Below, piece after piece: positions 1-64,000 of a stretch of DNA of 64,000 bases. The notes under the pieces are model-generated. The model was not told where the DNA came from. It saw only the letters and a program-made list of their open reading frames with translations, and made no database searches. The first letter of the stretch is position 1. Each line of letters opens with the position of its first letter. Source of the DNA: Acidobacteriota bacterium (GTDB taxonomy: Bacteria > Acidobacteriota > Terriglobia > Acidiferrales > UBA7541); assembly GCA_013289585.1 (NCBI GenBank), contig JABCZR010000007.1, positions 62,001 through 126,000 on the forward strand, given 5' to 3'. A program made the translations under genes and the position numbers.

Positions 1-1413
1 ACGCCATTTCACGCCAGGGAAAATACCCCCCAGGTGAACGGCCTCGAAAGCGCCGGCTTGCTCACCAATAATCCCAATGGCGTGAATCCCTTTCGCATCC
101 CTCCCGCCTTCTCAGTCACCTGCGACGAGGACCACAATTACAACGATGAGCAGACCGCTTTTGATGGCGGCTTAATGGACAAGTTTGCAAAAGTCAGTTG
201 CAACGACAAGAACCTGGGGCCGAACTCCACCATGGGCTACTTCGACGGCAACACGATTACGGCCATCTGGAATTACGCACAACATTTCGCCATGAGCGAC
301 AACTCCTATGGCACCACTTTTGGTCCTTCCACTCCTGGCGCACTTAATCTCGTAGCCGGCAACACTTTCGGAGCAACACTCGTTCCTCTGAAAGCAAACG
401 GCTCAGGCGCCAGCGGGTCTGGCTCCATCTCCAACGGTGGGCCTTCAGGGTCCGTCATCGGCGATCCACGGCCTGGCTTCGATGAGTGTGTCCAAACTAC
501 TCCCGGCCTCGCTGGAGCAACCCAAATCACCATGAGCGGCAAAAACGTTGGTGACCTGCTCAACGCTCGGGGCATCACCTGGGGCTGGTTTCAAGGTGGT
601 TTTGCGTCAACCGGCGTGGACGCAAAAGGCCGCGCAATTTGCGGAGCCCATCACTCAGGCCTCGCGGGCGACGACGCCCTAACCCAATCGAGCGATGGTG
701 ACTACATTCCTCACCACGAGCCATTCCAGTATTACCAGCAAACGGTAAATGCCCATCACGTTCGTCCCAGCGATCCGGCTTTGATTGGGACCTCAAAGGA
801 CGGGGCAAGCCATCAGTACGACCTGAGTGATTTCACCACCGTCCTCAATCAGGGCCGCCTTCCCGCCGTCACCTTCCTGAAGGCTGCCGCCTACCAGGAC
901 GGCCACGCCGGATACTCCGATCCCATCGACGAACAGATCTTCCTGGTGAACACCATCAATGCGCTGATGCAGAGCCGGGAGTGGAATGAAACCGCGGTCA
1001 TCATCGCTTACGACGACTCCGACGGATGGTACGATCACCAAATGGGTCCCATCGTGAATCAGTCCAACGTGTCCGACGACCAGCTCCTCGGCCCCGGAAA
1101 TTGTGGTGTGGCCAAGCCCATTGATGCCAGCGGCACCATTCAGAACGGGCGATGCGGCTACGGTCCGCGTTTGCCGTTGCTCGTGATTTCTCCCTTTGCC
1201 AAGCGCAACTATGTCGATCACAGCGTTTCGGACCAGTCCTCAATTCTGCGTTTCATCGAGGACAACTGGAACCTTGGCCGCATCGGCAACGGCTCCACCG
1301 ATGCCATCGCCGGCACTTTAAACGGCATGTTTGACTTTGACAGGGACCATCATGGCCGGCGCCTGATTCTGGACCCCGCAACCGGCCAAGTTCTCGACGC
1401 AGGCGGAGAATAG
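1..1413 (+). CDS. Phosphoesterase family protein (phospholipase C / acid phosphatase type), 5' end cut by window
   Basis: The frame is open from base 1, so the true start lies upstream; the GTG at 34 is internal. The protein resembles the bacterial phosphoesterase family that includes phospholipase C and AcpA-type acid phosphatases, which hydrolyse phosphate esters outside the cytoplasm. Visible family motifs are TCDEDHNYNDEQ followed by a GGLMDKF segment near the start, the metal-site-like IIAYDDSDGWYDHQ segment about two thirds along, and the C-terminal PRLPLLVISPFAK and DQSSILRFIEDNW motifs. The C-terminus looks complete and a hairpin terminator follows. The signal peptide and first metal-binding residues are outside the window. 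The substrate cannot be told from sequence. Confidence 0.85.
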   Translation, partial: TPFHARENTPQVNGLESAGLLTNNPNGVNPFRIPPAFSVTCDEDHNYNDEQTAFDGGLMDKFAKVSCNDKNLGPNSTMGYFDGNTITAIWNYAQHFAMSDNSYGTTFGPSTPGALNLVAGNTFGATLVPLKANGSGASGSGSISNGGPSGSVIGDPRPGFDECVQTTPGLAGATQITMSGKNVGDLLNARGITWGWFQGGFASTGVDAKGRAICGAHHSGLAGDDALTQSSDGDYIPHHEPFQYYQQTVNAHHVRPSDPALIGTSKDGASHQYDLSDFTTVLNQGRLPAVTFLKAAAYQDGHAGYSDPIDEQIFLVNTINALMQSREWNETAVIIAYDDSDGWYDHQMGPIVNQSNVSDDQLLGPGNCGVAKPIDASGTIQNGRCGYGPRLPLLVISPFAKRNYVDHSVSDQSSILRFIEDNWNLGRIGNGSTDAIAGTLNGMFDFDRDHHGRRLILDPATGQVLDAGGE

Positions 1414-1470
1414 CTTCGTACCTCTGTCTGTGCCGCAGAGAAGTTGGTAGTCCACAATCTTGGGACAAAG

Positions 1471-1510
1471 AAGGGCTCGCTCCGCATTCCGCGTGGCGAG
1501 CTTTTCTGTT
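1471..1510 (+). terminator. Rho-independent terminator after the phosphoesterase
   Basis: A GCTCGC arm at 1475-1480 pairs with GCGAGC at 1496-1501. G-U and A-U pairs extend the stem outward and T residues follow at 1502-1505. It lies about 60 bases after the stop codon of the phosphoesterase. Confidence 0.55.
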
Positions 1511-1593
1511 TCTTAGCCAAAAGCACTCTGCCTTTTCGTTCGAGACAACCCCGCGCGGCCCTCGCTCATCCACTCACTCATCCTCCTCGGTGC

Positions 1594-1599
1594 AAGGAG
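1594..1599 (+). promoter_or_regulatory. Ribosome binding site deciding the BamA-like start
   Basis: AAGGAG lies 8 bases before GTG 1608. It rules out the in-frame GTGs at 1590 and 1599, which precede or overlap it. The choice gives a protein starting directly with a signal peptide. Confidence 0.7.
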
Positions 1600-1607
1600 T
1601 GATCATC

Positions 1608-4151
1608 GTGCGTTGGCTTCTTCCCGGCTTGTTAGGATTTTTGTGCCTTGCGGATGCGACATCCGCGAAACCTCCAGACGATACTTCGCCGCCAGGCGCC
1701 AATAGTTTCGCTGCGATTCTGCAGGCAACTCCCTCCATCAGCGAAATTTCGTTCGTCGGCCTCCGTCATATCTCTTCTGCAGCAATGGAGGCGCAAATCT
1801 CCTCGCAAACTGGCGCACCACTCGACGCTCGCAAGGTTGAGTCGGATGTTCGAACGCTCGCGCGCCTGGGCTGGTTCGAATCGATTCGCGTAGAAACACG
1901 CGCTCCCGACACATCCCCGTTACAGTCCGCGGGCGATCGCGAACGCATCGTCCTCCTCTTTTATTTGACCGAACTGCCCTTTCTTTCCAGTCTGAAATTC
2001 TCTGGCTCCCGGCTGCTCTCGGAAAAGCAAATCGAGAAACTCCTCGCCGAGAAAAAACTCGCCCCTGGCCTTGGCAAACCCGCGGACCCCGCTGCGCTCC
2101 AGCAAATCGCTTTTGCGATTCGCTCCGCTCTAAACGAAATGGGCCACCCCGCTGCCACCGTTCGAATCGAGCGCCAGCAAGCACCCAACGCAACCGTCGC
2201 TGTCCGATTCCAGGTCGATGACGGCCCACTGCTTGGGGTCCGCCGGGTCGCCTTCGAAGGCAACCCCCAATTTTCCGCAAAATTGCTGCGTCGGCAGATG
2301 CGCAACATCGCGCCTTGGCAACCCTTAGCCTCTTTGCGTAGCAAAAATGTCTATACCCACGAAGCTTTCGAAGAAGATCGCCAGCGCATTGTTTCCTATT
2401 ACCAGAATCACGGATATCCCGAAGCGCGCATCGGCAATCCGCAATTGACGCGCGGCACCGAGCCATCGAGTCGCTGGCGACTCAGGTTCCACGCGGCCGC
2501 GCACTCTACACTGTCAATTTCCATCCCCGTGCAAGCCGGACCTTTTTACCAGCTCCGGTCCATCACCATCAGCCAGGCTCTTCAACAAGCCGCAGACAAG
2601 CGCCGCAATAAATCCGTCAATCTCCCAGCTTTAGCGCACGACAATCCCTATTCCGCCGAGGACGTCGAGAAACTGCGCCGATGGTGGCTGGCGCAGCTTC
2701 AGCCCCGCGATTCGAAAAGCGATTCGGCTCGCATCCGTTCTGTGGCCGCCAGACAATCTTTCGATCCCGAAAGACACGCCGCCCACATTGAACTGGCTCT
2801 TGGCGATTCCCCGCCCTACATCGTCCATCGTATCGAATTCCTGGGCCTCCACAAATTTAGTGACCGCTACATGCGCCACCGAATTCCGTTACAGGAGGGG
2901 CGCCCTGTCGATGATCGCGCGCTGCAGGCGGGTCTCGCCCGCCTCGCGCGGACCGGCTACTTCAAGCCGATCCATCGGGAAGATATCCACGTACAAATGG
3001 ATGAGGCAACGCACACCGCCAACATCTCCATCCGCGTCGAGGAAATCGGTCAGCAACGCGCATCTCTGACCGGCGGCCACGGACAATTCGGCAGCACCCT
3101 CGGCATTGCCTACACCGTCTTCGACCTCTTGAACCGCGAAGAACTCCTCTCCACTCAGTTGGAAGGCGGCCCGGAGAGCCTCGACGTCGTGCTCCGCCTG
3201 GCCAAGGAAGGTATCTTCGGCACGCGCGCGTCGCTGGCATTTTCCGTTTTTAACAATGTGATTCGCCCACGATTCGCAAAAAACGTACAAGGGCCGTTCT
3301 TCACCTCGCACAGCGAAGGAATTAAGATCCCGTGGACTTACCCGATTTCCAACACGGATTCCCTCGGCGTCAACTACACTCTCTCGCGCGCTATCACCGA
3401 CTACCAGGTCACTCTCGCGCCACTGCCCACCGGCGTCATTTCCACCGACACAAAAACCAAAATTTCCAGCCGCTCTCTCGGAGTGGCTTGGGCGCACGAT
3501 GCTGGCCACGAGCGCGCGGTGTTTTCCGATTCCTTCTCCGGCGGCCCGCTTGGCGGAGACGAAAACGTGCTTCGTTCTTCCGTCGAATATGGCCGCATCC
3601 TGCATGATCCGGTTTTCTCTTCAAGCCACGCCTGGGCCTTTCAAATGAAGCTCATCGGTGCAGGCAGCTATCGCGGCGACATGCCGTTCTATTCCCGTCT
3701 CTTCCCAGGTGATGAACTTGTGCGCGGTTTAAATCCGGGAGAGCTCGGTCCTTATGCGCTGACTTATAAAACAGCGAGCTCCGGAGCCACGACATCCTCC
3801 GCTGCACCAGCTGGCGCGAATCTCGCCACCGGCGCCAACGCCGAATACCGTATCCCTCTCGGCGGCCGAACCGAAGCCGCCGGCTTCTTTGATCTTGGCT
3901 CAGCTTGGCTGCTTCCGAACTGGCTGGGACCTGCACGCCCTCTGCTTCTGAATTCCACAAACGGCGTCCTGCACGGCTCCGCAGGGATCGAACTTCGCTG
4001 GACCATCCCCGGCGTCCAGGTCCCCGTTCGCGCGTATTACGCCGTGAACGTGCTGCGCCTGGACCGTTCTTTTCACCTCTCGGACAAGTCCTTTTTCTTC
4101 GTTCGTAACCGCTTCTCCTCGTTCGGATGGGGACTCGGCTCCCTGTTCTAG
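1608..4151 (+). CDS. BamA/TamA-like outer membrane protein assembly factor with POTRA domains
   Basis: About 847 residues from GTG 1608, chosen because AAGGAG sits 8 bases upstream and a signal peptide follows (RWLLPGLLGFLCL, then small residues). POTRA-like repeats are visible: ISEISFVGLRHIS near residue 42, LSSLKFSGSRLLS near 127, VRRVAFEGNPQFS near 210 and VHRIEFLGLHKFS near 400, each with the conserved glycine turn. The last 350 or so residues form a beta-barrel ending in phenylalanine, as expected for an outer-membrane protein of the Omp85 family. Members insert barrel proteins into the outer membrane. The length and POTRA number fit BamA better than a short TamA, but the usual BamA neighbours (Skp/OmpH, lpx genes) are absent, so this may be a paralogue. 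PPK2 follows 30 bases later. Confidence 0.85.
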   Translation: MRWLLPGLLGFLCLADATSAKPPDDTSPPGANSFAAILQATPSISEISFVGLRHISSAAMEAQISSQTGAPLDARKVESDVRTLARLGWFESIRVETRAPDTSPLQSAGDRERIVLLFYLTELPFLSSLKFSGSRLLSEKQIEKLLAEKKLAPGLGKPADPAALQQIAFAIRSALNEMGHPAATVRIERQQAPNATVAVRFQVDDGPLLGVRRVAFEGNPQFSAKLLRRQMRNIAPWQPLASLRSKNVYTHEAFEEDRQRIVSYYQNHGYPEARIGNPQLTRGTEPSSRWRLRFHAAAHSTLSISIPVQAGPFYQLRSITISQALQQAADKRRNKSVNLPALAHDNPYSAEDVEKLRRWWLAQLQPRDSKSDSARIRSVAARQSFDPERHAAHIELALGDSPPYIVHRIEFLGLHKFSDRYMRHRIPLQEGRPVDDRALQAGLARLARTGYFKPIHREDIHVQMDEATHTANISIRVEEIGQQRASLTGGHGQFGSTLGIAYTVFDLLNREELLSTQLEGGPESLDVVLRLAKEGIFGTRASLAFSVFNNVIRPRFAKNVQGPFFTSHSEGIKIPWTYPISNTDSLGVNYTLSRAITDYQVTLAPLPTGVISTDTKTKISSRSLGVAWAHDAGHERAVFSDSFSGGPLGGDENVLRSSVEYGRILHDPVFSSSHAWAFQMKLIGAGSYRGDMPFYSRLFPGDELVRGLNPGELGPYALTYKTASSGATTSSAAPAGANLATGANAEYRIPLGGRTEAAGFFDLGSAWLLPNWLGPARPLLLNSTNGVLHGSAGIELRWTIPGVQVPVRAYYAVNVLRLDRSFHLSDKSFFFVRNRFSSFGWGLGSLF

Positions 4152-4181
4152 ACCACCGCCCTGTACTACACTGCCGGAATC

Positions 4182-5084
4182 ATGAATCACGACAAACTCA
4201 TCAAACTGGCCTCGCACCTTGCGGAACCTTTCTGCATCACAAAGGGAGAGAAATTTAGCCTGAAAGATTGGGACCCCACCGATACCACTGGCGTCAAGAG
4301 CAAGCAGCATGCTCAGAAGATACTCGAGGCCCGCGATGGCGTCCTCAACCACCTGCAGAAGAAACTCTACGCCCAGGATCGCTGGGCCGTCCTGATTATC
4401 CTCCAGGCCATGGATGCCGCCGGCAAGGATGGCGTGATCAAACACGTTATGTCCGGCGTGAACCCGCAGGGTTGCGACGTTCACTCTTTCAAGTCTCCCA
4501 GCAACGAAGAGTTGGACCACGATTTCCTATGGCGAACAAATAGGTGCCTTCCCTCTCGCGGCAAGATCGGCATTTTCAATCGCTCCTATTACGAAGAAGT
4601 GTTGGTTGTGCGCGTTCACCCGACCTTGCTCAGAGCGGAGAAGCTGCCCGACGTGCTTACCACCAAACACATTTGGACGGAGCGCTACGAGGACATCAAC
4701 GCCTTCGAAGAGTACTTGACCCATAATGGCATCGTGATTCGGAAATTCTTCCTCCACGTTTCAAAAGAGGAACAGAAGAAGCGCTTCCTCGAGCGCCTCG
4801 AAGATCCGAAAAAAAACTGGAAGTTCTCCATGGCCGACGTCAACGAACGCGGTTTCTGGAAGGACTATCAGGAAGCCTACGAGGAGATGATCCAGAATAC
4901 GGCAGCGAAGCACGCGCCGTGGTACGTGGTCCCCGCGGACAACAAGTGGTTCACGCGCCTGATCGTGGCCTCCGCCATTATTCAGACCCTCGACGAACTC
5001 CGTCTCTCATTCCCGGACGTCGACAAGGCAAAAAAGAAAGAGTTGGCGGCCGTGCGCGATTCCTTGCTCTCCCAGAAGGACTAG
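4182..5084 (+). CDS. ppk2: PPK2 family polyphosphate:nucleotide phosphotransferase
   Basis: A 300-residue cytoplasmic protein of the PPK2 family, which transfers phosphate between polyphosphate and nucleoside mono- or diphosphates. The Walker A-like segment LQAMDAAGKDG is at about residues 74-84. A lid arginine region (RCLPSRG) is near 121-127 and the Walker B-like segment GIFNRSYYEEVLV follows at 130-142. Length and the single PPK2 domain fit the one-domain enzymes, probably the class that accepts AMP or ADP; the class cannot be fixed by eye. ATG 4182 starts 30 bases after the BamA-like stop, so the two may be co-transcribed although their functions are unrelated. The next gene converges from the other strand. 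Confidence 0.9.
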   Translation: MNHDKLIKLASHLAEPFCITKGEKFSLKDWDPTDTTGVKSKQHAQKILEARDGVLNHLQKKLYAQDRWAVLIILQAMDAAGKDGVIKHVMSGVNPQGCDVHSFKSPSNEELDHDFLWRTNRCLPSRGKIGIFNRSYYEEVLVVRVHPTLLRAEKLPDVLTTKHIWTERYEDINAFEEYLTHNGIVIRKFFLHVSKEEQKKRFLERLEDPKKNWKFSMADVNERGFWKDYQEAYEEMIQNTAAKHAPWYVVPADNKWFTRLIVASAIIQTLDELRLSFPDVDKAKKKELAAVRDSLLSQKD

Positions 5085-5348
5085 GCGCACGAAATCCGGC
5101 CGCATGCTGAGGGGGATGACGCGGAGCGGGCTACCGCGCTCTTACGAGGTTCGGTGACCCGCTCCACCACAGAACTACAATCCTGTGGCAAAGCGAGGGC
5201 CAATCTCCCGGATTTCAACTAAGAGTTAAGTTGTTGCTCAGAAAACGATTAGCGAACGCCCCAAATCCACGACAGGACTCTGTCTCCTCAACTATCAAAA
5301 TCTATGGAGACCCCTACAGAATCACGTAGAGTCAATGGCCGGTCGGCC

Positions 5349-7667
5349 TCACTTCCATTCGAACGTCTGCCCGAGCCCGCCGATAACCACATCAAAAACA
5401 CCGGGCTCCACGATTCGCTTGTTGTCCATTCCGATGAAAGACAAGTCCTCAGCCGTCAATTCGAATGATAATTTCCGGCTTTCCCCTGCCTTCAAATTAA
5501 CCTTTGCGAATCGCTTCAGTCGTTTCAGCGCCGGCGTTACGCTTGCAAATCGTTTGCTCAAATAAAGCTGCACGACTTCCTTCCCGGCCCGGTCCCCCGT
5601 ATTCTGAACCGTCACTTCCACGTGAATGGTCTGGTTACCGGAAGCGGTCTGCGGCGTCGCGTGTAAATCGGCGTAAGAAAAACTCGTGTAGCTCAGTCCT
5701 GACCCGAATTCGAACTGTGGCGCGCTCAGCGCCTTGGCTTCTCCATCCTGTTCCCCCTCAAACACCTTGTGGTCGTAGTTGAAGAGCCGGTTCACCGCGC
5801 GCGGATAAGTTATTGGCAGTTTCCCACTGGGATTTACGTCCCCGAAGAGAATATCCGCGATGGCTTGTCCGCCCTCATTGCTGGGGTTGTAAGCCATCAC
5901 GATCGCTTTGGCCGCATCCGCAATCCGGCTGATCACTCGCGGCCGCCCCTCGGTCAACACCAGAATCACAGGCTTCTTGGTCTCTTCGAGTTTGTGAACC
6001 AGATAGAGCTGCGCGTCCGGCAATGTCAGATCGCTGATATTCCCGGGAGTCTCCGCATACGCCCACTCCCCGATGCACACCACAACCACGTCCACTTTCG
6101 AAGCGGCCTCAACGGCTTTCGCTACATCCACTTCCCGGTCGTACGTGGTTCCCGGCTCATACGTCACGTTTCCCGCACCGATTTTCTCCTGGATCGCTTT
6201 CAGAACGGTGGGCCGATCCTTCGGAAACATGCTCGCGCGACCGCCCTGCCATGTGTACGTCCATCCGTTATTCAACGGAATCAGCGAATCCGCGTCCGGC
6301 CCCGTCACCAGAACGTGCGCCGTTTTCGAAAGCGGCAGCGCGTGATTTTCGTTTTTCAACAGCGTAATCGACTCCCGCGCCGCTTCCAGGCTGACTTGTC
6401 GCGATTCCGGCGATCCAATCACTGTCTTCGACTCCATCCCGCGCAACGGATCGTCAAAGAGCCCAAGCTGGTACTTCACCGTCAGGATTCTCCGCACCGC
6501 TTCGTCCACTCGGCTCACCGGCACTTTGCCTTCGTTCACCAGCGCCAGCAGCAGATCGCTGAAGCTGTAATCGCTCGGCACCATGCTCATATCAATTCCC
6601 GCGAGCACCGCAATCCGCGTAGCCTCTTTTTCGTTTGCCGCAATGTGATGCACATTGACGAGCTTCTTGACATCCATCCAATCCGACACCACGAACCCCT
6701 CCATGCCCAGTTCGCCGTACAAAACGTTCTTTAACAAATAGCTGTTGCCGTGGCCGGGAATTCCGTTCACTTCACTCGAATTCACCATTACCGTATGCGC
6801 GCCCGCTTTCACCGCCGCCGCAAAGTTCGGCAGGAAATATTCACGCAACGTGATTTCCGGAATCAGCGCCGGCGACCGGTCGCCGCCCGTCGTCGGATAG
6901 CTGTAACCAATGTAGTGCTTCAGCGAAGCGGAAACATTCACCGGGCTTGAAAGATCCGTCCCCTCATATCCGCGAACCGTCGCCACTCCCATTACCGACG
7001 CAAGATACGTGTCCTCTCCGAGCGTCTCCCACAATCGCGACCATAGTTGTTGCCTCCCCGCATCCAGCACCGGCGAAAACGTCCACGGCACTCCGGCCTT
7101 CCGCGTTTCCGCTCCCGAAATCTGGCTCCCGCGCAACATCAGCTCCGGATTCCACGTCGCCGCCATTCCCAGCGGCTGCGGAAACAGCGTGCTGCCGGCC
7201 ACGTAGTTCGCCCCGTGAATCGAGTCCAGCCCGTACAGCACGGGAATCTGCAGCCGCGTTTTCTTCGCCTCATCCGCAATCGCGTGCAGAATTTCATGCC
7301 ACTTCTGCTCGGACAACGCCTCGTCGTTCACGTTGATAATGGAGCCCGCGCCATATTTCCCCACGGCTTTGTGCAGCTTTTCCGCATTAATTGTTAGTTC
7401 CTTGCCGTGCCCATCCGTAATCATTCCGATTTCCAGCTGCGTCATCTGGCCGACTTTTTCCTTCAGCGTCATCTGGCCGAGCACTTTATCCACCGCCGCG
7501 GCGTATTTGCTCGCGGCCGGACCCGCTGGAGTCATGTTCCCCTGCAGAAATGTCTGGCTGTCGACGATCCCTGCGCCGGGATTATCCGCGCCCGATGGCA
7601 AAGCCGCATATACGCAAACAGCCAGTACAATAACGATATGCCTCATTTTTCGAAGTGGGGTGTGCAC
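5349..7667 (-). CDS. bglX: Secreted glycoside hydrolase family 3 beta-glucosidase (BglX-like)
   Basis: About 772 residues. GH3 N-terminal domain, (alpha/beta)6-sandwich domain and C-terminal fibronectin-III-like domain are all recognisable. The catalytic nucleophile is the Asp of GFVVSDWMD (about residue 329 from the chosen start); KHYIGY is the conserved substrate-binding Lys-His segment. The C-terminal domain contains GKEVVQLYLS, typical of the FnIII-like part. GTG 7665-7667 is chosen because AAGGAG lies 6 bases upstream. The protein then begins with basic residues and a hydrophobic signal segment (HIVIVLAVCVYAALPSG), so it acts in the periplasm on beta-linked gluco-oligosaccharides. The longer frame to 7724 has no ribosome site. 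It lies downstream of the TPR/FG-GAP gene on the same strand. Confidence 0.93.
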   Translation of the reverse strand: MHTPLRKMRHIVIVLAVCVYAALPSGADNPGAGIVDSQTFLQGNMTPAGPAASKYAAAVDKVLGQMTLKEKVGQMTQLEIGMITDGHGKELTINAEKLHKAVGKYGAGSIINVNDEALSEQKWHEILHAIADEAKKTRLQIPVLYGLDSIHGANYVAGSTLFPQPLGMAATWNPELMLRGSQISGAETRKAGVPWTFSPVLDAGRQQLWSRLWETLGEDTYLASVMGVATVRGYEGTDLSSPVNVSASLKHYIGYSYPTTGGDRSPALIPEITLREYFLPNFAAAVKAGAHTVMVNSSEVNGIPGHGNSYLLKNVLYGELGMEGFVVSDWMDVKKLVNVHHIAANEKEATRIAVLAGIDMSMVPSDYSFSDLLLALVNEGKVPVSRVDEAVRRILTVKYQLGLFDDPLRGMESKTVIGSPESRQVSLEAARESITLLKNENHALPLSKTAHVLVTGPDADSLIPLNNGWTYTWQGGRASMFPKDRPTVLKAIQEKIGAGNVTYEPGTTYDREVDVAKAVEAASKVDVVVVCIGEWAYAETPGNISDLTLPDAQLYLVHKLEETKKPVILVLTEGRPRVISRIADAAKAIVMAYNPSNEGGQAIADILFGDVNPSGKLPITYPRAVNRLFNYDHKVFEGEQDGEAKALSAPQFEFGSGLSYTSFSYADLHATPQTASGNQTIHVEVTVQNTGDRAGKEVVQLYLSKRFASVTPALKRLKRFAKVNLKAGESRKLSFELTAEDLSFIGMDNKRIVEPGVFDVVIGGLGQTFEWK

Positions 7668-7673
7668 GCGTTT

Positions 7674-7679
7674 CTCCTT
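7674..7679 (-). promoter_or_regulatory. Ribosome binding site deciding the GH3 start
   Basis: AAGGAG on the minus strand lies 6 bases before GTG 7665-7667. The upstream ATG at 7686-7688 precedes this site and the later ATG at 7644-7646 is too far away. Confidence 0.65.
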
Positions 7680-7850
7680 GGAGAGCATCCTAACTCCAGA
7701 CCCCGCAAAAATACAAATTTTCAATATTCAGATTTCTGATGGTGCATCCGCCGAAAACTAGACCATTCTCCTCTGCGATGCTATCGCCAAAAGTGCGCAA
7801 GGTCGCGCCTGGTTGGAAGTTCCTGGAGAATGACTCCGCCGATCGGCTGT

Positions 7851-10800
7851 TCAGTGCGGCGAATTGTATTGGTAGCGCAGGCTCGGCGGCATGTGGTCCG
7901 AACGCGTCCGCGTGTTGTATTCGAGCTGATATCCAAGATGCTCCGCGTCCGCGGGATACTCTTTACCTTCTGGATAAGGATAAGCAAGCGTCGAATGCCG
8001 TGGCAGCGGTTCCACCGTAAAAGCATGCGCCGCGTAAAAATCCATATCCTTCTCAAAACCGTCCGCGTAAAAAAAGTAATCGCGAATCCAACCGGCAGGC
8101 AACGCCGGCAGCTTTCGCGGATCGAACTCCAGCTTCAATCCCTCGCCCGAGCCGAACACCACAAAACGGTCATCCGAAGCTCTCAGCAAATTAAATACAT
8201 CCCCATACCGCGTGTAATTCCCCGCCGCGTGCGCATACGGACCGGTCATGCTCCGATGCGAGTACGAATAGACCGTATCGCTTGCCGGCTGCAGCCGCGT
8301 CTCCCGCGGATACCCGACAAAATCGAGCGCCGCTTTTGCCAGCGGCACTTGCGCCACTCGCACATCCTTCAGCTCCGCTGTCTGGTCGATTCGAATCGCG
8401 TCCCAGTAAATCTTCAGGTTGTTGACGATTCGGATCCGCCGCGTCGCAGGAGGAATCTTGCCCGTTAAATCCGTCACCATCGTCCGCTCAAGTCCAGCGG
8501 GAAAACCCATATCTTCAACCACGCGCACCCACTTCCCCTGCGCATCCAGCGCCTCAACGTAAGGAGGAATCACTTTAATCCCCGCCTGGTCTGCCGCGTA
8601 CATGGACGTAGCTGTGAAATAGTCCGTGTAGCCGTCCATAATCAATCGCAGCGGCATCTTCGCGTTCCACTCTCCCAGGTCCAGCTCAATCCAGTGCAAT
8701 TTCGCAAATCCGGCGAACGGCAATTCCTCAAAACTCGTCACGTAGTTGCGATCGTGTTTCGAAAGCAGCGCCAGCACATCATTCCCGCGATCGTCCCACG
8801 CACCGACCGGCGCGCGCGCATCGCGGCTTGCAATCACTCGAAACTCCGGAAATGGCGGCGTACTCGCGAACCGCTCGTTCGGAAAAACCTCATAATCCGG
8901 GGGATGATCGATCGCCAGCAACTTCACTTGATCGAGGTAAACTGTTTCTTCCATCGGCTCCATAAACCGGAAGCTCAGCATCCCATCGCGCGGCTTCACG
9001 CTGCGACCCGCAACTTTCAGATACTCGTCCGGATCAGGCACGTCGCGCTCCCCCGGTGCCACCCAGTGCCCCACAACTCCCGGACCGATCATGTCCGCAA
9101 TAAATTCATACTCCCGACCATTCCACGAAAACAAAACTGGGCACGAACTGCCCCGCCGGTCCAGCTCCGCAACGCTCTGCACTTTATTCCCGGCAAGATT
9201 GATTTCGTCCTGCGGCACACCGGTCGGCCAAAGCAGCCGAATCACTTCCGCATTTTTCTCCGATCCTAGGCCCGCCAGAATCGGCAGCGCGTTCTGCCCC
9301 AAATACCCCGACGCTCCCGCTACTTCCCACTTCTGATAAAGCGTCCCCGCGTAAAGTTCAACCTTTGTCCCAATCGCACTCTTGTTGTCGTTCAGCGCCT
9401 TGAGATCGATCCTCATCCAATTATTTTTATTCCCGCCATCGTTCCGCAAAACCACGGGCCCGCCCCCAAGCTGCGTCATCACCAGATCCGCGGCACCGTC
9501 TCCATCAATATCCGCCACCGCAATCGCCCGCGGCTGATTCACCTTCACGTCATCGAGGTGTACTTCTCTCGTGACGTCGCTCCAGCCTTTGCTCCCCAAA
9601 TTGCGCAGCAAACGAATTTCTGCTCCGCTCTTGGACTCGCCCACGGCCGCCAGGTCCAGCCAACCATCATTGTCGTAATCCAACCCCGCAATTCCCCATC
9701 CGTGTTGCCATCCAAAATCCGGCAGCGCCACTCGCTCCAGCCGCTTCCCTTCCACGTTGCGCCACAAGCTAATCCCCGGCGCTCCCGCGTGAGTGAACGC
9801 CAGGTCCATCCATCCATCCTTATCAAAATCGAATGCCACGACCCCGACCGCCGGCGGCAGATTCTCCTTGCTGAAATCAATTCCGGAAAGCGGCGTGAAT
9901 TTCCCTTCCCGCGGATTCATGAAAATCGCAGCCCCCGCCGGCCCGCCCGCGAAAACAAAATCTACAGCGCGGTCATTATTGAAGTCCGTAGTCACCACGC
10001 CCGCGCCAGTAGCCGCGAACCCCAGCCCCGTCTCCGCCGAAACATCCGTGAACGTACTGTTCCCATTATTCCGCCAGAGAAAATTGTGCGGCGCCGCACC
10101 GGCCGCGTCCGCAGCCATCGTAATGTACAGATCCAGATCGCCGTCATGGTCGTAATCCACAAACGTCACGCCCACGCATCCCTTCTCCCGCCGGATGCCC
10201 ACCTTCTCCGTCACGTCCTCGAACTTCCCATCACCCTTGTTTTGAAGCAGCCGCACACCATCACTCAAGCAAACCGCCAGATCCGTATGCCCATCATTAT
10301 CAAAATCTCCTGCCGCGCAACCCAGCCCGCTCCCTTTCAACTCAATTCCCGATCCCCGCGTCATATCCGCGAATCTCCCGTCACCAAGATTGTGCAGCAA
10401 TCGGCTGCTGCCTTCCGCCGTTCCGCTCACCAGAAAAAGATCGGGCCTCCCGTCCCCATCGAAGTCGAAGAAACACGCTCCCGTACTCGGTCCCGGCGCA
10501 CTCGTCGGATTTCCGGCGGTCATCGACACGAATGCGGTGGACATCGGCGCGTATCGCACCGGAATCGCCGCCGGCACTTCCACAACCGAACTGCGCGGGA
10601 GCTCTGCAAGCGAATATCTCCCCTGATCCCCGTAGCCCGCCCCGAACGGCGCCCCCAGATGCTCCGTCGTGATTTTCTGAAAGCGCGCCAGATGCTCTCG
10701 CGCCGCCGCCGAATCGCCATTCCGCTGCAGCGCCCGCGCCAATCCAAATTCCGAGGAAGCATGATACGGATACAACGCCAGCCCTTTCTGAAACGCGGCA

Positions 10801-11318
10801 ATGGCCTCGTCATATTTTTGGAGCTGCGTATTCAGGTATCCCAGAAAATAGTAAGCGTCCGCCTCTTGCGTAATCTCCGTAACGCGCTGGAACGCTGTGA
10901 TCCCCTTCTCCGCTTCGCCAAGATCTTTGTACGCCAGTCCCAGGTTGTACCAAGCGTAAGGATCTCTCGGCAGTTGCTCTGCCGCTTCCGTAAGCGCCGC
11001 GCGCGCCAGCTCAGGCTTTTGCTGTCCCAGAAACGCCACACCAAGGTTCAAACGCGCCACTGCAAATTTCGGATCGGCTGCCAGGGCCTGCTCAAAATAT
11101 TTCTGCGCATCGGCCGGCCGCTGCTGATTCATATATGCCACGCCAAGCGTGTTGTAGCGATAAGCCTCCGCCGCATTTGCAGATGCCGCTTCTTTCTTCG
11201 AAATAACCGTCTTCTCTTGCCCCGACAGCGCATTCGAACGCACCAGCACCGCGGCAGAAAAAACAAAGACTGAAGAAACGACCATCACCAGCGCGTCACG
11301 CCAAATCCGACTCTGCAT
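7851..11318 (-). CDS. Large exported TPR + FG-GAP/VCBS + ASPIC/UnbV protein
   Basis: About 1155 residues. ATG 11316-11318 is preferred because it gives a basic N-terminus and one hydrophobic segment (ALVMVVSSVFVFSAAVLV), with a GGAGG-type site 14 bases upstream. Order: signal anchor, TPR repeats over roughly residues 45-230 (AYRYNTLGVAYMNQQ and AWYNLGLAYKDLGEA are typical helices), then FG-GAP/VCBS repeats to about 630 with calcium-type loops such as DFDGDGRPDLF and DYDHDGDLDLY. An ASPIC/UnbV-like segment ends near 730 (RLLWPTGVPQDEI). The remaining 420 residues are rich in beta-strands and unassigned. The family is common in Acidobacteria; the role is unknown, probably extracytoplasmic protein or carbohydrate binding. 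It is a fusion of what appears as two separate genes at 31.5-35.8 kb. Confidence 0.85.
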   Translation of the reverse strand: MQSRIWRDALVMVVSSVFVFSAAVLVRSNALSGQEKTVISKKEAASANAAEAYRYNTLGVAYMNQQRPADAQKYFEQALAADPKFAVARLNLGVAFLGQQKPELARAALTEAAEQLPRDPYAWYNLGLAYKDLGEAEKGITAFQRVTEITQEADAYYFLGYLNTQLQKYDEAIAAFQKGLALYPYHASSEFGLARALQRNGDSAAAREHLARFQKITTEHLGAPFGAGYGDQGRYSLAELPRSSVVEVPAAIPVRYAPMSTAFVSMTAGNPTSAPGPSTGACFFDFDGDGRPDLFLVSGTAEGSSRLLHNLGDGRFADMTRGSGIELKGSGLGCAAGDFDNDGHTDLAVCLSDGVRLLQNKGDGKFEDVTEKVGIRREKGCVGVTFVDYDHDGDLDLYITMAADAAGAAPHNFLWRNNGNSTFTDVSAETGLGFAATGAGVVTTDFNNDRAVDFVFAGGPAGAAIFMNPREGKFTPLSGIDFSKENLPPAVGVVAFDFDKDGWMDLAFTHAGAPGISLWRNVEGKRLERVALPDFGWQHGWGIAGLDYDNDGWLDLAAVGESKSGAEIRLLRNLGSKGWSDVTREVHLDDVKVNQPRAIAVADIDGDGAADLVMTQLGGGPVVLRNDGGNKNNWMRIDLKALNDNKSAIGTKVELYAGTLYQKWEVAGASGYLGQNALPILAGLGSEKNAEVIRLLWPTGVPQDEINLAGNKVQSVAELDRRGSSCPVLFSWNGREYEFIADMIGPGVVGHWVAPGERDVPDPDEYLKVAGRSVKPRDGMLSFRFMEPMEETVYLDQVKLLAIDHPPDYEVFPNERFASTPPFPEFRVIASRDARAPVGAWDDRGNDVLALLSKHDRNYVTSFEELPFAGFAKLHWIELDLGEWNAKMPLRLIMDGYTDYFTATSMYAADQAGIKVIPPYVEALDAQGKWVRVVEDMGFPAGLERTMVTDLTGKIPPATRRIRIVNNLKIYWDAIRIDQTAELKDVRVAQVPLAKAALDFVGYPRETRLQPASDTVYSYSHRSMTGPYAHAAGNYTRYGDVFNLLRASDDRFVVFGSGEGLKLEFDPRKLPALPAGWIRDYFFYADGFEKDMDFYAAHAFTVEPLPRHSTLAYPYPEGKEYPADAEHLGYQLEYNTRTRSDHMPPSLRYQYNSPH

Positions 11319-11495
11319 GAAAATTTTTCTTCCCTCCGCCACGCGCGCCCAAACAATCGTGGCTGCCACATTCACGCGCAATTGGAATTCTGTGGGCTGC
11401 CCCCACCATCGTCAACCGTTTTATGACTCTTCTCCGCACCGTTCGAACCGCTCTTGACCTCCATCCCCCGCGCGCATACTCTCGCCCATCAAGCC

Positions 11496-12908
11496 ATGCA
11501 CTCGTCTCCGTACTCCACCATCCGCCAAATTGGCGAAAGCATTCGAACGAAAACGGTTTCTCCCATAGAAATCGTCGCCGCCCATCTCCAGCGCATCGAA
11601 AAATCCCAGCCCCAACTAAACGCCTTCGTCCACTTGGATGCCGAAGCCGCACGCCGTCAAGCCCGCGGCGCCGCGGTCGCCGTCGAGCGCGGTGACCATC
11701 TCGGTCCACTCCACGGCGTCCCTCTCACCATCAAGAGTTGCATCGACGTCGCAGGCTGGCCCTGCCCCGCCGGTTCTCTTCTCCGAAAAGACTATGTCCC
11801 AACCCACGACGCCCCGCTCGTCTCGCGTCTCAGATCCGCCGGCGCAATCCTGCTCGGCAATACCAACACTCCCGAATTCCTGATGGCCTACGAATCTGAC
11901 AATCTCCTCATCGGAAAAACCAGCAATCCTTGGAACTTGGCTTACTCCGCAGGTGGCTCCAGCGGCGGCGAAGCCGCTGCCATCACCGCGGGATGTTCCG
12001 CAGGCGGCGTCGGCAGCGACGGCGGAGGCTCGATCCGCGTCCCCGCGCATTTTTGTGGAATCTGCGGACTGAAGCCCACACCCGGCCGCATCCCTGCAAC
12101 CGGACATTTCCCACCCGGCGCCGGCGCATTTTCCTGGATCGGTGTCGTCGGCCCCATCGCCCGCGCCATCGCGGACGTTCGCCTGCTCTTCGAAGCGATG
12201 TCCGGGCCCGACGCAGGCGACGCCCTCTCCGCACCCGTCCCTTCGCGAAACTACGATGAAAAAAGTTTGCGCGGCTTGCGCATCGGAATCTTGGAAAGCG
12301 ACGCACTCGGCAATGCCACCGCGGAAACGCGTTCCGCAATCGATCGCGCAGCAAACCTGCTCGCTGAAAAAAACTTCATCCTCGAACCATTCTGCCTCCC
12401 CAGACTCGATCGCGCCCTGGAACTCTGGTGGTTCTTCTTCGGCCGCATCATCGGCCATCTGTTACGCGAAAATGTTTCGGGGCACGAATCCGAAATCAGT
12501 CCCATCCTGCGTGATTATCTCTCTCACGCCAATTCCGGCAACCCCATCACGCTCCCTCAATTCCTGAAAGCCTGCACCGATCGCGACCTTCTCCGCGCCG
12601 AAATTCTCCACCACATGCGCGAGGTACCCATTTTGCTTTCCCCCGTTTCTGCCGGGCCCGCCTTCCGCCACGGCGAAGGAAACTACGCCCTGGGCACTGG
12701 CTATCGCGACACCATGCGCTTTTCTCAATGGCTCAACTTGACTGGTTTTCCCGGCGCAACTGTTCCGGTCGCCCTTTCGAACGAGGGTCTGCCCATCGGC
12801 GTCCAAGTAATCGGCCGCCCCTTCGAGGACGAACTCGTTCTATCTGTTGCCGAAGCGATCGAAACTGCTCGCGGCCCCTGGAATCCCCCGCCGCCGCTGT
12901 TTTCCTGA
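11496..12908 (+). CDS. Amidase, amidase-signature family
   Basis: About 470 residues from ATG 11496; the frame continues upstream to a TTG at 11454 without supporting features. It belongs to the amidase-signature family, which hydrolyses carboxamide bonds. The Ser-cisSer-Lys triad is intact: Lys80 in PLTIKSC, cis-Ser155 in GGSSGGEAA and nucleophile Ser179 in GSDGGGSIR, with the usual 24-residue spacing between the serines. There is no signal peptide, so it is cytoplasmic. It is not a GatA in an obvious gatCAB operon, so a general amidase is the safer call. It stands alone, diverging from the TPR/FG-GAP gene and converging with the TPR gene 14 bases beyond its stop. Confidence 0.88.
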   Translation: MHSSPYSTIRQIGESIRTKTVSPIEIVAAHLQRIEKSQPQLNAFVHLDAEAARRQARGAAVAVERGDHLGPLHGVPLTIKSCIDVAGWPCPAGSLLRKDYVPTHDAPLVSRLRSAGAILLGNTNTPEFLMAYESDNLLIGKTSNPWNLAYSAGGSSGGEAAAITAGCSAGGVGSDGGGSIRVPAHFCGICGLKPTPGRIPATGHFPPGAGAFSWIGVVGPIARAIADVRLLFEAMSGPDAGDALSAPVPSRNYDEKSLRGLRIGILESDALGNATAETRSAIDRAANLLAEKNFILEPFCLPRLDRALELWWFFFGRIIGHLLRENVSGHESEISPILRDYLSHANSGNPITLPQFLKACTDRDLLRAEILHHMREVPILLSPVSAGPAFRHGEGNYALGTGYRDTMRFSQWLNLTGFPGATVPVALSNEGLPIGVQVIGRPFEDELVLSVAEAIETARGPWNPPPPLFS

Positions 12909-12922
12909 CAAAACGAAGAACC

Positions 12923-14179
12923 TCACTCCGGAGGCTGCCGCGAAACCTCCGGACTCGGCAAGCGTCCCTCGCTGAAAGTTTCCACATCTTTGGCGCTACC
13001 AGCCGCCGCCATTTTATCCACAGTCGCAAATTCAGTTTTCGCCTCTTCCTTGCGCCCCATCTTGCTAAGAATCTGTCCGTGCAAGTAATGCACGCTCTGA
13101 CTGTCCGGCGCGAGCCGTAACGCCGCGTCAATGGACGCCAGCGCTTGCTCGTATTTTCCTTGCCGCAGATAAATCTTGGCTAGGCCATAGAACGAACCCG
13201 GCATCCGCGCATTCAGGCGCAGCGCTTCCTGAAAAGTTTTTTCTGCCTCACTGTCCTTTCCCGTCCGCAAATAAAATTCCCCGAGCAATTCGTAGGAATC
13301 AGGCACGTCCGGTTCAATACGGATGTCCCGATGAAATTCCTCTTCCGCGCGGCGATTGTCCCCGCTCCGCATGTACGCTATCCCCAGGTTGAAGTGCACA
13401 AACGGCAGATTCGGATTCTTGCTTGCCGCTTCCTCCAGTTCCGCCGTGGCCTTTTCCGTTTCCTGGTGATAGAGATAGGCTTTGCCCAGCAGCAGATGAA
13501 ATTCAGGACTATCTCCTCCAACCTCGATCAGGCGGGCCACAGCCCTGTCATCCAATTCCTTCTCGCCTGCACCATTTGCCGCCATGCTCAGCACATACAG
13601 GTACATAACCTCATTCGATTTTTGCGGCCACAACGGCTCGAGTATGGACACCGCCTCGCCATAATTTTGCGTAAATAGTTTGCACAAGCCGAGCAGGTAT
13701 CGCGCCTGCTCCGAATCGGGCTGGTCCCGCAGGACGGATGCCAGCGGCGGGATCGCCGCCGCATAATCGCCCTGGCGGTAGTACACCAATCCGATGTTCA
13801 ATCGTACCCCGCTGACCTTCGGCGCCAGCTTCGCCGCCTTCTGCAGATAATTCAAAGCGTGGTCCCAATCTTTGCGCCGCATGGCGATCACGCCGAGATT
13901 CGAATAAGCCCCCGCGACACTCGGGTCTATCGCAATTACCTGGCGAAAAGCCTTCTCCGCCCCGACGAGGTCGCCATTCTGTAATGCCGTCTGCCCTGTC
14001 ATAAACAAAGCGCGCGGATCACCACCAGGTCTGCTCCCCGGTTGAGCAGCGCCGGATTGCGGTTCCTTCAAACCTTGGCCGCCCGCCCCCTGAGGCCGAG
14101 TCCCGGGGTTAGCCGCAAAACTAGAAGAGCAGGCCAAGAACACTGCGCCAGCCACCGTCATTGAAAGTCGCCTTCTCAT
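12923..14179 (-). CDS. Exported TPR-repeat protein
   Basis: A 418-residue protein starting with a signal peptide (RRRLSMTVAGAVFLACSSSFA). After a short Gly/Pro-rich linker it is made of about nine tetratricopeptide repeats from residue 55 to 390. Clear examples are AGAYSNLGVIAMRRKDW, FVHFNLGIAYMRSGDN and SVHYLHGQILSKMGRK. TPR arrays mediate protein-protein contacts; no catalytic motif is seen. It converges with the amidase and diverges from the first TonB receptor. A GGAG about 12 bases upstream supports ATG 14177-14179. Its specific function is unknown. Confidence 0.85.
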   Translation of the reverse strand: MRRRLSMTVAGAVFLACSSSFAANPGTRPQGAGGQGLKEPQSGAAQPGSRPGGDPRALFMTGQTALQNGDLVGAEKAFRQVIAIDPSVAGAYSNLGVIAMRRKDWDHALNYLQKAAKLAPKVSGVRLNIGLVYYRQGDYAAAIPPLASVLRDQPDSEQARYLLGLCKLFTQNYGEAVSILEPLWPQKSNEVMYLYVLSMAANGAGEKELDDRAVARLIEVGGDSPEFHLLLGKAYLYHQETEKATAELEEAASKNPNLPFVHFNLGIAYMRSGDNRRAEEEFHRDIRIEPDVPDSYELLGEFYLRTGKDSEAEKTFQEALRLNARMPGSFYGLAKIYLRQGKYEQALASIDAALRLAPDSQSVHYLHGQILSKMGRKEEAKTEFATVDKMAAAGSAKDVETFSEGRLPSPEVSRQPPE

Positions 14180-14302
14180 CTGCTCGTAGTCTCCGGCAGC
14201 CTTGCGCTGATTTCAAGCCTTCCTGCCTGCACCCCAGGTCCTCCCTTGCCGCAAAACAAGTGCCCATGCAAACCAGCCCGCAAAATATAATCAATTTCCC
14301 GC

Positions 14303-14331
14303 TTGACACAGCCGCTTAAATGCAATATTAA
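14303..14331 (+). promoter_or_regulatory. Sigma70-type promoter of the first TonB receptor
   Basis: A perfect TTGACA at 14303-14308 is followed after 17 bases by TATTAA at 14326-14331 (four of six consensus positions). It lies about 175 bases before the start codon. Confidence 0.55.
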
Positions 14332-14342
14332 CTCGTTTTAAT
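14327..14342 (+). promoter_or_regulatory. LacI-type operator candidate over the -10 element
   Basis: The 16-base ATTAACTCGTTTTAAT has five perfectly paired outer positions on each side and a central CG, the usual layout of LacI/GalR-family operators. It overlaps the -10 hexamer, a repressor position. Which regulator binds is inferred only; a LacI-family gene lies at 40.0 kb. Confidence 0.4.
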
Positions 14343-14507
14343 AAGGGGTTTAGGTGCGTTCTTTCAATTGTCGAGCACTGGGGGCTTGTGTCCGGCGAGA
14401 AACTAGCTGCAAATAGCAATTTTTGGGGTAGCCGTCGTGCCCTCAAAAGTTCTGCTTTCTCGCCTCTTCGCTCGCCTTCTTTCGAACCCTTCTCGGAGAA
14501 TAACAGC

Positions 14508-17500
14508 ATGAATGAGAATCTTCGTTACGCTTCTATTTCTTGGGGTAAACCGGGAATCGCGCGCTTCCTTCTCTCCTCGCTGCTTATGCTGCTCTTCCTC
14601 CCGCTCGCATCGCGCGCCCAGGACGCCGGCTCCATCACCGGCACCGTTCGCGACTCTTCTGGCGCGGTCGTTCCCGACGCCCAGGTGACTGCCACCAACG
14701 CGACCATTGGCCTGACTCGCACCACCACTACCAACGCCGACGGTGACTATCTCGCCGCCGCCTTGCCTCCCGGTAGCTATGACCTGTCGGTCACTGCCAA
14801 GGGCTTCAAGGTCTTTCAGGCCAAAAAAATTATCGTGCGCGTCTCGGAGAAGTCCCGCGTGGATGTCACCCTTCAGGTGGGCCAGGTAACTGAAAACGTG
14901 GTCGTACAGGGTGAAAACGTCGCCCAGGTGGAAACGCAAACGTCCGAGATTTCCGGCGTCGTTACCGGTAAAGAAATCAGCCAGTTGGAATTGAACGGGC
15001 GCAACTTCACGCAACTCGTCACCCTTGTCCCCGGCGTGAGCAATCAGACCGGGCAGGATGAGGGCGAAGTCGGCCTCAACGGAAATATCTCCTACAGCAT
15101 CAACGGTGGCCGTGGCGAGTACAACAACTGGCAGGTGGATGGCGCCAACAACATGGATACCGGCTCCAACAACACGCTCGACACTTTTCCTAGTGTGGAC
15201 GCCATTGCCGAGTTCCGCGTACAAACCTCGAATTTCAGCGCCGTCTATGGCAGAAACGGTTCCGGCAACATCGAAGTCATCACCAAGTCCGGCACCAAAT
15301 CCTTCCATGGCGATGTCTACGAATTCGTGCGCAACGAAGATTTCAACGCCAACAGCTTTTTCAACAATGCCAGCTCAAGCCCCAGAGCTTCAGACAAGAA
15401 AAACGATTTCGGCTACACCATTGGCGGCCCGATCTTTATTCCCAACCATTACAACACCAACAAAGATAAGACCTTCTTTTTCTGGTCCCAGGAATGGCGC
15501 AAGGAGATCAACCCCTTTTCCTTCAACCAGCAAGTTCCGTCCAACGCCGAGCGTGGTGGCAATTTCAACGACGTTTGTCCAAACACGAGTGTAACTCCCG
15601 CCAGTTCTTCCGAATGCCCGATCAACCCCGCCACCGGCAAGGCGTATCTTGGAAACAACGTTCCCATCGATCCCAACGCCCTGGCCATGATGAACGCGCT
15701 GATTCCAGCTCCCACGATTGACAACGGTGCCAGTTCTTTCTTTACCGGTTCCGTTTCGGAGCCGCTGTCCTGGCGTCAAGAACTTCTTCGCGTGGACCAA
15801 ACCCTTGGTTCCAAGTTCCGCCTCATGGGGCGCTACATCCACGACACCTACACGAGCGTTGACCCCACCGTTAGTTTTGTCGGCAATCCTTTTCCGTCGA
15901 TTCAAACTCACATCGGCACTCCCGGCACCAGCTTTGTCCTGCATTTAACGACCACCGCAACCCCAACCCTTCTCAACGAATTCGTATTTAGCTATGCGGT
16001 TGACCACCTGAGCCTGATCAATAGCGGGCCCTTCCAGGTTCCCCAGGGCTTCACCATGACGGGCTTGTTCCCTACCGGCCCCGGTGGCACACAGTTCGCT
16101 CAATTGCCGGCTGTCGTGCTTGCCAGCGGCACGGCTTACGGCGGCGGCTTCACCGTCAATCCCGGATTTATGCCCTGGGTCAACTCCAACCCGACTTATG
16201 GCTACCGCGACACCGTCACAAAAATCCTCGGTACTCACAACATGCAGTTCGGTTTCGAGTTTATCGCCATACAGAAAAACGAGCAGAGCGCCCCGACGAG
16301 CGTCGGCCTCGGCGGTACCCTCACTTTTGACGAAAATAATTCGGTTGTCGACCCGGTGACAAACTTGCCCGTCTCTACTAAGAATTCATTTGCCGACTTC
16401 CTCCGCGGCGGCATTGCTTCCTACGCGCAAACCAGCGCGATTGTGAAGTATTACTATCGCTACAAAATTTTCGAGCCCTACTTCCAGGACGACTGGCACA
16501 TCACCAAACGTTTGACTCTGAACCTTGGCTTGCGTGTCAGCATGTTTGGAACAAATCGCGATATCACCAAAACCTCTTTCAATTTCGAACCCGCTGTCTA
16601 CAACGCTTCCCCGGGAACCGCGCCGCAGCTGGCCAGCGATGGCAGCCTCGTCACGGGGGTCGGAAACCCGTTCTTGGGATTTGTCCAATGCGGAGGTTCA
16701 GGGGGCACTTCCAATGTTCCCTCTGCGATACTCACCGCGTTCCCAGCCTCCACTGTCGCGGGCTCCTCTTATCCGGGCTGCGTGAAAGGCCATCTTTTCA
16801 ATCCGGGGCCGCGCCTCGGATTCGCGTTCGACCCCCACGGTAATGGCAAGTCCGCCATTCGCGGCGGTTACGGTATTTTCTTCGAGTACGGCAATGGAAA
16901 CGAAGCCAACGCCGAATCCCTGGAAGGAACGCCTCCCCGCGTTCTCACAACCAGCCAGCCGAACGTCGCGGCCGGGCAGGGTTCGTGCGCAACCACTGGG
17001 AGCGGCTATACGTGCATTGGCGGTCAGGCTGAACTCTTCCCGTTGTCCGTCAACAATGAGCCACCCGCGAATATCCAGACCAAGGCCGCCTGGCCTTACG
17101 TCCAACAGTGGAACCTCAGCTACCAGTTCGAGCTGCCCCAGAATTTTGTTGGCTCGGTGGCCTATGTGGGCAGCAAAGGAACCCATTTGACGGACGCCCG
17201 CGACCTCAACCAGCTCCACAGCCTGCCCCTGTCCCAGAATCCATACCTTCCTGGACAGGCGATCACTCCGCAGCTGAAGGATGCGAATGGCAACGTCACC
17301 TACGCCGGCGACTGCTCCACACTCACAGTTGGGCCCGGGGGAGCCCCGATCACCGGGCCAGCCCTCGTGAACTTTAACGTTGCATGCGGCAACGACCCCA
17401 ATCCGTCTCGGCCTTACCTGGGTTTCGGAACCCTCGAATTTCTCGAAACCGCCGCCAACTCCAGCTATAACGCTCTCCAAGTGAGCTTCCGTCGCACTCT

Positions 17501-18173
17501 CGGTGCGCTTATCGTGAATGCGGCTTACACCTACAGCCACTCCATCGATGACTCTTCCGATCGCAATGACATCACCTTTGTCGACTCCTACAATCTTGCC
17601 AACAATCGGGCCAGCTCGAACTTCGACCAGCGGCACATCCTGAACATCAGCTATGTTTACGATTTGCCGTTCTTCAGCAAATCTTCGGGGTGGAAGAAAG
17701 CCCTTCTGGGAGGCTGGCAGTGGTCGGGTATCGCCATCTTTCAAAGCGGAGTCCCCATCAACCTCACCAATAGCGTCTTTGGCGACAACGCCGGCGTTGG
17801 CAACGGTGTTGGCACCGGCTCGCGTCCGGACCTCGTCGGCAGCGCCGCGACCACTCCCTGCCAGGCTTCCACGGCTCCCGGTCCTTATCTCTTCAATCCC
17901 TGCGCATTTGCTGCTCCGCAAGGGCTGACCTTTGGAAACGTCGGAAGGAACTCCTTGAATCTCCCCCATCGTACAAATTTTGACATGGGGCTGTTCAAGC
18001 GCTTCCCGGTGAAGGAAGCCATGTCCTTCGAATTCCGGCTGGAGACGTTCAACACTTTCAACCACACTGAGTTCTCCGCCGTGGATCGTTCCTTTGGTTC
18101 AAGCACTTTCTTGACGGCAACATCGGCGCACGATCCTCGGATCTTGCAACTGGGCTTGAAGTTCCTGTTCTAA
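14508..18173 (+). CDS. TonB-dependent receptor, Oar-like, with carboxypeptidase-regulatory domain
   Basis: About 1221 residues. ATG 14508 has GGAG 9 bases upstream and gives a signal peptide (FLLSSLLMLLFLPLASRAQ). An N-terminal carboxypeptidase-regulatory-like beta-sandwich follows (GSITGTVRDSSGAVVPDAQV, about 45-130). The plug domain carries LNGRNFTQLVTLVPGV near residue 165 and the barrel fills the rest, ending LQLGLKFLF with the terminal Phe needed for outer-membrane insertion. This architecture is the greatly expanded Oar-like family of Acidobacteria. Members are thought to take up large substrates such as oligosaccharides. It has its own promoter and strong terminator, so it is probably monocistronic. 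A paralogue sits at 35.9-39.5 kb. The ligand is unknown. Confidence 0.92.
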   Translation: MNENLRYASISWGKPGIARFLLSSLLMLLFLPLASRAQDAGSITGTVRDSSGAVVPDAQVTATNATIGLTRTTTTNADGDYLAAALPPGSYDLSVTAKGFKVFQAKKIIVRVSEKSRVDVTLQVGQVTENVVVQGENVAQVETQTSEISGVVTGKEISQLELNGRNFTQLVTLVPGVSNQTGQDEGEVGLNGNISYSINGGRGEYNNWQVDGANNMDTGSNNTLDTFPSVDAIAEFRVQTSNFSAVYGRNGSGNIEVITKSGTKSFHGDVYEFVRNEDFNANSFFNNASSSPRASDKKNDFGYTIGGPIFIPNHYNTNKDKTFFFWSQEWRKEINPFSFNQQVPSNAERGGNFNDVCPNTSVTPASSSECPINPATGKAYLGNNVPIDPNALAMMNALIPAPTIDNGASSFFTGSVSEPLSWRQELLRVDQTLGSKFRLMGRYIHDTYTSVDPTVSFVGNPFPSIQTHIGTPGTSFVLHLTTTATPTLLNEFVFSYAVDHLSLINSGPFQVPQGFTMTGLFPTGPGGTQFAQLPAVVLASGTAYGGGFTVNPGFMPWVNSNPTYGYRDTVTKILGTHNMQFGFEFIAIQKNEQSAPTSVGLGGTLTFDENNSVVDPVTNLPVSTKNSFADFLRGGIASYAQTSAIVKYYYRYKIFEPYFQDDWHITKRLTLNLGLRVSMFGTNRDITKTSFNFEPAVYNASPGTAPQLASDGSLVTGVGNPFLGFVQCGGSGGTSNVPSAILTAFPASTVAGSSYPGCVKGHLFNPGPRLGFAFDPHGNGKSAIRGGYGIFFEYGNGNEANAESLEGTPPRVLTTSQPNVAAGQGSCATTGSGYTCIGGQAELFPLSVNNEPPANIQTKAAWPYVQQWNLSYQFELPQNFVGSVAYVGSKGTHLTDARDLNQLHSLPLSQNPYLPGQAITPQLKDANGNVTYAGDCSTLTVGPGGAPITGPALVNFNVACGNDPNPSRPYLGFGTLEFLETAANSSYNALQVSFRRTLGALIVNAAYTYSHSIDDSSDRNDITFVDSYNLANNRASSNFDQRHILNISYVYDLPFFSKSSGWKKALLGGWQWSGIAIFQSGVPINLTNSVFGDNAGVGNGVGTGSRPDLVGSAATTPCQASTAPGPYLFNPCAFAAPQGLTFGNVGRNSLNLPHRTNFDMGLFKRFPVKEAMSFEFRLETFNTFNHTEFSAVDRSFGSSTFLTATSAHDPRILQLGLKFLF

Positions 18174-18189
18174 GTCAGAGTTCAACTCA

Positions 18190-18223
18190 GGGCGGTCCGG
18201 CACGGTCGGACCGCCCTTTTTTT
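18190..18223 (+). terminator. Strong rho-independent terminator of the first TonB receptor
   Basis: A perfect 10-base stem, GGGCGGTCCG at 18190-18199 with CGGACCGCCC at 18207-18216, and seven T at 18217-18223. It starts 16 bases after the receptor stop codon. Confidence 0.93.
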
Positions 18224-18262
18224 CAGCGAATCTCGGTTCTCTTTTGTCCCGGAAAGAGTAAA

Positions 18263-19165
18263 ATGCGGCGCATGAATCGACGCACATTTATTGGCTCATC
18301 CATCGCAGCAGCTACACTCACCGCCGCGCGCCCCTCGTGGGCCGCGGATTCAACCCATCACATCGACCGCATCGGCTTGCAGCTTTACACCGTGCGCGAG
18401 TTCATGAAGACCGACTTCGCCGGCACCATCGCCAAAGTCGCCGCAGTCGGCTACAAGGAAGTCGAGTTCGCCGGCTACTTCGATCATGCTCCGAAGGACG
18501 TCCGCGCTATTCTCGACAAGGTTGGCCTAGCCGCTCCTTCGTGCCACGTCGGCTACGACGTCGTCGAGAAAAAGTGGCCCGAAACTCTTGACGCCGCGAA
18601 AATTGTTGGCCACAAATATGTCATCTGCCCGTGGATCGACGAGAAGCAGCGAGTCGAACCCGATGGCTGGAAGCGCGCTGCGGATCTGTTCAATCGCGCA
18701 GGCGAAGCCAGCAAAAAAGTTGGCATTCAGTTCGGCTACCACAACCACTCGTTCGAATTCGATCCCGCTCCGTCGCTCGGCGGGAAACTTCCTTACGATT
18801 TTCTCCTCGCCGAAACCGATCCAAAACTCGTGGTCATGGAAATGGATCTCTGCTGGATCAGCGTCGCCGCCAAGGATCCCCTCGGTTACTTCGACAAGTA
18901 TCCCGGCCGCTTTCCGCTCGTCCACGTGAAAGACTGGGTGAAGGATGCCACCACGCCGAGCGCGTACCAGGGTGCGATGGGCCAGTCCGTGAAATTCGGC
19001 GGCCGCATGGCGGACGTCGGACAAGGCTCCATTGACTGGAAAAATCTTTTCGCGCGCGCGGAAAAAGCAGGTATCAAACACTATTTCGTGGAAAATGACG
19101 ATCCCAAATCGGCTTTCGAAGACATAAAAATCAGTTACAACTACCTGTACGATTTGAAATTCTGA
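18263..19165 (+). CDS. Tat-exported sugar isomerase/epimerase-like TIM-barrel protein
   Basis: About 300 residues. The N-terminus carries a twin-arginine signal (NRRTFIGSSIAAATLTAARPSWA). The rest is a xylose-isomerase-like / AP-endonuclease-2 TIM barrel: IGLQLYTVREFM at strand 1, VEFAGYFDHA at strand 2, and metal-ligand-type residues in FGYHNHSFEF, MEMDLCWISV and PLVHVKDW. These families isomerise or epimerise sugars at a divalent metal. ATG 18263 has GGAAAG 6 bases upstream; ATG 18272 is an alternative. It is first of a plus-strand run with DUF1080 (32 bases on) and the Gfo/Idh/MocA gene, all convergent with the GMC operon. Tat export places it in the periplasm, so a free rather than phosphorylated sugar is likely. 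Exact substrate unknown. Confidence 0.87.
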   Translation: MRRMNRRTFIGSSIAAATLTAARPSWAADSTHHIDRIGLQLYTVREFMKTDFAGTIAKVAAVGYKEVEFAGYFDHAPKDVRAILDKVGLAAPSCHVGYDVVEKKWPETLDAAKIVGHKYVICPWIDEKQRVEPDGWKRAADLFNRAGEASKKVGIQFGYHNHSFEFDPAPSLGGKLPYDFLLAETDPKLVVMEMDLCWISVAAKDPLGYFDKYPGRFPLVHVKDWVKDATTPSAYQGAMGQSVKFGGRMADVGQGSIDWKNLFARAEKAGIKHYFVENDDPKSAFEDIKISYNYLYDLKF

Positions 19166-19197
19166 AACTTCTCGACGGAAAGACAGGAGTTGCTGCG

Positions 19198-19872
19198 ATG
19201 CCGAAAACGCCCGCGCGCAAAATGCTCGTCGCCTGTTTCCTCGCCTCCTTTTTTCTTCTTGCCGCCGCGCGCCCGCAAACTTCCGCATGGAGACCGCTGT
19301 TCAACGGCAAGGATCTCACCGGCTGGAAGCACGTTGGTCCCGGCAATATGACCGTGGAAGACGGCCTCATTCGAACGCATGGCGGCATGGGACTTCTCTA
19401 CTGGACTGGCGGAAAACTCGGCGATTGCCGCATCCGTGTGGTCTACAAGATGCGCGACCATAACGATAATTCCGGCGTCTTCATTCGAATCCCTCTCGAG
19501 CCGCGCGAGGAGTGGATGCCCGTCCACTACGGCTACGAAGTGCAAATCGACAATCAGCCCGAAGATTCCAAGGAAGACGAGTATCATGTCACCGGCACGC
19601 TGTATTCCCTGACAAAACCCAAAGCACGCCCCGGAAAACCCGGACCGGAGTGGAATACCATGCTCATCACTCTGGACGGACCGCGCACCATCGTTGTGCT
19701 CAACGACGTTACCGTCACCGATTACACCGAAGGTCAGCCCGTTCCCGAGCGCAAATTCGATTTCGAGCCGCAGCGCGGCACGCGCCCGAATGAAGGCTAC
19801 ATCGGCCTGCAGAATCACCCTGACAACGACATCGTTTTCTTTAAAGAGGTCAGCGTTCAGCCGTTAAAGTAG
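19198..19872 (+). CDS. DUF1080 protein (3-keto-disaccharide hydrolase family)
   Basis: A 224-residue secreted protein with a Sec-type signal peptide (KMLVACFLASFFLLAAARPQ) and one DUF1080 jelly-roll domain. Family hallmarks are WRPLFNGKDLTGWKHVG at the start of the domain, NDNSGVFIRIP in the middle, GYEVQIDNQ, and GYIGLQNHPDNDIVFFKEV at the end. Characterised family members act on 3-keto-glycosides made by GMC or NAD-linked sugar 3-dehydrogenases, cleaving or hydrating the oxidised glycoside. AGGAG about 9 bases before ATG 19198 supports the start. Its place beside Tat-exported isomerases, a Gfo/Idh/MocA protein and GMC oxidoreductases is the main contextual support for a keto-sugar pathway. 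Confidence 0.88.
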   Translation: MPKTPARKMLVACFLASFFLLAAARPQTSAWRPLFNGKDLTGWKHVGPGNMTVEDGLIRTHGGMGLLYWTGGKLGDCRIRVVYKMRDHNDNSGVFIRIPLEPREEWMPVHYGYEVQIDNQPEDSKEDEYHVTGTLYSLTKPKARPGKPGPEWNTMLITLDGPRTIVVLNDVTVTDYTEGQPVPERKFDFEPQRGTRPNEGYIGLQNHPDNDIVFFKEVSVQPLK

Positions 19873-20039
19873 TTTTATTTGTATTTTTATTTCTAAATTT
19901 CCAGTTTCTCGTCTCCTGGCCTTTGGTTTATGGTTCCCGGTTTTGGTTTGCAAGTTTTGGCTCGATGGCGTCAATGCTGATTTTTGTTCTCCGATCTCTG
20001 ATCACTGATCTCTGATCTAAATTTCTTCAGGAGCGCACG
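19873..20039 (+). other. T-rich intergenic leader before the Gfo/Idh/MocA gene
   Basis: 167 bases without a gene. The first half is T-rich low-complexity sequence with repeated GGTTT-like words. The second half holds the 7-base tandem repeat described separately and an AGGAG before the next gene. Confidence 0.5.
19993..20018 (+). repeat. 7-base tandem repeat upstream of Gfo/Idh/MocA gene
   Basis: GATCTCT, GATCACT, GATCTCT and GATCT follow each other with a 7-base period, ending 21 bases before ATG 20040. The same 26 bases with one change occur at 24044-24069 in the same orientation relative to the GMC gene. Confidence 0.75.
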
Positions 20040-21389
20040 ATGAAAAAAGATCTTTCCCGCCGCCAATTCCTTCACCGCACGGCCGGTGCGGCCGGCGCGC
20101 TCGCGGCAGCGCCAACGATTTTTCTCCAGCCGGAGTATATTTCGCTGCCGCTGCAGAATGTAGCACCAAGCGATCGCCTGCGCTTCGGAATCATCGGAAT
20201 CGGCATGCAAGGTTCCGGCTTGCTCACCAATGCCATCCAATTGCCGGGCGTTGAATGCGTCGCGGCTTGCGATCTCTACGACGGCCGGCACTTGCTCGCC
20301 GTGGAAATTGTCGGCAAGAAAATTCCTACTACGCGCCGCTACCAGGATCTCCTCGACAATAAAGAAATCGATTGCATCATCGCCGCCGTTCCCGATCATT
20401 GGCACAAGCAAGTGGTCGTGGACGCCGTGAGCGCTGGAAAAGACATCTATTGCGAAAAGCCGATGTCGCATTCCGCCGCGGATGGCGTGGCCATGGTCGC
20501 CGCGGCGAAAAAGACGGGCCGCATCGTGCAAATCGGTTCCCAGCGCGTCAGCTCCGTCGTGTGCACCAAAGCGAAAGAACTTCTTGCTTCCGGAATCATT
20601 GGCACCCTCACGCTGGTCGAAGGATCGCTGGGACGCAACGATCCGACTGGTGCGTGGGAATACCCGCCGCCGCCCGATCTCTCGCCCGCAAATCTCGACT
20701 GGGTCACGTGGCAAGGCACGGTTCCCCAGGTGCCGTTTAATCCCAACATTTTTGCGCGTTGGCGCTGCTGGAAGGAATACGGAACCGGGCTCGCCGGCGA
20801 TCTGCTCGTTCACCTCGTCAGCGGCATGAACTACATGCTCGGATGGAACACCCCGCCAAAAAAGGCGATGGCTCTGGGCGCCATTATTCGATTCCCGGAC
20901 GGCCGCAACATGCCGGACGTGCATGCCACGCTCTTCGATTACGGCGGCCCGCCGGTTTATCTGCGGCTGAATCTCGGGTGCGATACGCCGGAGATTTACC
21001 GCTTCCAAGGCTCTAAGGGAATCCTGGAAGTCACGGAGTACGCCATTTCGTACTTTCCGCAATCCGGCCAGGATGAATCGCCCAGCTACTACACCGTCAG
21101 CTATCCCAAGGCCATGCGCGAAGCGTATGCCGCGCAATGGCACCAGGAGCATGATCCCAAGCCCGGCAAGGAGCCTGTTGCGCAGGGCTGCGTCTATCGC
21201 AGCATCTCCTGGGACGAGGAAAAACCGCATCTCTGGAAATTCTTCCAGGGTGTGAAAAACCACCAGCCAGTCACCGAGGATGCCGTTTTCGGCCACAACG
21301 CCGCGCTCGCCTGCCACATGGCCAACGAGTCCTATTTCCGCAACTCCGCCGTTACCTGGGACGCGGCCACCAATCAAATCAAATCCTGA
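20040..21389 (+). CDS. Tat-exported Gfo/Idh/MocA family oxidoreductase
   Basis: A 449-residue protein with a twin-arginine signal (SRRQFLHRTAGAAGALAAAP). The Rossmann NAD(P)-binding motif is LRFGIIGIGMQGSG near residue 50. The family EKP motif is in DIYCEKPMSHSAADG near 140. The C-terminal alpha/beta substrate domain includes KEYGTGLAGDLLVHLVSGMNYMLGW. These enzymes oxidise or reduce sugars and some Tat-exported members keep a tightly bound nicotinamide and act as redox-neutral glycosidases or epimerases. AGGAG lies 8 bases before ATG 20040. A periplasmic location with no free NAD(P) makes a bound cofactor likely, which is inference. Confidence 0.9.
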   Translation: MKKDLSRRQFLHRTAGAAGALAAAPTIFLQPEYISLPLQNVAPSDRLRFGIIGIGMQGSGLLTNAIQLPGVECVAACDLYDGRHLLAVEIVGKKIPTTRRYQDLLDNKEIDCIIAAVPDHWHKQVVVDAVSAGKDIYCEKPMSHSAADGVAMVAAAKKTGRIVQIGSQRVSSVVCTKAKELLASGIIGTLTLVEGSLGRNDPTGAWEYPPPPDLSPANLDWVTWQGTVPQVPFNPNIFARWRCWKEYGTGLAGDLLVHLVSGMNYMLGWNTPPKKAMALGAIIRFPDGRNMPDVHATLFDYGGPPVYLRLNLGCDTPEIYRFQGSKGILEVTEYAISYFPQSGQDESPSYYTVSYPKAMREAYAAQWHQEHDPKPGKEPVAQGCVYRSISWDEEKPHLWKFFQGVKNHQPVTEDAVFGHNAALACHMANESYFRNSAVTWDAATNQIKS

Positions 21390-21439
21390 GCAGGTCTGCA
21401 GCTCAGCCAGCGGGAGGAGCGGATGGGAAAGGAAAAAGC

Positions 21440-21467
21440 AGATCCCTCACTCTGTTCGGGATGACAG
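21440..21467 (+). repeat. REP-like palindromic repeat (CCCTCACTCTGTTCGGG core)
   Basis: The stretch GATCCCTCACTCTGTTCGGG followed by ATGACA has CCC/GGG ends and resembles small interspersed palindromes seen between genes in Acidobacteria; this resemblance is from memory. It sits in the gap between convergent genes. Confidence 0.35.
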
Positions 21468-21493
21468 AATGTCGGACTAAGGTGAGCGCGAGC

Positions 21494-21515
21494 GGCCCGC
21501 CTGGGAAGGCGGGCC
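21494..21515 (+). repeat. Perfect 9-base hairpin between convergent genes
   Basis: GGCCCGCCT at 21494-21502 pairs with AGGCGGGCC at 21507-21515 around GGGA. No T-run follows on either strand. It is followed by CTACAAGGA, like the hairpin at 22202-22222, so it looks like a repeat family that may also stop transcription from both sides. Confidence 0.55.
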
Positions 21516-21529
21516 CTACAAGGACACAA

Positions 21530-22129
21530 TCAAGATTCCGGGACGGGTGGGCAGCCGGGGAATTCGCGGAGGGAGGTGTTGCCGATGTAGCCGAGGTCGG
21601 CGATGCCGATCTTGCTGGTGTAGAAGCCGTCGCAGGTCATGCGGCGGAGGAAGGCGAAGAAGGCGACTCCCTGGCTTAGGGCGGGATCCTGCTTGGCATT
21701 TTCGCGGTAGGCGATGAGATCGAGCACGATGTTTTTTTGCTCGGGGGTGCATTCCAGGAAGATTTTGCCGTAGCGGTCGGTGCAGAGGCCGTCGAGCCAG
21801 AAGAGGCCACCACCAAGCTGCAATTGATACTCTTCATTTTCGCTGGTGAGCAAGTCGATGAATTCGGGGGCGCCGGCTTCTACTGCGCCGCCGGATTTTT
21901 CGTCTTTGGGGATGATGGCGTCGCACAGGGCGATTAATGTGGCGTATTGCGGGGCGGGAAAATATTTCGGGGTGTAGGCGCCGCCGGCAGCGGCGGATTT
22001 TTCTTTGTGCACCATCTGGTGGACGTATTCGGCGGCTTCGGCGGGAATTACCTGGAGGACGGAACCACCGGCGGCGGTGACGGCGAGAGTGCGGAGGATG
22101 TCGCGGCGGGAGATACCTTCATTAGTCAT
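21530..22129 (-). CDS. Gluconate 2-dehydrogenase subunit 3 family protein (Tat), GMC partner
   Basis: A 199-residue protein with a twin-arginine signal (SRRDILRTLAVTAAGG). It is the small, Tat-tagged subunit type that escorts FAD-dependent GMC dehydrogenases across the membrane; the family core FPAPQYATLIALCDAIIPKDE near residue 58 and the C-terminal DGFYTSKIGIADLGY are typical. GAGGG lies 5 bases before ATG 22127-22129. It follows the first GMC gene on the same strand after a 177-base gap holding hairpin repeats. The pair is likely a membrane- or periplasm-located sugar dehydrogenase such as glucoside 3-dehydrogenase, which is inference from family. Confidence 0.85.
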   Translation of the reverse strand: MTNEGISRRDILRTLAVTAAGGSVLQVIPAEAAEYVHQMVHKEKSAAAGGAYTPKYFPAPQYATLIALCDAIIPKDEKSGGAVEAGAPEFIDLLTSENEEYQLQLGGGLFWLDGLCTDRYGKIFLECTPEQKNIVLDLIAYRENAKQDPALSQGVAFFAFLRRMTCDGFYTSKIGIADLGYIGNTSLREFPGCPPVPES

Positions 22130-22201
22130 TATATCCCTCGCAAATGAGAATAAAAAGATTGAACACAGAGTTCACAGAGGATACGGAGAGCGCGGAGAGG
22201 A

Positions 22202-22222
22202 GGGCGCAGCGGTGCTGCGCCC
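22202..22222 (+). repeat. Perfect 9-base hairpin repeat in the GMC operon gap
   Basis: GGGCGCAGC at 22202-22210 and GCTGCGCCC at 22214-22222 form a stem with a 3-base loop, followed by CTACAAAGGATGACA. A second inverted repeat, ATCCCGA (22240-22246) with TCGGGAT (22252-22258), comes next. The trailing CTACAA word matches that after the hairpin at 21494. Confidence 0.55.
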
Positions 22223-22306
22223 CTACAAAGGATGACAACATCCCGAGCGGGTCGGGATAAATGCTGCCGCTGCTGCAGATACGGGGAGAGGTGCATCGCG
22301 CGGACA

Positions 22307-24010
22307 TTAGACGTTGCCTTTCTGGGCTTCGGCTAGCAGGTATTCGGAGGCGCGCCAGGAGAGGGCCATGATGGTCAGGGTGGGGTTTTTGTCGGGATTG
22401 GTGACCAGCGGGGCGCCGTCGGTGACGAAGAGATTTTTCACGTCGTGGGCCTGGCAGTAGCCGTTAAGGACGGAGGTCTTGGGGTCGGCACCCATGCGGG
22501 CGGTGCCGACTTCGTGAATGATTTTTCCGCCTTCCTGGATGCCGAAGGGATACTGGCCGTCGATGGCAGTTTTGGTTTTGTATTCGCCGCCCATGGCTTC
22601 GACGATGGCGCGAAACGTCTCCTGCATGTCTTTTGCCTGGCGCAATTCGTATTCCGACCATTTGAAATGAAAGCGCAGCGCGGGGATGCCCCACTGGTCG
22701 ACGACGTCGGGATCGAGTTCGCAGTAGGTGTCGGGGTTGGGAATCATTTCGCCGCGGCCGGCGAAACCGATGCTCGTTCCGTAGGTTTCGCGGGCGCGTT
22801 GTTTCAGTTTTGCGCCGTAGCCTTCTTCGTTATTGCAGAGACCGTCGAACATGCCGACGCCGGGCATGTGGAAGCCGCCGCCGAATTCGATGTGATAGCC
22901 GCGGGGAAAATCATTTTTGCGGTCGAATTTCCACCACGGAATGTACATGTGCATGTCGTTGGCGCCGTCATGATTGTGGTGCGGCATTTTTTCAAGCCGG
23001 GGAATGTGGCCGTAGCCGCTGCTGCCAACGGAATCGGTGAGATAGCGGCCAACTGTGCCGGAGGAGTTGGCGAGGCCGTTGGGAAAGCCGGAAGACTTGG
23101 AATTCAGCAGCAGGCGCGCAGATTCGCAAGCGCTGGCGGCGACGACAATGGCGCGCGCGTGGATGCGTTTTTCGGTGCGCGTAGCCTTGTCAATGTAGGA
23201 GACGGCTTCGGCTTTGCCTTCCTTGTTGACGATGATTTCGCGGGCCATGGCGCCGGTAATGAGCGTGAGCTTCCCTGTTTTCATAGCGGGAGGAAGCAGG
23301 ACCTGGCTGGAGCTGAAATTGGAGCCGGTGACGCAGCCGCGGCCGCACTGGCCGCAGTAATGGCACGGAAGGCGGCCGTTCAAAGAGCGGGTCAGAATGG
23401 CCATGCGCGAAGGGATACAGATGATGTTGAGCTTGTCGCAGGCTTTTTTTACGAGGAGTTCAGTGCATCGCGGCTTGGGAGGAGGGAGAAAAACGCCGTC
23501 GGGCGCGCTGGAGACGTTCTCTTTGGTGCCGAAGACGCCGATGTAACCTTCGACTTTGTCGTAGTAGGGGGCGAGATCTTCATAGGTGATGGGCCAATCG
23601 TCGCCGAGGCCATCGCGCGTGGCGGATTTGAAGTCGATGGGAGAAAAACGTAAGGCGATGCGGCCCCAGTGATTGGTGCGGCCACCGACGATGCGTGAAC
23701 GAAACCACTGGAAATTGGCGCCAGGGGCGGAGGTGTACGGTTCGCCTTCGATCGTCCAAGCCCCGTTGGGGGCCAGGAATTCGCCGAAATTCTCGCGAGC
23801 TTTTCCACCGACGCCGGCTCCGCGATGCGGCAGTTCGTAGGGCCACATCAGCATTTTGAAATCTTTTTCAGGATTGACGTTGGGACCGGCTTCGAGCAAG
23901 GCGCAATTCAGGCCGCCTTCGGTGAGGACTTTCGCGGCCATGCCGCCGCCTGCGCCGGAGCCGATGATGACGACGTCGTACGGTTTGGGAGAACGAATCA
24001 CCTGAGCCAT
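22307..24010 (-). CDS. GMC family FAD-dependent sugar oxidoreductase (catalytic subunit 1)
   Basis: A 567-residue GMC oxidoreductase. The FAD-binding Rossmann motif is YDVVIIGSGAGGGMAAKVL at residues 11-29. A Cys-rich segment, CHYCGQCGRGC near residue 216, matches the place where FAD-dependent glucose and glucoside dehydrogenases hold an iron-sulfur cluster. The C-terminal HEVGTARMGADPKTSVLN and ALVTNPDKNPTLTIMALSWRASEYL close the FAD site, with His/Asn catalytic residues expected there. No signal peptide, so export must ride on the Tat-tagged small subunit encoded downstream. It probably oxidises a sugar hydroxyl, perhaps C3 of a glycoside, passing electrons to a quinone or cytochrome. AGGGAG lies 11 bases upstream. 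It shares the architecture of the GMC gene upstream of it. Confidence 0.9.
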   Translation of the reverse strand: MAQVIRSPKPYDVVIIGSGAGGGMAAKVLTEGGLNCALLEAGPNVNPEKDFKMLMWPYELPHRGAGVGGKARENFGEFLAPNGAWTIEGEPYTSAPGANFQWFRSRIVGGRTNHWGRIALRFSPIDFKSATRDGLGDDWPITYEDLAPYYDKVEGYIGVFGTKENVSSAPDGVFLPPPKPRCTELLVKKACDKLNIICIPSRMAILTRSLNGRLPCHYCGQCGRGCVTGSNFSSSQVLLPPAMKTGKLTLITGAMAREIIVNKEGKAEAVSYIDKATRTEKRIHARAIVVAASACESARLLLNSKSSGFPNGLANSSGTVGRYLTDSVGSSGYGHIPRLEKMPHHNHDGANDMHMYIPWWKFDRKNDFPRGYHIEFGGGFHMPGVGMFDGLCNNEEGYGAKLKQRARETYGTSIGFAGRGEMIPNPDTYCELDPDVVDQWGIPALRFHFKWSEYELRQAKDMQETFRAIVEAMGGEYKTKTAIDGQYPFGIQEGGKIIHEVGTARMGADPKTSVLNGYCQAHDVKNLFVTDGAPLVTNPDKNPTLTIMALSWRASEYLLAEAQKGNV

Positions 24011-24043
24011 GGCAACTGTTTCTCCCTGTAATGCCGGCGCCGG

Positions 24044-24069
24044 AGATCAGAGATCAGTGACCAGAGATC
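24044..24069 (-). repeat. 7-base tandem repeat upstream of the GMC gene
   Basis: On the minus strand this reads GATCTCT, GGTCACT, GATCTCT, GATCT, identical in 25 of 26 bases to 19993-20018. It ends 33 bases before the GMC start codon, in the same orientation relative to the gene. Confidence 0.75.
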
Positions 24070-24127
24070 AGTAAAGAAAGATGTTGGCACTGATCTTGCT
24101 GCTGTTTCGGCGCACACGATTCCGGCG

Positions 24128-25813
24128 CTAGAGTTCATTTTTCTTCATCGAGGCAACGGCGAAGTCGCAGGCGCGAGCGGTGAGCGCCATGTAAGTGAGA
24201 GAGGGATTCACGCACGAAGAGGAAACCATGGCAGCGCCATCGGTCATAAAAAGATTTTTGGCGTCGTGGGCCTGATTGTTGGCGTTGAGCACGGAAGTTT
24301 TGGGATCGCGGCCCATGCGCGCGGTGCCCATCTCGTGGATGGCCAGGCCGGGCGGAGTGATTTTCTGCCAGACGTGGATATCCGTGGCGCCGCCGGCAGC
24401 GAGAATTTCCGCAGCCTGGATGGCGATGTCCTTGGACATGGCGTGTTCGTTCTCGCTCCAGTCGCAGTGAATTTTGAGCGTGGGAATGCCCCAGGCGTCG
24501 AGTTTTTCCTTGTCCACTTCGACGTAATTGTTGTGGTTGGGGAGGCACTCGCCAAAACCTCCCATGCCGAGGTGCCAGGGGCCGGGCACTTTGAGCTGAT
24601 TTTTGAAATCTACGCCGAGGCCAGACATGTCCTTGCCGCGGGCCCAGCCGGCGCGGCCGCCGCCGCCCTGATAGCCGTAGCCGCGAAGAAAATCTTTCTG
24701 TTTCGAATTGACGTTTCGAAAGCGCGGGATGTAAATGCCATTGGGGCGATTGCCGAAAGGCATTTTGTCTTCGTGGCCGGGCATTTTGCCGCTGGCGCCG
24801 GAGCCCATGTGGTGGTCCATGAGATTGTGGCCAAGTTCGCCGCTGCTGTTGGCGAGGCCATTTGGAAATTCGGGCGTGGAGGAATTGAGGAGAATGCGCG
24901 TGGATTCAAGCGTGGAGCCGCAAACGAAAAAGATACGCGCTTTGAACTCGAGAGCATTCTTTGTCTGCGCGTCAATCACGCGAACAGCGCTAACGCGGCG
25001 CGAATTCGAATCATAGATGAGGCTGTGAACCACGCTGTAAGGCCGCATCGTGAGCTTGCCGGTTTTTTGCGCGGCGGGGAGAGTCGAACTCAAACTGCTG
25101 AAATAAGAGCCGGTGATGCAGCCACGATGACAGAAGCCGCAGTAGTGGCAGGCGGCGCGGCCCTTGTGGACGCGGGTAAGAACGGCAGCCCGGCCAATGG
25201 TCACGATGCGGTCGTTGAAATTTTTGGCGACGGCGGCGCGGAGGTCCTGTTCGACGCAAGTGAATTCCATCGGTGGAAGGAATTTTCCATCGGGGAGCTG
25301 CGGCAGACCTTCGGCCTGGCCGCTGATTCCGGCGAACTCCTCGACGTAGTCGTACCATGGGGCGAGATCCGCGTAACGGATTGGCCAGTCGACGGCTATT
25401 CCGTCTTTCAAATTGGCTTCGAAATCGAGATCGCTCCAGCGATAGCTCTGGCGGCCCCAGGTGATGGATTTGCCGCCGACCTGGCGTCCGCGAATCCAGG
25501 AGAAATGTTTGCCGGGAGCGGAAGAGTAGGGATTTTCCTGGTCATTGACGAAAAACTGATGGGAGTATTCATCGCAGGCGTAGTAGACCTCGCGCTGGAT
25601 GGGCTGGACGCGCTCGCGCTCGAAGCGATTGTCCCAGCCGCGGTGCTTGAGTTCCCAGACGGGGACGTGCTCGACGTAGTCGCGCTCCGGGACGATGGAA
25701 CGGCCCGCCTCAAGAACCAAAGTGTTGAGGCCTTTTTCGGTGAGTTCTTTCGCCGCCCAGCCCCCGGTAATGCCCGAACCGATGACGATTGCGTCGTACG
25801 TAGTAGTGGCCAT
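24128..25813 (-). CDS. GMC family FAD-dependent sugar oxidoreductase (catalytic subunit 2)
   Basis: A 561-residue paralogue of the GMC gene downstream. FAD motif YDAIVIGSGITGGWAAKEL at residues 6-24; iron-sulfur-type segment CHYCGFCHRGC near residue 220; C-terminal HEMGTARMGRDPKTSVLN and VNPSLTYMALTARACDF. No signal peptide. It starts 15 bases after the stop of the Tat-tagged small subunit gene, with GGAG 5 bases before ATG 25811-25813, so the two are translated together and probably form one complex. Having two different GMC/small-subunit pairs in one operon suggests two substrates or a sequential or heteromeric use. The specificity cannot be read from sequence. Confidence 0.9.
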   Translation of the reverse strand: MATTTYDAIVIGSGITGGWAAKELTEKGLNTLVLEAGRSIVPERDYVEHVPVWELKHRGWDNRFERERVQPIQREVYYACDEYSHQFFVNDQENPYSSAPGKHFSWIRGRQVGGKSITWGRQSYRWSDLDFEANLKDGIAVDWPIRYADLAPWYDYVEEFAGISGQAEGLPQLPDGKFLPPMEFTCVEQDLRAAVAKNFNDRIVTIGRAAVLTRVHKGRAACHYCGFCHRGCITGSYFSSLSSTLPAAQKTGKLTMRPYSVVHSLIYDSNSRRVSAVRVIDAQTKNALEFKARIFFVCGSTLESTRILLNSSTPEFPNGLANSSGELGHNLMDHHMGSGASGKMPGHEDKMPFGNRPNGIYIPRFRNVNSKQKDFLRGYGYQGGGGRAGWARGKDMSGLGVDFKNQLKVPGPWHLGMGGFGECLPNHNNYVEVDKEKLDAWGIPTLKIHCDWSENEHAMSKDIAIQAAEILAAGGATDIHVWQKITPPGLAIHEMGTARMGRDPKTSVLNANNQAHDAKNLFMTDGAAMVSSSCVNPSLTYMALTARACDFAVASMKKNEL

Positions 25814-25828
25814 TTTTTCTCCGTCTGA

Positions 25829-26431
25829 TCAGCCGTTGCCGAGACCGGGGCCGCGCGGCACGCAGCCGTGCTGTGCTCCGGGAATAATTTCAAGTTTAAG
25901 CTCCTGTGTAAAACCGATTTCAGAAGTGTAATAACCATGGAGCGTGATGCCTTTGAAGATGGTAAAAAAATTACCCTGGAGCTGCTGGTCGCGGCCACCC
26001 GGCTCGTAATCGGCAGGGCGAGGGGGGAGGCCGATCGATGCGAACGCGGCGGCTTCATCCATGGCGCGAAGCAAGACGAGTTGCTGGTCGGGAGAGGCAG
26101 CGACGAAATCTTTCCCGAAGAGCTCGCTGCTTTTTTTGTCCACGCCGGCGAGACCATCGAGGAAGGACTGGCGCTCTGCATCGGTGGCCCATTCGGTGAG
26201 GATGACGTCGATGAATTCGTTGACGAGCGCGCCCTTGGCGCCGGGCGTGTCGGTGGCGGGAATAATTTGATCGGTCATGGCGACAACAGTGGCGTTCTGG
26301 TGCGGGTTGAGCGTTCGAAGGGCGTAGCCTTCGGCAGGATGCGCGGTTCGAAAGAAAGCGAAGAGATCGGGAGTGAGAGCGGGTAATGCAGCTCCCGCGG
26401 AAAGAATTCGTAACATGTCACGCCGTTGCAT
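25829..26431 (-). CDS. Gluconate 2-dehydrogenase subunit 3 family protein (Tat), second GMC partner
   Basis: About 200 residues from ATG 26429-26431, chosen for GGAGG 4 bases upstream and because the protein then begins with a Tat signal (QRRDMLRILSAGAALPAL). The core LNPHQNATVVAMTDQIIPATDTPGAKG and the C-terminal FFTIFKGITLHGYYTSEIGF are family hallmarks. It overlaps the end of the isomerase gene by 14 bases and is followed by the GMC gene after 15 bases, indicating coupled translation. It should act as the export escort and structural partner of that flavoprotein. Confidence 0.85.
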   Translation of the reverse strand: MQRRDMLRILSAGAALPALTPDLFAFFRTAHPAEGYALRTLNPHQNATVVAMTDQIIPATDTPGAKGALVNEFIDVILTEWATDAERQSFLDGLAGVDKKSSELFGKDFVAASPDQQLVLLRAMDEAAAFASIGLPPRPADYEPGGRDQQLQGNFFTIFKGITLHGYYTSEIGFTQELKLEIIPGAQHGCVPRGPGLGNG

Positions 26432-27365
26432 AGAACCTCCGTGAGTGGATCGCGTTGGAAGATTGTTTTTTCTCTGAGCGGCCAAACTTCAGGGCCATTT
26501 CTCGGGCGGCGCGGAGAGAGGCTACGGTCTCGCCTTTAGGTTCAAATTCCATGGCGACGTAGCGGTTGTAGCCAAGTTCGCCGAGGGTTCGAAAGATATT
26601 GGCGAAATTGATTTCGCCGGTGCCGGGTTCGTGGCGGCCGGGAACATCGGCGACGTGAACGAGGCCGACGAGATCGAGATTCTTTTGGAGCTTGGCGATA
26701 AGATTGCCGGCGGCGATTTGTTCATGGAAGAAATCGTAGAGAAATTTGACGTGGGGATTGGCGACGGAGCGGACGATTTCGAAGCCTTCGGCGGAAAGAG
26801 TGAGAAAATATTTGGGGTTCTCCTCGGGGTCGATGTTTTCGATGAGGAGTTCGATGTTATTTTCCGCGGCGATATCTCCGCCGTGCTTGAGAGTCTCGAC
26901 GCAATTGGCGTGCATTTCTGCGCGCGAAAGGCCGGGGACGGCGTCGCCCGTCTGCATGATGAGGCGGGTGCATTCAAGCTCGCGCATGGTGGGAATAAAT
27001 TCGCGGAGGGACTTGAGGAAGAGTTCGCGGGCAGAAGCGTCCGCGAGGGGCTGCCAAACGCCGGTGGTGCCATCGAAAACGATGCCGAGTTCCAGCTTTT
27101 TCCGGCGGGCGTCGGCAAAATCCTGTTTTTTCCAGTCCTTAAATTCGCCCACCAGCTCGACGGCGTGATAGCCAGCTTCGGATACTTTTTCGAGGCGCTG
27201 TTCGAATGGAAGATTGCGGTAGACAGTCCAGAGCATCACGGAAAGGGAGAAGGGTACATCGCCTGTTTCAGAGGCGGAAGGCATGTCATGCGCCATGGCA
27301 GAAGGGGCGGCGACACCCGCGAATGCCGCAGCCGCACAGGTTCCGACGAATTCCCGTCTTCGCAA
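26418..27365 (-). CDS. Tat-exported hydroxypyruvate-isomerase-like TIM-barrel protein
   Basis: About 315 residues if TTG 27363-27365 is the start: GGGAG lies 6 bases upstream, the start is 1 base past the stop of the previous gene, and the protein begins right at a Tat signal (RRREFVGTCAAAAFAGV). The ATG 30 bases upstream has no ribosome site. The body is a xylose-isomerase-like barrel: LSVMLWTVYRNLPFEQRLEKV, then HAVELVGEF, LLIENIDPEENPKYF and FLYDFFHEQIAAGNL, with VGLVHVADVPGRHEPGTGEINF near the end. This pattern matches the hydroxypyruvate isomerase group of the family. A Tat signal points to the periplasm and a sugar substrate rather than glyoxylate metabolism. Coupled to its neighbours on both sides. 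Confidence 0.85.
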   Translation of the reverse strand: MRRREFVGTCAAAAFAGVAAPSAMAHDMPSASETGDVPFSLSVMLWTVYRNLPFEQRLEKVSEAGYHAVELVGEFKDWKKQDFADARRKKLELGIVFDGTTGVWQPLADASARELFLKSLREFIPTMRELECTRLIMQTGDAVPGLSRAEMHANCVETLKHGGDIAAENNIELLIENIDPEENPKYFLTLSAEGFEIVRSVANPHVKFLYDFFHEQIAAGNLIAKLQKNLDLVGLVHVADVPGRHEPGTGEINFANIFRTLGELGYNRYVAMEFEPKGETVASLRAAREMALKFGRSEKKQSSNAIHSRRFYATA

Positions 27366-27366
27366 A

Positions 27367-28503
27367 CTATTCTCCCAAAAGTTCTTTGCGTACATTTTTC
27401 AGAACGTAAGCCGCGCGCTCGACGCCAACTTCTCCGGTAAGAATCGGGTCTTCGTTTTCGATGCTGAGGATACCTTCGTAACCGATGTCCATGTAGGCCT
27501 TGATGACGGATTTCCAGAGGCTGGCGCTGTGGCCGTAGCCCACGGCGCGGAAAGTTTCGGAGGCGGAATCGAGATCACTTTTTTCGAAGGCAAAGTTCAA
27601 GACGCCATACTTATTGACGTTTTCGGGATAGAAGGTGGTGTCCTTCATGTGCGCGTGAAAGATGGCGCCCTGCTTGCCGAGGAAATGGATGACTTCAACG
27701 GGATCGCAGCCCTGCCAGAAGAGATGACTCAAATCGCAGTTGGCGCCAATCTCTTCGCCGACGGCTTCGCGGAGTTTCATGAGCGTGCGCGGATTGTAGA
27801 CGACAAAGTTGGGGTGCATCTCGAGGGCGAGGCGCTTGATGCCATGATCGCGCGCGTACTTGGCGGCGTCCTTCCAATAGGGGATGACTTTTTCTTTCCA
27901 TTGCCAGTCTTGCATTTGGGCGTACTCGGCGGGCCAGCGATAAGTGATCCAGTTGGGCTGAGTGTCCTGGGGTGTGCCGCCGGGACAGCCGGAGAAGCCG
28001 ACGATGACTTTGATGTCGAGCATTTCGGCGAGGAGGACGGTCTTGCGAAAGGTGTCGATGTCTTTTTTTGCGTTCGTGACGTTGGGACTCACGGGGTTGC
28101 CGTGGCAACTGAGAGTGGCGACGCGGATTCCCCGGTCTTCAAATTTTTTTTGCCAGGCTTTGGCCTTGGCGCGGTCGGCAACGAGTTCGTCGAGAGGACA
28201 ATGACGATTATTGGGATAGCCGCCGGTGCCGATTTCCATGGCTTCGAGGCCGAGGGCGGTGACTTTGTCGAGCATGGCGTCGAGGGAAAGATTTTCGTAA
28301 ACGGGATCGAAAACGCCGATGGGGATTTTGCGTAGAGTGCTTGCGGGATGCGGATCGGGAGAGCTGTGCGCGGAGGCGGGGAGAGGGGAGCCAACGACTT
28401 CGGCGATGCTGGCAGAACCCGGCACGGCAGCGGCGAGCAGACCACCGGTAGCAGCGAGAAACTGTCTCCGGTCGAGCGCGGAGTCCTTGCGCGGCTTCTT
28501 CAT
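27367..28503 (-). CDS. Tat-exported sugar isomerase/epimerase-like TIM-barrel protein, operon head
   Basis: A 378-residue protein with a twin-arginine signal (DRRQFLAATGGLLAAAVPGSA). It is a xylose-isomerase-like barrel: LDAMLDKVTALGLEAMEIGTGG at the first helix and second strand, LSCHGNPVSP, KVIVGFSGCPGG, LALEMHPNFVVYNP, NCDLSHLFWQG and IFHAHMKDT, with Glu, Asp and His in the metal-ligand positions of the family. GAGGAG lies 6 bases before ATG 28501-28503. It is the first gene of a minus-strand run continuing through isomerase, small subunit, GMC, GMC and small subunit, and a sigma70-type promoter lies just upstream. The substrate is probably an oxidised or keto sugar, which is inferred from context. 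Confidence 0.87.
   Translation of the reverse strand: MKKPRKDSALDRRQFLAATGGLLAAAVPGSASIAEVVGSPLPASAHSSPDPHPASTLRKIPIGVFDPVYENLSLDAMLDKVTALGLEAMEIGTGGYPNNRHCPLDELVADRAKAKAWQKKFEDRGIRVATLSCHGNPVSPNVTNAKKDIDTFRKTVLLAEMLDIKVIVGFSGCPGGTPQDTQPNWITYRWPAEYAQMQDWQWKEKVIPYWKDAAKYARDHGIKRLALEMHPNFVVYNPRTLMKLREAVGEEIGANCDLSHLFWQGCDPVEVIHFLGKQGAIFHAHMKDTTFYPENVNKYGVLNFAFEKSDLDSASETFRAVGYGHSASLWKSVIKAYMDIGYEGILSIENEDPILTGEVGVERAAYVLKNVRKELLGE
27372..27376 (-). promoter_or_regulatory. Ribosome binding site deciding a TTG start
   Basis: GGGAG on the minus strand, inside the last codons of the upstream gene, lies 6 bases before TTG 27363-27365. It suggests termination-reinitiation across the TAG at 27367-27369. 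Confidence 0.5.
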
Positions 28504-28556
28504 GCGCGTCTCCTCGGCAAACGCAGCAATGGAGTGAACACCAATATTTTCAAGGT

Positions 28557-28584
28557 ATTATACGACGAGGCGGCTACGAAACAA
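28557..28584 (-). promoter_or_regulatory. Promoter of the GMC/isomerase operon
   Basis: On the minus strand a perfect TATAAT (28557-28562) is preceded after 16 bases by TTGTTT (28579-28584), three of six -35 positions. Transcription would start about 45 bases before the operon's first start codon. Confidence 0.5.
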
Positions 28585-28710
28585 GCAGCTAAATCGTTCT
28601 TCTAATGGATTTTTGTCGATTGTGAGAGGGGAGCGGGACGCGCGTAGCCGGAGTTCTAGCAGCCTTCATTTTCCAATTAAGCAACTATTCGGGAGTTAGA
28701 CCTCCCGCTG

Positions 28711-30174
28711 CTATTCGATCGTGAAGTTCGCCGTGCGCCAGGCCGTACTTTTTCCTGTCGAGTCACTTGCCTGGACGTCCAGCCGATACGAGCCGTTCGG
28801 CAATTTGCTGATGTCGATTCCTCGGCCAATGGGAATCACCGGACTTCCTTCCTTGAGGTAGGGTGTGGCACTTATTGGCTGGGAATCACTCTTAACCTCG
28901 CCGGTTCTCAGGTCAACAATGCGTACTTGAATTTGGATCGTCGCTGGGGATTGTCCCCCGAGCGATGGTTCATAAACCTCAAAATAGGTGTACAGAGTCT
29001 CGCCGTTTTTGAACCGCGTGTTGCCGGTTGGCTCGAATTCCATATCGTTGCTCACGAGAAGCGCGTAGTTTCCGGGCATTTTGGCTGTCCAGGTACCTGG
29101 TAATTTAGCTCGGGTCGGCGAAGAGTAAGCGGACGCATCCTGAATTTTCTTGCAAAGGGTTACCGCGCTGATAGCAAGCTCTTTTCTGTCATAGGCGTCA
29201 ACGGTCAGAGGAATCTCGGCTCGACCAAACCTCGTTCCGTCGCTAAGGACGGCCCGAAGATCGTAATCACCGGGGGGCAGATTAAATTGCGTTTCATAAC
29301 GAGTCAGAATGTCATCCCAGTGAACGCCGTTGGAATCTTGATTTGTGGAATTATGCTCATAAAGGTCACTGAAGCGTGTTGCGAGGCTCCCATCTTTCTT
29401 TAAGAGAATTCCCAGGACCCCCACTGTCATCGAATGGCGCCCCAGAGATTTCGACGGCCAATCGAGGGCGATGTGAACCCGAGACGGGTCCTTTTCCGTA
29501 AAGAGAGCGAATGCCAAGAGTGTGAAGTCAACCTTCTTATCCCCTGGCAAAGCCAGAACGCCGTCCATTCGCTTACCGAACTCTGTTCCGTTTAGCGGGT
29601 CCGAAGCGGAATGCTTAGTATTGCAGTACTCGCGACGTGCTTCGACGATCGCATTGCGACGATTGACTTTTACTCTGATTTGATGACAACTGCCCTCGGG
29701 AGAATCGGGAGGTACATAAGCAATAAGATAATGGGTTACATGGACGTCTCCAACCAGCCCAGAAGGCCATTCGGAAGTGCTCCATTTTCCTCCTCCCGCG
29801 CCAATATATTCAGAGTGGTACCCCCTATTATCGCGAAAGTCCCAGTACAGGCTTTTTTCATACGCAACGTACTGGATCGCCTGTTCTTTACCATCCTCGA
29901 AAACCTGAAAGTCGGCGGCGGTCAAATCATGAATCACAAGACCCTCTTCAATATCCTCTTCGAGTTGAATATTGCCCTCGCTGACTGCTCGCGCTAGGTT
30001 CGAGGGATCTCTCCAGAGCAGACGATCCTGCTCCTTGTCGAAAACGTAAACGGGGACGAGAACCTGGTTGGTCTGGACGCGGATAGGACCTTGGGCAAAC
30101 GTAGCTGGAACCGTCGCACAGAGAGTTACGCAGCCCGCCAGCAGTATCCACATCGGCGTATTTTTCTTCGTCAT
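28711..30174 (-). CDS. VWFA-related acidobacterial protein lacking the VWA core
   Basis: About 487 residues from ATG 30172-30174, which gives a clean signal peptide (MWILLAGCVTLCATVPATFAQ); a longer frame runs to 30231. The N-terminal part matches the flanks of the acidobacterial VWFA-related domain: VQTNQVLVPVYVFD, then LTAADFQVFEDGKEQAIQYV near residue 80, then HYLIAYVPPDSPEGSCHQIRV near 150, which is normally after the VWA fold. The roughly 180-residue metal-ion-binding VWA core that usually separates these is missing. The remaining 300 residues are beta-rich and unassigned (for example SLGGQSPATIQIQVRIVDL). Exported, function unknown. It stands alone between two gene groups. Confidence 0.65.
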   Translation of the reverse strand: MTKKNTPMWILLAGCVTLCATVPATFAQGPIRVQTNQVLVPVYVFDKEQDRLLWRDPSNLARAVSEGNIQLEEDIEEGLVIHDLTAADFQVFEDGKEQAIQYVAYEKSLYWDFRDNRGYHSEYIGAGGGKWSTSEWPSGLVGDVHVTHYLIAYVPPDSPEGSCHQIRVKVNRRNAIVEARREYCNTKHSASDPLNGTEFGKRMDGVLALPGDKKVDFTLLAFALFTEKDPSRVHIALDWPSKSLGRHSMTVGVLGILLKKDGSLATRFSDLYEHNSTNQDSNGVHWDDILTRYETQFNLPPGDYDLRAVLSDGTRFGRAEIPLTVDAYDRKELAISAVTLCKKIQDASAYSSPTRAKLPGTWTAKMPGNYALLVSNDMEFEPTGNTRFKNGETLYTYFEVYEPSLGGQSPATIQIQVRIVDLRTGEVKSDSQPISATPYLKEGSPVIPIGRGIDISKLPNGSYRLDVQASDSTGKSTAWRTANFTIE

Positions 30175-30436
30175 GTTGTTCGGCTTCGAGTGCGCGATAA
30201 GGCGTTGTCTTAAAATAACTTTCGTAGTCAAAGGCCAACGGCTTTCGGCTTGGTCGCTTCACCGGTTTGAATCGTCTGAATCTCTGCGGAGATAGACGTG
30301 AGCCAAGGTAGATGAGTTTCTGCCAGGCCGTGATAAACGCTGAAATCGGAAACTGGCATGCTGCTGGAAGTCGATGAATTTGTTAAGCCTATACGACAAC
30401 CAGGGCTGAGCCGCAGGGAGCGCGGCTGATCGAAAG

Positions 30437-31339
30437 TCAGCGAGGTTTCAATTCATCGAGGGCGGGGATAGAAGTGGCGGCGGTGAGGGCGCGCTCCGGT
30501 TGGGGCTTCTTATGCTCCAACGCCTGGACGAGCATTTCGATGGCCTGGCCGGTGTTGGGAGGAACGTAGATGGTGGCAGCGAGAAGGCCGCTGCGTACCC
30601 AGGCCTGGCCGGTCTTGGGCAAGCCGTCGCAGCCAGTAAACGGGAGCTTCAGCCAGCGCTCCTGTTCGGATTCGTTCGGAAGCTCTTCGAAGGCTTTGCG
30701 GGCGCCGATGGCCATGGAGTCGTCCTGGGCACCAATGAGGTCGATGGCCGCTTTTTGAGAAGTGGAAAGTTTGAGCCAGGAGCGGACGGAGCGATGTGAG
30801 CTCTCCTCGGTCCACTGCGCTTTCAGAAGCGTGAAATGAATGTTGGAAGGCTTGGTTTCCTGCATGCCGAGGGTGCGTTCCTTGGCGGCGGAATTCTCGG
30901 TGGGGCCTTGAATATAAAGAAGGCCTCCACCCTTGGGAAGAAGGGCGGCAAACTGGCGGCCCTGGATGCGGCCGATTTCCACGTGGTCCGAGCTGACGGC
31001 GAAAACGGGAGCGGTTGAAATTTTGCGGAGTTCGGGGATGTAGCCGGCGTCGCGGTTTAGAACGGCCCAGCCAATACCGGCAGAGACGGCGGCGCGGGCG
31101 ACCTGAGGCAAAGCGGTGCCGCCAACAGGCTCGAAGATGATGGCATCGGGGCGCATATTCTCCCCAGCCTGGACGGCTTTCAAGAGTTGCGTGCTCTGGG
31201 TGATGGCGTCGTTACTGGCGTAGAGGATTTGGACTTCCACGCCGAAGTTGCGGGCGGCTTGCTCGGCGGACTGCGCCTGTTCGATTTGATAGTCGTTATC
31301 GTCGGTCGTCAATGAAATCAGGAAACGTAGTTTTTTCAT
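30437..31339 (-). CDS. Periplasmic-binding-fold sugar-binding protein without signal peptide
   Basis: About 300 residues from ATG 31337-31339; the frame extends to 31393 but without a ribosome site or signal peptide. The fold is the ribose/galactose-type periplasmic binding domain: KLRFLISLTTDDNDYQ at strand 1, AIIFEPVGGTALPQVARAA, VFAVSSDHVEIGRIQGRQFA and LPFTGCDGLPKTGQAWV. Normal ABC-transporter binding proteins have a signal peptide; this has none and no permease or ATPase gene is nearby. It may be a cytoplasmic ligand sensor or a degenerate LacI-type effector domain that has lost its DNA-binding head. Co-transcription with the TPR gene upstream (177-base gap) is possible. Confidence 0.75.
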   Translation of the reverse strand: MKKLRFLISLTTDDNDYQIEQAQSAEQAARNFGVEVQILYASNDAITQSTQLLKAVQAGENMRPDAIIFEPVGGTALPQVARAAVSAGIGWAVLNRDAGYIPELRKISTAPVFAVSSDHVEIGRIQGRQFAALLPKGGGLLYIQGPTENSAAKERTLGMQETKPSNIHFTLLKAQWTEESSHRSVRSWLKLSTSQKAAIDLIGAQDDSMAIGARKAFEELPNESEQERWLKLPFTGCDGLPKTGQAWVRSGLLAATIYVPPNTGQAIEMLVQALEHKKPQPERALTAATSIPALDELKPR

Positions 31340-31516
31340 GTCCATTCGAAAGCTGCCCAATCGGCTCCATATTAAAGATACCTCCAGAGCCATGAAGCTG
31401 GAGAGGAAAGCGCGTCAGAGGTTTCACCAAACGAAATAGCGGATGCGTGAACAGGAAAACAAAATCAGCTGGAGAAAAGGAAAAAGGAAGAGCGATGACG
31501 AGAGGTCCGCCGGTCA

Positions 31517-33883
31517 TCAGGGTTTTTCCATTTCGAGGCTTTCGCGCTTCTTCAAACGATTTGCCTCAATGAGCTTTTGAAAGGCCGCGAGCGCCTGCTG
31601 CGCTTCCTGGGCCCGGCCAGCACGCCGATAGGCCTGGCTCAATTGAAAGTAGGTGGCATCATGATCGGGAGCGAGCTTTCTGGCGGTCTCGAGGCTCTCG
31701 ATGGCTCCTGCGGTGTCTCCCTGCTGCAAGAGGGCGCGGCCAAGCTCGAAATGAGCTGATTCATAGCCGGGCAGAGCTTTGATCACGTCACGGAAGAGGG
31801 GCACGGCGTCATCAGGATGGCCCTGGGCAAACAGGGCGTAACCGAGATGATAGGTCGCGAGAGGGTCGGCAGGCCGAAGGTCAAGCTCGGCGCGAAATTC
31901 CTGGGCGGCGGATTCGAACGCACTCTGGTGAAGATAAACGAGGCCCGCGTAATAATGAGCGTCGGTAAGACGGGGATCGAGTTGCAAAGCGGCTTTCAAC
32001 TCGGCGAGTGCGTTGGTGTAGTCCTCCTGTTGAGCATAGGCCTGGCCAAGGAGAAGATGGACATTGGGATTGCTGGCGTTTTGTTCGAGAAGTAGGCGGA
32101 AAATTGCCATGGCCGCATCCGGTTGACGGGTGCGAACGAGAGCGGTGCCCCAGGCGAAGAGCAGCCCCGGGTCGTCGGGGGGCGATTTAAGAAAAGGACG
32201 GAGAACTTCGGCGGTCTTGGAAAAGTTATCCGTCAAGAAATAACTCATTCCGAGAAGTTGACGGACAAGCTGGTCATCCGGATGAGCGACGAGAGCGCGC
32301 GCAAGAGGAGGGATGGCTTCGGAATAGAGCTCGGCGCGGTAGCTGGCCAGGCCCCAGTTGCGATCCACACCGGGAAGTGCGGGATTCCAAGTGGCCGCTT
32401 GTTTGAAGAATTCCGCGGCTTCGGGAAAATTGGAGTTTTTCGCGCGCATAACGCCGAGGTCGTTGTAAGAGCTGGAAAGGACTTCAGCGACGAAGGCACG
32501 ATATTGGATGGCGGCCTTTGATTCGGCGGCTTTCTGAACCGCGGGAGGCTGCCCGTTAGCGGGCGAGTTGGAGGGCAACCCCCCCTGCACCAGCGATTCG
32601 GTGGTCTTGCTTTCGTCGGGCGCGCCGGCCTCGAGGAGTCCGGCGAGGCCTTCGGAGGGGCGACTATCGGCGCCGGAGCTGGGCTTTTCGTCGAAAATAT
32701 GTTTGGCGTCATATCGGAACTTGGCTTCGCGATAACGCTGGGAATTCGCAAGCGCTTTCTTGGCATCGTCGGAGCGACCGACGCGGAGCAGGCCCTGACC
32801 GAGGAGGTAGTAGGCACGGCTGATATCGCGGGGGACCTCCTGGGGATCAGGCACCAGGCGGATGTACTTTTCGAGGGCTTCGATGGCCAGATCGAGGCGC
32901 TTGGTTTCAGTGTAAGTTTCACCGAGATAGAGATAAGGGGAAGCGCCATCGGGGCGCAAGCGGGTTGCGTGAAGCAAAGCGGCTTCCGCGGCGGGATAAT
33001 CGCGCAGGCTGGTGGCGCAGATGCCGAGCAAGACCAGAGCGAGATAGTCGTTCGGCTGGAGCTTCAGTTCCTGTTCAAACAATTCGCGCGCCTGGGGATA
33101 GAAGGTCTCGCCGTACGCTTCCAGAGACGCGTATCCAAGAAGCGCGTGGGCCCGGGGATAGTTGGGGTCGAGTGCGATGGCCTTGCGAAATTCCTGGACC
33201 GCCTGCTCGGGAAAACGAGTGACCGTGTAGGCCCGGCCAAAGAGCACGTGAATGGCTGGGGAATCTCCCACTTGATTCTGCAGCTCGCTGAACCAAGAAG
33301 CAGCCTCAGGGAGTTGCTTGGCTTTAAGGTAGGCAATTCCCAGAAAATAAGCGGTCTCAAAATCGTCATGAAGAGCGACTGCTTTTTTCAGCTCGGCGAT
33401 GGATGCTTCAGTATCCCCTTTGAACAGGTCGATGCGGCCGAGAACATTGTGCGCCTGCGCGTCTTCGGGATGCGCGGCGAGAAGAGCTTCCACCAGCTCG
33501 GTGGCTTTCCCGGGATCGCCCTTGCGAAACCAGGCCATGGCGTCCTCCAGTTGGAGGTCCGCCTCGCCGGGAGCGAGCTTGAGGGCTTCATCCAAGAGAT
33601 GGGTGGCTTGTTCGAATTGATTCTCCGCAATCGAAAGACTACCCAACTGGCGCAACCCGAGGGCGATGGCACGCCGGAAGTCGGCATCGGCCTGGGCGAA
33701 ATTGCCGGAGGCCAGCGAAGACTTGGCCGCCTGGAACTGGCGGCGGAGTGTTTCTCCGGGATTGTCGGCTCCCAGGGAGACGGAAACAAAAAACGTGACC
33801 AGGGTGAAACCCAGTGCGGCGCGTCGGAGGCAACCGCTCCATGGAATGAAGCACGCTCGGGAGTGACGATGAGTCAAAGGCAT
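31517..33883 (-). CDS. Exported protein built of many TPR repeats
   Basis: About 788 residues. ATG 33881-33883 is chosen because GGGA lies 6 bases upstream and a signal peptide follows (LRRAALGFTLVTFFVSVSLGA). The longer frame to 34123 would overlap the preceding gene by 180 bases and its extra part looks non-coding. The mature protein is nearly all TPR repeats, about 18, for example AHNVLGRIDLFKGDTEA, PYLYLGETYTETKRLD and VHLLLGQAYAQQEDY, interrupted by a Ser/Pro-rich linker near residue 400. It follows the FG-GAP/UnbV gene after 61 bases and is probably co-transcribed. The same two modules are fused in one protein at 7.8-11.3 kb, so these two products probably bind each other or work together. 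Confidence 0.85.
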   Translation of the reverse strand: MPLTHRHSRACFIPWSGCLRRAALGFTLVTFFVSVSLGADNPGETLRRQFQAAKSSLASGNFAQADADFRRAIALGLRQLGSLSIAENQFEQATHLLDEALKLAPGEADLQLEDAMAWFRKGDPGKATELVEALLAAHPEDAQAHNVLGRIDLFKGDTEASIAELKKAVALHDDFETAYFLGIAYLKAKQLPEAASWFSELQNQVGDSPAIHVLFGRAYTVTRFPEQAVQEFRKAIALDPNYPRAHALLGYASLEAYGETFYPQARELFEQELKLQPNDYLALVLLGICATSLRDYPAAEAALLHATRLRPDGASPYLYLGETYTETKRLDLAIEALEKYIRLVPDPQEVPRDISRAYYLLGQGLLRVGRSDDAKKALANSQRYREAKFRYDAKHIFDEKPSSGADSRPSEGLAGLLEAGAPDESKTTESLVQGGLPSNSPANGQPPAVQKAAESKAAIQYRAFVAEVLSSSYNDLGVMRAKNSNFPEAAEFFKQAATWNPALPGVDRNWGLASYRAELYSEAIPPLARALVAHPDDQLVRQLLGMSYFLTDNFSKTAEVLRPFLKSPPDDPGLLFAWGTALVRTRQPDAAMAIFRLLLEQNASNPNVHLLLGQAYAQQEDYTNALAELKAALQLDPRLTDAHYYAGLVYLHQSAFESAAQEFRAELDLRPADPLATYHLGYALFAQGHPDDAVPLFRDVIKALPGYESAHFELGRALLQQGDTAGAIESLETARKLAPDHDATYFQLSQAYRRAGRAQEAQQALAAFQKLIEANRLKKRESLEMEKP

Positions 33884-33944
33884 GGTGTTCCCGATTTTTC
33901 GGCGAGGGTCCATGGCGCGGTCGAAGAGCGAGTGCCCACAAGAA

Positions 33945-35768
33945 TCAACGGACGCCGACGGGCGCGGTGGTGGCTGGCGGCGGCAAGGGCTTGGTATCTC
34001 GGATACCGGCGCCTTCCACGATGGTGTAAATCGCATCGGCGGCGACATTCTGGAGCGTTTCGACGATGCCATTGGGCCAGCGAACCTCGACAGAATCGAT
34101 TTTCGTGGCTGTGCCGAGACCAAAATGCAGGCGCAAGTCGTTCTGAGAAAGATAGCTTCCGCCGCCGCGCACTTCGCTGAATTGCTTGACGCCAGCGGAG
34201 CGGATGGTCACGCGCGCGCCGATGGCGGCGCGGTTGCTCTTGGTGCCGACCAGTTTGAACAAGACGCGATGAAATCCATCGTGATTGGTGTTCAGGAGGA
34301 TCGAAGGCGGCTCTCCTACATTCAGCACGACGATGTCGATGTTTCCGGTGTTGAAAATGTCACCAAAGGCCGCGCCACGCCGCGACTTCAAGGGGATGCT
34401 CTGAAGGCCGGCCTCTTTCGAAACTTCGTCAAAAGTTCCATCGCGATTATTGCGGTGGAGGAGCATGGGTTCGCGGAAGTGCGGGCCGACTTCGATGCTG
34501 TCGACCTGGGGATAGACGTGGCCATTGGCAACAAAAATATCCAGCCAAGTGTCATTATCCATGTCGAAAAATGCGGTGCCCCAGCCGACGTAAGGATAAC
34601 TGGGCTGCCCCACGCCAGAAGTCCAGCTAACGTCGTCGAATCCTTTCGAGCCCATGTTCCGGTAAAGAGAATTGGGCTGCTCCTCGAAATGGGTGACGAA
34701 AAAACTGAGGCGCCCGCTGTGATCGTAGTCGCCCCAATCGACTCCCATATTCCCGAGCTCCATGCCTTCGCCGCTCAGGGCGACCCCGGAAAGCAAGCCG
34801 ACATCAGTGAAGGTGCCGTCGTGATTATTGTGATAGAGATAGTTGGGAACGGAATCGTTGGCAACGAGCAAATCCTGCCATCCATCATCATCATAATCAA
34901 CCCACATGACTCCTAGGCCGTAATAGCCGATATCGTCGTGGACTCCAGCTTTGACGGAAACCTCTTCGAAGGTACCGTCGCCACGATTGTGATAGAGAAA
35001 ATCGGTTTCGCCCTCAAGGCCCCAGGGGCCACACTGGACCAGGATGCCTTTGTAACGGCAATATTTGTTGCTGCCGAATTGCGGAAGATTGTTCATATCG
35101 AGGTGGGAGTAGCGGGCTACGAACAGATCGACGTTTCCGTCGCGGTCATAGTCCCCCCAGGCGGCGCCGGTGCTGAAGCCGCCGCCGCGGACGCCAGCTT
35201 TCTCTGTGACGTCCTCAAATTTGCAGTTTCCGAGATTGTGGTAGAGAACATTTCCGTTGTAGCCGGTCACGAACAAATCCAATTTGCCGTCATTATCGTA
35301 GTCCGCTACGGCCACACCCATGCCCCAGCCGAGCCGTGTGAGACCGGCTTCCTTGGTGATGTCCTTGAATGTACCGTCGGGTTCCTGGTGGTACAGGGTG
35401 ACCATGGGGTCGCCCCCCTGGCGAAGGCGATCCACGGTTGAACCGTTGACCAGGACGATGTCCAGCTTTCCGTCATTATCGCAGTCGAAAAGGCCGGCGC
35501 CACCGCTGGTGGAATCAATGACATACCGCGCTTCTGTGGAGGCGATATGCGAAACCGTCACCCCTACGTCCTTCGCGATGTCCTTGAAAACGGGAACCGG
35601 CGGAAAGTTGCCGCGATCGGTCCTGGGCTTGGTGGCCTTCGCGACGGGAGGGGGAATGCGGACGGTTTGCGGCCCAGTGGCTTGTGCGAAGACAAGGCTC
35701 GGAGCCAATAGAGTGAGAGCAAGTAAGCAGATTCGAGACGCGCAAAGTTTCAACCAATTCCCCAGCAT
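33945..35768 (-). CDS. Exported FG-GAP/VCBS repeat protein with ASPIC/UnbV domain (CRTAC1-like)
   Basis: A 607-residue protein with signal peptide (LCASRICLLALTLLAPSLVFAQ). FG-GAP/VCBS repeats fill about residues 55-480 with calcium-type loops, for example DCDNDGKLDIVLVNG, DYDNDGKLDLFVTG and DYDRDGNVDLFVARY, as in a seven-bladed propeller. The C-terminus is an ASPIC/UnbV domain (YLSQNDLRLHFGLG, VEVRWPNGIVETLQNV). This CRTAC1-like architecture is frequent in Acidobacteria and is found in surface or secreted proteins; it has no known enzyme activity. The TPR gene follows after 61 bases. Confidence 0.88.
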   Translation of the reverse strand: MLGNWLKLCASRICLLALTLLAPSLVFAQATGPQTVRIPPPVAKATKPRTDRGNFPPVPVFKDIAKDVGVTVSHIASTEARYVIDSTSGGAGLFDCDNDGKLDIVLVNGSTVDRLRQGGDPMVTLYHQEPDGTFKDITKEAGLTRLGWGMGVAVADYDNDGKLDLFVTGYNGNVLYHNLGNCKFEDVTEKAGVRGGGFSTGAAWGDYDRDGNVDLFVARYSHLDMNNLPQFGSNKYCRYKGILVQCGPWGLEGETDFLYHNRGDGTFEEVSVKAGVHDDIGYYGLGVMWVDYDDDGWQDLLVANDSVPNYLYHNNHDGTFTDVGLLSGVALSGEGMELGNMGVDWGDYDHSGRLSFFVTHFEEQPNSLYRNMGSKGFDDVSWTSGVGQPSYPYVGWGTAFFDMDNDTWLDIFVANGHVYPQVDSIEVGPHFREPMLLHRNNRDGTFDEVSKEAGLQSIPLKSRRGAAFGDIFNTGNIDIVVLNVGEPPSILLNTNHDGFHRVLFKLVGTKSNRAAIGARVTIRSAGVKQFSEVRGGGSYLSQNDLRLHFGLGTATKIDSVEVRWPNGIVETLQNVAADAIYTIVEGAGIRDTKPLPPPATTAPVGVR

Positions 35769-35832
35769 GATCTCTATTCTAATGCATCGGAGCTTTCGAA
35801 CGAAGTAATCGCGGGCGACAATCCGCGATATT

Positions 35833-35878
35833 AAAAAAAGCGTCCCGCCAGGCTTGTGCCCTCCTGGCGGGACGCTTT
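35833..35878 (-). terminator. Strong rho-independent terminator of the second TonB receptor
   Basis: A perfect 16-base stem, AAAGCGTCCCGCCAGG at 35837-35852 with its complement at 35863-35878, and seven T on the minus strand (A at 35833-35839). It starts 22 bases after the receptor stop codon. Confidence 0.95.
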
Positions 35879-35900
35879 CGAAATGAGTTTGTTCCGTAGG

Positions 35901-38900
35901 TTAGAAATTGATCTTCAGGGCATATTGAATCTGCCTGAAGCCATTTTCACGCACGTCCAGCGTCCTTCCAAAGTTGGAACCTGGATTTGGAACGGCCGAA
36001 AGGATCTGCGTAGCTCCAACCAATACTCCCTGAGCGTTCGGCGTCACTACGTGGCCGCTCGCGTCGCCATAGACGATGGTATTAAAACCAAGCGTTTGGT
36101 TGTTAATGACGTCCTGGGCGCTATATAGGGGGTGGTTGAACAGGTTGAAGAACTCCATGCGGAACTGCGCCGAGATGCGCTCCGTAATCTTGAAGTTCTT
36201 GTGAAGACTGAAGTCCACGTTCCGTGTGTTTGGCCCGAGGCAGGTGCCGATGCCGGCATTGCCGACCTGGCCCAGCTGGTAGCCGTTCACCGTGAACATG
36301 TTCGGGTTGATGAACTGTTGCGAACTCATGCCACTTGTGTGGCAAGGTTGGCCCGCGACGCGATCGGGCCGATCCACGGCAGCGGCGCTTCCTATGCCTA
36401 CTCCAGCGGGGTCAGAGAGACCCTGGACGCCGTTGAGCAAGGTGGAGATGGAAGGCCCACTGGCGACAGTGACGATAGCGGCCGTTTGCCACCCGCCGAG
36501 CGTTGACCGGACAAAAGTGCTCTTGTTCTGAAGACTCGGCAGGTCATAGGCCACGTTGGCGGAGAAGAGCTGAGGGTGATTCAAAATGTCCGGCCCCCAA
36601 CTGGAGTGAAGGTTATAGGCGTCCACATTGAAAGGCGGCGAATCGATCTGCTGCGAATCGGAGAGTAGCTTCGAATAGGTGTATGCCGCCTGGAACGTCC
36701 CGTTGTTGTGAAGGAAACGCATGTTGTAGAACGCTTGCAGCGCCTGGTAGTCCGAGTTGCTGGAGTGGGTATAGTACTTAATGGCGTTGTTAGCCACCGC
36801 GGCGCCGAAAGGCCTGAGCGAGGAGAGTAGCGCTCCCGCGTTTGCTGCCGTAGAGTTCTCATTCTGGACGTAAGTCAAGCGGTTCGGATCCATCACGGCA
36901 TTGACGTCCGTGATGGCCTCCCAGTGCAGGTTCTTATGGCCGACGTAGGCCACTTCCAGTTTCGCATCCTTGATGATCTCACGCTGCACAGAGACGTTCC
37001 ATTGCCAGCTGTTCGGAACTTTGTTGCTGGTTGACTGGCCGTCCTGCACAGTGCCGAGGCCCTGACCGAAACAGTTGGGCGTGCAAGCTGGCAATTGGTT
37101 TGTATTATCGAGGAAACGCCCGTTTCCATTGACGCTGCTAAATGCCGGGTTAAACGGGGGATTGTTTCCGGCAAGCTGCAGGGGCCACAAACGGTCACGG
37201 TTAAAGTACTGTCCGCCGCCCGCACGGATGGCCCACCTTCCGCTTCCTGTGGGATCCCAAGCGATACCTACACGAGGAGCAAATAAGTGATAGTTGCTAT
37301 TCATGAGCGCGCGATTAGGACCGGCTACACCGCCCTGACCCGCTGGGCAAGGGTTTGCGGCCAAGCCTGGCGAGTAGAGCAAACCGTTGCAAGAGGCATT
37401 TCCCAAGGCGGGATCGAAAGCCGTGGGGTTGAATAACGTGTACTGGTCATTGGAGAGATAAACAGGCGGCAGGAAGGAGTAGCGCACGCCGTAATCGAGA
37501 GTTAGACGAGGGGTCAAGCGCCAATTGTCGGTGGCGTAGAACTCCAAGTCATGCCAGACATTTCGCACTTTGAAGATGTCCTGGCTCTCGCTCCAGCCAA
37601 CGGCCATGTTTACGAGTTCTAGGTCGGCGAGTCCGAACTGAGTCGACTCGGGCGTGCCCTTAAATCCATTGTAGCCTATGCCACCACCAAGGGTTCCAAA
37701 CTCGGCGTTGGCCGCCTGTTCCGCCTTGTAGTTACGGCTGTAGAGGCCACCAAATTTAATCGTGTGCTTGCCTTTGGCCTTGGAAAAATCGTCCTGCCAG
37801 GTATAGAGATCCTGCTGGTTCTGCCAGGGAGCAATGGTCCAGACGCTGGGGAGGCCGCAGCAGTTGATCCACACTGCAGGCCCATTGGTACCGTAGGTCT
37901 TGCCCGAGAGGGGAAAGAAAGTCGGAATGGTTTCGTTGAGCTTTTGATTGAGCCCAGGATCCGTGCCTGCCGGAGTGATGGTAATGCGGTTGGCAGAATA
38001 GGAGAACGTGAAGTCGTTCACCATAGTAGCGCCGAAGGTTTTGCTGAGCTTGCCAATGACGATGCGTCCCGGCTGTGACCATGCCTGACCGATGGGGCCG
38101 AGGTTGTTATTCCCCCAGCCAAAGCCGCCGTCGGGAGGTCCGAGCGTCCAAGTGTCATTGGTAAAGCGCATCATGGCGGTCAGGGTCTTGGTGAGGTTGA
38201 TGTCGCCACGGACGTTTTCTTCGCGCCAGTTGGTCGGTACACCAAAGTTCTGGGTAAAATTTGTAGTCGCGCAGGGATTCGTGTTGGTCGGGTTCGGATA
38301 AGCTTGTAGAACAACCTGTGCGGCCGGGCTCAGCGCAGTAGTATTGAATACGTTTGGTGCTGAAAAGATAGTTGGGGAGGCGCCGACAGGGACCTGCAGA
38401 TTGATGGGTTGCCCTGCGCTGTTCGAAGGCCAGCCGAGCTGAGAAACGGCGTTCGGACAAGCCGCAATGGCGCTGAAATCACCGGCCTTTTCCGCGACCG
38501 TGGGGACGCGATTGCTGGTCGTCTCTCCCTCAATCATCTTGTTCCATTCCTGGGACCAGAAGAAGAAGATCTTGTCCTTCTTGATGGGACCGCCGATGGT
38601 ATAACCAAAGTCATTGCGGCGAAGTTCGTTCTTCACGCATGGAATGCCGGCCGACAGGCATCCGGACTTGGTAAAGGTATTGAAGGTGTTCAGCGCATCG
38701 TTGCGGCCGAAATAGTAAACATTTCCGTGGAAAGCGTTGTAACCACGCTTGGTGACGATACTGATCTGTCCGCCAGCGGACTGGCCAAATTGGGCGCTGT
38801 AACTATTGCGTTCAATTTTGAACTCATCAATGGCATCGACGGAGGGGAAAACCAGGATGGTGCGGTTCGAACCGACGTCATTATTATGAGCGCCGTCCAC

Positions 38901-39527
38901 CAGCCACAGGTTCGCGTTCACCGCGCCGCCGCTGATGGAAATGTCCGACCCGCCTTTGAGGCCCTTGGCCTGGGCGCTGAAGCCCTCGCCGGGAACCACG
39001 CCGGGGACCATAAGGACGAGCTCCATAAAGTTGCGGCCGTTCAGAGGAAGCTCGGCTACCTGAGCGCCCTGAACCAAACCGGTGAGGTCGCCGGAAGTGG
39101 TGTCCACCTGGAGCCCGTTGGCTTCCACGGTGACTTGCTCGCTAACCGCGCCAATCTTGAGCGAGACATTGAAGACCAGACTGTCGGCGGTGTGCAGAAC
39201 GATCCCGGTCTCCTCCGCTGCCTTAAAGCCTGGGTGCGAGACGCGGAGCGTGTAAGCGCCGATGGGCAGGTCCGGGTAAGTATAGACGCCGTCGGGCCCT
39301 GTGGTGACCGTTCGAGTGAAGTTCGCGGCGGGATTACTCACAGTGACTTCTGCACCAGCGACCACGGCGCCCTGCTCGTCGGTCACGGCACCACGGAGTG
39401 CAGCGGTGACGCGTTGCGCGCGAGCCGGGAGCGAGGCGCAGAGGAAAAACGCAAGAACGCCAAGTAGCGAGACAATTACGTGCAATTTGCGCGTTGCATT
39501 GATTCTATTCGAAGATTGAATCTTCAT
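35901..39527 (-). CDS. TonB-dependent receptor, Oar-like, with carboxypeptidase-regulatory domain (second copy)
   Basis: About 1208 residues. ATG 39525-39527 has GAGGGG 7 bases upstream and yields a signal peptide (LHVIVSLLGVLAFFLCASLPARAQ). The N-terminal carboxypeptidase-regulatory domain reads VTAALRGAVTDEQGAVVAGAEV (about 35-120). The plug carries LPLNGRNFMELVLMVPGVVPG near residue 155, and the barrel ends FRQIQYALKINF with a terminal Phe. It is the same family as the receptor at 14.5 kb but differs widely in the barrel, so the ligand is probably different. It is divergent from a LacI-family regulator with a structured control region between them, and has a very strong terminator. Regulation by that LacI protein is inferred. 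Confidence 0.92.
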   Translation of the reverse strand: MKIQSSNRINATRKLHVIVSLLGVLAFFLCASLPARAQRVTAALRGAVTDEQGAVVAGAEVTVSNPAANFTRTVTTGPDGVYTYPDLPIGAYTLRVSHPGFKAAEETGIVLHTADSLVFNVSLKIGAVSEQVTVEANGLQVDTTSGDLTGLVQGAQVAELPLNGRNFMELVLMVPGVVPGEGFSAQAKGLKGGSDISISGGAVNANLWLVDGAHNNDVGSNRTILVFPSVDAIDEFKIERNSYSAQFGQSAGGQISIVTKRGYNAFHGNVYYFGRNDALNTFNTFTKSGCLSAGIPCVKNELRRNDFGYTIGGPIKKDKIFFFWSQEWNKMIEGETTSNRVPTVAEKAGDFSAIAACPNAVSQLGWPSNSAGQPINLQVPVGASPTIFSAPNVFNTTALSPAAQVVLQAYPNPTNTNPCATTNFTQNFGVPTNWREENVRGDINLTKTLTAMMRFTNDTWTLGPPDGGFGWGNNNLGPIGQAWSQPGRIVIGKLSKTFGATMVNDFTFSYSANRITITPAGTDPGLNQKLNETIPTFFPLSGKTYGTNGPAVWINCCGLPSVWTIAPWQNQQDLYTWQDDFSKAKGKHTIKFGGLYSRNYKAEQAANAEFGTLGGGIGYNGFKGTPESTQFGLADLELVNMAVGWSESQDIFKVRNVWHDLEFYATDNWRLTPRLTLDYGVRYSFLPPVYLSNDQYTLFNPTAFDPALGNASCNGLLYSPGLAANPCPAGQGGVAGPNRALMNSNYHLFAPRVGIAWDPTGSGRWAIRAGGGQYFNRDRLWPLQLAGNNPPFNPAFSSVNGNGRFLDNTNQLPACTPNCFGQGLGTVQDGQSTSNKVPNSWQWNVSVQREIIKDAKLEVAYVGHKNLHWEAITDVNAVMDPNRLTYVQNENSTAANAGALLSSLRPFGAAVANNAIKYYTHSSNSDYQALQAFYNMRFLHNNGTFQAAYTYSKLLSDSQQIDSPPFNVDAYNLHSSWGPDILNHPQLFSANVAYDLPSLQNKSTFVRSTLGGWQTAAIVTVASGPSISTLLNGVQGLSDPAGVGIGSAAAVDRPDRVAGQPCHTSGMSSQQFINPNMFTVNGYQLGQVGNAGIGTCLGPNTRNVDFSLHKNFKITERISAQFRMEFFNLFNHPLYSAQDVINNQTLGFNTIVYGDASGHVVTPNAQGVLVGATQILSAVPNPGSNFGRTLDVRENGFRQIQYALKINF

Positions 39528-39649
39528 TCGTTTACCCCTCGAGGAAAAGTATTCACGGAAAAGCTCTAAATCCGCGCGCTGCATCCGCTAGCCGAGGACT
39601 TAACTCCGTCGCCGCCCACCAAAATTAACGATATTGGACCCAAACCCCC

Positions 39650-39674
39650 AAAGCACTACGGGACGTAATGCTTT
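39650..39674 (-). promoter_or_regulatory. 25-base near-perfect palindrome, operator candidate
   Basis: Arms AAAGCACTACG (39650-39660) and CGTAATGCTTT (39664-39674) pair at 10 of 11 positions around GGA. It lies just downstream of the predicted transcription start of the receptor, a standard repressor site; it could also fold in the mRNA leader. Confidence 0.55.
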
Positions 39675-39686
39675 TCTACTACGGGG

Positions 39687-39715
39687 TTTTTAGACCATAG
39701 CGGAAACGTTGTCAA
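39687..39715 (-). promoter_or_regulatory. Sigma70-type promoter of the second TonB receptor
   Basis: On the minus strand TTGACA (39710-39715) is followed after 17 bases by TAAAAA (39687-39692), four of six -10 positions. The spacer contains AACGTT with a central CG, a possible extra LacI-type half-site pair. Confidence 0.5.
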
Positions 39716-39719
39716 GCAG

Positions 39720-39755
39720 AAATAATGATATTCTAAACAAAAATAATGATATTCT
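39720..39755 (-). repeat. Two 15-base direct repeats spaced 21 bases, upstream of the promoter
   Basis: AAATAATGATATTCT occurs at 39720-39734 and exactly again at 39741-39755. The 21-base period equals two helical turns, so both sites face the same side of the helix. They lie directly upstream of the receptor's -35 element, an activator-like position. Confidence 0.7.
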
Positions 39756-40022
39756 CCCTCCTCGCCAAGGGGCGGAAGGCGAGGACGCTTCTCTTGAATT
39801 ACGGATTCAGGCTGACTTTCATCCCTATATTCATAGATTTGGGGTAATGGATGGAGGACGGTCGTTGACGACCCGTGCCAGCCATGATATTGGGTGCTGG
39901 GTCCAAGTTGCGGCAGGCTCGCGGTTTATGGGACAACGGGCACTCGGGGCGGTGCAGCCCGAAGGGAAGTATGCGGCCCGCCCCTCTATCCCGTTTTTGG
40001 AAGAATCTTGGAGGATTCGCAG

Positions 40023-41129
40023 ATGACTCCGCTGACCAAAGGGAAACCCATCCCGCGCAATTCGGACAAGGTTACCCTCAAGACGATCGCGGAGCACCTG
40101 GGACTCACTGCGGGAACGGTCTCAGCGGCGCTAAATAATTCCCCCGCGGCGCAATCTATTCCTCAACACACCAAGAACCGGATTATCGCGGCCGCACAAG
40201 AATTGAACTACAGGCCGAATTTTTTTGCGCGCACGCTGCGACTGAAGCGGACGTACACGATCGGAGTGATCGCCGAAGAGATCGGCGATGCGTACGGCGC
40301 AATGGTGATCAGCGGGATTGAGGAATATCTCCGGCGGCACAATTTTTTCTTTCTCACGGTGATTCACCGGCACGACCCAAAGCTGTTGCAGACCTACTCA
40401 CAAATGCTTTTGACGCGCGGCGTCGAAGGGTTCATCACCACCGATACCTCACTGAAAGAAGCGCTTACGTTGCCGACAGTGGCGGTCGCCGGGCATGCGC
40501 GCATTGAAGGCGTAACCAACATCGTGCTGGATCATAAACGCGCGGCCAGGCTCGCTCTCGAACACCTGAAGGAGCTCGGGCACGAGGATATCGCGTTCAT
40601 CAAAGGGCAGACGATCAGTTCAGACTCTGCGGACCGATGGAGCGCGATTTGCGAAGTGGCGCAGGAACTGCACCTTCGTGTGCGGCCGGAGTTGACGGTG
40701 CAATTGGAGGGAACCGATTCGACGCCGGCGATCGGATATCCGTTCGCAAAGCAATTACTCGCGCGCAAACATCCTTTTACCGCGTTATTTGCCTACAACG
40801 ATATTTCAGCAATCGGTTCGATCTGGGCGATCACAGAAGCAGGCTTGCGCGTGCCGGAAGATATTTCGGTGGTAGGCTTCGACGATATACCAGGCGCGGC
40901 CTACGCCAATCCGGGACTGACCACGGTGCGGCAGCCGCTGGTCAAGATGGGGCAGATCGCGGCACAGACCGTGGTGGATCAAATTGAAGGGCGCGCCGGG
41001 TATGTTGCGGAGATTGCCATCGAGCCAGAGTTCGTGGTGCGCGAGTCGACCGGACCGGCGCCATCGCGGCATCTGAGGACTGTCGCGGGAGGCGCGCGGC
41101 ACGCGCAGCAGAGTCATCCTTCCGATTAG
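40023..41129 (+). CDS. LacI-family transcriptional regulator
   Basis: About 368 residues from ATG 40023, with GGAGG 8 bases upstream. The N-terminal helix-turn-helix is [21 protein letters not shown] at about residues 17-37, followed by the hinge region ([22 protein letters not shown]). The C-terminal half is a periplasmic-binding-type sensor domain: [22 protein letters not shown], then [17 protein letters not shown] and [22 protein letters not shown], the usual LacI/GalR signature. Such proteins bind palindromic operators and respond to sugars. It is transcribed away from the second TonB receptor, its most likely target; the LacI-type site at 14.3 kb may be another. Confidence 0.92.
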
Positions 41130-41177
41130 GCGGTTCACTCACAACTGAAATTTTATAGTTGCGCGAGAGCGCGCTTT

Positions 41178-41214
41178 GCGGCGACCCATTCACCACATGC
41201 GAACGGGTCGCCGC
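41178..41214. terminator. Hairpin between convergent LacI and cytochrome genes
   Basis: GCGGCGACCC (41178-41187) pairs perfectly with GGGTCGCCGC (41205-41214). It sits between convergent stop codons, where a terminator is expected, but neither strand has a T-run. Confidence 0.4.
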
Positions 41215-41237
41215 CTGTCAGAGGTAACTCCGGCCGG

Positions 41238-42704
41238 TTACAGGGAACGCAGGAAGTTCAATAGATCCTGCTGCTGCTGAGGAGAGAGCCGCTTGAAGTT
41301 CTGGATCACTCCATTGGCTTCCGAGCCAGAGCTCGCGTGTTGCTGTATGGCGTCCACGAGATCCCGTGAGCGGCCATCGTGCAAGAAGAAAATACGCTGC
41401 CCGAGGCCCCACAGAGGCGCGGATCGGAACTCATCTGGCCCCGCACCGCCTTGCGAAACGCCGTCAGCCAAGTTGGCACCCATATGATGAACGAGCAAAT
41501 CGGAGAACAGGTTGGCATTGACCTGGCTCAAACCCGGCGTAAAGGATGATGGCGCAGTCTGCAATGTGGGCGTGTGGCAGAGAGCACATCCGATGGAGCC
41601 AAACACCCGGCTTCCATTTACAATCGATGTCGCGCCACCTGGATTGCTGGTCGACGGTTTGGGAGGAGCAAGGAGACGCATGAACATGGCAAACTGCACG
41701 ACATCGCTGGGGACTGCGGAGTTTGGAGAGGCCATGAAGTTGGTTGCGTCTTCCGGAGTGGGATTCAGCTTGCAATTTGGCGGAAGCCCGCCCTGCTGTG
41801 CTTCGTCAGGGCTAGCGCGCTCGTTCTGGAATAGCTCGTTGGTGACGCCCATTTCGACGTTGTAAGCCTCGCCGGCAAAGACTTCGAGAGACTTGTTCTG
41901 CGCCTTCCAGCCGAAGCGTGCAATCGCGCCGTCGTTGCCGTCGCGGTTGGGATGGCCGGAAATGCCGAGGAATTGCTTCTGGCGTTCGCTTGATTCCATG
42001 TTGAGAAGGATCGCCTCGTCTGAAATATTTTCAATCAAACCGGTTCCAAAAACGGGAGTGGGGATGCGGAAGATGACGTTATTCAGCGCGAGATTGTGCG
42101 CGAAGTCGGGCTGCTTGATCGCGCAAGTACCCGCATCCCCTCGGCCGGAAATGACGAACAGGTCGTGGACTCCGCCATCAGGGGTACTGCTGAGCAAGCC
42201 GTTCCGGTTCAGGAAGAATTTGAAGCGCGCTTCGCGGACGGGGCCGTCCGGGGTGATGAAGGATGGAAGCGAATTTTGACCGTTCTGGCCGTTCAGATTG
42301 TAGACGAGAGTTTCGGGGTTTGGCCCGAGGAAGGGATAGTCGGTAGTACTCGGGCTGGTGCCGCCGACGGCCGGCTGCGCATGGCAGCTTGAGCATTGAT
42401 TGGTGTTAAAACGGGGCCCGAGACCGATCCCGCCGGACTGTCCGCTTACCGCTTCAACGGCCTGAAAGCGCATCTGGCCGTTCATAAAGAAATCGGGTGC
42501 GCCCGGAGTGGTTGCAACGGAATCCATCGGGTTGCCGGAGTCAACAGCGCCGCCGCGTACTCCAGGATCGCGAACGGCGAGTTGACCGACCATGACAGTC
42601 GCCGACGATACAACCGAAAGAAACAAAACGCTGAGGGCCAACTTACTCTTGTAACGAACGCTACCGGTACTCTTTGTGCGCCTAACCACAGAACGTGGAA
42701 ACAT
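41238..42704 (-). CDS. Di-haem oxidoreductase family protein (DUF1111 type)
   Basis: About 488 residues. ATG 42702-42704 has GAGGAG 7 bases upstream; the longer frame to 42800 lacks support. A hydrophobic N-terminal segment (LALSVLFLSVVSSATVMVGQL) exports it. Two CxxCH haem c sites are present: CSSCH in the first third and CALCH in the last third. The C-terminal SAPLWGLGQRIFFLHDGRSRDL and SPQQQQDLLNFLRSL are hallmarks of the family formerly called DUF1111 or thiol oxidoreductase, related to MauG-type di-haem proteins. It would act in periplasmic electron transfer. It might accept electrons from the sugar dehydrogenases, but there is no linkage evidence. Confidence 0.88.
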   Translation of the reverse strand: MFPRSVVRRTKSTGSVRYKSKLALSVLFLSVVSSATVMVGQLAVRDPGVRGGAVDSGNPMDSVATTPGAPDFFMNGQMRFQAVEAVSGQSGGIGLGPRFNTNQCSSCHAQPAVGGTSPSTTDYPFLGPNPETLVYNLNGQNGQNSLPSFITPDGPVREARFKFFLNRNGLLSSTPDGGVHDLFVISGRGDAGTCAIKQPDFAHNLALNNVIFRIPTPVFGTGLIENISDEAILLNMESSERQKQFLGISGHPNRDGNDGAIARFGWKAQNKSLEVFAGEAYNVEMGVTNELFQNERASPDEAQQGGLPPNCKLNPTPEDATNFMASPNSAVPSDVVQFAMFMRLLAPPKPSTSNPGGATSIVNGSRVFGSIGCALCHTPTLQTAPSSFTPGLSQVNANLFSDLLVHHMGANLADGVSQGGAGPDEFRSAPLWGLGQRIFFLHDGRSRDLVDAIQQHASSGSEANGVIQNFKRLSPQQQQDLLNFLRSL

Positions 42705-43057
42705 GGATCCGCTCCTCTTCCTAAGGGACAAAAAGCGCGGTGGCCCTCGGAGCAATGGCTCCGGGCTGGCAATGGACACACGTCGGGCTTTCGATCTCAT
42801 TCGAACGGCAGAGCGCCTGGATTGGCCTGGGTGTGGTTCGGACTGACTGTCCGAATTTGAAAATCCTTGCGTCGAGCTGGGTTGCTGTGGGCGACAAACT
42901 ATTGCAGTGCGTGAATGGCGTCACCTGTCCGGAGGGATAGATTTAGGACAGTTCCAAGAGGTGGCTGGAAGCTGGCCGCGTATGCGCCTGAGCCAAAACG
43001 AATTTCTACGGTTTCCAAACGGCGCGATACGGTCGCACAAAGAATTCACCGCCGCGT
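42705..43057. other. Intergenic region, no gene recognised
   Basis: 353 bases between the cytochrome gene and the hybrid kinase. Several short frames on both strands lack ribosome sites and family features. A 7-base inverted repeat, TTCGGAC (42837-42843) with GTCCGAA (42849-42855), is the only structure noticed. Confidence 0.5.
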
Positions 43058-44983
43058 TCAGGAGACCTGTTCTACCTCGTCAAGGACCTGGCGGACTCTG
43101 CGCAAAAGAATCTCGCGAGTAAAAGGCTTTTCAAGCAACGGCGCTTCGCTTGTGAGAATACCCGATTGCACGATTCCGTCATTCGAATAGCCGGACATGA
43201 AGAGCACCCTCGTCGCCGGGCGAAGACTCGTCACTTGCTGGGCAAGTTGTTTGCCTCCCATTCCCGGCATGATGACGTCGGTTAGGAGGAGATGAATCGT
43301 TCCGGCAAAGGCACTGGCAATCCTAAGAGCTTCCTTGCCATTCTCAGCGTCGAGCACGGCATAGCCGCTGCTTTTCAAGAGTTCCTTGGCGAGGGTGCGC
43401 AAGGACTCCGCGTTCTCTACCAATAAGACTGTTTCGGTTCCCCGGCGGGCTTCCGGACGGGAATTCTCGAAGGGCAGAGGCGTGGCGGGGTTATCAACAC
43501 GAGGAAGATAGACCTTGATGGTCGTGCCCTGGCCCGGTTCGCTGTATACCCAAATGAATCCCCCGCTCTGCTTGACGATTCCATAAACGGAGGCGAGCCC
43601 CAAGCCCGTGCCTTTGCCGAGCTCCTTGGTGGTGTAAAAGGGCTCGAAGATGCGGCTCTGAGTTTCCTCGTCCATGCCGCAGCCATTATCGGTGACGGAA
43701 AGCACAACGTAGTTGCCTGCCGGAACAATGGCGCGCTTGGACCGAGCGCCTTCTTCCAGGTCGACGTTGGACGTGGCGATGGTGAGTTTCCCGGACGTGG
43801 GCATAGCGTCGCGGGCATTGAGAACCAGATTCAACAGCACCTGTTCCATTTGAACCGGATCCACGCGCACGTGGCGGAGCTGCGGGTTCAACGACGTAAA
43901 TAACTCGATATGGCCGCCCACGAGGCGTCCCATCAACTTTTGCGTTTCGAGAACGACGCCGTTCAGATCCAAAACTCGAGGGTGGAACACCTGCTTGCGG
44001 CTGAATGCAAGGAGCTGGCGTGTCAGAGAAGATGCGCTGTCCACCGCCTTCTTGATCTGCGCCAGATTCCTGAAGGCAGGATGATCCGATTCCAATCGTT
44101 CGGACATGAGTTCGGTGTGCCCGCTGATGACGCAGAACAGATTGTTAAAATCGTGGGCCAAGCCTCCGGAGAGACGTCCGATGGCTTCCAATTTCTGAGC
44201 TTGCTGGACCATGTTTTCAAGATGGCGGCGTTCGGTAACATCGCGCGCGATGCCTTGCACGCCTTCCTTGCGGCCGTTCGAACGGATCAGGCGCGCGCTT
44301 ACCTGGAGGAGCACTTTGCGCCCGTCCTTGCGTTGCATGCTGATTTCAAAATGCTGCAATGGCTCTTCATTGACGATACGCTGCATCATCTGGCTGCAGA
44401 GGTTTAGGTGTTCCGGAGCGACGAGGCTCTTTATGTTAATTTGGCGCGCTTCGCTCCTGGACCACCCCAATACGTCTTCGGCGGACTTGTTCAGAAAAGT
44501 GACATTCCCTTCGAGATCAAGCGTAAAGAGAATGTCTTTGGTGTTTTCGAGAAGCTCATGAAAGCGCTCCTCCGACTGGCGAGCCGCAGCCTCGGCACGA
44601 GTGCGCTCGATGGCGTATTTCAGGGATTTTTGGAGCAGTTCGCTGCTCAGGTTTTCCTTCACCAGATATTCTGCGGCACCTACTTCCAGAACGCGGTGGC
44701 CCAGCGCATGGTCACTGACGGGAACCAGGGCAAGAATCGGCAAGGAATTGAACTGCGAGTGTAGCTCCCTCAGGCGGGCGAGTCCGGCACCGTTCAGAGA
44801 ATGCATGTCGAGTAGCAGCGCGTCCACGCTCTCGAAAACAAGACTGGGCACGACACCTTGCCCAGATTTGGCCAGCACAATCTGGAATGGCGAATTCTGA
44901 TGGTTCTCCAGCATGCCGCATATGTTTTGGGTTGAGGAAGAATCATTCTCCATGACCAGGATTCTGTATAAAGTTGGCTCCAT
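43058..44983 (-). CDS. Hybrid sensor histidine kinase, REC-PAS-HisKA-HATPase-REC
   Basis: About 641 residues from ATG 44981-44983; the longer frame to 45088 would run into the upstream gene. Order: N-terminal receiver-like domain (YRILVMENDSSSTQNICGML), PAS (ERFHELLENTKDILFTLDLEG), HisKA with phospho-acceptor His in GLAHDFNNLFCVISGH, HATPase_c with N, G1 and G2 boxes (LNLVLNARDAM, VTDNGCGM, GKGTGLGLASVYG), and a C-terminal receiver (VLLVENAESLRTLAKELL, with phospho-Asp in LLTDVIMPGMGG). No membrane segment, so it is cytoplasmic. It follows a single receiver gene after 19 bases. Input signal unknown. Confidence 0.9.
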   Translation of the reverse strand: MEPTLYRILVMENDSSSTQNICGMLENHQNSPFQIVLAKSGQGVVPSLVFESVDALLLDMHSLNGAGLARLRELHSQFNSLPILALVPVSDHALGHRVLEVGAAEYLVKENLSSELLQKSLKYAIERTRAEAAARQSEERFHELLENTKDILFTLDLEGNVTFLNKSAEDVLGWSRSEARQINIKSLVAPEHLNLCSQMMQRIVNEEPLQHFEISMQRKDGRKVLLQVSARLIRSNGRKEGVQGIARDVTERRHLENMVQQAQKLEAIGRLSGGLAHDFNNLFCVISGHTELMSERLESDHPAFRNLAQIKKAVDSASSLTRQLLAFSRKQVFHPRVLDLNGVVLETQKLMGRLVGGHIELFTSLNPQLRHVRVDPVQMEQVLLNLVLNARDAMPTSGKLTIATSNVDLEEGARSKRAIVPAGNYVVLSVTDNGCGMDEETQSRIFEPFYTTKELGKGTGLGLASVYGIVKQSGGFIWVYSEPGQGTTIKVYLPRVDNPATPLPFENSRPEARRGTETVLLVENAESLRTLAKELLKSSGYAVLDAENGKEALRIASAFAGTIHLLLTDVIMPGMGGKQLAQQVTSLRPATRVLFMSGYSNDGIVQSGILTSEAPLLEKPFTREILLRRVRQVLDEVEQVS

Positions 44984-45002
44984 AACTTCGTCTTGCCTTT
45001 CC

Positions 45003-45392
45003 TTACGAATGCTGCGGGAAAAGTCTGCGAACCTCCTGCATGAGTTTCTCCGGCATTTGACTCTTTTCCACAAAGCCGTCAGCTCCACTACGCATGCATT
45101 CCTCGCGGAGTGAAAGACCGCTCAATTCCGAAAAAATGAGGATGCGCATTTTTGGGAAGACGCGGCGCAGCTCCGAACTGGCTTCAAATCCATTCTTCTG
45201 GGGCATGCTCAGGTCGGCAAGCACGAGGTCGGGACGGAAGCGCTCGGCTTGCTGCAAGACGTGTTCGCCATCGCGGGCGGTGCCAACGACATCGAACTCA
45301 CCCGCATATTCAAGGTAGCGACAAACGGAACGTAGAGCGGTCGGGGAGTCATCGGCAACCAAGACGCGAATACGGCGACTGCTGAACTCCAT
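45003..45392 (-). CDS. Single-domain response regulator (receiver only)
   Basis: About 129 residues, one CheY-like receiver domain: RVLVADDSPTALRSV with the acidic pocket, phospho-Asp in DLVLADLSMPQKNG, and the Lys of GFVEKSQMPEKL. No output domain, so it probably passes phosphate to or takes it from the hybrid kinase next to it. AGGAG lies 8 bases before ATG 45390-45392; the GTG 9 bases upstream is too close to this site. The kinase starts 19 bases downstream. Confidence 0.88.
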   Translation of the reverse strand: MEFSSRRIRVLVADDSPTALRSVCRYLEYAGEFDVVGTARDGEHVLQQAERFRPDLVLADLSMPQKNGFEASSELRRVFPKMRILIFSELSGLSLREECMRSGADGFVEKSQMPEKLMQEVRRLFPQHS

Positions 45393-45514
45393 GACACACA
45401 CTCCTGGTAAGGCAGAGGCGTTCGAATTTGGTCCATTTAGTGTGCATTTTCGGGAGCAGGTTTTAAATTCGGCCGATTCCCTAGGGAATTCGTTGTAGGG
45501 CGGAGGAGGGGTTT

Positions 45515-46168
45515 TTAGCTTTGAATAATCTTGTTGCGAACTGCATAGCGGACGAGCTCAGTGATGGAATGAAAGTCGAGTTTGAGCATGATGTTGGCGC
45601 GGTGCGTCTCCGCTGTTTTCACACTGATGCCCAGGAAGGAGGCGACTTCCTTATTGCCCTTTCCTTCGGCAAGGAGCTGCAGCACTTCGCGCTCCCGCGG
45701 GGTCAACCGGCTTCGAGAGGTACGGTTCACTGCGGGAGGGTAGCCCGGCGGCAGACCAGCTTTGGAGACGGCTTCGGATACGCGTGAGGACAGATAGAGT
45801 TCGTGACGGCGAAGAGCGTCGACGGCAGCAAGCAGATTGCGATCGGCGTCGTCCTTCAAGATATATCCGTGGGCGCCTGCTTCGAAAACCTCCTGGATCA
45901 ATAGCTCGGAGTCGTGCATGGTCAGAATGAGGACTTCCGTTTCGGGAGAGAATTTGCGGATTTGACGGGTGGCTTCCACGCCGTTGAGCAGCGGCATTCC
46001 GATGTCGAGGACGGCCACATCGGGCTTGTGTTCCTTAGCCTTTTCGACCGCTTCACGGCCGTTTTCAGCTTCCGCGCAAACCAGCCATCCCGTCTGGGAC
46101 TCCAGGAGGGCGCGGAGTCCGGTACGAACCACGTGATGGTCATCAGCCACGAGGATTCGAACTGGCAT
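45515..46168 (-). CDS. NarL/FixJ-type response regulator with LuxR helix-turn-helix
   Basis: A 217-residue two-domain regulator. The receiver domain begins PVRILVADDHHVVRTGLRALL with phospho-Asp in DVAVLDIGMPLLNG and the conserved Thr and Lys in VLILTMHDSE and GYILKDD. The C-terminal LuxR-type domain is LTPREREVLQLLAEGKGN and ISVKTAETHRANIMLKL. Its start lies inside the end of the sensor kinase gene (26-base overlap), so the two form a cognate pair with coupled translation. Target genes unknown. Confidence 0.93.
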   Translation of the reverse strand: MPVRILVADDHHVVRTGLRALLESQTGWLVCAEAENGREAVEKAKEHKPDVAVLDIGMPLLNGVEATRQIRKFSPETEVLILTMHDSELLIQEVFEAGAHGYILKDDADRNLLAAVDALRRHELYLSSRVSEAVSKAGLPPGYPPAVNRTSRSRLTPREREVLQLLAEGKGNKEVASFLGISVKTAETHRANIMLKLDFHSITELVRYAVRNKIIQS

Positions 46169-49124
46169 TGGAAACCTCGGATCTTAAAGGTATCGAAACC
46201 CGGACCTTCGTACCTGAAGGGCTGGATTCGATTTCGAGTTTTCCCCCAAGTTGCATCATGCGCTCGCGCATGCCAAGGATACCGACACCGAGCCGTGTCC
46301 CGGAACCATTGCCGCGTTCAATGGCGTTTTTACTCATGCCGCGACCACGATCGCTGACATCGAGGTTGACGCAATTGGAATCGCCACGCAAGAGAATCGT
46401 TGCCGTCGGGCTGCCGGAGTGCCGCTGGATGTTGGTGAGGCTCTCCTGAACGACGCGGAAGAGCGCCGTTTCGGCTTCCTGAGGCAGGCGGCCGAATCCG
46501 GTTTGAAGGTCCAGTTCCAGTTCGACGCCGCTGCGCTCACTGAACCCTTCGGCGTACTCTCTGATCGCGGAGACCAGGCCGAGTTCATCAAGTAGAGGCG
46601 GGTGCAGAAGATACGATAGTGTTCGAATCTCCCGGGACATTTCCTGAAGCAGGCGGCGGGCTTCGGCAAGCGCATGGCGTCCCCGTTCGCTGAGTGAATC
46701 GGAAGATTGCGCAGCTTGCGCGAGGTTTAGATTTACCGCGAGCACACTTTGCGCGAGACTGTCGTGGAGTTCGCGGCCTAACCGCCGGCGTTCTTCGTCT
46801 TGAAGTTGCAACAAGCGTGTGGAGAGCTGGTGCAGGGCTTCCTCCGCATGCTTGCGCTCGGTAATGTTGGTGAACGTGTAGATCACGACGGAGACGGACC
46901 CATCGGGAGCAAATTGAGGCACGGCGTTTCCCAGGGTCCAAAGGACTTCGGTTGAGTCGCGGCGCCGCCAACCGATGACTTGATTTTGAAGGGGTTGCCG
47001 CGTGGCAATGGCACGCGGCCCCGGGCGCATCGAAAAAGGAATCTCAGTTCCGTCTTCACGGATGGAAATCAAGTTTAGCTGTTCGGAACTCTTGCCTTTC
47101 ACCTCCGCCGGGGTAAACCAGAACAATTCGAATGCCGCCTGGTTCGCAAATTGGATTTCCGCATCAGGTCCAAGCAGGACGACACCAACGTGAAAGTCCT
47201 GGACGAGGGTGCGAAAGCGCGCCTCGCTGGCGCGCAGGGCTTCTTCCGCCTGCTTCCTTTCGGTGATGTTTGCGATGGTCAGAATCACATTGGCCACTTC
47301 ACCCTCGGCGGTAAGCTGGGGCACGGCGTCAACCAAGGTCCAGAAGACGTCATTCGAACCTGGCCGTCGCCATCCCACAACTTCATTTCGAACCGGATGC
47401 CTGGTGGCAATCGCACGAGGCCCCGCCCGCAACGCAAAGGGGATTTCCGCGCCGTCCTCGTTGATTGCTGCAAGCTCAAAATTCGATGAGTTCTTCCCGA
47501 TCGCCTGTTCTTCTCTCAACCCAAAGAGCTTGAGGGCTGCCTGATTCGCGAACTTCGTCTCCGCGTGCGGTCCCAGCAAGACCACGCCGACCTGCAAGTC
47601 CTGAACAAGATTGCGGAAGCGTTCCTCGCTGGCGCGCAGCGCTTCTTCGGCCTCTTTGCGGGCGGTGATATCCCGCACGACGACCAGTGCGCAGAGCTGC
47701 CCGTCCAAATCAATCAGCGTTCCGGTGAACTGGCAGATGCGAATTTCCCCCGACTTCGTCAAGCAAGCAAACTCCTCATCCCGAACTTCGGAATTCTTTT
47801 GGAGTTTTGCCATGATCTCCTCCCGGCGACGGGAGTCTTTCCACAGATTCATTTCCAGCCCGGTTCTTCCCAAAGTCTCTTCGCGGCTATAGCCCGTAAG
47901 GCGGGCAAGGCTTTCGTTGACTTCCAGGAAGTGGCCTCCTGGGACCAGACTGATTCCAACAGCATCGGGGCTGGAGCGGAACGCGGTAAAAAACATCTGC
48001 TCGGAACGGCGGAGGGCGTGTTCGGCTCTGCGAAGATGGTCTGCAATACGGCGCTGGTTTTCGCTGGTCAAAACCAGGCGCGCGGCGGAAAGGACGAACG
48101 AAGCTGTGACCGCAGTCCACGCGATCGTGATCTGCTCCGCGGCAATGCGCCGGCCCATGTAAAGAACCAATAAAGGAATGAGAATTGGCAGCACTTGAGA
48201 GACGACAATGACCTGGAAGGAAGAGCTTTTCTCGCGCGGCACGGGCTCTTCACGGCCGCTCCAGGCCGCGGAAAAAACGGCCACAAACAAATAGGGCGCG
48301 CACCACAAGATGTCGGTCCAGTCCGCGCTTACTCCCGATGGGCGCGGATCGAATACGAAGACGAGTCCCGAGGCGGTCGCCAGGAAAAAAAAGCCCGCCA
48401 TTCTTGCAAAGAAGGCGCGCAGAGAGGGCACAGAGACGTTTACGGCCCGCACGGCAAACGCCATTGCCAGCACGGCGTCCCGCAGCATTTGCAGACGGAT
48501 AATTTTCAGCAGCATTTGCGGGCCTTCGACTTCCCAACGGGAGGGAATATAGAAAAAATACAGGTAGGCCGTGAGGGCCGCGACCCCAATCTGGGCGAAA
48601 TCCAGAATCTGCTGCCAATCGATGGCGCCGGATCCTTCCGTGGGACGCGGAAGGAACATCAGGATTGCGGGCGTCACCCAAAGTATGAAAAGGATGTCTG
48701 AGGGCCAGGGTGTATACGTGGGTGCGTGAGCGAGACTCTGGGAGTAGGTCTCCAGCGCTTGCGCCGCAAGAGCCAGGGAGGTCGCCAGGCCCAGGAGCAT
48801 CCAGAGATGGCGAAGATACCCTGAGGAACCTTTGGCTACGTAGAAAGCGCAAAAAGTGGCCCAGAAAACGATCGCCGTCTGTAAAAAATTAGACAGTAAG
48901 AGGCTTTTCGCGGGCTCATGTATGGTCAGAGCGACGAGCAGAAGGAGCGCTGCCAGCAGACCCGCTACGGCGAGGGCGAGCGACTTGAACTTGCGAGAGG
49001 AGAGCAAGAAGAACCCCGTAAACTGGCCTAGTTTAAGCTCACTCAGCAGTGTAGACAACCGCGCGATCGCGCGTACAAGAATCGAGTGTGACCGAAGTGA
49101 TAGGATGTGGCATACCGGCAACAA
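46143..49124 (-). CDS. Membrane sensor histidine kinase with three PAS domains (NarX/DegS type)
   Basis: Up to 993 residues. The frame begins at a TTG (49124) without clear ribosome site, so the start is uncertain by up to about 45 codons. About eight membrane segments lie in residues 45-330, for example SLALAVAGLLAALLLLVAL and ITIAWTAVTASFVLSAARLV. Three PAS S-box domains follow (starting near 375, 500 and 630; the last two are clear duplicates, both ending in NITERK). The kinase core is HisKA_3 with the phospho-His in RRRLGRELHDSLAQSV and a HATPase (VVQESLTNIQRHSG, DRGRGM, LGVGILGMRERM). It is the partner of the LuxR-type regulator that overlaps its end. Signal unknown. Confidence 0.9.
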   Translation of the reverse strand: MLPVCHILSLRSHSILVRAIARLSTLLSELKLGQFTGFFLLSSRKFKSLALAVAGLLAALLLLVALTIHEPAKSLLLSNFLQTAIVFWATFCAFYVAKGSSGYLRHLWMLLGLATSLALAAQALETYSQSLAHAPTYTPWPSDILFILWVTPAILMFLPRPTEGSGAIDWQQILDFAQIGVAALTAYLYFFYIPSRWEVEGPQMLLKIIRLQMLRDAVLAMAFAVRAVNVSVPSLRAFFARMAGFFFLATASGLVFVFDPRPSGVSADWTDILWCAPYLFVAVFSAAWSGREEPVPREKSSSFQVIVVSQVLPILIPLLVLYMGRRIAAEQITIAWTAVTASFVLSAARLVLTSENQRRIADHLRRAEHALRRSEQMFFTAFRSSPDAVGISLVPGGHFLEVNESLARLTGYSREETLGRTGLEMNLWKDSRRREEIMAKLQKNSEVRDEEFACLTKSGEIRICQFTGTLIDLDGQLCALVVVRDITARKEAEEALRASEERFRNLVQDLQVGVVLLGPHAETKFANQAALKLFGLREEQAIGKNSSNFELAAINEDGAEIPFALRAGPRAIATRHPVRNEVVGWRRPGSNDVFWTLVDAVPQLTAEGEVANVILTIANITERKQAEEALRASEARFRTLVQDFHVGVVLLGPDAEIQFANQAAFELFWFTPAEVKGKSSEQLNLISIREDGTEIPFSMRPGPRAIATRQPLQNQVIGWRRRDSTEVLWTLGNAVPQFAPDGSVSVVIYTFTNITERKHAEEALHQLSTRLLQLQDEERRRLGRELHDSLAQSVLAVNLNLAQAAQSSDSLSERGRHALAEARRLLQEMSREIRTLSYLLHPPLLDELGLVSAIREYAEGFSERSGVELELDLQTGFGRLPQEAETALFRVVQESLTNIQRHSGSPTATILLRGDSNCVNLDVSDRGRGMSKNAIERGNGSGTRLGVGILGMRERMMQLGGKLEIESSPSGTKVRVSIPLRSEVSNASSNPRG

Positions 49125-49250
49125 TGAACTCAGGAATGGCGCGGCTGGGGCGATGCTAACGCGCCAGCCCTCGCTCCCGAAACCTGAGCTCTGTCAAAAC
49201 ATCGCCCAAGTTCACATCGCCTTTTCGAGCAGGAAAGGATTTTTGAAGTA

Positions 49251-49327
49251 TGGTGGACCCGGTGAGATTCGAACTCACGACCTTCAGCTCCGGAGGCTGA
49301 CGCGCTATCCAGCTACGCTACGGGTCC
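49251..49327 (-). tRNA. tRNA-Arg (anticodon CCG)
   Basis: A 77-base gene including the encoded CCA. Acceptor arms GGACCCG (49321-49327) and CGGGTCC (49255-49261 complement) pair, the anticodon loop is CTCCGGA with anticodon CCG at 49291-49293, and the T-arm is GTGAG TTCGAAT CTCAC. It reads CGG. It lies alone between the sensor kinase start and a small gene. Confidence 0.96.
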
Positions 49328-49502
49328 AAACTGAAATAAATCCCAACAAAATCTCGAAGCGCTGCTCTCGATTCACGATCGCTCGCCGGAACCTGCCATC
49401 CGGCGCTTGAAAGCAGCATGGCAACGCCGAATCCAATTATTCTAACTTGTATGATGAGCTCGCGCTAGCGCGCTTTTTCCCAGCAGGGCGCCGCGCCGAT
49501 GT

Positions 49503-49847
49503 TCAACCCTTCGCGCGGGAACGAATCTCCTTCGCCAATTTCTCGATTTCCTCGGTTTTCTTAAGCATCGTCAAGGAGAGTACCTGCATGGAGTCCGTTT
49601 TTTCGACTTCGGTCTTCAATTCGCCGGCCAGTTGATAGAGCCGCTCGACATTTTTCTTAATGTCCTTCTCGTTGGCTTCGAGTGCGATTTTGGGATCGAG
49701 CTTTGGCGCGTTTGACTCCTCATCTTTCCGTATGGGATTGGGAGCTGATGGCGGGATCGGCACCTGAGCGGCCAATGCAGGGGCGTGTGACACCAGTGGC
49801 GCTCCGATGGCGCAAAGCATAAGGAAAAATCTACGTCTGGTCTCCAT
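49503..49847 (-). CDS. Small exported coiled-coil protein, unknown function
   Basis: About 114 residues from ATG 49845-49847, which gives a signal peptide (RRRFFLMLCAIGAPLVSHAPALA); a longer frame to 49901 lacks it. After a Pro-rich linker (VPIPPSAPNPIRKDEE) the remaining 70 residues are charged and helical with a heptad-like pattern (VERLYQLAGELKTEVEKTD and LTMLKKTEEIEKLAKEI), a likely coiled coil. It diverges from the MscS gene with 91 bases between starts. No family recognised. Confidence 0.65.
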   Translation of the reverse strand: METRRRFFLMLCAIGAPLVSHAPALAAQVPIPPSAPNPIRKDEESNAPKLDPKIALEANEKDIKKNVERLYQLAGELKTEVEKTDSMQVLSLTMLKKTEEIEKLAKEIRSRAKG

Positions 49848-49938
49848 GATCGCCCCCGAATCTACGCAGTCCCATCGCGTGCCGGACAAAGGTTTATCCA
49901 ACCTCCGCCAATGTTATACTCCCTCTCTCAGAGAGATC

Positions 49939-50817
49939 ATGTCCAGTCCCTTCAATCACTGGTTGGAATTGACGCTTCCCAACGCGCTGCATCTACTCGG
50001 CATCCTGGTTATCGCCCTGGTGCTGAATCGCCTGCTCCGGGCAGTGACAAATTTGCTGATCAAGTCCGCGGCAACGCAAGCCCGCGCAGCGCAGCTGAGA
50101 GAGCAGCAGACACGCACGCTGGCCGGAATCCTATACGGGACAGGGAGCAAAGTTGTCTGGGCCGTGGCATTGCTGACCTCGCTGCACGAGTTCAATATCG
50201 ACATTACACCGGCGGTGACATTGGCTGGTCTCGCTAGCCTGGCAATCGGATTTGGCGCGCAATCGTTGGTTCGTGACCTGATCAGCGGCTTTTATATCGT
50301 GCTCGAGGATCAGTATGTTGTGGGAGACACGATTCAGTTCGCGGATTACTCCGGCCGCGTAGAACACCTTACGCTGCGGCGCACGGTGATTCGGGACGCA
50401 CGCGGAGCACTGGTAACCATCGCGAATGGCGAAATTCGGGCCGTCAGCAACCTCAGCCGCGATTGGTCGCAGGCTTTTGTGGATGTTTCGCTTGCCCCTG
50501 AAAGCCCTATCGAAAAGACACTTCTGGCGCTGGAGACCGCCGCCGGGGAGCTGCGGGGCGATCCCGCGTGGTCACAGGCGCTGGTGGATGGACCACGGAT
50601 TCTTGGCGTGCAAAGCTTCGATCGCGCCTCGTCCACGATCAGGTTGCAGGTGCGAACCGCACCGACCCGGCAGGATGAAGTGGCGCGGGAGTTGCGCCGG
50701 CGCATACAGATTGAGTTCCAAAGACAGGGTATACCCCTCTCGACTGTTCAACGCATCGAACTGGCTGGCGCTTTTCATTCCGTGGAGGAAGCCGCACAGT
50801 CAGGCACTGCGAGTTAG
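49939..50817 (+). CDS. MscS-type mechanosensitive ion channel
   Basis: About 292 residues from ATG 49939, with AGAGAG just upstream; the longer frame from 49807 overlaps the divergent gene's start. Membrane segments are ALHLLGILVIALVLNRLL (about 14-31), KVVWAVALLTSL and the pore helix region VTLAGLASLAIGFGAQSLVR, followed by DLISGFYIVLEDQYVVGDTI, the MscS beta-domain signature. The cytoplasmic vestibule domain fills the rest. It has fewer membrane helices than long MscK forms. Role: release of solutes at low osmolarity. A TATACT at 49915-49920 may be its -10. A small gene follows after 17 bases. Confidence 0.9.
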   Translation: MSSPFNHWLELTLPNALHLLGILVIALVLNRLLRAVTNLLIKSAATQARAAQLREQQTRTLAGILYGTGSKVVWAVALLTSLHEFNIDITPAVTLAGLASLAIGFGAQSLVRDLISGFYIVLEDQYVVGDTIQFADYSGRVEHLTLRRTVIRDARGALVTIANGEIRAVSNLSRDWSQAFVDVSLAPESPIEKTLLALETAAGELRGDPAWSQALVDGPRILGVQSFDRASSTIRLQVRTAPTRQDEVARELRRRIQIEFQRQGIPLSTVQRIELAGAFHSVEEAAQSGTAS

Positions 50818-50834
50818 GGCGAGGAGAACCCAAG

Positions 50835-51290
50835 ATGGCCCAGATTACCTACGACGAAGTGAACCTGATGCTGCGCCTCTATGACATGCGGCGAGAGCCG
50901 CGTTTGCGTCAGGCGCGCGCATGGTTCACCGAACATTTTCATCCCGAATCTCCGGAAGAGATGATGCAAAGGTATCCGCAGGGAAGCGAGGAAAACACTT
51001 TCATTCGAATGGTGATCAGCTACTGGGACATGGTGGCCGGGATCGTCAACCGCGGCTTGATCAATGATGAACTATTTTTCGACAGCAACGGTGAAATCTG
51101 GGTGGTGTGGGATCGCATGCGGTCGATCGTCCCGACGTGGCGCGCTGCTTTCAAGAATCCCCACCTGTTTCAGAATATTGAGGAGACTTGCAAGCGGCTG
51201 GAAGTCTGGCGCGAAAAGCGCGCGCCGGGGTCTTCGGCGGCGATGCGGCAAATGATGGGGCAGGCCAAGCCAAAAATGAAGGGCACTTAG
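50835..51290 (+). CDS. Conserved hypothetical protein, DUF4760-like
   Basis: A 151-residue soluble, mainly helical protein. GAGGAG lies 8 bases before ATG 50835, 17 bases after the MscS gene, so the two are probably one transcript. Features are RLYDMRREPRLRQARAWF near the start and ENTFIRMVISYWDMVAGIVN in the middle, followed by a Trp-rich stretch (EIWVVWDRMRSIVPTWRAAF). The pattern resembles DUF4760-type proteins, which are of unknown function; this is a tentative assignment. No signal peptide or membrane segment. Confidence 0.6.
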   Translation: MAQITYDEVNLMLRLYDMRREPRLRQARAWFTEHFHPESPEEMMQRYPQGSEENTFIRMVISYWDMVAGIVNRGLINDELFFDSNGEIWVVWDRMRSIVPTWRAAFKNPHLFQNIEETCKRLEVWREKRAPGSSAAMRQMMGQAKPKMKGT

Positions 51291-51337
51291 GATCATCAGA
51301 ACGAGAGAATTTCCAGCCGGGTGCCATGTACAGTCCC

Positions 51338-52303
51338 TTAACTCTTTCGGACGGGCTCGTCGACCGTGGATTCTGTCAATCCGCTAGCCGAATTCGAGTT
51401 CGCGACCTTCACACAATTGCGGCCTGCCCGTTTCGCTGCATAGAGAGCCTTGTCAGCTTCATGAAGTAGCTCTTCGGCAGTCCGCCTGCCCCATTCGTGA
51501 CTGAGCAACAATCCTAGGCTGATGGTCAACGGAACAGGACCGACGGAGGTTTGCACCGGCCGTTGCGCGATGGTATTGCGGATCTCTTCCGCGCGAGCAG
51601 GAGCAAAGGTTGGGTCGCAATTGTTTAAAACCACCAGAAACTCTTCGCCACCATAGCGGCCCACGAAATCGTACGATCGTACCGAAGCCAGCAGGCGTTT
51701 CGCCGTTTCACGCAAAACTTCATCTCCGACGAGATGGCCGAACGAATCGTTCACGCTTTTGAAATGATCGATGTCGCAAAGAATGATGACAGTAGTGGCG
51801 TTTTCGCGATGCGAACGGGACAGTTCGCGTCCGAGCAGTTCAAGGATCACGCCGCGATTCCACAGCGTTGTTAGCGCGTCATGCGAGGCCTTGAAGCGCA
51901 TCTCCTCCCGTGCTTCCACGAGCCGGTTTTCAAGATCGAGAATGCGCATTCCGGTACGTAAGCGCGCCTTAAGTTCCGCGGCATCGAACGGCTTGGTGAG
52001 GTAGTCGTCCGCTCCGGACTCCAGTCCTGTAACGATATCTTCTTTCGCTTCCTTCGAAGTGAGGAGCACCATGTAGACGTAAGATTGTTCCTTCCTCAAG
52101 CGGACTTCCCTGCAAACGCCCGGGCCATCCAATTCCGGCATTACCCAGTCCAGCAAGGCGAGCCTCGGCCCATCCAGCCTGCAGATCTGATCCGCGGCCT
52201 GGCGGCCGTTCTCGACGGCGATCACTTCATAACCCGAGCGCTCCAGCGTTGTCTGGAGCAAGCGCCGGGACATTGGTTCGTCATCGGCAATCAAGATCCT
52301 CAT
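51338..52303 (-). CDS. Diguanylate cyclase response regulator (REC-GGDEF)
   Basis: A 321-residue cytoplasmic protein. The receiver domain (MRILIADDEPMSRRLLQTTL, phospho-Asp in LALLDWVMPELDG) fills residues 1-125. The GGDEF domain follows with active-site RYGGEEFLVVL near residue 220 and substrate segment CDIDHFKSVNDSFGHLVGDEV. The conserved GG(D/E)EF motif is intact, so it should make cyclic di-GMP upon phosphorylation. Its ATG overlaps the stop of the upstream hybrid kinase (ATGA at 52300-52303), which shows that the broken kinase and this gene form one operon. It is convergent with the DUF4760-like gene. Confidence 0.93.
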   Translation of the reverse strand: MRILIADDEPMSRRLLQTTLERSGYEVIAVENGRQAADQICRLDGPRLALLDWVMPELDGPGVCREVRLRKEQSYVYMVLLTSKEAKEDIVTGLESGADDYLTKPFDAAELKARLRTGMRILDLENRLVEAREEMRFKASHDALTTLWNRGVILELLGRELSRSHRENATTVIILCDIDHFKSVNDSFGHLVGDEVLRETAKRLLASVRSYDFVGRYGGEEFLVVLNNCDPTFAPARAEEIRNTIAQRPVQTSVGPVPLTISLGLLLSHEWGRRTAEELLHEADKALYAAKRAGRNCVKVANSNSASGLTESTVDEPVRKS

Positions 52304-55300
52304 TTGCAGGCCTCTGGCACGCAGGCGTCCAGCTGCGGAAGAAGTTCACGGACATCGCTTTCGAACGCGGCGTAGGCTTCTCCGAATGCGGAAGTTTCTC
52401 CCCGGCGGGCCAACTGCTCCAGCCGCGCCGCAGTGGCAGCCGCACGAGTGGCCGCAAGATTGGAGAGCATGCCTCTCATCGTGTGAGCGGCAGCAGCGAC
52501 GCGGTTTCCGTCAGCCGCTTCCACGGCTTCCCGCAAGGAAAGAAGTTGACGCGGAAATTCCTCTTTAAAAATCTTGAGAAGATCATTGAGAAGCTCGCGG
52601 TCGTTCTCAACTCGCTCAAGCAATTCCTGATGATCGAAGGTCGAAACAGGCGAGTCATTATCCGCTCGCCTCGCGGAATTTTCCCGGCCGAGTTCCGTCT
52701 TCTTCGTCAGCCGGTCGATTTGCGCCCGAAGAAGATTCACCTGGATGGGTTTGGAAACGTAGCCGTCCATCCCCGCTTGCAGATACTTCTCTTCGTCACC
52801 TGCCATGGCGTGCGCGGTCATGGCGATGATCGGTATATGGGTTCCTGTGTTGAGTTCCGCTTCGCGGATTCTCCGCGTGGCTTCCACTCCACCCATCACC
52901 GGCATCTGTATATCCATCAGCACGAGGTCGAAGGGTTTTCTGCGAAACATCTCAATGGCTTCTACTCCGTTCACTGCAAGCGCCACGTGGTGCCCCAACT
53001 TCTCGAGCACGCGAATGGCAAGCGTTTGATTGACGCTGTTGTCTTCGGCCAAAAGCAGCCGCAAGCCATTTCCATTGGCCTCCGCCGCCGGGTGGGAGCT
53101 CTCCTTTTCGGGTGGGGGCGGGGCCCCAAGTGCCTGAAAGACAGCATCCTGGAGGGCGGCACGTCGCAGCGGTTTGGCGATCTTGCGGGCTATTCCCAGG
53201 CGCTGGTCACGAGCCTGGTCATCTAAGTTAGGGGCAGAAGTCAGTATAAGAATCGCAACTTTTTCCATCGGAGCAAGCTTCCGAATGCGCTCGGCAACTG
53301 CATATCCATCCATGCGGGGCATGTTTTGATCGAGCAGAACGAGTGGAAAGAGATTCACGTCCGCCTGGCTCTGCTGAAAGAGTTCAAGAGCTTCGAAACC
53401 ATCGGAGGCACAGACAGGCTCCAGTCCCCAGTCCGGAAGTAGGCGCATCAATAAGTGGCGGTTCACCTCGTTATCATCGACGACCAAGACCCTCTTGCTG
53501 GCAATATCGCGATGCACAACGTGAGGCACGAGCTCCGCTGCGGTTCCCAGCGCGAATCGAGCTGTGAACGTAAAGTACTTCCCTTACCCGGCGTGCTCTC
53601 CAGTTTGATTTCGCCGTGCATGAGCTGAATGAGGCGCGCGGAGATCGACAACCCTAGCCCTGTTCCGCCGAACTCACGGGTTGTCGAGGAATCCGCCTGC
53701 GAAAAGGCTTCGAAGATGAGCCGGTGTTTTTGGGGGAATGCCAATACCCGTGTCGGAGACTTTAAAGCGAATTGCAACATCCGCAGGCGTAGAGGGCAAA
53801 CGTTCGGCAAGGAGGCTGACTTGGCCTTCCTTAGTGAACTTGATGGCGTTGCCAACAAGATTGATCAGAACCTGCTGCAAGCGCGTGGGATCACCCACAA
53901 GTACTTCGGGTATTTCGCCTTGTGCCGTCCAGGTCACTTCCAGACCTTTCTGCTGAGCGCGAACCGCCAGCGGATGAATGGCGCTCTCGATGCAATCGAG
54001 GAGCGAGAAGGAAACACTTTCGAGCTCGAGCCGGCCTGCCTCAATCTTGGAAAAGTCCAGAATGTCATTGATGATTCCCAACAAGGATTCCGCGGAAGAC
54101 TTCACCATACCCATGTACTCGCGCTGGTCAGCATCGAGCTTCGTGTCCAGAGCCAGTTCCGTCATCCCCAGAATGCCGTTCATGGGGGTGCGGATTTCAT
54201 GGCTCATGTTTGCCAGAAATTCGCTTTTGGCACGGTTCGCTGCTTCCGCAGCTTCCTTTGCTTCTCGCAGCCGCTGCTCTGCCGCGCGGCGTTCCGTGAC
54301 ATCCTCGACAACGCCCACATACCCCTGCAAAACTCCATCGAGGTTTCGCAATGCGCGCGACTGCCAGGTCACCCAATTCACATGGCCTTCCGGAGTGACA
54401 AAGCGGCACTCGTCCTTCAGTTCCATTCCCAAAGAAACACCCGTTTTCCAGACCTTTGCGAGCTGTTCGCGGTTCAGGATGAATACCTTCCAGCCACCCA
54501 AGCCCAAGCGCGTCGTTCGCCGATTGCCCTGTCATCTCCGTCCATCGTTCGTTCACATACAGGTATTGCCCTTGCGCGTCGGCGTGAAAAATGCCGATTG
54601 GAGCGGCCGCGCTCAATGTCCGGAATAGTTGTTCGCTCTCACGCAATGCACTTTCCGCGGCCACTCGCTGGCCGATATCTTGATAAACAGCCAGCACGCG
54701 ATGTTCGCCATTTTCCATCAACACGGGCACGGCGTTTATCTCTACATCCACCAATCTCCCGTCCTTTCCTCTCCGCTTGGCAATTTCGTGGATACTCTCC
54801 TGCTTCAGCCGGCGCAGCCGATCATCTATTTCGTCTTTGCTGAAACTTGCCGGATAAAGGAGGTCGTCAATCCTCTGACCGATGGCTTCCCCGCTCAGGT
54901 ATCCGAACAGTTTCTCAAACGCTGGATTCACGAGTTCAAACCGTCCGTCCGGCCCTCCCACAGCGATTGCCAGCGGGCTGTTTGTGATTAAAGTATTCAA
55001 AAAATTTGTGCGTTGCTGAAGTTCCAGCTCCGCTCGTCTTCGCTCCTTCACCTCCCTCTCCAGTTCGCCAATGCGGGCTGTGACGCGAAGTTCCAAAACA
55101 TCGCGCGCTTCATTCAGCGCTACATCTCGCCGTTCGATCTGTTCCAACTTGTTATTGAAGTCCGCGCTGAGTTGGCGCAGCTCCCTCCCCTCCAGTGGAG
55201 GGGCTCGCAACGTGTACGTCTTCTCGTTTGCAATCGAACGCGCGACCGCGGCCAGAACTTGGATCGGTCTGGTAATTCCGCGTTGCAGCGCTGCCGTGAG

Positions 55301-55831
55301 GAAGTAGACAAACAGCAGACTTCCCATGGCGAGGATCACTGTCAATTGTTCGAACCGCTGAAGCCGCTCCTGCAGGTCGGCGAGATCCGCTTCGAGGTAG
55401 AGCGAGCCGATAACTCGTGGGCCAAGAAGCACCGGCGAAGTAAACGTCAGGCGATCCTTTGTCCAGAGCATTCCCTGGGGTCCACGCTCGGGCAACAAAA
55501 GCTTGCCTTGCAGATCGGCCCGGACATAGGACGCAAAGTAAGTTCCATCGGGCAAGTAAAATGCTCCGGCGCGGATTTGTGGCCTGGTGCGGAGCGCCTC
55601 CAGGAGTTTTGCCCCGGCGAGCGCATCATCGAATTCCAGGGCGGCGGTGGAATTCACCGCGAGCAGGTCCGCGGTCGAACGAAGCTCTTCGACCTTTTGC
55701 TGGCGCGCCACGTGCATGTCGTAGGCCAGGAAACCGATGCATCCAAGGACCACGCCTATGCCGCTCGTAACCATGGTCAGCAGCAGCAAACGCTGACGAA
55801 GCGAAAGTTCGCGGATGATGGAGATGGCCAT
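52300..55831 (-). pseudogene. Hybrid sensor kinase (CHASE-HAMP-PAS-PAS-HisKA-HATPase-REC-REC-HPt) broken by three frameshifts
   Basis: One gene of about 1170 codons read in pieces. Piece 1 (55831 to about 54470): two membrane segments around a CHASE8-like sensor, HAMP, and two PAS domains. Piece 2 (about 54470 to 53735): end of PAS, HisKA with phospho-His in [13 protein letters not shown], and HATPase to GIGIPP. Piece 3 (to about 53572): rest of HATPase ([21 protein letters not shown]). Piece 4 (to 52300): two receivers ([28 protein letters not shown]) and an HPt (AHTMRG). Junctions are consistent with 2-base losses at about 54470 and 53731 and a 1-base loss at about 53572, since restoring these bases restores standard motifs. 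It is coupled to the diguanylate cyclase. It may be a real pseudogene or an assembly error. Confidence 0.85.
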
Positions 55832-56931
55832 GCTAGCTGGTCGCAGCTCTGCGCTTAGTCGTGAAGCTACGCACTAAAACAAGCCTCAGCGATGAAACTC
55901 TAAGACGCACTTTGTTGTCCCATCCAGATTCTCTTCCCATGTTCTGCATGTCATCGGGCGGCGGCATCTTCGAGGAGGAAGATTTTCTGTGTTGTTGGTG
56001 AAGGCAAGACATGGGAAGCCCCCAACGGAAGAGGCACGCAAATGCCCACCTGGGAGCGTTCCCCTTCTTCTAGATGATTGAAAGGAATCGGCTTCGAGGC
56101 CAGGCTTTCGGCAACGGGGAGGCCTATGCACCGTACTGGAACGATTCTTCAGGAACGGTTCAATTTGAAACGATTGGCTGGTTCAGGGAGCGACTCGCCA
56201 GGAGTGAATTTTGGAGGCGCGGGTGGGATTCGCACCCGTACCTCGTATTGAAACAGCGTAAGTTATTCACTCTACGTAACGCCACAAACGCTAAAAACGC
56301 TAAAAAGCCCCTACTTGGCTGCACGGCAGCTAGACGGACCGGAGTGTTCTAGGCGTGGTACCGAATCGCTGGAATTTCAAAATGTCTGCGAATACAAAGG
56401 CCCTCAAAGTTAAAAGGTGGATCCCCTTTCTCTTCAAAAACCGGCTGGCGCTCGAACCCGCTCGGCTAGATGCATTGGTTTGTGATGGATATACGCAGTC
56501 TTTCACGAGGTTGCCGGTGACACTTGGCTGTTCGAAGTTCAGCGAGGGGGGAGAATCACTGCGACCAGTAGACAATTGCGAGGCGGGCCTGAAACGCCCC
56601 TATCGGCAATCACTAACCAGTGGGGATTTGAGGCGGACGTTCCGCTACTCCAACAAATTCGGGCTGCTTTCAGTACGCAAGAGCTGACTCCCCTCTCTGT
56701 TTGCGATCTCAACGCAACGGACAAACATACCCTAGGTCATTGCGCAATTTTCCAGGAGCTCGCGTGGTGCCCGATCATCAGATAGCACTTGAGCTCACGG
56801 GGCACGCGTTTCATTATTGACCGGGCCGACAGCTCTTTTCATCGCTCGAAGGAGAAATGTCCTTCATGTTGTTTCTCCTTCGGACGGCCGGTCCACAGGT
56901 GAGTTCGCGTACGAATAGCCCAGCTTATTGA
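55832..56931. other. Gene-poor region at the left edge of the tRNA-Cys island
   Basis: 1.1 kb without a credible gene. It contains the truncated tRNA-Cys 3' end at 56211-56238. Short frames at 56074-56352, 56355-56687 and 56576-56785 show no family features, ribosome sites or support on either strand. It probably holds decayed mobile DNA. Confidence 0.6.
56211..56238 (-). repeat. Truncated tRNA-Cys 3' end, attachment-site candidate
   Basis: The 22 bases at 56211-56232 are identical to 63502-63523, the end of the tRNA-Cys gene (T-arm, acceptor and CCA), in the same orientation; four more bases match after one mismatch. The rest of the tRNA is absent here. Confidence 0.8.
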
Positions 56932-58344
56932 CTATTGTTGCCAGCCACCCCCCAGCGTTCTGTAAAGCTGCACGAGACTCTGGTATTCGGTGCCGCGCGC
57001 GTCCGCCAGGGTGAGCTCGGCGGAAAACAGCGAGCGCTGACCGTCCAAGACTTCGAGATAAGTGGTGGTGCCGCCTTTATAACGCATGTCGGAGAGGCGA
57101 ACAGATTCTTGCAAGTCCTTGACGGTATCCTCCTGGCGAAGCCGGACTTGATGGAATTTCTCGTACCCGATCAACGCATCGGATACGTCGCCGAACGCGC
57201 GCTGAATGGTCTGCCGGTAGGTAATTAGCGCTTGCTGATGCTGGGACTCGGCCAAGTGCAGATTCCCGCGAAGGGCTCCCGCCGTGAAAATGGGTTGGCT
57301 CACTTGGGCGCCATAAGACCAGATACCAAGCTGCGTCGTCAACAGGCTGGTGAAAGCGCTGCTCCGCCCGAAAGCGCCGCCACCCGAGCCGGTCAAAGAG
57401 ATTTGCGGGAAGAACTGGGCCTTGGCGACGCCAATTTCGGCATTCGCCGCAACCAAGTTTTGCTCGGCCTCGCGGATATCGGGCCGGCGCTCGATGAGTG
57501 ACGACGGCAGACCTGGCGGTACTTCGGGAGGCATCGGCTGTTCCACCAGCGGGCGTCCGCGCGTCACGGCCTGCGGGTAGTTGCCCAGGAGAATGCTGAT
57601 AGCATTTTCTTCTTGCGCAATGCGGCGCTCCAGGTCAGGGATGGTAGCATTCGCCGAATCGAGAACTTGTTGAGCCTGCAAAACGTCAAGCTTTGTGGCC
57701 ACGCCGTGCTGGACACGAAGATTGGTGAGCTTGACCGAGTCTTCCTGCGTTTTGACGGTCTGGCGAGTGATCTCGAGTTGAAGATCAAGTTGCAGGAGCG
57801 CGAAATAATCGCTGGCCACGTCGCTTACGAGCGTTAATAAGACTGTCTGTCGCGCATCCTCAGTTGCCAGAAGTTCGGCGCGGGAAGCCTCGGTCGCACG
57901 ACGGAGCTTACCGAAGAAGTCCAACTGGAAGGTAGCGTCGGCCGCTAACGTCAAGAAGTTGAATTTGGTTTGGAAGTTACTCTCTTTTCCGCCCGAGAAA
58001 TTGCCGTTGCCCTGGACTTGCGGGAATTGACTGGACCGCGTCACTGCAAGCTGCGCACGCCCGGCGTTGATGCGTTCGGTTGCAAGTTGTAAATCGTAGT
58101 TTTGCTTCAGAGCGATGCGGATAAGTTCTTGCAATTGCGGGTCCTGGAAGACCTGCCACCAGGGAAGATCGGCATATGACGCTGCTTGAGCCTGGGCTTG
58201 CGGGTTATCGCTCAGATCACGAAAGGAAGTTGGAGTTTGGACGACGGGCCGATGGTAGTTCGGACCGACACTGCATCCCACGATCAGGGTTGAGGCCAGC
58301 ACGCTGGCCGTGAATCCAATCAGTTTTTTCATAGGCTGCCTCAC
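56932..58344 (-). CDS. RND efflux outer membrane lipoprotein, NodT/OprM-like
   Basis: A 470-residue TolC-family outer-membrane channel. GTG 58342-58344 is the start because AGGAG lies 6 bases upstream. A lipoprotein signal (GFTASVLASTLIVGC, lipobox LIVGC) anchors it, followed by SVGPNYHRPVVQTP typical of NodT-type proteins. Two OEP repeats follow, with ITRQTVKTQEDSVKLTNLRVQHG in the middle and LIERRPDIREAEQNLVAANAEIG before the second half. It pairs with the RND permease gene 36 bases upstream and the adaptor before it to form a complete tripartite pump. Confidence 0.93.
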   Translation of the reverse strand: MRQPMKKLIGFTASVLASTLIVGCSVGPNYHRPVVQTPTSFRDLSDNPQAQAQAASYADLPWWQVFQDPQLQELIRIALKQNYDLQLATERINAGRAQLAVTRSSQFPQVQGNGNFSGGKESNFQTKFNFLTLAADATFQLDFFGKLRRATEASRAELLATEDARQTVLLTLVSDVASDYFALLQLDLQLEITRQTVKTQEDSVKLTNLRVQHGVATKLDVLQAQQVLDSANATIPDLERRIAQEENAISILLGNYPQAVTRGRPLVEQPMPPEVPPGLPSSLIERRPDIREAEQNLVAANAEIGVAKAQFFPQISLTGSGGGAFGRSSAFTSLLTTQLGIWSYGAQVSQPIFTAGALRGNLHLAESQHQQALITYRQTIQRAFGDVSDALIGYEKFHQVRLRQEDTVKDLQESVRLSDMRYKGGTTTYLEVLDGQRSLFSAELTLADARGTEYQSLVQLYRTLGGGWQQ

Positions 58345-58380
58345 CGTACTCTCCTGGCGACATGTTTGCGGTGGCTCATC

Positions 58381-61300
58381 TCAGTCCGCCTCCGCTGGGG
58401 CGGGAGCTGCCGGCAACGCTCCGGGAGCGCTCTCTTTGCCGGCACCAGACCATTTCTCCACCAGGTAGAAAATCGCAGGCACAAAAAAGATCCCGATCGC
58501 GCTGGCGGCCAGCATTCCGCCGATAACCGTAGTGCCCATGATTTGACGGGCAACCGACCCGGCACCGGTCGCCGTCCACAGCGGCACGCAACCAAGGATG
58601 AACGCGAATGATGTCATCAAAATAGGCCGCAGGCGAAGTCTCGCTCCTTCGAGAGCAGCATCCGCCAGAGGCTTTCCGTGTTCGTACTGCTCCTTGGCGA
58701 ACTCGACGATCAAAATCGCGTTCTTAGCTGCTAGACCAATAAGCATGACCAGTCCGATTTGTGAGTAGACATCGCTCTCGATCTGGACCATGTAGGGGGG
58801 CAGGAAAACGCCAAGCAGAATGCGGCGCAACCAAAGGATTGCGAAGGCTCCCGCGATTGCCACGGGTGTGCTCAGCAGCACGCTGAACGGCAGCGACCAG
58901 CTTTCATATAGCGCCGCCAGAATAAGGAAAACGAATAGCAGCGAAAGTCCGAAGATCACCGAAGCGGGTACTCCCTCCCGCGCTTTCTGCTCCTGAAAGG
59001 ACATGCCCGAGTAGTCGAAGCCCATCTCACGCGGCATCGTCTGTTTGAAAACGTCTTCGAGAGCCGCCGTGGCTTGGTCCGCGCTGTAGCCCGGCGCCGC
59101 GCCCCCGTTAATTTGCGCCGAACGGTACTCGTTGAAACGCATCGTAAACTCCGGCCCCAGCCGGGGCTTTACACTGATCAGCGTGGAGAGCGGAACATCC
59201 TCTCCTTTGTTGTTGCGAACATAAAACCGCCCAACGTTTTCCGCCTTGGCGCGGTCTTCACCTTCCGCCTCGATATAGACCTGCCATTGACGTCCGAACC
59301 GATTGAAATAGTTGATGAAATATCCGCCCATGAACGCCTGAACGGTCCGGTAGACATCGTTGAGGGCGACTCCTTGTTTCAGCACCTTGTCGCGGTCCAC
59401 CTCGACGAACTCTTGTGGCACGTTGGGTAAGAACGTCGTGAACAAACCCGCAATTTCCGGGCGTTTGCGGGCCGCTTCCAGGAAAGTGGCCAAATTCTTC
59501 CCCAGGAACTGGACATCGTTCCCGGCGCGGTCCTCGAGGACGAACGTGAATCCGCCGGAGTTGCCGACACCCGGAATAGCGGGCGGGGAAAAACCGAAGG
59601 CAATCGCCGTAGGCAACTTGCTCAATTCCTGGTTCAGATGCGCCTTGATTGCTTGAAATTGTTCGGCTCGTGTCTTGCGCTCATCCCAGGGCTTGAACGT
59701 GACAAAAAAGAACGCGTTATAGCTGGTACGCACAAAGCTGAGCAAGCTGAAGCCGACGACGCTGGTCGTGTATTGAACCCCCGGCGTATTCATCAGGATT
59801 TTTTCCACATCGGCCGAGACTGCTGTCGTGCGTTCCAGCGAAGCCCCGTTCGGGAGCTGTAGATTGACGAAGGCATAGCCTTGATCTTCGTCTGGAAGGA
59901 AGCTCGAGGGCACTCGCTTGGCAAAAAAACCGGCCGCCACGCCAAAGGCCACGAGCAACACGACCACGACGACGGTCTTTCGGAGCAGTACCGCGCTCCA
60001 ACGGACGTAGCTCTCGGTTGCACGCTCGAACGAGCGGTTAAACCAATCGAAAAACCGCCTCAGCAATCCTCGGCTCTGTGTCCGTGGCCGGAGCAGCAGT
60101 GCGGCAAGCGCGGGACTGAGCGTAAGCGCATTAAACGCGGACAGAAGCACCGAAATCGCGATCGTGGCGGCGAATTGCTGGTAGAGCCGGCCGGTAATGC
60201 CGGGGATGAAGGCCGTCGGCACAAATACGGCGGAGAGAACCAGAGCGATTCCGACGACCGGGCCGGAGAGTTCTTCCATTGCTTTCAGGGCCGCATCCTT
60301 CGGTGTCATGCCTTCCTCGATGTGTCGTTCCACACCCTCGACCACCACAATGGCGTCGTCCACCACAAGGCCGATCGCCAGCACGAGACCAAAGAGAGAA
60401 AGCGTATTGATAGAGAAACCGAACACCGGGAAAAGCACGAAGGTGCCGACTAGCGAGACCGGCACAGCAAGCAGCGGAATCAGCGTGGCGCGCCAGCCCT
60501 GCAAGAAGAGGTAGACCACAAGGATCACCAGCGCGAGCGCGATCAACAGCGTTACGAGAATTTCCTTGATGCCTTCCGTGACCGCCCGCGTCGTATCCAG
60601 CGCTATGACGAAATCCATGTCTTCCGGGAAGCTCTGCTTCATCTGGGCCATTAGCTTCTTGACGCCGGTAGCTGCGTCAACCGCGTTCGAGCCCGGCAAT
60701 TGGTAAGTGGCAATAATGGCGCTCGGTTTCCCATTCAGGCGGCCCGAGACGCTGTAGTCCTGGGAACCCAGCTCGATCCGAGCGACGTCCCGGACCCGGA
60801 CGATCCCGCCGTCGGGGGTCTCGCGAAGGACGATCTGTCCGAACTCCTCCTGCGAGACGAGACGGCCTTGCGCGAGAACCGAATAAGTAAATTCCTGGCC
60901 CGCGGGTGCTGGTTCGCCGCCCGCCTTCCCGGCTGGGTTGACCGTGTTTTGCGCTTGAATGGCGCTGACGATTTCGGGAACGGTGATGCCTAGCTTTGCC
61001 AATTGATCGGGTTTTACCCACAGCCGCATTGCGTATTGGCCTGCCCCGAATATCTGGACATTGCCAATGCCCGACGACCGCGTGATCGGGTCCCGGAGGT
61101 TGATGTAAGCGTAGTTCGCTAGAAAACTGGCATCGTAGGTTCCGTGGGGCGAGTAGAGACTGACCAACATGAGCGGGGAAGTGACAGACTTTTGGACGGT
61201 GACCCCGTAATTGATAACATCCGCGGGAAGCTGGGATGCGGCTTGCGTCTCGCGGGCCTGGGTGAGAATCAAATCCGTGTTCGGATCGGTTTTCACGTCG

Positions 61301-61584
61301 AAGTTCACGATCAGGGTGGTGTTCGAGTTGCCGGTGGCATTCAGCGAATACATATAATTCATGTTGTCCACGCCGGTCATCTGCTGTTCGATTGGCGTCG
61401 CCACTGCCTGCTCAAGCGTCTGCGCGTCCGCGCCGACATAGGTGGCCTGGACCTGAATCTCCGGCGGGGCAATGTTAGGGAATTGTGCAATGGGCAAATT
61501 CAGAATGGTGATCGCACCGACGAGAACCATCACGATCGAGATCACCATGGCAACGATGGGACGGTTGATAAAGAATTTTGACAT
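58381..61584 (-). CDS. RND efflux pump permease, HAE1/AcrB family
   Basis: About 1067 residues. ATG 61582-61584 has GGAGGT 6 bases upstream and starts with the family's [19 protein letters not shown]. Twelve membrane segments are expected; the proton-relay Asp-Asp of helix 4 is intact in [20 protein letters not shown], and [19 protein letters not shown] and SALNALTLSP-like segments follow. Large periplasmic loops carry typical porter motifs ([19 protein letters not shown]). The C-terminal Ala/Pro-rich tail is unusual but common. It belongs to the HAE1 drug-efflux group; the substrates cannot be told from sequence. It overlaps no gene and follows the adaptor after 4 bases. Confidence 0.95.
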
Positions 61585-61588
61585 CGGA

Positions 61589-62794
61589 TTACCTCCCCTT
61601 CGTCCCTGCGGCAAACGGCTTGGGGTTCACTTGCATGCCCGGACGCACCTTCTGCACTCCCTCGACGACCACGCGCTCGCCCTGCCTTAGCCCTTCCGCA
61701 ACAATCCACTCCGTGCCCACGCGGTCGCCGACTTTGACCGGACGGATACTGACTTTGTTCTCGCCGTCCACAACTGCCACTTGATAGCCGCCTTGCAACT
61801 CCGACACCGCACGCTGAGGGACCAGCAGCGCATCCTCTTGGACTCGGACGGCCGTGCGAACTTTGCCGTAGCCGCCGGGGCGCAGAATATTTCCAGGATT
61901 CGGAAATAGCCCAGCAATTCGAATCGCGCCCGTGCTCTGATTCACCTGGCGGTCCGCAAAGTAGAATGAGCCCTCAAGTGGATAGGTGGAACCGTCGGCC
62001 AAAATCAACTCGAGACGGAGACTCTTGCCAGCCGCTTGCCGTGTCGTCTCCGTCGGAAACCGTTTGTTCCAATCGAGATACTCTGTTTCGCTTACGGTAA
62101 AATAAACTTTGATTGGGTCGACGGTGGACACGGACGTCACCGGCCCGCTGTTTGGATTAACCAGAGCGCCTACCTGTAGCTGCGCCTGCCCGGCAATGCC
62201 TTCAATGGGCGCGACGAGCCGGGTGAAATCCAGGTTGATTTTGGCCGTTTCGACAGCAGCCTCCGCCGTCCTAATTTGAGCTGCGGCCGTGGCCACCGTG
62301 GCCTTCGCCGCCATGTTGTTCTGCACGGCATTGTCCAGATCCTGCTGGCTGGCAGCTTGCTCTTTTGCGAGGGGGGTGTAGCGGTTGACATCCAGTTCGG
62401 TCCTGCCTTGCACTGCCTGGGCATTGGCTAACACGGCTCTGGCTTGCGCTAACTGTCCTTCGGCTTGGTCCAGCGCCGCCTGAAACGGGCGCGGATCAAT
62501 CTCAAAGAGTAATTGGCCCTTCTTGACGAATGCGCCCTCTTGATATCCCTGCCGCAAAAGATAGCCTGTGACCTGCGCTCTGACGTCCGCGTTTGTGAAT
62601 CCATCGAGAGTGCCGATCCATTCGCCGTAGATGGGAATTTCCTTTTGCTCCACTTGGACGACTTCAACGTCTGGCGGAGGGCCCGACAGTGCTCCCGATG
62701 CCTGCTTCGGCCTCACCGCCCCAATGATCAGGCCAATGACAAGCAAGCAAAACACTCCACCCACCCAAAACTTATATTTCAAGAGCGTGCTCAT
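61589..62794 (-). CDS. RND efflux periplasmic adaptor (membrane fusion protein)
   Basis: A 401-residue membrane fusion protein of the HlyD/AcrA family. A hydrophobic N-terminal segment ([19 protein letters not shown]) anchors it. The lipoyl/barrel-sandwich halves flank a helical hairpin: [23 protein letters not shown] and the matching [22 protein letters not shown]; the beta-barrel continues to the membrane-proximal domain ([17 protein letters not shown]). GGAGG lies 4 bases before ATG 62792-62794. It is first of the pump operon adaptor, permease, outer membrane protein. No regulator (TetR, MarR) lies next to it. Confidence 0.94.
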
Positions 62795-63502
62795 GGACCC
62801 TCCAGCAGGGAGACCTTCCTACGGAATCGAGGTTTCCTGTTTCCGCATCACACGGAGTTGAATACGTTGATGCCAGACCTGGCGAGGAGGATACAATAAC
62901 TTTCAAAGATGATGAAAGCGCTCAGGCCGCATGGACGGCTTCTGCAGACAAACGATTTGGCCTTTATTTTTTTTTAAGTAGCAATTCCATTGGTCCATTC
63001 TGCACGCCATCTAGCGTTGCCCCTCACTCCAGGGCAGAAGTCTCATGCGGCGCGGCTTTGGCGTGAAACAGCCTTCCCTTGGCCGCTGCCACGGAGATCC
63101 CAGGCGCTGTGCCGTTCCTCCATTGAGAACTCTTGGAGTTCTCCAATCTCGATCACTCTCCGAAGGGCCGGTCGTAATGCACGGACCGCTCCAGCAACCA
63201 CCCTTTTTTTGTCTCTGGGTTTATCCACGTGCTCTGCAAGTCGCCTTAAGGGCACTTTCGCAATCGAACTCCTACTCGCAGGCGTTCCTTTGGAACGCGT
63301 CTCAATATTTCTTTGTTATAAGAGTATTTACATAACCGAAAGATACTACGCGGACCTGGACGGACTCTCGGCAACGCCAAGTCGAGGCAGATTTGAAGCG
63401 TGCTGGGAGCATGATCCGATTTTGTTACTTCAGGCAAAAGCTACGCGGCGGCTACGTGGGGAAAGCGATGCCGTTAATTGAAACAAAACAAAGGGCAAAT
63501 CT
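62795..63502. other. Right edge of the tRNA-Cys island with integrase remnant
   Basis: About 700 bases upstream of the pump operon. The pump promoter must lie in the left part; T-rich sequence at 62965-62976 is notable. The right part holds the tyrosine-recombinase remnant. No intact gene is seen. Confidence 0.5.
63190..63370 (+). pseudogene. Tyrosine recombinase (integrase) C-terminal remnant
   Basis: The frame spanning 62990-63481 reads RLKGTFAIELLLAGVPLERV then FLCYKSIYITERYYADLDG at 63242-63365. This matches the end of phage-type tyrosine recombinases (HxLRxTFAxELLLAGVPLE and LGHxSIxxTExxYA). The HxxR His and Arg positions are Ser and Lys, and the later GH is CY, so the active site is dead even though the YY is present. 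The preceding part is out of frame or lost. It lies 130 bases from the tRNA-Cys 3' end, where an island integrase is expected. Confidence 0.75.
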
Positions 63503-63579
63503 TGGAGGCGCGGGTGGGATTCGAACCCACGAATGGAGGTTTTGCAGACCTCTCCCTTGGGCCACTTGGGTACCGCGCC
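63503..63579 (-). tRNA. tRNA-Cys (anticodon GCA)
   Basis: A 77-base gene including CCA. Acceptor arms GGCGCGG (63573-63579) and CCGCGCC (complement of 63507-63513) pair; the anticodon loop is CTGCAAA with anticodon GCA at 63543-63545; the T-arm contains GTGGG TTCGAAT CCCAC. It is the likely integration site of the island to its left. Confidence 0.96.
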
Positions 63580-63654
63580 GAATCTCCAAGTATAGCAAAT
63601 CTTCTACAACAATCCGGGCAACTCTACGGAACGCACCACTGCAAATTTTTAAGA

Positions 63655-64000
63655 TTATTTTTTGGGAGCAGGTGCTGGCGCGGAAATCTTTGCTTCGCGC
63701 AGGAAACGCGCGGACTCTTCCGGCGGCGTGGGATTGATGTAGAACCCGGTGCCCCATTCGAATCCCGCCACTTTCGTGAGCTTTGGAATAATTTCGATAT
63801 GCCAGTGGTAGTGATCGTTGATCTCTTCCCCGATCGGGGAGGTGTGGATCATGAAGTTATACGCCGGGCGGTCGAGTACTTCGTCCAGCCGCATCAGCGT
63901 GTCCTTCAGCATTCTTGCCAGGCTTGCGTACATGGAGCTCTGATTGTTTTCGTACGACGAACCGTGCACTTTTGGCAGCAGCCACATTTCGAAGGGGAAC
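63655..64000 (-). CDS. galT: Galactose-1-phosphate uridylyltransferase, C-terminal part cut by window
   Basis: The last 115 or so residues; the frame continues past the window edge (FPFEMWLLPKVHGSSYENN at the edge). Family marks are the FEMWLLPKVH segment, the ligand-type YHWHIEIIPKLTKVAGFEWGTG, and INPTPPEESARFLRE near the end. GalT transfers UMP between UDP-glucose and galactose-1-phosphate in the Leloir pathway. The catalytic HPH motif lies outside the window. A short Ala/Pro/Lys tail (APAPAPKK) ends the protein, common in related bacteria. It lies 75 bases from tRNA-Cys. Confidence 0.9.
   Translation of the reverse strand, partial: FPFEMWLLPKVHGSSYENNQSSMYASLARMLKDTLMRLDEVLDRPAYNFMIHTSPIGEEINDHYHWHIEIIPKLTKVAGFEWGTGFYINPTPPEESARFLREAKISAPAPAPKK

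Follow-up and report, generated by a model that had tools for sequence, protein, structure and literature searches.

A nine-gene acidobacterial locus probably encoding an exported 3-keto-glycoside pathway with two classes of GMC dehydrogenase

We propose that a nine-gene locus of a soil acidobacterium encodes an exported 3-keto-glycoside pathway of oxidation, elimination, hydration and reduction, a reading that we consider probable. The locus lies at positions 18263-28503 of the window, by which we mean the whole 64,000 nt stretch that was analysed (Acidobacteriota bacterium GCA_013289585.1, contig JABCZR010000007.1, positions 62,001-126,000, forward strand; GTDB lineage Bacteria; Acidobacteriota; Terriglobia; Acidiferrales; UBA7541). 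The original prediction had placed nine genes here and named their families, and Pfam analysis bore this out: nine ORFs were confirmed, three of PF01261, one of PF06439 (DUF1080), one of GFO_IDH_MocA, two of PF13618 and two of GMC type, each protein clearing the curated threshold set for its main family. What follows on catalytic activity, substrate, electron acceptor and cellular location is our inference.

In the proposed scheme the glycoside would be oxidised at C3 by two GMC/PF13618 dehydrogenases whose small subunits take them through Tat, and the electrons would travel through FAD, and perhaps through an iron-sulphur cluster, to an acceptor whose gene lies outside the locus. The keto group would acidify the C2 proton, and TIM1, with its His-x-His metal site, would eliminate the aglycone to leave a 2-hydroxy-3-keto-glucal; DUF1080 would be another cleaving enzyme, with a different specificity. 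TIM3 would then hydrate the glucal to a 3-keto-sugar, and the Tat-exported Gfo/Idh/MocA protein (GFO), with NAD(P) bound before export, would reduce this sugar or shift hydride between sugars, while TIM2 may epimerise or isomerise the keto-sugar.

The dehydrogenase pairs are encoded on the minus strand, as the FAD dehydrogenase large subunits GMC-A (24128..25813) and GMC-B (22307..24010), both with GMC domains, and the small subunits sA (25829..26485; PF13618, 9e-32) and sB (21530..22129; PF13618, 7e-29). Judging from its orthologues, sA most likely starts at the ATG at 26431 (MQRRDMLRIL...) rather than the TTG at 26485. GMC-A carries the Cys motif C222-C225-C228-C232 together with H493 and N536, all invariant across eight aligned sequences (the window's own included), and GMC-B has a C-x2-C-x2-C-x3-C motif from C216 with H499 and N542. 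GMC-A matches the FDH large subunit 8k6k (E 1.5e-40) and GMC-B matches BcGDH 6a2u (E 7e-44), over the length of the GMC proteins and with His and Asn aligned. Two features of glycoside 3-dehydrogenases of the LacABC/GlycDH type were found, namely a PF13618 partner with a Tat motif and a large subunit of GMC type that bears the FAD motif and the catalytic His and Asn. Families, motifs and FDH/BcGDH matches support the earlier suggestion that the pairs are of the glycoside 3-dehydrogenase kind, which is the best reading of these sequences. Neither sA nor sB matched any NCBIfam family or, at E up to 1, the sequences of the solved FDH/BcGDH small subunits; for the sB model (pLDDT 78.9) Foldseek found nothing at an E threshold of 0.001, and the best Z score in a structural comparison was 3.2, so that no PDB match was convincing. 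In Caulobacter, LacA is presumably the GMC protein, LacC the PF13618 protein and LacB a cytochrome. A LacB-like cytochrome c, a feature of LacABC-type clusters, was not found here by a search for one family, PF13442, which counts against the reading: none of its 20 matches in the genome falls inside the window, and the sole one on the contig is at C7:30353. A cytochrome is present in the relatives L115 and L163. Two long ORFs with a CxxCH motif occur in the window, beyond the LacI gene.

The nearest solved relatives of the GMC proteins are fructose and glucose dehydrogenases, which would suit complexes acting on free sugars, on sugar acids or on alcohols of other kinds (like gluconate, sorbose or fructose dehydrogenases) and only loosely linked to TIM and DUF1080 genes, a reading that we regard as quite improbable. 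We took 80 GMC-A relatives from named genomes among the matches listed. In the stretches around them, a small subunit was found in 74/80, a TIM in 47/80, GFO in 24/80, DUF1080 in 17/80 and all five kinds in 14/80; for the 49 stretches of at least 18 kb among the matches listed, the counts were 46, 29, 19, 12 and 12, respectively. That no TIM was detected near 33, about two in five, and no DUF1080 near 63 of the 80 relatives among the matches listed argues against strict linkage and is in keeping with free-sugar oxidation. Against it stands the repeated co-location, in several phyla, with the 3-keto-disaccharide hydrolase family and eliminase-type TIMs; moreover, many of the listed loci that lack the full set are cut by contig ends.

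GMC-A and GMC-B share 44% identity. A FastTree tree was built from 165 sequences, sampled with GMC-A as the seed. In it GMC-A clusters with Acidobacteriota and Gemmatimonadota, Bacteroidota being more distant, whereas GMC-B sits apart, in a clade with 30 acidobacterial leaves out of 32 (the leaves L063 and L064 are probably duplicates of the sources of L041 and L047). As the two occupy separate clades, a recent tandem duplication was ruled out. The deep split would also fit two pairs that differ in position or substrate, one acting at C3 of glycosides and the other on another hydroxyl or a free keto-sugar, a diketo or 2-keto product then being the substrate of TIM2. G035 and G033 have the two pairs on different contigs, and in L145-L147 class-B pairs accompany TIM1 and TIM3 without class A. 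We take this division of roles as a serious though not the favoured possibility. In other phyla, however, both classes lie beside DUF1080, GFO and TIM genes, class A in Xanthomonas sacchari and Pedobacter hartonius and class B in Pseudoalteromonas donghaensis, in line with one shared chemistry applied to different glycosides.

The three barrels had been taken for xylose-isomerase-like isomerases, a description that suits TIM2, with its isomerase/epimerase signature, better than TIM1 and TIM3, which look like a beta-eliminase and a hydratase. TIM1 (18263..19165, plus strand; PF01261, 1.4e-12) matches AtOGE 8bvk at E 7e-19 over residues 37-284; five PDB entries score better, among them 3l23 and 3obe, uncharacterised by title. 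Its match to 8tct (E 4e-26) aligns an HNH motif, and H160, H162, D195, H221 and E277 are each conserved in at least 90% of 53 aligned rows. Matched by motif and order, this H-x-H, D, H, E series follows the metal and base residues H132, H134, D163, H189 and E233 given for AtOGE (PMC10628242), and TIM1 is predicted from sequence to be an AtOGE-type 3-keto-glycoside beta-eliminase.

TIM3 (27367..28503, minus strand) found only 2zds and 3wqo by phmmer against the PDB at E up to 0.001, and no close sequence relation to AtHYD was seen. Its model (pLDDT 85.6) is nearest to 2zds, of unknown function (Z 33.9), and to AtHYD 8ro4 (Z 32.3, rmsd 2.3 over 296), the next structure scoring Z 27.7. AtHYD thus stands, with 2zds, above other TIM barrels, a shared fold that by itself shows no function. 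Residues E228, H230, D257, H285 and E349 are conserved in at least 90% of 63 rows. We predict from the model that TIM3 is an AtHYD-type 2-hydroxy-3-keto-glucal hydratase. TIM2 (26418..27395, minus strand) matches TIGR03234 at E 1.7e-43, scoring 148.8, far below the equivalog cut-off of 353.45; it also matches 3ngf (E 1.4e-25) and the 3-keto-D-glucoside 4-epimerase 6wn6 (E 4e-9). With E186, D221, H247 and E283 conserved in at least 90% of 53 rows, it keeps the isomerase/epimerase signature and appears to be of the hydroxypyruvate-isomerase or ketose-epimerase type. Since TIM1 matches AtOGE and the TIM3 model lies near AtHYD, the "isomerases" of the locus are probably mainly lyases and hydratases.

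DUF1080 (19198..19872, plus strand; PF06439, 1.7e-42) scores 146.1 bits against a cut-off of 26.8 and is the only PF06439 match found in the genome, which is 97% complete. Its membership of the 3-keto-disaccharide hydrolase family supports the role on 3-keto-glycosides assigned to it earlier; its match to 8tda is weak (E 6e-4). GFO (20040..21389, plus strand; PF01408, 8e-19), a predicted 3-keto-sugar reductase or transhydrogenase, matches the NCBIfam glycoside 3-dehydrogenase family BT_2158_fam at E 4e-33 with a score of 114.7, far below the equivalog cut-off of 750, and 8tdf at E 7e-23 over residues 40-264. It is likely to be an exported reductase.

Twin-arginine signals had been read on the three TIMs, GFO and both small subunits, and all six pass our Tat test, a motif rule (RR motif plus hydrophobic stretch) and not a trained predictor. 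The test set comprised 38 ORFs taken as genes: DUF1080, GFO and the 36 left from a list of 44 once two antisense and six short ORFs had been removed. Seven passed, six among the nine genes and one among the other 29. When the N-termini of the six were shuffled, 7 to 76 of 2000 passed. The motifs recur among orthologues: in 21/21 rows for sB (two being distant paralogues), in 7/7 scored orthologues for GFO, in 9/11 rows for TIM2 and in 22/25 for sA, the two TIM2 and three sA rows without a motif reflecting a wrong start chosen by the script. DUF1080 begins with the Sec-type signal expected of it, and the genome encodes TatC. The N-termini of GMC-A and GMC-B have no RR motif. Proteins without a signal can hitch-hike through Tat on signal-bearing partners. 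As the GMCs lack signals, they would be exported only if the small subunits carry them, and nearly all products of the nine genes are predicted to be exported.

How far the pathway runs outside the cytoplasm is a separate matter. It could lie wholly outside, with Tat-exported GFO reducing by means of captive NAD(P), two GMC classes covering different glycoside ranges, electrons harvested for respiration and only the finished sugar imported; we advance this form of the scheme tentatively. On contig C17 of the same genome an SSF symporter, a hydratase-type TIM, a GFO, a second TIM and an FGGY kinase are consecutive. As this hydratase-type TIM and GFO look cytosolic and accompany a symporter, the last steps could be cytosolic: oxidation and cleavage alone would occur outside, the 3-keto-sugar would enter through the sodium:solute symporter to be finished by the C17 enzymes, and the exported GFO and TIMs would act on other keto-sugars. 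Elsewhere, too, signal-less TIM and GFO proteins are paired with a permease or MFS protein. The nine-gene set, however, holds no inner-membrane transporter and no signal-less enzymes but the GMCs, and GFO bears its Tat signal in every orthologue scored; we find a cytosolic finish no easier to credit than the wholly external route.

The cassette is conserved among genus-level relatives, so that the original prediction is not refuted by its own criterion, a gene order that recurs nowhere. We counted 26 stretches with a GMC-A orthologue, scoring a gene as present when a match over a set identity lay in the stretch and including frame-broken copies (for example sA in L047, GMC-A and GMC-B in L058, and TIM2 in L035); genome G014, with a GMC-A orthologue on a contig of 3,778 bases, was left out. 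sA lies beside GMC-A in 26/26 relatives and TIM3 is present in 22/26, and where there is room GMC-B occurs in 19/23 and sB in 17/21. Less constant than this GMC core are TIM2 (13/26), DUF1080 (6/15), GFO (7/15) and TIM1 (8/14). All nine types share one locus in L144, from one genome of a second acidobacterial family. Against the proposed reading, genomes G034 and G004 carry TIM3, TIM1 and PBP together, and at the limits used neither GMC-A nor GMC-B was matched there. Across the class, 171/399 genomes have a GMC-B relative at an E threshold of 1e-150. TIM3 matches, found in 181/399, were rejected as a measure of the spread of the system, as the lower-identity ones differ: among the matches listed, fragments aside, those under 57% identity lie at about 40-48%, and in many the match starts close to residue 60 and lacks the exported N-terminal part.

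Upstream of TIM1 lies TBDR1, a TonB-dependent receptor (14388..18173, plus strand; Pfam OMP_b-brl_4 2e-187, Plug 5e-6) and possibly a glycoside importer, found in 5/13 relatives with room; a 13-pair hairpin with a T run (18189-18217) lies between the two genes. Promoter-like sites were about as frequent as in shuffled sequence (3 versus 3.8). PBP (30437..31393, minus strand; PF13407, 2e-31), a sugar-binding-protein domain upstream of TIM3, is present in 17/21 relatives with room, the neighbouring gene at 28711-30231 in 0/21. PBP likely starts at MKKLRFL..., has no DNA-binding domain in the Pfam scan, no Sec-like start by eye and no Tat motif in 21/21 rows, and may be a cytosolic sensor.

Each step of the pathway is already known from other bacteria. 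A gut-bacterial glycan pathway of oxidation, elimination, hydration and reduction, with oxidation by NAD-dependent GFO enzymes, is said to have been described by Nasseri in 2024, and we take the 8tc and 8td series of PDB entries to come from it. TIM1 and GFO match these entries and DUF1080 does so weakly, whereas the FAD-GMC complexes are an addition here. Pedobacter hartonius L115 shares the RR motif on a TIM1-type protein (twice), a small subunit, a GFO and a TIM2-type protein, and also shares GMC and DUF1080; it differs in its single GMC pair, its cytochrome c and its extra GFO and TIM without signals, and has a 416-aa transporter-looking protein besides. The original prediction held the arrangement to be undescribed, which overstated the case, as related clusters of Caulobacter and Agrobacterium are in print (PMC9007349, PMC10628242). 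Caulobacter has LacABC and DUF1080 with two epimerases and a reductase (Price 2022, PMC9007349), and fitness data link LacABC and DUF1080 to lactose use there; in Pedobacter 0/10 DUF1080 genes had a lactose phenotype, for which the authors suggest redundancy. Compared by description with Caulobacter crescentus, the present locus has two GMC pairs that belong to different clades and bears Tat motifs on its TIM and GFO proteins, and the window contains no PF13442 cytochrome. The Agrobacterium tumefaciens operon is described as comprising GlycDH, an oxidoreductase and two TIM barrels, and the Rhizobium counterpart of GlycDH was purified with a TAT-pathway signal protein (Nat Commun 2023, PMC10628242). 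Both loci have a dehydrogenase, eliminase-type and hydratase-type TIMs and a Gfo reductase, a likeness based on sequence for TIM1 and AtOGE and on the model for TIM3 and AtHYD; DUF1080, TIM2 and the second GMC pair are additional here, as are, by description, Tat motifs on TIM1, TIM3 and GFO. Literature searches brought up no description of the two-GMC-pair arrangement. What sets this locus apart is the presence of two long-separated GMC classes in one place, with no cytochrome found beside them and no cytosolic step in the locus.

Only recently has the non-hydrolytic cleavage of glycosides by way of 3-keto sugars been recognised, and this locus and its relatives suggest a version of it in soil Acidobacteriota in which nearly all enzymes are exported and two dehydrogenase classes take part. 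The analysis gives candidate functions to TIM barrels that annotation often labels sugar isomerases. If the scheme is true, it would show a way for these bacteria to use glycosides that needs no classical glycosidase, and would reveal how a nicotinamide enzyme can work in a compartment lacking an NAD(P)H pool.

The nine genes at 18263-28503 were present as described in the original prediction and comprise, by Pfam family, three xylose-isomerase-like TIM barrels (TIM1-TIM3), one 3-keto-disaccharide hydrolase (DUF1080), which is the only DUF1080 found in this genome, one Gfo/Idh/MocA protein (GFO), two GMC oxidoreductases (GMC-A and GMC-B) and two PF13618 small subunits (sA and sB). Two groups of genes converge. 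The + strand carries TIM1, DUF1080 and GFO downstream of a TonB-dependent receptor (TBDR1), with a hairpin-plus-T site between receptor and TIM1, and the - strand carries TIM3, TIM2, sA, GMC-A, GMC-B and sB in that order. As TIM3, TIM2, sA and GMC-A overlap or are at most 15 bases apart, and the gaps ahead of GMC-B and sB are 117 and 177 bases, the coordinates indicate that the - strand group is likely a single transcript. Elsewhere in the window are a glycoside hydrolase family 3 gene (5349-7724, -), a second TonB-dependent receptor (35901-39584, -) and a LacI-type regulator (39894-41129, +); 5 of the 26 relatives also have the LacI gene close to the cassette. Upstream of TIM3, the gene PBP (30437-31393, -) encodes a sugar-binding-protein domain that has neither a Tat motif nor a DNA-binding domain; its product may sense sugars in the cytosol.

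Both GMC proteins align across their length with the large subunits of fructose and glucose dehydrogenases, retain the expected His and Asn (H493/N536 in GMC-A, H499/N542 in GMC-B) and carry a C-x2-C-x2-C-x3-C motif that may hold an iron-sulphur cluster. TIM1 matches by sequence the Agrobacterium beta-eliminase AtOGE (PDB 8BVK), whose metal ligands are H132, D163, H189 and, weakly, E233, with H134 as base (PMC10628242); TIM1 retains H160, H162, D195, H221 and E277, which correspond to these residues by motif and order. The model of TIM3 (pLDDT 85.6) is nearest in fold to 2zds (Z 33.9) and to the Agrobacterium hydratase AtHYD (8ro4, Z 32.3), the next row scoring 27.7; AtHYD was not found from TIM3 by sequence alone. 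TIM2 retains E186, D221, H247 and E283 and resembles hydroxypyruvate isomerase and, weakly, the 3-keto-D-glucoside 4-epimerase 6wn6. Based on these sequence and fold matches, the route likely proceeds from oxidation through elimination and hydration to reduction, where TIM2 would contribute an isomerisation off the main line and DUF1080 a second means of cleavage.

By a motif rule, 7 of the 38 ORFs taken as genes carry a predicted Tat signal, six of them in the locus, and DUF1080 has a Sec-type start. The RR motif recurs in all orthologue rows of TIM1 (8/8), TIM3 (23/23), GFO (7/7) and sB (21/21, including two distant paralogues), and in 22 of 25 for sA and 9 of 11 for TIM2, the misses being wrong starts picked by the script. 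In related dehydrogenases the large subunits ride on Tat-signalled small subunits, and the absence of the motif from GMC-A (28 rows) and GMC-B (21 rows) would be expected if both are carried in this way. The genome holds one TatC match. Completion of the later steps in the cytosol is a serious rival to this exported arrangement, since contig C17 of the same genome encodes consecutively a sodium:solute symporter, a hydratase-type TIM, a GFO, another TIM and an FGGY kinase, with no export motifs by eye. This cluster (6999-13915 of the stretch C17:116000-130903) has the look of a cytosolic end section for a pathway of this kind. On contig C11, also of this genome, a second tandem Tat-signalled GFO and TIM-barrel pair lies at 5076-7371 of C11:25000-40000, a stretch in which no GMC gene was read.

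Conservation of the predicted exported set was followed in 26 stretches, the window excluded, with a GMC-A orthologue of at least 65% identity (25 from the same genus, one from another genus of the family; G014 was omitted for its short contig); the genomes compared are mostly fragmentary. Alongside GMC-A, sA was found in 26/26, TIM3 in 22/26 and TIM2 in 13/26; where enough contig was available, GMC-B was found in 19/23, sB and the signal-less PBP each in 17/21, TIM1 in 8/14, GFO in 7/15, DUF1080 in 6/15, TBDR1 in 5/13 and the gene at 28711-30231 in 0/21. A GMC-A match at the limit used was missing from 5 of 36 genomes of genus g1, this one counted. The pairs are separable: three stretches (L046, L048, L052) carry sA/GMC-A with the rest of the locus missing, and L060 carries TIM3/GMC-B/sB with GMC-A missing. 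One stretch (L144), from a genome of another family, contains every one of the nine types, arranged differently; eight of them were Pfam-checked. In three further stretches (L152-L154) orthologues of TIM3, TIM1 and PBP, the last in two copies each, occur together with no GMC or small-subunit gene, which suggests that such barrels also serve a GMC-free route.

In a tree of 165 GMC sequences, GMC-A shares a clade with sequences from Gemmatimonadota and, at greater distance, from Bacteroidota; GMC-B falls in a clade of 32, of which 30 are acidobacterial. Among the 80 listed GMC-A relative loci in named genomes, the stretch held no TIM gene in 33 (about two in five), no GFO in 56 and no DUF1080 in 63. 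In the annotated stretch of Hymenobacter volaticus a B-like gene is accompanied by a small subunit, but TIM, GFO and DUF1080 genes are absent. Also outside Acidobacteriota, Pseudoalteromonas donghaensis encodes a B-like enzyme (48%) in a cluster of GFO, TIM, MFS, DUF1080, small subunit and TIM, and Xanthomonas sacchari an A-like enzyme (52%) with TIM, small subunit, DUF1080, cytochrome c, TIM, GFO, permease, TIM and LacI; judging from these clusters, either class can form part of one and the same type of pathway. The two classes also occur together on each of the named MAG contigs L065 and L075.

Published accounts connect the use of lactose by Caulobacter with LacABC and DUF1080, with periplasmic cleavage proposed and no lactose phenotype for Pedobacter DUF1080 genes (Price 2022, PMC9007349), and describe an Agrobacterium operon and four-step route (PMC10628242), an analogous route for levoglucosan that employs PF01261 and GFO enzymes (PMC10066097) and an FAD-dependent glucoside 3-dehydrogenase whose electrons pass to a mono-heme cytochrome c (PMC9915066). 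In view of these accounts the locus is a variant of an already described kind of pathway; it differs in that no PF13442 cytochrome was found in the window, in that the nine-gene set contains neither an inner-membrane transporter nor a predicted cytosolic enzyme, and in that two GMC classes stand side by side.
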